IMG/VR virus record: IMGVR_UViG_3300033571_005008
Location: 1-24,615 of that record
Source of the DNA: a virus
Reading direction: 5' to 3' (one strand)
Length of the DNA stretch: 24,615 nt
A program made the translations under genes and the position numbers. The notes beneath the pieces were generated by a model. That model saw nothing but the letters and a program-made list of their open reading frames with translations, was not told where the DNA came from and searched no databases. Within the stretch, counting starts at the first letter, position 1. Each line of letters begins with the position of its first letter. Positions 1-24,615 of this stretch are shown here, in pieces.

Positions 1-471
1 GAAAAGTTCGTTGCTGTTGACGAAACCAAAGTCATGGCGGATGTTGTCAGCCAGCTTACTGAGTTCTTCAAGCTGCAAGAGCAGTTGGCAGCGCACATAA
101 GAGAAGAAGAAGAGAAAAGTCAGACCGTCTACGACCCTAATGCCAACTTGATGGAAGCTGCCCTTAAACGGGTAATGGCACAAGATCAAATGGCAGCATT
201 GGAAGTGACGATCAGGGAAACGATGGTGTATCAGTCACCGCCAGAAATGGGTGCGCTGTATTCCAAAGTGTTTGACATGCGGGATGTAATCAAGGAAGAG
301 CAGGAAAAAGCCAGACTGAAAGAAGAGGCACGGGAAAGGTACAAAGCATGGCAACGGTCGGAGGCAAAAAGAAACTTCCACCAAAGGTCAGCATACCTAG
401 TAGCGACTACTATATTCCTCCTGTACCTCTGGATGTGGCTCCTGTTCGTCAGTCAGTTGGGGAAGACATAA
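1..471 (+). CDS. Unknown coiled-coil protein, 5'-truncated by window edge
   Basis: The first ATG is at 34, but the frame is open back to base 1 and the ATG at 34 has no good ribosome binding site, so the gene probably starts outside the window. From the ATG it gives 145 residues. They are highly charged, with Glu/Lys/Arg-rich helix suggesting coiled coil at about residues 15-30 and 85-115. The last 25 residues are hydrophobic and could form a membrane segment. That tail lies in the 124 bases shared with the next gene, and its codons (ctc, ctg, agg, tcg) look less like the rest of the phage than the codons of the overlapping frame, so the hydrophobic tail may be a by-product of the overlap. 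I do not recognise the family. It sits upstream of the lysis genes. Confidence 0.6.
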   Translation, partial: EKFVAVDETKVMADVVSQLTEFFKLQEQLAAHIREEEEKSQTVYDPNANLMEAALKRVMAQDQMAALEVTIRETMVYQSPPEMGALYSKVFDMRDVIKEEQEKARLKEEARERYKAWQRSEAKRNFHQRSAYLVATTIFLLYLWMWLLFVSQLGKT

Positions 472-656
472 TGGGATGGGTAGCAGCATGTGTGCTGGTT
501 GCTTTGCTTCTTCCTCTGCTAGGGATGCTGTATTTGGACATCTTGGAGGCCAAGCATGAAACCAAAATACAGTTAGAAAAAGTAGAAAAAATGCGGCGTG
601 AGATTGAAAGACAACAACGTGAGATTGAAAGACAACAGCAGGAGAAACAGAAGTGA
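348..656 (+). CDS. Small membrane protein with C-terminal coiled coil
   Basis: 102 residues: a basic, proline-rich N-terminus (about 1-35), one membrane segment (about 43-63), then a charged helix ending in two tandem REIERQQ heptads, typical of a coiled coil. Topology resembles an inner-membrane spanin with the helix outside the cytoplasm, but no family is recognised. Two starts are possible. ATG at 348 has AAAGG about 8 bases upstream and overlaps the previous gene by 124 bases. ATG at 471 overlaps the previous stop as TAATG, has GGGGAAG in front and would give 61 residues. I prefer 348 because codons in the overlap (cct, gtt, cgt, gct) match the phage's usual choice in this frame. A lipoprotein gene follows with a 4-base overlap. 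Confidence 0.6.
   Translation: MATVGGKKKLPPKVSIPSSDYYIPPVPLDVAPVRQSVGEDIMGWVAACVLVALLLPLLGMLYLDILEAKHETKIQLEKVEKMRREIERQQREIERQQQEKQK
597..637 (+). repeat. Tandem repeat encoding two coiled-coil heptads
   Basis: A 20-base unit, CGTGAGATTGAAAGACAACA, occurs at 597-616 and 618-637 with a period of 21 bases. Each copy encodes the heptad REIERQQ in the C-terminal helix of the membrane protein. The exact DNA identity suggests a recent in-frame duplication. Confidence 0.85.
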
Positions 657-835
657 ATGTTTTTGAAATCTGGTTGCTATCTATCTTTGTAGTTTTGCTG
701 GTCGGTTGTGAAGATCGTTTTCGCTACCCATGCCAAGACCCAAAGAACTGGGAAAACATCGAATGCAAAGCCCCTATTTGCACTGCTAACGGTACTTGCC
801 CTGATATGCTAGTTAAAACAGAGGAGAAGAAGTAA
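653..835 (+). CDS. Small Cys-rich lipoprotein
   Basis: 60 residues. The start is GTG at 653, with GGAG eight bases upstream and overlapping the previous stop. An N-terminal hydrophobic signal ends in a lipobox, LLVGC, with Cys19 as the expected lipidated residue. The predicted mature part is about 42 residues and has four more cysteines (27, 38, 43, 49), which could form disulfides in the periplasm. A small lipoprotein directly behind a membrane/coiled-coil protein mimics an outer/inner spanin pair, but a clearer Rz/Rz1 pair lies just downstream, so the role is open. The lipobox is seen; lipidation and location are inferred. Confidence 0.65.
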   Translation: MNVFEIWLLSIFVVLLVGCEDRFRYPCQDPKNWENIECKAPICTANGTCPDMLVKTEEKK

Positions 836-1158
836 TGCCAACTGTAGGTTACAAAACAAACAACCGCCTGACCGCTGAAGAAATTGAAGTGCGTGTTTGG
901 GCTTTCGTGATCGTGACACTAGTCAGTATTCTGCTTGGTGCAATGGCTATGTTCCTTTACTCGGTCACATTCGTTCAACAGCCGATGAATGGAAGCATGG
1001 CGGCAATTGACAAGGTTTACACGCAACAGATCTCCACTATCATGGTGTTTATCACGGGCGTTCTAGGCGGCGTGGCTGGTCGGTCAGGAATTAAAGCAAT
1101 GGCTAGTGCGGTCGCTAAAGCTGAAGCTAGTGACAATGATGAGGCACCTAAGCCATGA
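835..1158 (+). CDS. Putative holin-like membrane protein
   Basis: 107 residues with two hydrophobic segments (about 22-45 and 68-86), a short loop between them, and a charged, acidic C-terminal tail. This size and topology fit a class II holin, which would form lesions in the inner membrane to time lysis; holins are too diverse to assign by sequence alone. Context supports it: the gene is followed by an Rz/Rz1 pair and an M15 endolysin. The start codon overlaps the upstream stop (TAATG), and GAGGAG lies about eight bases upstream. The stop overlaps the next start as ATGA. Confidence 0.55.
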   Translation: MPTVGYKTNNRLTAEEIEVRVWAFVIVTLVSILLGAMAMFLYSVTFVQQPMNGSMAAIDKVYTQQISTIMVFITGVLGGVAGRSGIKAMASAVAKAEASDNDEAPKP

Positions 1159-1637
1159 CGATCTTTAACCCGTGGGTCATTCTAAGTGTTCTGATTGCCG
1201 TTCTGTCGTCATTTAGTGCAGGATACTACAAAGGCAGTGAAGACGAAAAAGCTGAGCAGCAAGCAGAAATAGCCGTGCTGAACCAAAAAAGCCGTGAAAC
1301 TGAACAAAGACTCATTCAAGACGCCTTTGACGCAACCATGAAACTAAAGAAAGCACAATCACATGCACAAGCTCTTTCCCAAAAGCGTAATGCTGACATT
1401 GACAGTGGTTCTCTCAAGCTGCGGATCCCTGTCCAAAGCCCCATCTGCGCCGTATCAACCACCGCAGATGCCCCCACTCCCGCCGGAGATAGCGTTCAAG
1501 CAACAGCCGAACTTGACAGAGAGGTTGCTAAAGCTCTTATCGACATCACCGACCAAGGAGATGCCAACACAAGACAGCTTAATGCCTGCATCGAAGCCTA
1601 CAACACCGTCTATCAAACCTTGAAAGGATCAAAATGA
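1155..1637 (+). CDS. Rz-like inner-membrane spanin
   Basis: 160 residues with one N-terminal membrane anchor (about 7-25), a long Lys/Gln/Glu-rich helix predicted as periplasmic coiled coil (about 28-80), then a less ordered region and a final helix. Two cysteines near 97 and 144 could form a disulfide. This is the usual layout of an i-spanin, which links the inner membrane to an outer-membrane lipoprotein partner and fuses the membranes during lysis. The identification is strengthened by a second gene in another frame inside it (1363-1623) encoding a proline-rich lipoprotein, the classical embedded Rz1 arrangement. ATG at 1155 overlaps the holin-like stop; GAGG lies about 10 bases upstream. 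Confidence 0.8.
   Translation: MTIFNPWVILSVLIAVLSSFSAGYYKGSEDEKAEQQAEIAVLNQKSRETEQRLIQDAFDATMKLKKAQSHAQALSQKRNADIDSGSLKLRIPVQSPICAVSTTADAPTPAGDSVQATAELDREVAKALIDITDQGDANTRQLNACIEAYNTVYQTLKGSK
1363..1623 (+). CDS. Rz1-like outer-membrane spanin lipoprotein, embedded
   Basis: 86 residues, wholly inside the Rz-like gene in another frame. The N-terminus is basic then hydrophobic and ends in a lipobox LSSC, with Cys20 as the predicted lipidated residue. The mature part is rich in proline, with a PPQMPPLPPE stretch, as in known Rz1 o-spanins. It would be anchored in the outer membrane and bind the Rz-like protein across the periplasm. The ribosome binding site is weak (AAAGAAAG), which is common for embedded Rz1 genes. 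A later start at Met10 (1390) is possible but would shorten the basic region of the signal. Confidence 0.75.
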   Translation: MHKLFPKSVMLTLTVVLSSCGSLSKAPSAPYQPPQMPPLPPEIAFKQQPNLTERLLKLLSTSPTKEMPTQDSLMPASKPTTPSIKP

Positions 1638-2062
1638 ATCTCAGCCCTAACTTCACACTTGAAGAACTTACACATACAGACCACCGTAACTTGGAGAACG
1701 AACCTAATGAAACTGAACTTGCAAACCTTAAAAGACTGGCTGAATTCCTTGAAACAGTCAAGACTGTCCTTGGCGGTCGGCCGATCATGGTCAACTCTGC
1801 TTTTCGTAGTCAAGCAGTCAATACAGCTGTTGGGTCGAAAGAAAGCAGCCAGCACCGAAAAGGCTGTGCCGCAGACATCAGAGTCCCGGGATTGACGCCT
1901 GATCAAGTGGTTAGAGCCATTATCGAAGCCAATTTGCCATACGACCAAGTGATTCGTGAATTTGATCGATGGACTCATGTTTCTATCCCTAACACGGAAG
2001 ATGCTGAACCTCGCGAAATGGCTTTGATTATTGACAAAACCGGTACAAGATCATTTGCTTAG
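1634..2062 (+). CDS. Endolysin, peptidase M15-type (D-Ala-D-Ala carboxypeptidase/L,D-endopeptidase-like)
   Basis: 142 residues, the normal size of a single-domain M15 phage lysin. The zinc-site pattern is clear: SAFRS leads into H74-x6-D81 (SQHRKGCAAD), followed by H115 in WTHVS; a nearby acid (E109) could be the catalytic base. It would cut peptide cross-links of the murein once the holin opens the inner membrane. No signal peptide or SAR anchor is visible, so it should depend on the holin. ATG at 1634 has AAGGA six bases upstream and overlaps the Rz-like stop by four bases. It is the last gene of the lysis block. Confidence 0.88.
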   Translation: MNLSPNFTLEELTHTDHRNLENEPNETELANLKRLAEFLETVKTVLGGRPIMVNSAFRSQAVNTAVGSKESSQHRKGCAADIRVPGLTPDQVVRAIIEANLPYDQVIREFDRWTHVSIPNTEDAEPREMALIIDKTGTRSFA

Positions 2063-2065
2063 CCT

Positions 2066-2071
2066 TATAAT
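2066..2071 (+). promoter_or_regulatory. Candidate -10 box in the gap before the virion genes
   Basis: A perfect TATAAT hexamer sits in the only sizeable gap of the plus strand (2063-2105). No good -35 is at the right distance: the nearest TTGACA (2031-2036) is 29 bases away, and there is no TG extension. It could be a weak or phage-activated promoter for the virion genes, or chance. Confidence 0.3.
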
Positions 2072-2105
2072 GAGGGCATGACTAGACTTTAAGGGGCCAT
2101 TGGCG

Positions 2106-2741
2106 ATGACAACAGCAGCCGTAATGACTTACGACAGTCTAGTCGAGAACATTCAGTCATATCTTGAGCGGACTGATACTGCCACGATAGACAAGATTCC
2201 CTTGTTTATCATGCTGGCTGAGCAAGTAATTGCCAGCCAGATTAAGTTTTTAGGCAACCTTACTGTTAACACCAGCAACATGATTGCAGGTACGAATGTA
2301 ATTCAAAAACCTGCAAGGTGGCACAAGACAGTGTCTTTCAACATCACTGTCAACGGCCAACGAAACCCGGTGTTGCTTAGAAAATATGAATACATTCGAA
2401 ACTACTGGCCTGACCCTGCACTGACAGGAACGCCTTTGTATTTTTGCGACTACAACTACACAAACTGGCTTGTTGGTCCTACACCAGATGCTGCATATGT
2501 ATTTGAAGTTTTATACTATGACCGACCACAGCCACTTGACTCTAGCAATCAAACAAATTGGTTCACAATTTACGCGCCACAAGCATTGTTGTATGGGTCA
2601 TTGTTGCAAGCAATGCCGTTCTTAAAGAACGATCAGCGACTTGCATTTTTTCAACAACAGTACGATCTCATTATTGCAACGCTTGCCACTGAAGACAAGC
2701 TTCGCATTGCTGATCGTCAAGCCATAGCGGTGGATTCATGA
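2106..2741 (+). CDS. Head-to-tail adaptor protein (SU10-type adaptor-like)
   Basis: 211 residues from ATG 2106. A TTG start at 2100 is possible, but AAGGGG would then be only three to four bases away, against about ten for the ATG. The protein begins with helices typical of ring-forming connector proteins, followed by a beta-rich centre with the motif YNYTNWLVGPTPDAAYVFEV and a C-terminal helical part (YAPQALLYGSLLQA, then a long helix). This order matches the adaptor family found in phages such as SU10, which docks below the portal and carries the nozzle. The next two genes, appendage and nozzle-like, fit. The family call is from memory of sequence style, not from a search. Confidence 0.65.
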   Translation: MTTAAVMTYDSLVENIQSYLERTDTATIDKIPLFIMLAEQVIASQIKFLGNLTVNTSNMIAGTNVIQKPARWHKTVSFNITVNGQRNPVLLRKYEYIRNYWPDPALTGTPLYFCDYNYTNWLVGPTPDAAYVFEVLYYDRPQPLDSSNQTNWFTIYAPQALLYGSLLQAMPFLKNDQRLAFFQQQYDLIIATLATEDKLRIADRQAIAVDS

Positions 2742-3970
2742 GTTACGTTTCTCCTTTTACTGGCGATGTCATTCAGCCAACTGATGTTTCATTTAGAGCT
2801 GTTACGCTTTCGGCAAACATTCAGCTTGAATGGCCTATCAATGGCAATGCAACAGATGACTATGTTGCTCGAATTATGCAGGTCACTGCTACGTCGGCAG
2901 GGTTGGCTATGTGGATGCCGCCTGCTAACCAGTCTTCAGTAGGCAATGACATTCTTATTCGAAATGTAGGTGCCAATTCATTTACTGTCAAAGACTATGC
3001 AGGCACTAATACTATCATTACAGTTGCTGCAGGTGAAGCAAAATACATTTACATTACAGCAAACCCTAATGAACAAGGTACATGGGGCATCATTTCATTT
3101 GGCACAGGCTCATCTTCGGCAGATGCAGCAACATTGGCAGGCTATGGCTTGTTGGCAATCACAACAACACTAAACCAAAGCCATCCGGTTATCACGTTTA
3201 GTTCGCCATACACAGCAATTGCCACTGATCGTGCACAAATGTATGCATGGACAGGTGGTGCAGGAACGCTTACTTTAACTGCAGCATCGACACTTGGCAA
3301 TAATTGGTTTATGTTTTTGCGAAATGCAGGAACAGGCACACTAACAGTTGCAGGATCAGGCGGAAACACGATCAACGGTTCTACAAGCGTTTTGTTTCAA
3401 CCTGATGATTCGGCAATCATAGTTTGTACAGGCTCAACGTTCTACACTGTAGGCTTAGGCAAGTCTACACAGTTTGCATTCACGCAACTTACGAAAGCAG
3501 TCACTTCAGGCTCATACACACTGACTGCTGCTGAAGCATCTAACGTTATTCAAAAATACACCGGTGCACTTACAGGCAACGTCACAATCGTTATTCCTGC
3601 AACGGTTCAAGTGTATTACATTGTGAATGCCACAACAGGCGTTTACACAATCACCATTACCACAGGTGGTGGTGGTACAACTGCTGTACTTTCAACAAAC
3701 ACGCAAGCAACATTGGTTTGTGATTCAGTTAACTTGTACAACGCCAACACGATTCTTGCCGGTTCAAGCGCAATTTCATTGCAAAATGGTTCAGTGACCA
3801 ACCCTTCGTTGACTTTTGCTTCTGAAACAAACACCGGTATCTATAGAGCGGCATCAGGGCAGTTTAACACCTCAATTCTTGGTGTCTTGGTGTCTACATT
3901 AAGCGCATCAGGTTTGTCAATTGCTGGCGTTGGCAACTTTACAGGTGGTGTTTCCGGAGGCGCGTTCTAA
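2738..3970 (+). CDS. Beta-rich virion appendage / tail fibre-like protein
   Basis: 410 residues, rich in Thr, Ser, Gly, Ala and Val with many short alternating strands, typical of trimeric tail fibre or appendage shafts. It contains repeated beta modules (about 20-125, 145-240 and 245-340), each with a pattern like TLTAA...N.W..FLRNAGTG. The C-terminus (about 350-410) has the NPSLTFASETNTGIYR type motif often seen at the end of phage fibre or receptor-binding proteins. It probably decorates the tail and may contact the host. ATG at 2738 overlaps the adaptor stop (ATGA), and its own stop overlaps the next start (TAATG). No enzymatic motif is seen. Confidence 0.6.
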   Translation: MSYVSPFTGDVIQPTDVSFRAVTLSANIQLEWPINGNATDDYVARIMQVTATSAGLAMWMPPANQSSVGNDILIRNVGANSFTVKDYAGTNTIITVAAGEAKYIYITANPNEQGTWGIISFGTGSSSADAATLAGYGLLAITTTLNQSHPVITFSSPYTAIATDRAQMYAWTGGAGTLTLTAASTLGNNWFMFLRNAGTGTLTVAGSGGNTINGSTSVLFQPDDSAIIVCTGSTFYTVGLGKSTQFAFTQLTKAVTSGSYTLTAAEASNVIQKYTGALTGNVTIVIPATVQVYYIVNATTGVYTITITTGGGGTTAVLSTNTQATLVCDSVNLYNANTILAGSSAISLQNGSVTNPSLTFASETNTGIYRAASGQFNTSILGVLVSTLSASGLSIAGVGNFTGGVSGGAF

Positions 3971-5961
3971 TGACAGCCAAAGTCTTCTCCATTGACACGC
4001 TACCTGGCGTTCAGCGAGACGGCACTGTGTTTGACATGAATTTTTATGTTGATGCTGAGTGGGTTCGATTTCAGCGTGGTAGACCTCGCAAGATTGGCGG
4101 TTACCGATCACTAACTAACTTGGCAACAGGCTATTCACGTGGCATTTATGTAAATGCTACAAACGGCTTTAATCAAATTTTTAATGGCACCTCAGGTGCC
4201 TTAGAAGTTTTAACTATCGACAACACAGGTATTGGTGCCGGCGTTAACCAGTTTACTTTGTCTGACTTTACTGCCAATGCTCTTAATCTGTGGCAGTTTG
4301 ATTCACTATTCGATGCAAGTGGGTCAGGCAATCAGCTGTTGTTGGCACACCCAGGACAAAACTTAGCGCAAGTTGATGCAATTGCAAACACACCTGTGTT
4401 GCAAGGCAATATTAGCGGTACAACAATGTCTAAGGTCGGTGTGTTCTCTATTGCAGGATGCACTAAGTCAAGTGGCTCAGGAACATTCACTATTCCTGCT
4501 GCAGATACACGAGTCGGCATTGGTCAATCAGTAAGCGGTAATGGTATTGCCCCAGGGACTGTTGTGACAAATGTGTCATCAACAACTATCTCTATTTCGA
4601 TCAACACAACAAATGCGGCTACTGCAACAATCACATTTGACAACAACATTGCTGTATCAGGCGGCGTAGTTGTGCTACACCCATACGTGTTTATATACGG
4701 CAACAACGGGTTAATTAAGAACTGTGCAGCAGGTGATGTAACTGACTGGGTAAGTGCTGATTCTAATGAAACCAACGCAGCATCTACAAAGATTGTCAAA
4801 GGGCTGCCTGTTCGAGGTGGTTCTAACTCACCATCAGGTTTATTCTGGGCGCTGGATTCTCTTATTCGTGTGTCTTATGCACCTTCAACCATTGGAGCAA
4901 GCACATTGTATTGGCGCTACGACGTTATTAGTAGCCAATCATCTATTTTGTCATCGTCATCCGTAATTGAGTATGACGGTGTATATTACTGGGTTGGTGT
5001 TGACCGATTCTTGTTGTACAACGGTGTTGTGAAAGAAATTAAAAACAACTACAACCAAAACTACTTCTTTGACAACTTAAACTATGCCCAACGACAAAAA
5101 GTATGGGCAACAAAAGTGCCACGGTTTGGTGAGATCTGGTGGTTCTTTCCGTCAGGCGATTCTGTAGAGTGTAATGATTGCGTGATCTACAACGTTCGAG
5201 AAGAAGTCTGGTACGATGCAGGTCAAGCCCTAGGCGCTAATAGATCGGCAGGTTACTTTTCACAGGTGTTTAGCTTTCCGATTAATGCAGGTACGGATCT
5301 TTCTACAACAGTTACGCTTTTCAGTGCAGACATTGTTACGCAATCAACAGCAGTAATTCTTGTGCCTTTGCCTACATTGCTGAACCCCAACACAAACTTG
5401 ATTGCGCTAGGTCAGCTAGTGACGGCAGCAGGCATACCTACAAATTCTGTCATTATTGCAATTGCACCAAGCGCCACCGTTGGCTATTGGGATGTGACAT
5501 TAAGCAATTCAGCAATAGCATCTGCAACTGTTGTCGGCACGTTTAGTACTGTTCCAGGTAAAGTTACTCTTTGGCAGCATGAAATCGGCACTGATGAAGT
5601 GAATGGTCCTACATCAAATGCAATTAACAGTTTTTTTGAGACATCTGATTTAGGTTGGGTGCAAGGCGGTCCTGCACAATCATCACCAATAGGTGACAAC
5701 AACTGGTTACGTGTTGAGAGAATTGAACCTGATTTTGTACAGTCAGGCACAATGTCTGTTCAAGTGACTGGTAGGCCTTATGCACAAGCTGAAGATGTGA
5801 TTTCTGACCCGTACTTCTTTGAACCAGATACACACAAAATTGACATGCGTGAACAGAGGCGTGAAATTCGTCTTCGGTTTACTAGCAATGAGCAAGGTGG
5901 TAACTACCAACTAGGCAGAGTTTTGCTGTCAGTTGACATAGGCGATGTGAGGGGTTACTAA
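3970..5961 (+). CDS. Tail nozzle / packaged DNA stabilisation-like protein
   Basis: 663 residues. The N-terminal region has a distinctive patch, residues 27-45 (VDAEWVRFQRGRPRKIGGY), seen in the nozzle or gp10-like stabilisation proteins of short-tailed phages. The rest is beta-rich, as expected for a propeller. Insertions at about 160-225 and 440-530 look like Ig-type or beta-sandwich decorations. The C-terminal part, with DPYFFEP, REQRREIRLRFTSN and a final GDVRGY, is the conserved end of this family. The protein would close the tail tube below the adaptor. GGAGG lies eight bases upstream of the ATG. It is the largest protein of the tail part. Confidence 0.7.
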   Translation: MTAKVFSIDTLPGVQRDGTVFDMNFYVDAEWVRFQRGRPRKIGGYRSLTNLATGYSRGIYVNATNGFNQIFNGTSGALEVLTIDNTGIGAGVNQFTLSDFTANALNLWQFDSLFDASGSGNQLLLAHPGQNLAQVDAIANTPVLQGNISGTTMSKVGVFSIAGCTKSSGSGTFTIPAADTRVGIGQSVSGNGIAPGTVVTNVSSTTISISINTTNAATATITFDNNIAVSGGVVVLHPYVFIYGNNGLIKNCAAGDVTDWVSADSNETNAASTKIVKGLPVRGGSNSPSGLFWALDSLIRVSYAPSTIGASTLYWRYDVISSQSSILSSSSVIEYDGVYYWVGVDRFLLYNGVVKEIKNNYNQNYFFDNLNYAQRQKVWATKVPRFGEIWWFFPSGDSVECNDCVIYNVREEVWYDAGQALGANRSAGYFSQVFSFPINAGTDLSTTVTLFSADIVTQSTAVILVPLPTLLNPNTNLIALGQLVTAAGIPTNSVIIAIAPSATVGYWDVTLSNSAIASATVVGTFSTVPGKVTLWQHEIGTDEVNGPTSNAINSFFETSDLGWVQGGPAQSSPIGDNNWLRVERIEPDFVQSGTMSVQVTGRPYAQAEDVISDPYFFEPDTHKIDMREQRREIRLRFTSNEQGGNYQLGRVLLSVDIGDVRGY

Positions 5962-6209
5962 TGGCGCTTGCAGTTGTTTACGATCCTCGTCATCACACAT
6001 GGGATTCATGGACAAGTCTTATGTGTGAAGCATACGCAGGCCAACAGCTTCAGATGAATTCTTTAGAGACTAACTGGAGAGGCTGGGCTGAAGGTCTAAA
6101 GGCGATTGATGTGTTTGAAAACGAAGCTATTCCAGGTCCATCCGCTTTTGCAACATGGCAAGAGTGGGCACAACAGCTTGTGAATACTGTTAACCAATCG
6201 ATAGAATAA
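5961..6209 (+). CDS. Small conserved virion-block protein, function unknown
   Basis: 82 residues, acidic and rich in Trp (seven residues), with no membrane segment. It starts YDPRHHTWDSWTSLMCEAYAG and contains TNWRGWAEGL and TWQEWAQ. I have an impression of similar small genes next to nozzle genes in environmental podoviruses, but can give no function. Start and nozzle stop overlap as TAATG, with GAGGGG upstream, so the two are probably translated together. It could be a minor tail or assembly protein. Confidence 0.7.
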   Translation: MALAVVYDPRHHTWDSWTSLMCEAYAGQQLQMNSLETNWRGWAEGLKAIDVFENEAIPGPSAFATWQEWAQQLVNTVNQSIE

Positions 6210-6210
6210 C

Positions 6211-6498
6211 ATGGACTTTCTTGATCTCTTTAACACGATAGCTAGAAAAGCTCGACCTGCACACCATGACTTTGTGCCTTTGTCTTCTATGGATACCGTA
6301 TTCACAGACACAGACTTAGACTCACTTGATATGCTAATGGTTGCAATGTTCTTTTCCGAGATCTATGGCATTGACGATGAGATTGCAAAGTACTTAACAC
6401 CTGCATCAGTGCAAGAAATGTACGACGAAATACAAAAACACAAAACCAAAGATCCTGAGTCTATCGAACTAGCAATGGAAGCAGTTGCAGGATGGTAA
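6211..6498 (+). CDS. Acyl carrier protein-like
   Basis: 95 residues. The centre reads TDTDLDSLDMLMVAMFFSE, matching the DSL signature at the start of helix II of acyl carrier proteins; Ser38 is the expected attachment site of 4'-phosphopantetheine. After it comes an ACP-like pattern with IYGI, an acidic stretch (DDEIAKY) and a last helix TPASVQEMYDEIQ. Length is near the usual 75-90 residues, with a C-terminal extension of about 20. Helix II is more hydrophobic and less acidic than in E. coli AcpP, so the partner surface may differ. The gene lies one base after the upstream stop and overlaps the ketoacyl synthase gene by seven bases, which strongly suggests the two act together. No phosphopantetheinyl transferase is seen, so a host enzyme would have to load it. 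Confidence 0.8.
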   Translation: MDFLDLFNTIARKARPAHHDFVPLSSMDTVFTDTDLDSLDMLMVAMFFSEIYGIDDEIAKYLTPASVQEMYDEIQKHKTKDPESIELAMEAVAGW

Positions 6499-7595
6499 TT
6501 AAACTAGCACACTATCGGACAGCATGCGCCACATCTGTTGAGATGCTGGAAGACATTGTCTATCCGCAACGAGTTCACTGGATCCCAGAGACATATGCTC
6601 GTACAAAAACAGGTATGGTTTATGTGCCACATAAGCTTGCCGAACGAGTACTAGACGCCAAGTTAGCAACGCACTTACGTGAAAACCCAGTAGGCAAGAC
6701 AGCATTTATCTTTGCCGGTGGCAACAGTCACATTGCAGGCATTGGTGCTCGTGAATATGACACTCAGCTGTCATATACTTACAAGTTTTTACCGTTCACA
6801 CTGACACAAGTCTATGCTGGTCGGACTGCAAATGCTTTTGGTGCCAATGACCATATTGTCACAGATTCATCTGCATGTGCCTCCAGCTTAAAAGTCTTGA
6901 TGGATGTACAAACACTTATAAAATGCTACGACTTTAAACGTGTGGTTGTCCTGTCATTCGAGGATGCCGTCTCTAATGCGGTTCTGGAATTCTTTGGTGA
7001 AGCCAAAGCATCTCTTACAAAGCGTGAAGAAGACCAAGGCGTGCTTCCATCCGCATTTGATGATAAGAACCAAGGCTTCTACGTTGGTCAAGGTGCAGTC
7101 TTGGCAGTCTTTGAAAGTGATGATGTGTGCCGTGAACCACTGGCAACTTTGCACGGTGCATACACAGCAAGTGAAGACTATTCGAATGCAATCGGCCAAC
7201 GTGAGGACGGACAAGGTTTTGCTCGTGCCATTGAAGGCACACTAAAGTTTGCTAATGAGAATCGACACAAGATCAGCATTGTGAAGACTCATGGCACAGG
7301 TACAAAATCAAACAATGTTTCTGAAAAAGCAGCGTTAGAAAGTTGCTTAGATGAGTTTGTGGCAACATCTTATAAGCAGCGAATCGGGCACACAATGGGT
7401 GCCAGCGGCTTACTTGAAACATGCCTTTTAATTGATGACATCAAGCGAGGCGTAGTGCCTGCCATTCTGAATAGAACAAGTGAAGATCATCGTTATTTGT
7501 CGCATGACATAGCACCACCTAGTGGCATGATTTTGTCATTAGCCGCAGGGATGGGAAATGTTTATTCGGCAGCATTGCTGTCACTGGAGACGTAA
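6492..7595 (+). CDS. Beta-ketoacyl-ACP synthase-like (FabF/KAS family)
   Basis: 367 residues of the thiolase/KAS fold, shorter than FabF (about 410). Catalytic positions are all present: nucleophile Cys129 in TDSSACASS, His267 in KTHGTGT, Lys295 in YKQRIGH and His300 in GHTMGASG. The GFYVGQGA segment (195-202) matches the conserved GF.VGEGA of KAS enzymes. The enzyme should accept an acyl group on Cys129 and condense it with a malonyl-type unit on an ACP. Differences: the N-terminal about 70 residues are divergent and short, and the C-terminal gate motif GFGGTN is replaced by a GMGN-type sequence near 353-356. The start overlaps the ACP stop. No other fatty acid synthesis gene is in the window. 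A polyketide or chain-length function cannot be separated from a FabF role by sequence alone. Confidence 0.85.
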   Translation: MVIKLAHYRTACATSVEMLEDIVYPQRVHWIPETYARTKTGMVYVPHKLAERVLDAKLATHLRENPVGKTAFIFAGGNSHIAGIGAREYDTQLSYTYKFLPFTLTQVYAGRTANAFGANDHIVTDSSACASSLKVLMDVQTLIKCYDFKRVVVLSFEDAVSNAVLEFFGEAKASLTKREEDQGVLPSAFDDKNQGFYVGQGAVLAVFESDDVCREPLATLHGAYTASEDYSNAIGQREDGQGFARAIEGTLKFANENRHKISIVKTHGTGTKSNNVSEKAALESCLDEFVATSYKQRIGHTMGASGLLETCLLIDDIKRGVVPAILNRTSEDHRYLSHDIAPPSGMILSLAAGMGNVYSAALLSLET

Positions 7596-8050
7596 TGGCT
7601 ACTTCAAAGATGGTTGATAGCAGGTACCACAACCTTGATGTGTTTACAATCGTGAATATTGCTGTGAAGCAAATGCCACGACCTGAAGGCATGGATGACA
7701 AAACATTAGTGGCAAGTATCTTGTCTGAAGTTGCAATGCCTGAGTGTAAAGCAAATAAGTTCGGCAATACGCTTTTCATCATGCATGTAAAAGGTCGCAT
7801 ATGTTCTTTCCGTGCATTTAATGCAGACATTGCACCAAATTTTGTGAACAATAGTAAGAACTTTTGTAAATGGGCATACAACGACGAAGGCATCGACTAC
7901 GGTGTTACTGAGTTTGAAGATGAAACCATTTCAAAACTGTTTAGCGCCATTGCACGAAACCCGCCAATGCCTAGTATGGGGTTTAAGCAAGAACTTCTGA
8001 CTGATGACACATACAGATGCACGCTTAAATTCGGGAAGGAGCGTGGATAA
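7595..8050 (+). CDS. Unknown protein following the ketoacyl synthase
   Basis: 151 residues, no signal peptide or membrane segment, mixed alpha/beta look. A hydrophobic strand pair NTLFIMHVKGRICSFRAFNAD (about 58-78) is followed by helices and the motif IARNPPMPSMGFKQE (about 122-136), then a last strand YRCTLKFG. It starts on TAATG with the synthase stop, with GGAG six bases upstream, so it is translationally coupled to it. It may be a third part of the acyl module, for example a GNAT-like acyl acceptor enzyme, or an ordinary virion gene that merely borders it. I do not recognise the family with confidence. Confidence 0.65.
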   Translation: MATSKMVDSRYHNLDVFTIVNIAVKQMPRPEGMDDKTLVASILSEVAMPECKANKFGNTLFIMHVKGRICSFRAFNADIAPNFVNNSKNFCKWAYNDEGIDYGVTEFEDETISKLFSAIARNPPMPSMGFKQELLTDDTYRCTLKFGKERG

Positions 8051-10626
8051 TGGCTGCTGCAGTTAAACAAGTAGTTAGTGACGTAAAAGGCGTTGTAAAT
8101 TCTGTAGGCGATGCCGTTCAAGATGTCGGTAAGTTTGTTGAAAAAGAAATTGTTAAGCCTGTCGTAAAAGCAGTTGACAACACTATTGAAGCAATTAAGA
8201 ACGACCCAATTGGGACGATTGCAACGATAGCTACTGCAATCGTTGCACCTCAGTTTCTTCCATTGGTATCAGGTGCAAACACACTTGCGCACGGTGGTTC
8301 GCTTGAAGATGCCGTTAAAGCAGCTGCAATCACGTATGTAGGCGGCAAAGTAGCAACTGCAGGTGCTAATATAGGATCAAATGTAGCCAAGGCGCTTGAC
8401 GTAGGTGCAACTGCCGCCAAGATTGCAACTAATGCAGGTGCGGCAATTGGCTCAACTGTAGTTGCCGGCGGTGATGTAGGGAAAGCAGTAACAGGGGCAA
8501 TCGTTGGTACAGGCATAGGTGAAACTTTAAACACGTATTTACCGCCTGGAACATCTGTCGCCACAAAAAAGGCAATTAGTAGTGCCGTTGTGGCAGAAAT
8601 GCAAGGTCGTGACCCTGTTCAGGCAATGGCAAATTCTTATGTCGGTTCAGGCGTAAATTATGCAGTAAACAAAGGCGTTGACTATGCAGCAGACACGTTT
8701 AAGTCACTTACCACGCCTGCACTAACTAACAACCCTGAGCTTGCTCGTGCTGATGAAGGCGATGTAGATCTCTACAATGAGCTTGCACAACGAAATGGCG
8801 CATTACCAACTAGTAAAGGCATTGAACTAGCATCGTCAGACAGTAACTTTAGCCCTGAAATTAGTGTTCAAGTTTCAGGTACACCAATCTTTGCTGACGA
8901 TCCTAGAGCTAAAAAGGTTGAACCACCTCCTGGTTATCGACTGGTAAACTCTAGCGAAGGTACGCCTGCATACAATGCAGAGTATGACGCAAATGTAGAC
9001 CCTAAAAAGGGTACGTTCTATGACATGGCTCAGAATGCGTGGTTCACAAAAGACGAAAAGCAAGAAGAAGATTTTGTCAAAATGCGTGACTGGTTGGCAG
9101 ATTCAAAACCTCCGTTAGGGTTTGGAAATGTGCTACTTGAAGATGCACAAAACCCTGACATTAAAGAAGCTGAGTCGCCGCTAACCAGTAGCCCTGAACT
9201 TGATCGTGCTGATGAAGGTGATGTAGATCTCTACAATGAGCTTGCACAACGAGATAAGACTGTAAATGTTGGCTCATTGCCTACATTGGCAAATCGTGTT
9301 ACGCCGGTGACGCCTTTGCAAGTACCAAGCATGCCAACTCAGTCGCCATTGACTAGTAGCCCTGAACTTGATCGTGCTGACGAAGGTGATATAGATCTTT
9401 ACACTAAGCTTGCACAACAAGAAGGCTTTTTGACACGTGATGACAAAGGCAACTTTACATACGTTAACTTAAGCGATTTTGACCCACAAGAAGCACCGGG
9501 CTACACTATTGTAGACAGTGAAGGCAAAGAAACTTATGTTACTTCAGACACGCTTGGCACGATTAGTGAAATTGCTAATGACGATGAACTAACAGACCAA
9601 GACAAGGTTGACAATATTGCTAATGTCTTTGGCCCTGGTATGTCGGAAGAAGACTTCATCAACAGTGAAGAAGAAGGCGACATTACACTTGAAGACTACG
9701 CCAATGCTGCAAATAGATACACTCAGCCTACACCAGAAACTAAATCACCTTTGTCTGTAGATGAAAAAGGCTACATGACAGAAGAAGACTTCATCAACAG
9801 TGAAGAAGAAGGCGACATCACACTTGAAGACTACGAAAAAGCAGCTGAGAGATACACTAACGAACCTCCAATAACAGCCCCGTTTAGACCTACTCCTCCA
9901 AGCACACCTGGACCTGGTGTTCCTGTTACGGAACCTGTGTCAGATCCAGGCGCAATAACTGCAGGTGGCACAAAAGCATCTTCTGTAAGTGCTGCTTTAC
10001 CTGTTGCGCCACAAGGCAACATGCTATCAGCTGCACCGTTGGTTGAGTCACAATCAAGCATACAACAGCTTACACAGCTTTATCCACAGTTGGCAAATGT
10101 GCGGCCTGATATTTTGCAAATGTTGTCTGGCAGTGGCCCATCTAAGTCGTCATACTACACGTACGGCGGCTCAAACATGTCAACGCCTCTTATGAACACC
10201 AGCATTTCAGGCAGCCCTGGCCCTGGTTCACCATTAAGGAATATTGGCACTGTGTCAACCGATCCAACCGGTTATCAGTCATTTAGCCCTTCAGGCAGTC
10301 TGACACAACAAGGTCTAGGTATGATCGGGTTTAAGAAGGGCGGCCCTGTTTCACAACATGTGCCTGAATTCATTACAGGCGAGACAGGATACTATGTCCG
10401 AGGCAAAGGCGACGGCCAGTCAGACGACATTCCAGCAATGTTGGCGGATGGTGAATATGTGTTCGATGCAGACGTAGTGGCTGCATTAGGCAACGGTTCA
10501 AATGAAGCAGGCGCTGAGATCCTTGACAAGATGCGTGAAGCAATTCGTAAGCATAAGCGATCTGCACCTCCAGGAAAGATTCCGCCCAAGGCAAAATCGC
10601 CACTTGAATATTTGAAGGATATTTGA
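8050..10626 (+). CDS. Large internal virion / ejection-type protein with internal repeats
   Basis: 858 residues. The N-terminal third (1-230) is Ala/Gly/Val-rich with helices and a hydrophobic stretch near 53-75, as in proteins ejected into the cell envelope. The middle is acidic and low in order and carries two repeat sets: three copies of a 22-residue unit around PELxRADEGDVDLYNELAQ (about 228-248, 380-401, 436-457) and two of a 27-residue unit around EEDFINSEEEGDITLEDY (about 531-557 and 576-602). The C-terminal about 90 residues (GGPVSQHVPEFITGETG, then GDGQSDDIPAMLADGEY, ending KIPPKAKSPLEYLKDI) look like a strongly conserved closing domain. AAGGAG precedes the ATG. The ejection role is inferred from position and composition. 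Confidence 0.6.
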   Translation: MAAAVKQVVSDVKGVVNSVGDAVQDVGKFVEKEIVKPVVKAVDNTIEAIKNDPIGTIATIATAIVAPQFLPLVSGANTLAHGGSLEDAVKAAAITYVGGKVATAGANIGSNVAKALDVGATAAKIATNAGAAIGSTVVAGGDVGKAVTGAIVGTGIGETLNTYLPPGTSVATKKAISSAVVAEMQGRDPVQAMANSYVGSGVNYAVNKGVDYAADTFKSLTTPALTNNPELARADEGDVDLYNELAQRNGALPTSKGIELASSDSNFSPEISVQVSGTPIFADDPRAKKVEPPPGYRLVNSSEGTPAYNAEYDANVDPKKGTFYDMAQNAWFTKDEKQEEDFVKMRDWLADSKPPLGFGNVLLEDAQNPDIKEAESPLTSSPELDRADEGDVDLYNELAQRDKTVNVGSLPTLANRVTPVTPLQVPSMPTQSPLTSSPELDRADEGDIDLYTKLAQQEGFLTRDDKGNFTYVNLSDFDPQEAPGYTIVDSEGKETYVTSDTLGTISEIANDDELTDQDKVDNIANVFGPGMSEEDFINSEEEGDITLEDYANAANRYTQPTPETKSPLSVDEKGYMTEEDFINSEEEGDITLEDYEKAAERYTNEPPITAPFRPTPPSTPGPGVPVTEPVSDPGAITAGGTKASSVSAALPVAPQGNMLSAAPLVESQSSIQQLTQLYPQLANVRPDILQMLSGSGPSKSSYYTYGGSNMSTPLMNTSISGSPGPGSPLRNIGTVSTDPTGYQSFSPSGSLTQQGLGMIGFKKGGPVSQHVPEFITGETGYYVRGKGDGQSDDIPAMLADGEYVFDADVVAALGNGSNEAGAEILDKMREAIRKHKRSAPPGKIPPKAKSPLEYLKDI
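8731..9420 (+). repeat. Three dispersed copies of a 66-base coding repeat
   Basis: Copies lie at 8731-8793, 9187-9252 and 9355-9420. The first two share an identical 33-base core from GATGTAGATC to GCACAACGA. Each encodes PEL(A/D)RADEGD(V/I)DLY followed by LAQ. The copies are separated by unrelated sequence, so this is a modular linker-like repeat rather than a tandem array. Confidence 0.85.
9640..9855 (+). repeat. Two copies of an 81-base coding repeat
   Basis: Copies at 9640-9720 and 9775-9855 encode M(S/T)EEDFINSEEEGDITLEDY, then a short diverged part ending in RY. DNA is almost identical over the first 57 bases. The strongly acidic unit resembles the DEGD(V/I)DLY core of the other repeat set in the same protein, so they may share an origin or a binding partner. 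Confidence 0.85.
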
Positions 10627-10628
10627 TC

Positions 10629-11666
10629 ATGTCATTAACACAAGGCGCACCATTACCGAATATCACCACAACGCAAGGGCAAACAACTACTGCGCCTAGC
10701 TGGTATACTGACTATCTCAGCGATCTGTCAAAGAACGTTACTGCACAAACAACAGGCCCAGATGCTGCTAAGTATGTGGGTGCACAACCACTACAAAATC
10801 AAGCGTTTACTGCAGCAGGCGCACTTCCTGGCAAATATGATGCCACCTTGCAGTCTGGCATTGATCTGACACAACAAGTTGGTTCTACAGACGTTGCCAA
10901 ACGAGCTGGCGAGTTTATGAACCCATATACGACACAAGTCGTAGACGCACTGGGTCAGCTTGGTCAACGTAACATTCAACAGTTCTTGGCACCACAAGCT
11001 ACATCAGCTGCCGTAGGTTCTGGCCAGTTTGGCTCAAAACGAGGGGCTGAAGCGCTAGGTAGTGCAATCAACACAGGTCTTCAGAATCTTAATGCAACGC
11101 AAGCTCAAGCATTACAGACAGGCTATTCGCAAGCTCTTCAAGCTGCACAAGCTGACCAGCAGCGGCAGCTAGAGTCAGGCAGACAAATGGGTGCACTGGC
11201 ACAGCAAGGTCAAGGGATGGACTTGGCAGACATTAATGCATTGGCTACCATGGGTGGTCAACAGCAGACTATTGCACAAAACGAAGAACTGTTTCCTTTG
11301 CAATCATTAAACCAAGGTGCACAAGCACTTCGTGGCTATAGCATTCCAACCAGCGTAAGTTCAACGTACACTGGACCGATTCCAGGCGCATATGCATCAT
11401 CGCCATTGCAACAAATTGCAGGTCTAGGCGCAGTGGTTGCAGGTTCTAGCGGCACCGACTTTGGTAAGTACATTGGCAAGAAAGTTAGTGGCTGGTTGAA
11501 CGGGCCTACACCACCAGCAGGACTTAATACAGGTCAAGTCAATGGCGGCGGCGGTGGTAGCAATCCTGTTTATGACTTTGGTGATGAAGGTACTGTATAC
11601 GACAACTACTTTGACGACCTTGGCAATGAATTCTCACCAGGCGGCTCGCCAATCTATGACTTCTAA
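10629..11666 (+). CDS. Internal virion protein-like, Gln/Ala-rich
   Basis: 345 residues from ATG 10629, which has GAAGGAT nine bases upstream; a TTG at 10623 is too close to that site. The protein is rich in Gln, Ala and Gly, with a long helical region (about 115-235) and a disordered Gly/Asp/Tyr C-terminus (YDFGDEGTVYDNYFDDLGNEF) ending in IYDF. No membrane helix or enzyme motif is clear. The segment FMNPYTTQVVDALGQLGQRN, about residues 97-116, resembles a family common next to ejection proteins in environmental podoviruses. Probable role: core or ejected protein, inferred from position. Confidence 0.6.
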   Translation: MSLTQGAPLPNITTTQGQTTTAPSWYTDYLSDLSKNVTAQTTGPDAAKYVGAQPLQNQAFTAAGALPGKYDATLQSGIDLTQQVGSTDVAKRAGEFMNPYTTQVVDALGQLGQRNIQQFLAPQATSAAVGSGQFGSKRGAEALGSAINTGLQNLNATQAQALQTGYSQALQAAQADQQRQLESGRQMGALAQQGQGMDLADINALATMGGQQQTIAQNEELFPLQSLNQGAQALRGYSIPTSVSSTYTGPIPGAYASSPLQQIAGLGAVVAGSSGTDFGKYIGKKVSGWLNGPTPPAGLNTGQVNGGGGGSNPVYDFGDEGTVYDNYFDDLGNEFSPGGSPIYDF

Positions 11667-11678
11667 TCGGAGATAAAA

Positions 11679-13385
11679 ATGGCATTACCTACAGCAGTAG
11701 TTCCGCCTGCGCCTGCAATGTTAGGTGCAGGTGAAGACAGAGCAAAACAAGAGTATTTTGAAGCACTTCAGAAAACATTGTCTGCACTTGAAGCACGAGC
11801 CAATCAAGGCACAAACTGGTGGCAAGTTGCAGGTGCATTATTAAGCCCTGGTAAGACAGGCAACATTGGTGAAGCTCTTGGTAATGTTGCCGGCGTGATG
11901 GGTGAACAGCAGCAACGACAACTTGAGCAACAAATACCTATTGCACAAGCTCGTGCACAAATTGCAGGTCAAAAATACGAGATTGAAAACCAAAGCAAAG
12001 CTATTCAACTACTGTCTAGAGCAATTGGTGTGCCCCCACAAGTAGTTCAACAACAGTTAGCTGATGGTTCACTTCCACCACAAGCTATTGCAAATATTCC
12101 GCCTGCAGTGTACGCACAAATTGCAACTTTATCGCCTAAGGTCGGTGAAGTTGTGAAGAACATTGCTGAAATGTCAAACAAGAATGCATCTTTAAATCTT
12201 GATCAGCAAAAGTTTAAAGAAACGCAGACTCAGAATCAAATTACGAATGCTCGTGAAGATCTTAAGTCAGGCATGGGCATAGCCGATCTGATTGCCAAGT
12301 ACGGCCAAGGCATAGTAGGACTAATTAACACTAACACGCCTGCGCCTCCTGCAAGCGCAGTGCCACCACCTGCGCCACCACAAGCGGCACCACAAGCGGC
12401 ACCACAAGCTGCGCCACCTGTTGCGCCAGTTAACCCAGGTACTTTTGGAGAGCCTTCGGGAATGCCGCTTGCAGTCCCTAGTGGCGTACCACCTGTTTCT
12501 GTGCCTCAAGGTAAGACTATAGGACCACCTCCTACAGGCGCAGCACCGCCACCCGTAGCACCTCCGCAGTTAAACATGCCGCCACCTGCAAAAGTGCCAT
12601 TAAGTCAACAGCCTGTCATAGCACCAAACAAAAGTTCTTTAGCAAATAGAAACCCACAGCTTGCTGTACCGCCTAGTGTTGCCAGCGTTGCTAGTGCAAT
12701 TGACGACTTGTCTAATCTGCCTTTGGCCACACAGGCTGAAGTTAAGAAGAAGCGACTGGAAGAAGGTGACAAAGTATGGCAAACAAAACGTGACGAGATC
12801 TTTTCGTACACGCCACAAACGCTGCAAGGATCAAATACTAATCTTCGACAGTTGGACTACTATGCAACTAAGTTCCCCAACGTTTTTGCATTGATGCAAC
12901 AGCAAGGAACAATTGCAGCTTTGCAACAAGCGGCACAAGACGGTATTACATTGCAGGCAGGTCAGTTTAATGCACGAGTCGGCTTAAATGTTCGTGACTT
13001 CTTGCAAAAAGTAAAGCTTAACCCGAACGAGCAGCAAGCGGCTAGGGACGTTGGTCGAATTCTTGGATCTGAATTCTTGAACAACTTAAAAACCCAGCGT
13101 GGATTGCTAGGTGTTAACCCAACAGACAACGATGCTCGATTGTTGCAAGCGCCTATGGCAAGTATCGATGATTCAGCCAAGACAATGCAGTTCTGGGCAC
13201 GAAACCAACTGTTGCTGAACAAACAGCGTGAAGCTTTGTATGGCGGCTTACAAAAGTATAGTCAACAAGCAGGGCCAACTAGTTCACCTGGTGCGTTCTT
13301 CCGACCAGGTAGCATTTACGAGAAGATCAACAATGACTATGCCAACTATCGCATGCAGTTGTTCAACCAATTCAATCCAAAATAG
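11679..13385 (+). CDS. Internal virion protein-like with proline-rich linker
   Basis: 568 residues in three parts: a helical, Gln-rich N-terminal domain (1-210, with NWWQVAGALLSPGKTGNIGEALGN at about 43-66), a Pro/Ala linker (about 220-340) containing QAAP repeats, and a helical C-terminal domain (about 345-568) with YYATKFPNVFALMQQQG and GRILGSEFLNNLKTQRG. The linker would separate two folded units. GGAG lies a few bases before the ATG. The position between two other long Ala/Gln-rich genes supports a core/ejection role, but there is no recognised catalytic motif. Confidence 0.6.
   Translation: MALPTAVVPPAPAMLGAGEDRAKQEYFEALQKTLSALEARANQGTNWWQVAGALLSPGKTGNIGEALGNVAGVMGEQQQRQLEQQIPIAQARAQIAGQKYEIENQSKAIQLLSRAIGVPPQVVQQQLADGSLPPQAIANIPPAVYAQIATLSPKVGEVVKNIAEMSNKNASLNLDQQKFKETQTQNQITNAREDLKSGMGIADLIAKYGQGIVGLINTNTPAPPASAVPPPAPPQAAPQAAPQAAPPVAPVNPGTFGEPSGMPLAVPSGVPPVSVPQGKTIGPPPTGAAPPPVAPPQLNMPPPAKVPLSQQPVIAPNKSSLANRNPQLAVPPSVASVASAIDDLSNLPLATQAEVKKKRLEEGDKVWQTKRDEIFSYTPQTLQGSNTNLRQLDYYATKFPNVFALMQQQGTIAALQQAAQDGITLQAGQFNARVGLNVRDFLQKVKLNPNEQQAARDVGRILGSEFLNNLKTQRGLLGVNPTDNDARLLQAPMASIDDSAKTMQFWARNQLLLNKQREALYGGLQKYSQQAGPTSSPGAFFRPGSIYEKINNDYANYRMQLFNQFNPK
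12378..12413 (+). repeat. Short tandem repeat in proline-rich linker
   Basis: A 12-base unit CCACAAGCGGCA occurs twice exactly (12378-12389, 12390-12401) and once with two changes (12402-12413). It encodes QAAP repeats in the linker of the internal virion protein. Such repeats can change length by slippage without breaking the frame. Confidence 0.85.
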
Positions 13386-13392
13386 GTGACAC

Positions 13393-14586
13393 ATGGAAGA
13401 CGATCTTTCTAAGATAGACCCTTTGTTTGCTGCACCTCCTGGACAAACAGCGCCTCCTAGTGAAGAACAAACAGGCAACGCATTAGCAGACATTGACCCT
13501 ATTTTTGCAAACCCAATTGGTCCATCAGCTGATGCAAGCAAAAGCTCAACTTCACCTCCACCTCCTCGTGACAATACGCCTGAAGTTGCAGGTGGCGCAG
13601 TAGGCACAGCAGTTGGCTTGTTTGCGCCTAAGTATGAAAACCCCAAGCTTACATCTGCTAGAGCAGACTATGCAGGCTCTAGAGCTGCGGAAGGACAATT
13701 ACGAGGTGACCTTACACGTATGCAAGGCGAGCGTCTTGATGCAATGGACAATGCTAGGTTTGCAATACAAGATGCAGATGCCGGTGTGAACATAGCAAGA
13801 CAAGAGCTGAATGCAGCTGAAGAAGCGGCAAGACAACTTAATGCTTTGCCTGAGTCATCGCCTATTTCATCGGCAGACAATGTTGTGAAAGGTGCATCTG
13901 ATGTTGAAGGTGCACTGAGCCAAGGCGCTTTAAAGCACTCTGAAAAGATGGGTGAGGTTAGAGAAGCCAACCAAGTCAGGAAAGGCATTGCGGGTTACAA
14001 GCAAGGTCTGCCGACATCCGAACGTGTTCCTTTAACCGGTTATACACAGTCAAGCCGCTTGATCGTGCCGAATGAACTAGCTAATGCGCCTGTGAAATCA
14101 GCTGCGCAAATAGAAGCAGAAAACAGGCTTAAAGAAGCTAAAGACAAGCATGCTGCTGCAGTTAAACAAGCTGCTGAAGCAAAAATGAGGCAAGAATCAG
14201 CAGGCAAGCCTTCGCGGACTGAGTCAAGTCTTTCGTCTGATGTTACAAAGGCTTCAAGCACTACAGCAGGTAAGAAGGCAGCGCTGGAAGAACTGGAAAA
14301 AGCCAGAAGCTTCTTGTCCAAGATCCCAGGGTTTAACACTCTTATGGGTGGTTTATCAGGTGCCGAGCTTGTTCATGCTTACCGCCAAATTCGTGCAGGA
14401 AATACGTTGGATGGCGTAATGGCAGGTCTTAGTGGTGCAGGCGGCTTAATTGCCATGGCACCTCATCCTGTTGCAAAAGCAATCGGAACTGCTATGGCAG
14501 TGCCACCACTTGCATACCAAGCTTATCAGGCATACAAGGGTGACAATGCAGGTGTGCCAACACAGACAGACCCAATGGGTAACTAG
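13393..14586 (+). CDS. Internal virion protein-like, coiled coil, hydrophobic C-terminus
   Basis: 397 residues. The N-terminus has two copies of a short motif, L(S/A)(K/D)IDP(L/I)FA(A/N)P (about 5-15 and 31-41), then a Pro-rich stretch. A long Ala/Glu/Arg/Lys region (about 85-160 and 230-305) suggests coiled coil. The last about 90 residues are Gly/Ala-rich and hydrophobic (about 310-385), which could insert into or cross a membrane during DNA ejection. AGGTGA precedes the ATG. It ends the plus-strand block; its TAG lies in CTAG, shared with the stop of the converging minus-strand gene. Confidence 0.6.
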   Translation: MEDDLSKIDPLFAAPPGQTAPPSEEQTGNALADIDPIFANPIGPSADASKSSTSPPPPRDNTPEVAGGAVGTAVGLFAPKYENPKLTSARADYAGSRAAEGQLRGDLTRMQGERLDAMDNARFAIQDADAGVNIARQELNAAEEAARQLNALPESSPISSADNVVKGASDVEGALSQGALKHSEKMGEVREANQVRKGIAGYKQGLPTSERVPLTGYTQSSRLIVPNELANAPVKSAAQIEAENRLKEAKDKHAAAVKQAAEAKMRQESAGKPSRTESSLSSDVTKASSTTAGKKAALEELEKARSFLSKIPGFNTLMGGLSGAELVHAYRQIRAGNTLDGVMAGLSGAGGLIAMAPHPVAKAIGTAMAVPPLAYQAYQAYKGDNAGVPTQTDPMGN

Positions 14587-14876
14587 GCATGCTCAATTGC
14601 AGCCTTAACATTCCGAATCATTGCATTCTGTAGCTGCTTAACTTCTTCAACTGTTAGTGTCGTAACACCATCATGTTCTTGAGTTGATGCTTCTACAATC
14701 TTAGTGTCAATTGCTTGACGTAGCCGTTCACGCATTAGAATCTCGCCTACCGAGAATGCTTCAACCCAAATACTGTACGGGTCTTTAAGCAAATCTCTGT
14801 TTGCTGTGTGTTCCAATAGGTTAACCCAGTCGTCAAATGCTTTCTTGACATGAAAGTCGGTTGATGTAATGATCAC
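14583..14876 (-). CDS. Small unknown protein, last gene of minus-strand operon
   Basis: 97 residues from GTG at 14876, with AAAGGA eight bases upstream and a GTGA overlap with the upstream stop. Predicted mainly helical (KKAFDDWVNLLEHTAN, VGEILMRERLRQAIDTKIVEA, VEEVKQLQNAMIRNVKAAIE), soluble, no recognised motif. Its stop shares CTAG with the stop of the plus-strand gene. Confidence 0.65.
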   Translation of the reverse strand: MIITSTDFHVKKAFDDWVNLLEHTANRDLLKDPYSIWVEAFSVGEILMRERLRQAIDTKIVEASTQEHDGVTTLTVEEVKQLQNAMIRNVKAAIEHA

Positions 14877-15550
14877 AGTTCTTTTCCTTTAGTGTTAAGC
14901 CACATTCTTAAAGTCGACATACCGCCGTCAATTAGAACATGGTTGGGAAACCGCTGGTACTTGTGGTACAGCGGATGGTTGATGAAGTTCTTCATAAGTA
15001 AGTATGCATCAGCATCAGGAGGACTCATGCCCATGGCTCTATCAGTATCAATGCACTTAATGTTGTATAGACCACCAAACTCTTGAGTGATTTTATGAAC
15101 CTGGTCATTTAATAAACCAATGATGATGATTCTAGGCTTATGAACGTTTGTAGTGTCGTATGTTGGGTCATGCTTTTCAAGTCTAAACTCATGTTCCAAC
15201 GTTTTAACAGCCGATCTAACTTGTGCCTTCACCATACCGGCAATTCGTTCAACGATAGCCTCGACTAGGCTGTCCAAACTGACTTCTGTCGGAGCCGATG
15301 AAGGCTCTACCATAAGAGTTGGCTGTACAGTCACAGGCGGAACGTAGTTTGCAAACCTAGACTTTAGTTTGACGGTTAAGTTGGCGCATGATGAATGACT
15401 GTTGAATGCTCGACGACGATTATCTGGAATAACCGTTTGTGCTTGCTTTAGTGCATCATATGGACCAAGTCCATGTTCATGCATTACTTCAAGTGCACGT
15501 CTAAGAACAAGTTCTTCTTCAACTCTTGTCCAGCGGATTTTTGTTTTCAT
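14873..15550 (-). CDS. SANT/Myb-like DNA-binding protein with DUF2325-like C-terminus
   Basis: 225 residues from ATG 15550, which has AAAGG seven bases upstream; a longer GTG version from 15607 would overlap the upstream gene by 89 bases and is less likely. Residues about 5-65 (RWTRVEEELVLRRALEVMHEHG, then RRRAFNSHSSCANLTVKLKSRF) have the Trp/Glu-rich helical style of SANT/Myb-like DNA-binding domains. A Pro/Ser linker and a helix (about 90-125) follow. The last about 85 residues (RIIIIGLLNDQVHKI, then NHVLIDGGMSTLRMWL) resemble DUF2325-type Rossmann-like domains. It may be a DNA-binding regulator or a DNA-processing accessory. Both domain calls are from pattern only. Confidence 0.5.
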   Translation of the reverse strand: MKTKIRWTRVEEELVLRRALEVMHEHGLGPYDALKQAQTVIPDNRRRAFNSHSSCANLTVKLKSRFANYVPPVTVQPTLMVEPSSAPTEVSLDSLVEAIVERIAGMVKAQVRSAVKTLEHEFRLEKHDPTYDTTNVHKPRIIIIGLLNDQVHKITQEFGGLYNIKCIDTDRAMGMSPPDADAYLLMKNFINHPLYHKYQRFPNHVLIDGGMSTLRMWLNTKGKEL

Positions 15551-15809
15551 GTTTAGCCTTTTTGCAGTATTTGAATTTAGTGACAAAGTAACGATAATGC
15601 CTGACACTTCTATTGAGTGCTTGCTTCTTTAGCCCTTCTTCTCCACATACATCGACTTGCCTTTCAAGAAAAACAACAACTCGACTTAGTGAATGCATTG
15701 TGTGAGTTTTCCAGTTTGGGTGGTCGGTCACAAAATGCTTAAAGATTTGTTTACGCTTTGTTAGCGTCATCTTTGCTAGAGAACTCTGAATTTCAAACCA
15801 GCTGTTCAT
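15519..15809 (-). CDS. Small basic unknown protein
   Basis: 96 residues, strongly basic with many Lys, Arg and His, and helical regions including LSRVVVFLERQVDV. It overlaps the thymidylate synthase stop as ATGA upstream and the SANT-like gene by 32 bases downstream, so it is part of the operon. The charge would fit nucleic acid binding, but no domain is recognised. The four cysteines and histidines do not form an obvious zinc motif. Confidence 0.6.
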   Translation of the reverse strand: MNSWFEIQSSLAKMTLTKRKQIFKHFVTDHPNWKTHTMHSLSRVVVFLERQVDVCGEEGLKKQALNRSVRHYRYFVTKFKYCKKAKHENKNPLDKS

Positions 15810-16732
15810 ATGTGGTGTGTCTTGGTGATTGCATCAATTTGGTTAAGCAAGTCTTCACGAATTTTCAGGTAGGTGTCACTGCCTGCATATTCATCGCGCC
15901 CTTGTGTGTGGTAGAACTGTTCTTCACACCAGTCAAAGTTGTCATTCTTGGCATTAGGCGGAAAGATGTTTGTCTTACCTTTGGCAGATTGCCGTTGGTA
16001 GAAAGCATCAGGTTTACGGAAGTCCACCAACCCTTGTAGGAATGGGTACACCTTTAGAACTTCTAGCCATAACTTCATGGCAATGACGTTGTCTACCGTC
16101 GTCTGAATTTGTTCATCACCGCGCATAATGCAGTAACCAATGAGGTCTTTAATTGTGCAACGTACCATGTAAAAGTGCTCAAAATTGCGCGGCATGATAG
16201 TTCTAGCATCAAGGCCATGGACCAAACCGCTGTCAAGCATGTCCACATAAAGTTCACGAGCCATTGTTGTAATTTGTTTATAACGTTCATAGAAGTCCTT
16301 GTTTGCCATGATGCCAGGTTTAACCATTACACGATCATCACGCATATCGCGATCACCGTGAACTTGTGCTGCAAAACTGAATAGCCGGTGGCGTATCAGA
16401 TGTGTTGTATCAATCATGTCCATGCCGTTGACCGACCATGTGATGTTGATTGTTTCCATGGCAGTAGGTAACAGCTCATAGCGGAACAGTTCATCAATTG
16501 TTTGGTCAATGTCTGCTTTTGGAAAATCCCATTGGATCTTGTCATTCCATGTGTTCATTAAGAACACTGAAATTGTTTTACGAAACTGTTCAACCGTAGG
16601 CGCATGGACGATCTGAACGTCTATGTTTTCCAGTTGGTTGACAAATTCGATAGGACCAGGTTGCTTACCGAATTTAAGTTTTGTATGCATCTTTTGAAGA
16701 TGCGGCATTTGTGATTTAGAGACCTTAGGCAT
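15806..16732 (-). CDS. thyX: Flavin-dependent thymidylate synthase, divergent
   Basis: 308 residues. The ThyX signature appears as LIRHRLFSFAAQVHGDRD (112-129): RHR at 114-116 and Ser119 fit the start of RHRxxS, while the second half (normally around NEQSxRY) is changed. A second conserved part, DARTIMPRNFEHFYMVRCTI (175-194), matches the AR.xLP region that binds dUMP and flavin. The enzyme converts dUMP to dTMP using methylene-tetrahydrofolate, FAD and NADPH. It works with the dCMP deaminase gene of the other operon, which supplies dUMP. The start overlaps the upstream stop by eight bases and has only a weak ribosome site, so translational coupling is likely. Confidence 0.75.
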   Translation of the reverse strand: MPKVSKSQMPHLQKMHTKLKFGKQPGPIEFVNQLENIDVQIVHAPTVEQFRKTISVFLMNTWNDKIQWDFPKADIDQTIDELFRYELLPTAMETINITWSVNGMDMIDTTHLIRHRLFSFAAQVHGDRDMRDDRVMVKPGIMANKDFYERYKQITTMARELYVDMLDSGLVHGLDARTIMPRNFEHFYMVRCTIKDLIGYCIMRGDEQIQTTVDNVIAMKLWLEVLKVYPFLQGLVDFRKPDAFYQRQSAKGKTNIFPPNAKNDNFDWCEEQFYHTQGRDEYAGSDTYLKIREDLLNQIDAITKTHHI

Positions 16733-17006
16733 TTGTGTTTTCTTTCATGAGTTGTAGTTCTACTAGTCTTGCATATCCTGCAATGTCTGTCCAGCTATCC
16801 ACATGGGATGGCGATACAGCCAAGCGAGAAAGTTTCATGGCGATCTTAGAGAGATAAATAACATGGACAGGATCCATTTCTTTATTGTGTTGCTTGCGAT
16901 ACCTGTCCTTTATATTTTCAAGGATAACTGCTTCTAATGAAACGCCCTCAAAAAAATCACCATAAACCTCGCCTCTCTGTTCTAAAACTTGATCTGTCGT
17001 TTTCAT
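16725..17006 (-). CDS. DUF6378-like small phage protein
   Basis: 93 residues. The pattern VLEQRGEVYGDF near the start, then YLSKIAMKLSRLAVSPSHVDSWTDIAGYARL (about 50-80) matches the usual layout of the phage family known as DUF6378: ERG..YGD, then KxxR.....DsW.DiAGYa. Its function is not known; it tends to lie among nucleotide metabolism genes, as here between an HD nucleotidase and ThyX. GAGG lies eight bases before the ATG. It overlaps both neighbours by four and eight bases. Confidence 0.7.
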   Translation of the reverse strand: MKTTDQVLEQRGEVYGDFFEGVSLEAVILENIKDRYRKQHNKEMDPVHVIYLSKIAMKLSRLAVSPSHVDSWTDIAGYARLVELQLMKENTNA

Positions 17007-17515
17007 GGCAGCACCTCATAAGGTTGAAGTTTTTCCTCAAGTTTAGCTAACCGCTTTGAGCTATTTTCATGGACGTCTACCATGTAGCCGCCATTGCCTA
17101 GGCCTATTTCGTTAGCCGAATACTGAAGGCACTGGAGTGCATCGGCATAATGGACGACCAATGCTTCAGGCGTATCACCATGGTATAGGCCACAATAGTC
17201 TCTAAGCTGTTCTGGAAAGCTTTTCACAATTTCATGTTCAGCTTGCTTTAGTGCATCGGCAACTATTGGAAAATTTTTCTTGACCAAGTGGTTTACATCA
17301 GAGATTTCCATTTCAGCCAAGTCATGGCATATGGCAATCTTGACTGCTTTGTCAACATCAAACTTGTACGTTTTTGATAGCATAAGTACACCAAGTGCCA
17401 CGAAGAAACTATGTGTTGCAACGCTTTCTTGGTGAACCACAGGCTTCATGCTATAACGCTTGGTGTGTTCAAGCGTGTAGCTTTGCATAAAGAATGAAAA
17501 GTCGCCTTTATTCAT
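17003..17515 (-). CDS. HD-domain nucleotide phosphohydrolase (YfbR-like 5'-nucleotidase)
   Basis: 170 residues with the metal-binding HD set: H35 (in QESVATHSF), H64-D65 (AICHDLAEMEISD) and D125 (YADALQ). The HDLAE motif and length fit the YfbR group, which removes phosphate from deoxynucleoside monophosphates; the same fold includes phage dATP phosphohydrolases (DatZ). Substrate cannot be read from sequence. It lies between a nucleoside deoxyribosyltransferase and DUF6378, so it may recycle or remodel the dNTP pool. It overlaps the upstream gene by eight bases and the downstream gene by four. Confidence 0.8.
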   Translation of the reverse strand: MNKGDFSFFMQSYTLEHTKRYSMKPVVHQESVATHSFFVALGVLMLSKTYKFDVDKAVKIAICHDLAEMEISDVNHLVKKNFPIVADALKQAEHEIVKSFPEQLRDYCGLYHGDTPEALVVHYADALQCLQYSANEIGLGNGGYMVDVHENSSKRLAKLEEKLQPYEVLP

Positions 17516-17969
17516 AGCTAATGTCTTCTTCAGACCAATTACGAAGAATGAAGACCTCTTCTATCTTTATCTCATCTAAAGCCCTAACCAGTTCTGGATA
17601 TGAGCGTACAACTGACCCTGATGCTGCCAGCACCAAGTTAAATTTCTGACCAGGTTGTCCGCCAAGCCAGACATAAATGATAGGAATGCACTTTGCATAG
17701 CACCAGCCTGCTTCAAACATTGTGCCAGGGTCTTTGCCATCTGTAATACAAACGGCTAAGTCACTTCTGTCTAATGCTTCTAAGTTAATGTTAAGCACTT
17801 GTTCTGGTGTTGTTTTTCCTGGCTCATACAGGCATTCGTCTTTAGGGCTAAAGTACTTAAGACCTTGGCGTTCCAAGATGCTTTTAATTTCTTCTACAAT
17901 GGCAATTTGTTCTGGATTAAAGAATGGGCCTGCGATGTAGACATACGGGTGTTTTGTGATTGTTTGCAT
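17508..17969 (-). CDS. Nucleoside 2-deoxyribosyltransferase
   Basis: 153 residues, the normal size. N-terminal YIAGPFF (11-17) is the typical first strand and loop of the family. DGKDPGTMFEAGW (77-89) carries the active-site acid Glu86 within the D.GT..E.G motif, and NLVLAAS (111-117) is the conserved late motif. The enzyme exchanges the base on 2-deoxyribose and can also act as a nucleoside or nucleotide hydrolase. It is the first gene of the second minus-strand operon. ATG at 17969 has AAGGA six to seven bases upstream, and the duplicated promoter/operator lies directly ahead. Confidence 0.88.
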   Translation of the reverse strand: MQTITKHPYVYIAGPFFNPEQIAIVEEIKSILERQGLKYFSPKDECLYEPGKTTPEQVLNINLEALDRSDLAVCITDGKDPGTMFEAGWCYAKCIPIIYVWLGGQPGQKFNLVLAASGSVVRSYPELVRALDEIKIEEVFILRNWSEEDISYE

Positions 17970-17998
17970 TTAGTTCCTTACAGTTAAGATTTTTTGTT

Positions 17999-18048
17999 TG
18001 TTTACTTAGTAAACAGTTGCATTGTACCATGCTTTAGAAAAGTAAACA
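17999..18048 (-). promoter_or_regulatory. Duplicated promoter with palindromic operator, copy 2
   Basis: In the 88-base gap 17970-18057. On the minus strand an extended -10 box TGGTACAAT (18029-18021) is followed after five bases by the perfect 17-bp palindrome TGTTTACTAAGTAAACA (18015-17999), which covers the expected transcription start. A third half-site TGTTTACT (18048-18041) lies near the -35 position; a good -35 hexamer is not visible. TGCATTGTACCATGCTTT (18018-18035, plus strand) is identical in the other copy. It should drive the deoxyribosyltransferase operon, with a dimeric regulator on the palindrome. The loop is a single base, so an RNA hairpin is unlikely. Confidence 0.7.
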
Positions 18049-18057
18049 CTTTTTTCG

Positions 18058-19440
18058 TTAAACTACCTCCGTTTCTCTGATCTTTTTTGCATAGTCCCTC
18101 ACGGCATTCATAAGGGCTTGTTGTGTTTTGTCTTTGCTGCCAATGGCAGTCACAATAGCTTCATCAATAGTGTCTTTGGCAATGATCTGATGGACCACAA
18201 TATTATTCCTTTGGCCTTGGCGCCAAAGACGACGGATAAACTGATCATAGATTTCTAATGACCATGTGTTGCTAAACCAAATGACCGCATGCCCTGTTCC
18301 TTGCAGGTTCAAGCCGTGACCTGCCGATTGTGGGTGTGCCAGCAATACAGGATAGTCGCCATTGTTCCATCGGTCAATGATGCCTGTCAAGTCTTTGTCT
18401 TTAACGCCTGAGCCAATGAACGGGGCATTAGGAAATAGCTTTTGTAGCCGTTCTAGATCATGCCTGAAATGATAGCCAATCAAACAAGGCTTGCCATTCA
18501 GACCTTCAACCAGTTCTTCAACAGCATTTAGCTTTTCATCATGGACATTCTTAACTTCACGTTCCAGTCCATCCATGTAGATTGCACCATTCGCCAACTG
18601 TTGGCATTTGCCTACGGCAACAGCAGCTGTAGAAGCAGTGACTTGATCACTGTCAAACTCAATAAGCAATTTGTCTTCTAGTTCCTTGTAAAGCTTCCTA
18701 GCCGCTTTAGGTAGTTCCACATAGACACGATTAAGCATTAATTCTGGTAGGTCCAGATAGTCCTCTGCTTTCATACGAAGGACTTTGTCAGCCAACAACC
18801 CATGAATCTTGTCCTCTGACTCAGGCTTTAATGTCCATGTGTAGCCACCATAGCCAGTTTGATAGAAGTAGTTTGTACGAAAATGCGTGATGAACCTGCC
18901 AAATGTTGCACCTCGATCAATCACAAGCTGTGGTCCAAAGATGTCGAGCAAGCCGTTAGATGCAGGTGAACCAGTTAACCCAAACCGGCGCTTAAACTTG
19001 TCAAGAAACGGTGAAAGTGACTTGAAGCGTTCTGTTCGTGTGTTTTTAAGATAGCTAATCTCATCTACAACCAGCATGTCATAAGGAAATGGCTTACCAT
19101 TCAGTGTTTTTGACAGCCATTGCAAGCCTTCGAAGTTCATGACATGAATGTCAGCCTTGTCAAATAATGTTTTGTCTTTGTTAGGCCCATGCAATACAGA
19201 TATGGACAGGTCAGCAAAGTTATCCCATTTGCTAATCTCTACTGGCCAAACGGCATAGGCAGGTCTAAGTGGTGCAAGCACTAGAACTTTTGTAACTGCT
19301 TTTGCAGCCTTCAGTATTTTTATTGCTTGCAATGTGATGCTGGTCTTGCCAAGCCCTGGGTCTAACCATAGCTGGCCTGATCCGTTCTCCACTAAAAACT
19401 TTACAGCTTTCTTTTGGTACTCATGAGGTTCCCAGAACAC
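18058..19440 (-). CDS. SNF2-family DEAD/DEAH-like helicase
   Basis: 460 residues from GTG at 19440; AAGAAGG is eight bases upstream of it, while a TTG at 19446 would be too close. Motifs in order: Q-like HEYQKKAV (6-13), Walker A DPGLGKT with Lys32, motif Ia LVLAPLRP, Walker B VVDEIS (D126, E127), motif III LTGSPASN (155-162), motif V SAGHGLNLQG and motif VI QFIRRLWRQGQ. This is the two-RecA-domain layout of a short phage SNF2 helicase, which would move along or remodel DNA using ATP. It overlaps the VRR-NUC gene by 20 bases, suggesting a helicase-nuclease team. No hexameric DnaB-like helicase or primase is seen in the window, so it could serve replication or recombination. Confidence 0.9.
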   Translation of the reverse strand: MFWEPHEYQKKAVKFLVENGSGQLWLDPGLGKTSITLQAIKILKAAKAVTKVLVLAPLRPAYAVWPVEISKWDNFADLSISVLHGPNKDKTLFDKADIHVMNFEGLQWLSKTLNGKPFPYDMLVVDEISYLKNTRTERFKSLSPFLDKFKRRFGLTGSPASNGLLDIFGPQLVIDRGATFGRFITHFRTNYFYQTGYGGYTWTLKPESEDKIHGLLADKVLRMKAEDYLDLPELMLNRVYVELPKAARKLYKELEDKLLIEFDSDQVTASTAAVAVGKCQQLANGAIYMDGLEREVKNVHDEKLNAVEELVEGLNGKPCLIGYHFRHDLERLQKLFPNAPFIGSGVKDKDLTGIIDRWNNGDYPVLLAHPQSAGHGLNLQGTGHAVIWFSNTWSLEIYDQFIRRLWRQGQRNNIVVHQIIAKDTIDEAIVTAIGSKDKTQQALMNAVRDYAKKIRETEVV

Positions 19441-19708
19441 GATCAATCCCTTCTTTAGAATCTAGAACATAGACCTTGTGACCTATCTTGCTTAGGTCGG
19501 TATGAAGCTTGGCCTGCAATGCTGACAGCTTACCACCTGGCCTTTTTAGTTCTACCCATAGCACTTCACCATTTTCAATTGCCACAATGCGATCAGGCCA
19601 GCCTCTTGCAAACCGAACATGAAGTTTAAGGGTTAACAAGCCGTGCTTTTTGCACTGAGCTGTAAAGTACCTTTCAAGATCACGTTCAAGAATAACTTTA
19701 GTCACCAT
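19421..19708 (-). CDS. VRR-NUC domain nuclease
   Basis: 95 residues from ATG 19708; a TTG at 19714 is possible. The PD-(D/E)XK core is visible: an early Glu/Asp pair (RDLERYF), GWPD with Asp39, then ELK (Glu53, Lys55) and Gln65. Arg/Gly-rich RFARGWPDR is typical for VRR-NUC. Phage members of this stand-alone type are thought to cut branched DNA or act with a neighbouring SNF2 helicase, which is the gene that follows. The start overlaps the stop of the Cas4-like nuclease gene, so the three are translated together. Confidence 0.88.
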   Translation of the reverse strand: MVTKVILERDLERYFTAQCKKHGLLTLKLHVRFARGWPDRIVAIENGEVLWVELKRPGGKLSALQAKLHTDLSKIGHKVYVLDSKEGIDRVLGTS

Positions 19709-20343
19709 TTGCAAGGGCCGCCATTGTCTTTACGGTAATGACAAAACTTGCATAGGCCTGAAGGGTTGGCAGCATAGATCTTGTCTGACTGAAGCTGTTT
19801 GATCCGTGTGATTAGACCTGCCTGAAGATCAGCAAGATTGCCACGAACAATGGTGTCATATGCCCTGTACTTCTTAAGGTCGACAAATTCAATGCCAATG
19901 TTAACAGCATCTATATGCGGCTTAGTTGCTAAGATAACAGCTGCATACACAGACACTTGGTCAGTGTAGTCACGGTCTTTGCCTGTCTTAAAGTCTAGAA
20001 CAGTGGCTTCATTATCCTGTTCCATGTATAAGTCAATGACACCACGAAACCATGCTGTTTGATCGTCATATGCTACAGCTTTCCAGTCTTTGTCAACCGC
20101 AAACTTCATCTCAGACTGTGCTTTTAGACCGATCCAAGTCTCGATCTTAGGCAACAAGTGTTGTACTTCATCTGAAATTATGACAAGGCCGCCATTCAAG
20201 ATGTTTTCAATCTCTGTATGGATCATCGTGCCTCTACTAGCAGCATCACCGGTAGGTTGTGGAAGTCTGTCTATACGATTGAACTTGTACTGAGCAGGGC
20301 ATTGCTCGTATTGCTTAACTGCAGAATATGAATACGCCATCAT
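19702..20343 (-). CDS. PD-(D/E)XK nuclease, Cas4/RecB-like with four cysteines
   Basis: 213 residues. N-terminal SYSAVKQYEQCPAQYKF begins like the AddB/Cas4/RecB nuclease family. Active-site residues: H42 (MIHTEIE), D104 (GVIDLY), D117 and K119 (LDFKTGK), Q129 (TDQVSVYA). Cys15 together with C198, C201 and C211 (GLCKFCHY, PCKW) forms the four-Cys set that holds an iron-sulfur cluster in this group. It is probably a 5'-3' exonuclease or end-processing enzyme for recombination. ATGATG gives two adjacent starts; GAGG is four bases from the first and seven from the second, so 20340 is an alternative. It follows the polymerase with overlapping stop/start. Confidence 0.88.
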   Translation of the reverse strand: MMAYSYSAVKQYEQCPAQYKFNRIDRLPQPTGDAASRGTMIHTEIENILNGGLVIISDEVQHLLPKIETWIGLKAQSEMKFAVDKDWKAVAYDDQTAWFRGVIDLYMEQDNEATVLDFKTGKDRDYTDQVSVYAAVILATKPHIDAVNIGIEFVDLKKYRAYDTIVRGNLADLQAGLITRIKQLQSDKIYAANPSGLCKFCHYRKDNGGPCKW

Positions 20344-22160
20344 TTAACCTCGGCAAAGTTAGCACCGATCTTGGCATCGGCAATCAGTGGCACATCAAGC
20401 TTAAATGAGTTAATCATGCAAGCAGCTAGTTTATCGGCTTCCCGTTGTACAACATCAACCCTGGCTGAAATGATTAATTCATCATGTAAAGAAAGCAGCA
20501 ATCGGCTATCTTTGGCAACCCGCCAATAGTCAATCATCGCCTGCTTGGCCATGTCTGCACCACTGCCTTGGATCAGTGTGTTCAGTGATTTAAAGCCAAA
20601 GTTCATAAGCTTACCGTTGATGATCTTAGGCGGTTCACCTTTGACTAGCCTGCCACCGATGGTCGAGAACGGGGCTCGGATCTTGTATCTGGCCATTAAA
20701 TCGTTATTCACTTTGTCCAGTCCAGGGGCTACCTCAGACTTATAAAGATCTATCAACTGCTTGGCTTCTGTATAAGGTATGCCCAACATTTCACATATCT
20801 TCTTGGGGCCTGCACCGTACAGGATGCCAAAGGACATTGTCTTGGCGTAGTCTCTAATGACTGTCTTACCAGACTTTTCACTCATTAAGTTGGCGGCAAA
20901 AGCGTGAAGGTCAGCATTAGGGTCTTGCCTGTACTGTTCAGCCAACTTACCGTCCTCGAAGTGTGCAAACAAACGTAGTTCTTGTGCCTGAAAGTCAGCA
21001 GCGGCCATCATATGTCCTTCATCAGGCAGTATGAATTGTCTGACCTTAGGTATGATGAGCCCTTGTAACTCTGTAGGCAGTGGTGTCTTTGGCCCACGTG
21101 TAGGCATGGTCTGAAGTGTAGGTTTTGCCGATAACCGACCGGTTCGTGTACCGCCGATCTCGCCTCTTACCGTATTCCATTCAGTAAAGATCCTGCCTGT
21201 TGTGGCTGATTGTTCTAACCATGGCTCAAGGTAAGTACCTGTCAGCTTTGTCAATACATCTCGGTGCCGCAACACTGATGATAGTTCATCGTCGGTTAGC
21301 ATATCCTTCAGTGTGTCTTTGTCAGACAGCGGTGTGCCTTTGTCACTGGTTGGCCATTTCTTTGTCTTGTTGTAGACGCCTTTGGCCATCACAACGTTAA
21401 CTAGTTGCACACCAGAGTTAAAGTTAATGTCTTCTGTGTTGAAGTACTTGTACAACCACACTTCACACATCTCAATATCAGCTTTAGCTTTTTCCAAACA
21501 AGCCTTCATGCCTTCAGTGTCAACACGTATTCCAAGCTTACTGTTCTCAAGAAGCACTGGCATTAGCTGCATTTCACGAAGGTAGGCAACTGGCATTGTC
21601 CGACGGACTTCTTCAGTAAAGTCAAACAGTTCAGCCGTTAGTCTAACGTCAGCACAAGCGTACTTTCCCACAAGATTAGCCGGTCCACGTGCAATATAAG
21701 CACCTGCAGTCTTAGGTTTCTTTCTGACTTCAGGTATATGCATTTCAAGCCAAATGAATAGCTCATCACGTTCCTCCGGCTTAATGCCTAGCCATTCTTT
21801 ACACAGCTCTTTCAATGATAAGCTACGAGCATATGGGTCGAACAAGAATGCAAGAACAAGTGTGTCATGTAAACGTTCGGCAGATGGCAATGGTATGTCA
21901 AACTTTTCATAGATCACTGATAAGTCAAACATTGCATTGTGAAAACACATATGCCGACCTGATTCGAAGATCTTGATTAGTAAGTTGCGGACCGTATTAA
22001 AGTCCGTGTTGTTGTTTGTATCATGAGCAAATGACCAATATGTAGATTCAAACTGCCCAGTCCTATCAAGAACCGCCAAACCCACAGGGGCAGGAGGGTA
22101 ATGATGAGGACGTGGGCCGATTGCTTCCGTCTCAAAGTCGAGGAAGATTGGGTCAGTCAT
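20340..22160 (-). CDS. polA: DNA polymerase I (family A) with 3'-5' exonuclease
   Basis: 606 residues with no 5' nuclease domain, as in many phage polymerases. The proofreading domain has D8 and E10 (FLDFETE), D79 (FHNAMFD), and Y167/D171 (YACAD). Polymerase motif A has D389 (AAADFQAQE); motif B reads R436, K440, F444, Y448 (RDYAKTMSFGILYG); motif C is HDE at 559-561. The position equal to E. coli Phe762 is Phe444. The enzyme should copy the phage genome with proofreading. The start overlaps the upstream SSB-like stop as TAATG. A primase and replicative helicase are not in the window. Confidence 0.95.
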   Translation of the reverse strand: MTDPIFLDFETEAIGPRPHHYPPAPVGLAVLDRTGQFESTYWSFAHDTNNNTDFNTVRNLLIKIFESGRHMCFHNAMFDLSVIYEKFDIPLPSAERLHDTLVLAFLFDPYARSLSLKELCKEWLGIKPEERDELFIWLEMHIPEVRKKPKTAGAYIARGPANLVGKYACADVRLTAELFDFTEEVRRTMPVAYLREMQLMPVLLENSKLGIRVDTEGMKACLEKAKADIEMCEVWLYKYFNTEDINFNSGVQLVNVVMAKGVYNKTKKWPTSDKGTPLSDKDTLKDMLTDDELSSVLRHRDVLTKLTGTYLEPWLEQSATTGRIFTEWNTVRGEIGGTRTGRLSAKPTLQTMPTRGPKTPLPTELQGLIIPKVRQFILPDEGHMMAAADFQAQELRLFAHFEDGKLAEQYRQDPNADLHAFAANLMSEKSGKTVIRDYAKTMSFGILYGAGPKKICEMLGIPYTEAKQLIDLYKSEVAPGLDKVNNDLMARYKIRAPFSTIGGRLVKGEPPKIINGKLMNFGFKSLNTLIQGSGADMAKQAMIDYWRVAKDSRLLLSLHDELIISARVDVVQREADKLAACMINSFKLDVPLIADAKIGANFAEVK

Positions 22161-22903
22161 TAGTACTTGCCAGACTTTTCAGCAGGTACTTGTTCAGGTG
22201 CACCGTCTTCTTCAATGCCAGCAGTTGCAATTGCTGCCTCAAGTTCTTTCTCACCACGAGCAACTAATGCCTTGATCACATCCATGTCTTCGATAGTGCG
22301 AACAAAATCAAAGTTAAGTTTAAACTGTGTTTTTGCATCAGGTACTAAGCTGATTCTTGTTACAACAGCTGACAAAGGACGGCGTGTAGTGCTTGCGATC
22401 TTTTGCAAGTAAGTTGCAAAGCCACGGACACTGGTTACAGGTGTACGAAGTGCTGCCACTTCACCGCCATTTACACCGTCAACAGACACCGCTGAATCAG
22501 CAGTCATTACCAACAAACGACGCTTTTCAGCGCATGCTTTACCTTTACCACCGTTTGCAGAACTACCCCATTGGTCTTTAGGGCAACCTGCACATGAATC
22601 GGCTTGCTTTTCAGGCGACAAGTGATTAGGCTTAAGGCCTGTCAATGTTGCACCAAGTGAAAAGCATACAGGACCAGCAGGGTTAGTGGGATCGTACCTA
22701 GCTGTGTAGTACAAGCGTTCTACAGGTGAGCTAAGGATCACCACTTCCAACTGATTGTTTGCAATTGGGTTGTCGCGGTAAGTAAGAACACCGCCTTTAG
22801 TGCTGAGGAATTGTGTTCCTGCAGTACTACGTTCAGCCACCATGCCAGCATTTGCCAGCTTTTCCAATTCAGATTCGAACAAAGCAAGTTGATTTTTAGC
22901 CAT
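22160..22903 (-). CDS. Putative single-stranded DNA-binding protein with four-Cys site
   Basis: 247 residues. It lies directly before the polymerase, where phages often put an SSB. A central block has Cys80 (GPVCFSLG), Cys104 and Cys107 (SCAGCPKDQWGSS), and Cys124 (KACAEKRRL), which looks like a zinc site with a Gly/Lys-rich loop between. The C-terminus is partly acidic (GIEEDGAPEQ), as in SSBs, but the last residues are not a classical acidic-aromatic tip. Strands before and after the Cys block fit an OB-like fold. AGGAG lies eight bases before the ATG. SSB function is inferred from place and shape; a recombination mediator is an alternative. Confidence 0.55.
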   Translation of the reverse strand: MAKNQLALFESELEKLANAGMVAERSTAGTQFLSTKGGVLTYRDNPIANNQLEVVILSSPVERLYYTARYDPTNPAGPVCFSLGATLTGLKPNHLSPEKQADSCAGCPKDQWGSSANGGKGKACAEKRRLLVMTADSAVSVDGVNGGEVAALRTPVTSVRGFATYLQKIASTTRRPLSAVVTRISLVPDAKTQFKLNFDFVRTIEDMDVIKALVARGEKELEAAIATAGIEEDGAPEQVPAEKSGKY

Positions 22904-22913
22904 TTAGAAACTC

Positions 22914-23288
22914 CTATTTTCGTGATTTAGTTACAGAAAGACCCCACACCTCAGCAGTAGTAGACCCGGGGATGATCTCACCAGCTTCCCAACGATCTTT
23001 GAAAGCAGTGCTACTGAGCCTTTTATGAAGTAAGTCAAAGCTGTTAGTCTTGGTGACATACTCATAAAACAAATCCCAATCCATGATGGTTGGGTGAACC
23101 TTTTTAGCCATGGTTACTGAATGACCACGTTCGGATGCAGCCTTCATTGTGCCTGCTTCATTCATGGCATGCATAATGTCAGCTTCTAATGTTGCAAGTT
23201 CTTTGGAGTATTCACTATCTTTTTCAGCCAATTCAGTTCTTAGCTGTTTAATAGTGACATAGTTGTCGATTAAGTCATTGAGCTTCAT
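22914..23288 (-). CDS. Conserved phage protein of unknown function
   Basis: 124 residues from ATG 23288, chosen because GGAGG is six bases upstream; a longer version from 23360 would overlap the deaminase by 86 bases. The N-terminal half (5-55) is helical and likely coiled coil (LRTELAEKDSEYSKELATLEADIMHAMNEAG). Then comes a short beta part (ASERGHSVTMAKKV), MDWDLFYEYV, a helical stretch, and a final strand ending LSVTKSRK. The pattern of DWDxFYxYV and IIPGS recurs, in my recollection, in a widespread phage family near SSB genes, with no known role. It could be an SSB partner. Confidence 0.65.
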   Translation of the reverse strand: MKLNDLIDNYVTIKQLRTELAEKDSEYSKELATLEADIMHAMNEAGTMKAASERGHSVTMAKKVHPTIMDWDLFYEYVTKTNSFDLLHKRLSSTAFKDRWEAGEIIPGSTTAEVWGLSVTKSRK

Positions 23289-23742
23289 TCTTTTCCTCCA
23301 AGAATTTAGGGTCGTAAAGATGTACTTCCAGTTTAGCTTCATTAAACATTGTCCTTGCAATTACGTGTGAGCCTTCCCAACGTTCATTTTCGCTTATTAC
23401 AGTTACATGCGTTTTAATACCTGTTTGAATGATCATAGCTGCGCATTGTGAACATGCATGCATCGGCCACGTGTAAATTGTGCAGCCTTCTAAAGACTGT
23501 TTGGCAAACAAAATAGCATTTGTTTCAGCATGCAAAGTCATCATGTACTTTGTATTACGTTCAAACAACCACTCAGCCTTGTCAGTAATTCCACGAGGAA
23601 AACCGTTAAAGCCAGTGCTGACGATTTCATTGTTTGCGTTTACAATAACTGCACCACACTTGGTTGATGGATCTTTGGACCATGATGCTACTAGTTTGGC
23701 AAGTTGTAGGTAGCGAATGTGCCACTTATTAGGCTGCAACAT
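23275..23742 (-). CDS. dCMP deaminase-like (zinc cytidine/deoxycytidylate deaminase)
   Basis: 155 residues from ATG 23742, with AAAGG six bases upstream; the ATG at 23748 lies on the ribosome site itself. The zinc motif is H71-A-E73 (LHAETNA) and C97-x2-C100 (MHACSQCA). The early part (SKDPSTKCGAVIVNANNEIVSTGFNGFPRG) matches the dCMP deaminase group, which turns dCMP into dUMP for thymidylate synthesis. The product would feed ThyX of the other operon. The usual PCxxC proline is replaced by Ala, a mild change. It overlaps the upstream gene by 14 bases and the downstream gene by 14. Confidence 0.88.
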   Translation of the reverse strand: MLQPNKWHIRYLQLAKLVASWSKDPSTKCGAVIVNANNEIVSTGFNGFPRGITDKAEWLFERNTKYMMTLHAETNAILFAKQSLEGCTIYTWPMHACSQCAAMIIQTGIKTHVTVISENERWEGSHVIARTMFNEAKLEVHLYDPKFLEEKNEAQ

Positions 23743-24238
23743 GGTCATCCTTTAGCATAAATTCAGGTGCATATGAACCTTCGTTGCGGTACCACACCAT
23801 AGTCATAACGTTTTTCTTCCAACGGTAGTAGTTACGGTAAGCAACAACCACATCTTCGTGCTTACATTCATCTGGCATGCACTGTGGTGGAACACGCCAT
23901 TTACAAGGCATGGCTTTTAAAGCAGGTGGTGCTTCAGCAAGTTCGCCAAAAAACAAATCATAGCAACGATGCTGTTTGCCATAGCGAAGACGATATTGTT
24001 TGCAAAGGCTTTTACCAAGATCTACAAGGTATGCATAGTGCAATTTAGACTCACGTGCCCACACGTTACTTGGGTGATTTACATGAGTTGGTTTGTATGA
24101 AACTGCATGACCATTGCCATGTTGGTGGTGTGCAGTTGCCAGCAATTGCGCTGTTTCTACGATCATCTTGACAACGTGTTTGTCACAATGATACAAGGCA
24201 GCTATTTGCGGGGTGTGGTGCAAAAAGAAGATGTTCAT
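23729..24238 (-). CDS. Pyrimidine dimer DNA glycosylase-like (Pyr_excise) phage protein
   Basis: 169 residues. The motif CDKHVVKMIVETAQLL (18-33) followed by NHPSNVWARES (54-64) and a late basic region parallels the pattern LD.KRLGKQRVE..QIL and NHP.v.MW..yE of the Pyr_excise family. It could repair UV-damaged phage DNA, but the resemblance is distant and the family has not been tested here. There are several His and Cys residues, including HCDKH and a late Cys pair around PPQCMPDECKHED, which may bind metal. It is the first gene of the first minus-strand operon; ATG at 24238 has AAAGG seven bases upstream and the duplicated promoter/operator ahead. Confidence 0.5.
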   Translation of the reverse strand: MNIFFLHHTPQIAALYHCDKHVVKMIVETAQLLATAHHQHGNGHAVSYKPTHVNHPSNVWARESKLHYAYLVDLGKSLCKQYRLRYGKQHRCYDLFFGELAEAPPALKAMPCKWRVPPQCMPDECKHEDVVVAYRNYYRWKKNVMTMVWYRNEGSYAPEFMLKDDHVAA

Positions 24239-24275
24239 TTGTTACCTTTGTTTTCAGAATTTAAGAATTTAAGTG

Positions 24276-24326
24276 TGTTTACTAAGTAAACAAGTGCATT
24301 GTACCATGCTTTTTGCAAAGTAAACA
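24276..24326 (-). promoter_or_regulatory. Duplicated promoter with palindromic operator, copy 1
   Basis: In the 89-base gap 24239-24327. Same design as the copy at 17999-18048: extended -10 TGGTACAAT on the minus strand (24306-24298), five bases, then the 17-bp palindrome TGTTTACTTAGTAAACA (24292-24276), and a half-site TGTTTACT (24326-24319) upstream. The distance from -10 to the upstream half-site is 15 bases here and 14 in the other copy. It should drive the repair/replication operon and respond to the same regulator as the other copy. Confidence 0.7.
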
Positions 24327-24327
24327 T

Positions 24328-24615
24328 TTATTTACGACTTTTTGCAAGTAAAAGCAGAGCAATCATGTCTTCAGGTCCTGTCCAGTCAGCTGGTTTCCTG
24401 GCATCTTGCTGTGTGCCTCGATTAGTTTCACCTGGCACTTTTTTCATGTTGCAACCATGCACAATGTCTAAGATTTGTGGCAATGGCAACCCCATGTGAT
24501 GAGCACAACCCATTGTTACGTATGCCAGATCGGCAATTGCATCAGCTGCGTCTGTTAGACTGCCTTTTTCGTGTGCCTTTAAAAGCTCGGACAGTTCTTC
24601 CATGAGAAACCTAGC
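24328..24615 (-). CDS. MazG-like NTP pyrophosphohydrolase, 5'-truncated
   Basis: The frame is open to the window edge (ARFL before the ATG at 24603), and the ATG has no clear ribosome site, so the N-terminus probably lies outside. The visible part has EELSELLKA (E2, E3, E6) and DAADAIADLAYV, the EExxE/D...ExxD type metal site of all-alpha MazG-like enzymes. Members remove pyrophosphate from (d)NTPs, or ppGpp in phages. It ends in a Lys-rich tail. It precedes the promoter/operator at 24276-24326, so it belongs to a further upstream minus-strand operon. Confidence 0.75.
   Translation of the reverse strand, partial: ARFLMEELSELLKAHEKGSLTDAADAIADLAYVTMGCAHHMGLPLPQILDIVHGCNMKKVPGETNRGTQQDARKPADWTGPEDMIALLLLAKSRK

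What the first reader, a model, noticed from the sequence alone, without database searches (positions are those of the whole stretch)
6211..7595. Acyl carrier protein plus beta-ketoacyl synthase pair inside a phage virion operon
Two genes that belong to fatty acid or polyketide synthesis lie, overlapping by seven bases, between a nozzle-side tail gene and the large internal virion protein. The ACP keeps its phosphopantetheine Ser38; the synthase keeps Cys129, His267, Lys295 and His300. Metabolic genes in phages usually sit in early regions; this one shares the late, structural transcript. Possible roles: making an acyl group for a tail or internal protein, altering host membrane lipids late in infection or for lysis, or making a small acyl product. 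No other lipid genes are in the window, so it would rely on host malonyl-CoA:ACP supply. This is my best candidate for a new system.
Basis: partly seen in the sequence, partly recalled or inferred. Interest (0 to 1): 0.88.

Follow-up and report, generated by a model that had tools for sequence, protein, structure and literature searches.

The report
Phage gene trio for acyl transfer
A widespread group of uncultivated phages carries, among the genes for its own particle, a matched carrier protein and fatty-acid-building enzyme followed by a protein shaped like an acyl-transferring enzyme, which suggests that the phage makes an acyl group and attaches it to something during infection, perhaps to its own particle proteins.

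Summary
Observation confirmed. Window 6211-6498 encodes an acyl carrier protein (ACP; predicted four-helix fold, DSLD motif) and 6492-7595 a beta-ketoacyl synthase (KS) with the full Cys129/His267/Lys295/His300 set. This is not a one-off. I found 211 viral loci with this KS (176 distinct by DNA). ACP lies directly upstream in all 168 distinct loci with room, and the four KS residues are invariant in 197 of 197. Close pairs give dN/dS of about 0.04 for KS. It sits next to KS in 158 of 161 distinct loci and lacks the usual CoA-binding loop. Related Caulobacter phages have the same flanking genes with the whole trio missing. In one clade ACP-KS moved to an early operon, yet in the one large contig the GNAT gene is still in the late operon. 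KS is a phage-only clade, far from FabF. Best reading: a phage acyl-synthesis and transfer module, analogous to rhizobial NodF-NodE-NodA and RtxC/HlyC, relying on host PPTase, malonyl-ACP and reductases. The acceptor is unknown; a virion or ejection protein is my first guess. Rival: host-metabolism genes beside an unrelated assembly protein.

The parts
6211..6498 (+). Specialised acyl carrier protein, 95 aa, phosphopantetheine site D37-S38-L39-D40
   Evidence: profile and predicted fold match ACPs; DSLD/DSMD in 203 of 203 relatives.
6492..7595 (+). Beta-ketoacyl-ACP synthase (KAS I/II type), 367 aa, Cys129-His267-Lys295-His300; overlaps the ACP gene by 7 nt
   Evidence: Pfam, NCBIfam and PDB matches; catalytic set in 197 of 197; dN/dS 0.025-0.042 in close pairs; phage-only clade.
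7595..8050 (+). GNAT-fold protein, 151 aa, probable acyltransferase; no R/QxxGxG/A acyl-CoA loop, invariant N76/D78 and nearly invariant N82 in its place
   Evidence: Model pLDDT 92; VIA-align Z 11.3 to RimI; viral matches include internal virion protein A and DUF2824; adjacent to KS in 158 of 161 distinct loci.
5961..6209 (+). Small late gene, 82 aa, left border of the module; conserved with and without the trio
   Evidence: 36% identical to Caulobacter phage GB2A gp066, which directly precedes that phage's large internal-protein gene.
3970..5961 (+). P22 gp10-like phage stabilisation (tail) protein; used for the presence/absence tree
   Evidence: phrog_3287 E 1.9e-26; 43% identical over 78% in GB2A.
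8050..10626 (+). Large internal/tape-measure-like protein, right border of the module
   Evidence: PHROG tape-measure matches; C-terminal domain 49% identical in GB2A.
10623..11666 (+). DNA ejection protein (start of the ejection-protein block)
   Evidence: phrog_4287 E 9.8e-7.

Best explanation
A phage-encoded acyl-synthesis and transfer module. Shown by sequence and structure prediction: an ACP with an intact phosphopantetheine site, a KS with a complete catalytic set, and a GNAT-fold protein without the usual CoA loop, normally translated together in the late operon. Inferred: host AcpS charges the phage ACP; host malonyl-ACP and acyl-ACP feed the KS, which extends or dedicates an acyl chain on the phage ACP, with host reductases finishing the cycle; the GNAT protein takes the acyl group from the ACP, not from CoA, and moves it to an amine. 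The most likely acceptor is a co-expressed virion or ejection protein, in the manner of RtxC/HlyC acting on its protein target; the division of labour resembles NodF (ACP), NodE (KS) and NodA (N-acyltransferase).
For: ACP and KS are never found apart: 168 of 168 distinct loci with room, plus a further clade. GNAT is adjacent in 158 of 161 distinct loci. All loci recovered with the GNAT gene as bait carried KS. In G025 ACP-KS sits at 3714-5101 in an early operon while GNAT is still in the late operon at 24800-25297, so the two co-occur unlinked. Caulobacter phage GB2A has collinear flanks and none of the three; no KS in 14 cassette-minus or GNAT-only records searched whole (positive control). 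KS dN/dS 0.025-0.042, ACP 0.03-0.11, GNAT 0.08-0.18. No canonical CoA loop in any of 198 GNAT sequences; the review PMC8339906 says loss of CoA-contacting elements explains acyl-ACP use in RtxC.
Against: GNAT-fold proteins also occur in phages not known to carry ACP-KS ('internal virion protein A', DUF2824), so this one may do something unrelated. Two phages (L323, L324) keep a diverged GNAT without ACP-KS. Relocation to an early operon in one clade argues against a strict tie to virion assembly. The gp10 tree needs only three changes, so co-occurrence may largely be shared ancestry. No lysine in the alignable late proteins tracked the cassette. GNAT catalysis, donor and acceptor are all unproven.
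Confidence: 0.42

Rival explanations
1. Auxiliary metabolic genes: ACP and KS change host fatty-acid flux or membrane composition during infection, and the GNAT-fold neighbour is an unrelated virion assembly protein of the T7 gp13 / P22 gp14 kind.
For: GNAT-fold proteins are known in phages not known to carry KS. ACP-KS moved as a pair to an early/replication operon in one clade. Other phages carry an ACP or fab genes described as AMGs (PMC11705849, PMC8224337). GNAT persists alone in L323/L324.
Against: The trio is otherwise absent as a block from the late operon of the Caulobacter-phage clade, GNAT included; adjacency holds in 158 of 161 distinct loci; the ACP is private to the KS and very unlike E. 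coli AcpP.
Confidence: 0.33
2. The trio makes a small N-acyl product (N-acyl amino acid or signal-like molecule, or an agent against cells or rival phages).
For: ACP-dependent GNAT-like enzymes make N-acyl amino acids and acyl-homoserine lactones (background knowledge: FeeM, LuxI); a KS product, 3-oxo-acyl-ACP, is a typical donor.
Against: Late-operon placement between tail and ejection genes in most loci; no exporter or other biosynthetic gene seen beside it; no match of the GNAT protein to LuxI-type families in Pfam.
Confidence: 0.13
3. Host shut-off: the phage ACP and KS divert or trap malonyl-ACP and phosphopantetheine, starving host lipid synthesis.
For: No phage supply genes, so any activity draws on host pools.
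Against: Would not require strict retention of all four KS residues together with a GNAT partner; late expression is a poor time for shut-off.
Confidence: 0.06
4. KS and ACP are non-catalytic structural or assembly proteins.
For: They lie among virion genes in most loci.
Against: Catalytic residues invariant in 197 of 197 and the ACP serine in 203 of 203; relocated away from virion genes in one clade.
Confidence: 0.04

Closest known systems
Rhizobial NodF-NodE-NodA (Nod factor acylation)
   Same: Dedicated ACP, dedicated KS and an acyltransferase that takes the acyl chain from an ACP (PMC5080398, PMC9386255).
   Different: No sequence match of the GNAT protein to NodA in Pfam; no chitooligosaccharide genes were seen; phage late operon; acceptor unknown.
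RtxC/HlyC-type lysine acyltransferases
   Same: GNAT-like fold lacking CoA-contacting elements; RtxC uses acyl-ACP as donor and acylates a protein encoded in the same operon (PMC8339906).
   Different: No sequence match in Pfam; HlyC depends on host ACP and has no private KS; no RTX-type target here; the HlyC catalytic His was not mapped.
FabF / KAS II
   Same: Cys-His-Lys-His catalytic set; closest NCBIfam and PDB matches.
   Different: Far below the FabF equivalog cut-off; 367 aa instead of 413; divergent first ~80 residues; C-terminal GFGGTN loop replaced by AGMGNVY; separate long branch.
Phage or prophage ACP and fab genes reported as AMGs (Alteromonas phage R22Y; Rhodobacteraceae prophages with fabG-acpP-fabF)
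   Same: Phage-borne ACP, or ACP plus FabF.
   Different: Those prophage clusters have the bacterial order with fabG; here no FabG-type gene was found and the KS is a phage-only clade linked to a GNAT gene.
T7 gp13-like 'internal virion protein A' and DUF2824 proteins
   Same: Fold of the third gene and its late-operon setting.
   Different: About 10-12% sequence identity in the fold match; such phages are not known to carry ACP-KS.

Membership tests
KAS I/II condensing enzymes | Cys-His-His catalytic triad plus conserved Lys | tested here: met
   Cys129, His267, Lys295, His300 aligned to FabF and invariant in 197 of 197.
KAS I/II condensing enzymes | Profile match to ketoacyl-synt N and C domains above the curated cut-off | tested here: met
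   36.7 and 58.4 bits against a cut-off of 20.8.
KAS I/II condensing enzymes | Thiolase fold | not tested
KAS I/II condensing enzymes | Condensation activity | not testable with these tools
   Needs an enzyme assay.
FabF (equivalog) | NCBIfam TIGR03150 cut-off of 493.75 bits | tested here: not met
   105.8 bits.
FabF (equivalog) | GFGGTN gating loop near the C terminus | tested here: not met
   AGMGNVY in the aligned place, invariant in the family.
Acyl carrier protein | DSL phosphopantetheine motif at the start of helix II | tested here: met
   DS[LM]D in 203 of 203; Ser38 starts helix 38-52 in the model.
Acyl carrier protein | Four-helix bundle fold | tested here: met
   pLDDT 91; all 50 listed VIA-align matches are carrier proteins, best Z 7.9, rmsd 2.5, 77 aligned. 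Z under 13 is weak for helical folds on its own.
Acyl carrier protein | Pfam PP-binding match | tested here: inconclusive
   None for the window protein; 7 of 21 relatives match, best E 0.0013.
Acyl carrier protein | Phosphopantetheine and acyl group attached in vivo | not testable with these tools
   Needs mass spectrometry.
GNAT superfamily | GNAT fold | tested here: met
   pLDDT 92; Foldseek top hits are GNAT enzymes; VIA-align Z 11.3, rmsd 3.2, 125 aligned.
GNAT superfamily | Acyl-CoA pyrophosphate loop R/QxxGxG/A between strand 4 and helix 3 | tested here: not met
   Not found in that segment in any of the 185 sequences scanned there nor in the family consensus; a short loop with N76-x-D78 and N82 lies there.
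GNAT superfamily | Acyltransferase activity | not testable with these tools
   Needs an assay.
RtxC/HlyC acyltransferases | GNAT-like fold without CoA-contacting elements | tested here: met
   Fold and missing loop as above; definition from PMC8339906.
RtxC/HlyC acyltransferases | Family sequence profile | tested here: inconclusive
   No Pfam match in any of 30 members; distant kin could be missed.
RtxC/HlyC acyltransferases | Acyl-ACP donor and lysine acceptor | not testable with these tools
   No biochemical data.
NodF-NodE-NodA | ACP + KS + ACP-dependent N-acyltransferase | tested here: inconclusive
   The first two are met; GNAT fold present but donor use unproven.
NodF-NodE-NodA | NodA family profile | tested here: not met
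   No NodA match among Pfam results.
fabG-acpP-fabF prophage AMG cluster | fabG in the cluster | tested here: not met
   No PF13561 match in 14 phage records, control genomes positive.

The most novel reading that the evidence does not exclude
These phages lipidate their own ejection or other virion proteins with a custom acyl chain: a private ACP-KS pair builds it and a GNAT-type virion-operon enzyme attaches it, helping the ejected proteins insert into the host membrane. It would suggest that the GNAT-fold late proteins of many short-tailed phages are protein acyltransferases.
Probability: 0.25. Interest if true: 0.9.

Novelty: new variant of a known kind. Interest (0 to 1): 0.74.

Why it matters
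Phage lipid genes are usually reported as stray host-derived metabolic genes. Here an ACP and KS form an old, phage-only, strictly paired unit, tied to a GNAT-fold gene in the virion operon. If the trio acylates a virion protein, it would be, as far as I know, the first dedicated lipidation pathway of a tailed phage and would offer a testable function for the GNAT-fold proteins found in late operons of many short-tailed phages. Natural relatives lacking the trio (cultured Caulobacter phages) give a ready comparison.

Tried and rejected
Chance ORFs or pseudogenes: rejected. Recent host acquisition of FabF: not supported, since KS is a separate phage clade on a long branch among the KS sequences sampled; the one hit in a bacterial genome collection that belongs to the family (L083, a Balneolaceae MAG contig) also carries ACP and GNAT and may be a binned phage, not checked further. 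ACP called by single sequence alone: too weak, so family profile and fold were used. A lysine in shared late proteins that tracks the cassette: none found (the middle of the large protein and genes 11679-14586 could not be aligned). A GNAT-only search from L324 returned only itself. PF01648 (PPTase), PF00698 (FabD) and PF13561 (FabG-like) in phage records: none. Literature search for a phage KS-ACP system returned nothing matching; the library is open-access only. No VIA row for RtxC or LuxI appeared among the 50 shown; that says nothing either way.

Full report
What is there. The neighbours are a P22 gp10-like stabilisation protein (3970-5961), an 82-aa gene (5961-6209), and downstream a 151-aa gene (7595-8050), a large tape-measure-like protein (8050-10626) and a DNA ejection protein (10623-11666). 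Start codons overlap or abut the preceding stops from 3970 to 10626, and promoter-like and terminator-like matches in the region are no more frequent than in shuffles, so one coupled late transcript is likely.

KS. Sequence profiles place the 367-aa protein in the KAS I/II condensing enzymes, at only 106 bits against a 494-bit FabF cut-off. Profile alignment with E. coli FabF pairs Cys129, His267, Lys295 and His300 with the catalytic set, and replaces the C-terminal GFGGTN by AGMGNVY. In 197 near-full-length phage homologues all four residues are invariant; these fall in 67 clusters at 90% identity, down to 50% pairwise. A tree puts the 14 phage-type sequences used in one clade on a long branch against 38 bacterial ones, with the caveat that the bacterial set was a chance sample from pattern hits.

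ACP. Alone the sequence is a weak match (no Pfam hit). The family profile finds almost only ACPs in the PDB (best E 0.0017), the AlphaFold model is a four-helix bundle with Ser38 at the start of helix II (pLDDT 91), and all 50 listed structural matches are carrier proteins. DS[LM]D is invariant in 203 of 203.

The third gene. The 151-aa product has no convincing sequence-family match but is predicted at pLDDT 92. Foldseek and VIA-align give GNAT N-acyltransferases over residues 8-151 (best Z 11.3, rmsd 3.2, 125 aligned, top rows tied). Among viral models its distant matches include 'internal virion protein A' and DUF2824 proteins. Between strand 4 and helix 3, where GNATs bind the CoA pyrophosphate, the family has a three-residue loop with N76 and D78 invariant and N82 nearly so, and no R/QxxGxG/A motif. 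Loss of CoA-contacting elements in a GNAT fold is the feature that a review gives to explain acyl-ACP use by RtxC enzymes (PMC8339906). This is a resemblance, not membership.

Linkage. Across 211 loci with KS (176 distinct by DNA), ACP is directly upstream in 168 of 168 distinct loci with room and GNAT is downstream in 158 of 161. Loci recovered with the GNAT gene as bait all had KS (the 80 nearest only). Named relative MW202545.1 (Manatee Spring) has the same order.

Natural experiments. Cultured Caulobacter phages GB2A, RW, RLK and KcrB share the gp10-like gene; in GB2A the small gene is followed directly by the tape-measure gene, with no ACP, KS or GNAT and with homologous flanks on both sides. 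Of 82 loci checked around this search, 69 had none of the three, 9 all three, 2 ACP-KS where the contig ends before GNAT could be seen, and 2 GNAT alone; some of the 69 are short, so the count is an upper bound. Whole-record searches of 14 cassette-minus or GNAT-only records found no KS (positive control) and GNAT only in L323 and L324. On a gp10 tree the states need three changes, with the minus clade nested among plus phages, so loss from an old module is the simplest reading; sampling was uneven and some long branches meet.

Relocation. In L055, L071, L076 and relatives ACP-KS lies behind a helicase gene and before replication-type genes, without GNAT beside it. In the 39.8-kb contig G025 of that clade GNAT is still in the late operon after gp10, about 20 kb away. 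So the pair moves as a unit, and GNAT can co-occur without adjacency. It also shows that late expression is not obligatory. This rests on one large contig.

Selection. Close pairs give dN/dS 0.025-0.042 for KS, 0.034-0.113 for ACP and 0.081-0.181 for GNAT.

Supply. No PPTase (AcpS family) in 24 phage records and no FabD-like or FabG-type gene in 14, with bacterial controls positive; the records may be incomplete. The module would therefore depend on host AcpS, malonyl-ACP and reductases.

Mechanism. I favour an acyl-synthesis and transfer module (confidence 0.42). The steps charging, condensation, transfer and acceptor are all inferred. The acceptor is most likely a late protein because the transfer candidate stays in the virion operon, but a contrast of shared late proteins with and without the cassette found no tracking lysine (much of the ejection block could not be aligned). 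The main rival is a metabolic ACP-KS pair beside an unrelated GNAT-fold assembly protein (0.33), supported by GNAT-fold proteins in phages not known to carry KS and by the relocation.

Known systems. The closest in logic are NodF-NodE-NodA (PMC5080398, whose text swaps the names of NodE and NodF; PMC9386255 lists NodF as the ACP) and RtxC/HlyC. Phage ACP and prophage fabG-acpP-fabF have been reported as AMGs, and viral fabF in metagenome surveys, without this pairing, clade or third gene. I found no description of this system in the open-access library.

Noticed in passing
L340 / G025:3714-5101 and 24800-25297: ACP-KS relocated as a pair into an early/replication operon while GNAT stays in the late operon of the same contig.
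   Followed up: partly
L323 and L324:7881-8552: Diverged GNAT gene kept without ACP-KS in two ~53-kb contigs; may be a relic after loss of the pair.
   Followed up: partly
L083 (JAGYJQ010000016.1): The only family KS found in the bacterial genome collection, in a Balneolaceae MAG contig with ACP and GNAT beside it; may be a binned phage contig.
   Followed up: no
window 20340-22160 (-) and 17003-17515 (-): DNA polymerase I with a sub-threshold match to the aminoadenine-incorporating DpoZ family (183 bits, cut-off 500) and an HD-domain YfbR-like nucleotidase nearby; no test for modified-base DNA was made.
   Followed up: no
window 15806-16732 (-): ThyX-type thymidylate synthase.
   Followed up: no
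window 1155-2062 (+): Likely lysis genes: an M15 peptidase endolysin (1634-2062) and a spanin-like protein before it.
   Followed up: no
window 23729-24238 (-): Weak match to pyrimidine dimer DNA glycosylase (E 0.003, below cut-off).
   Followed up: no
L001 267-722: MW202545.1 carries a gene annotated as a chaperonin 10 kDa (GroES-like) subunit near its capsid genes.
   Followed up: no
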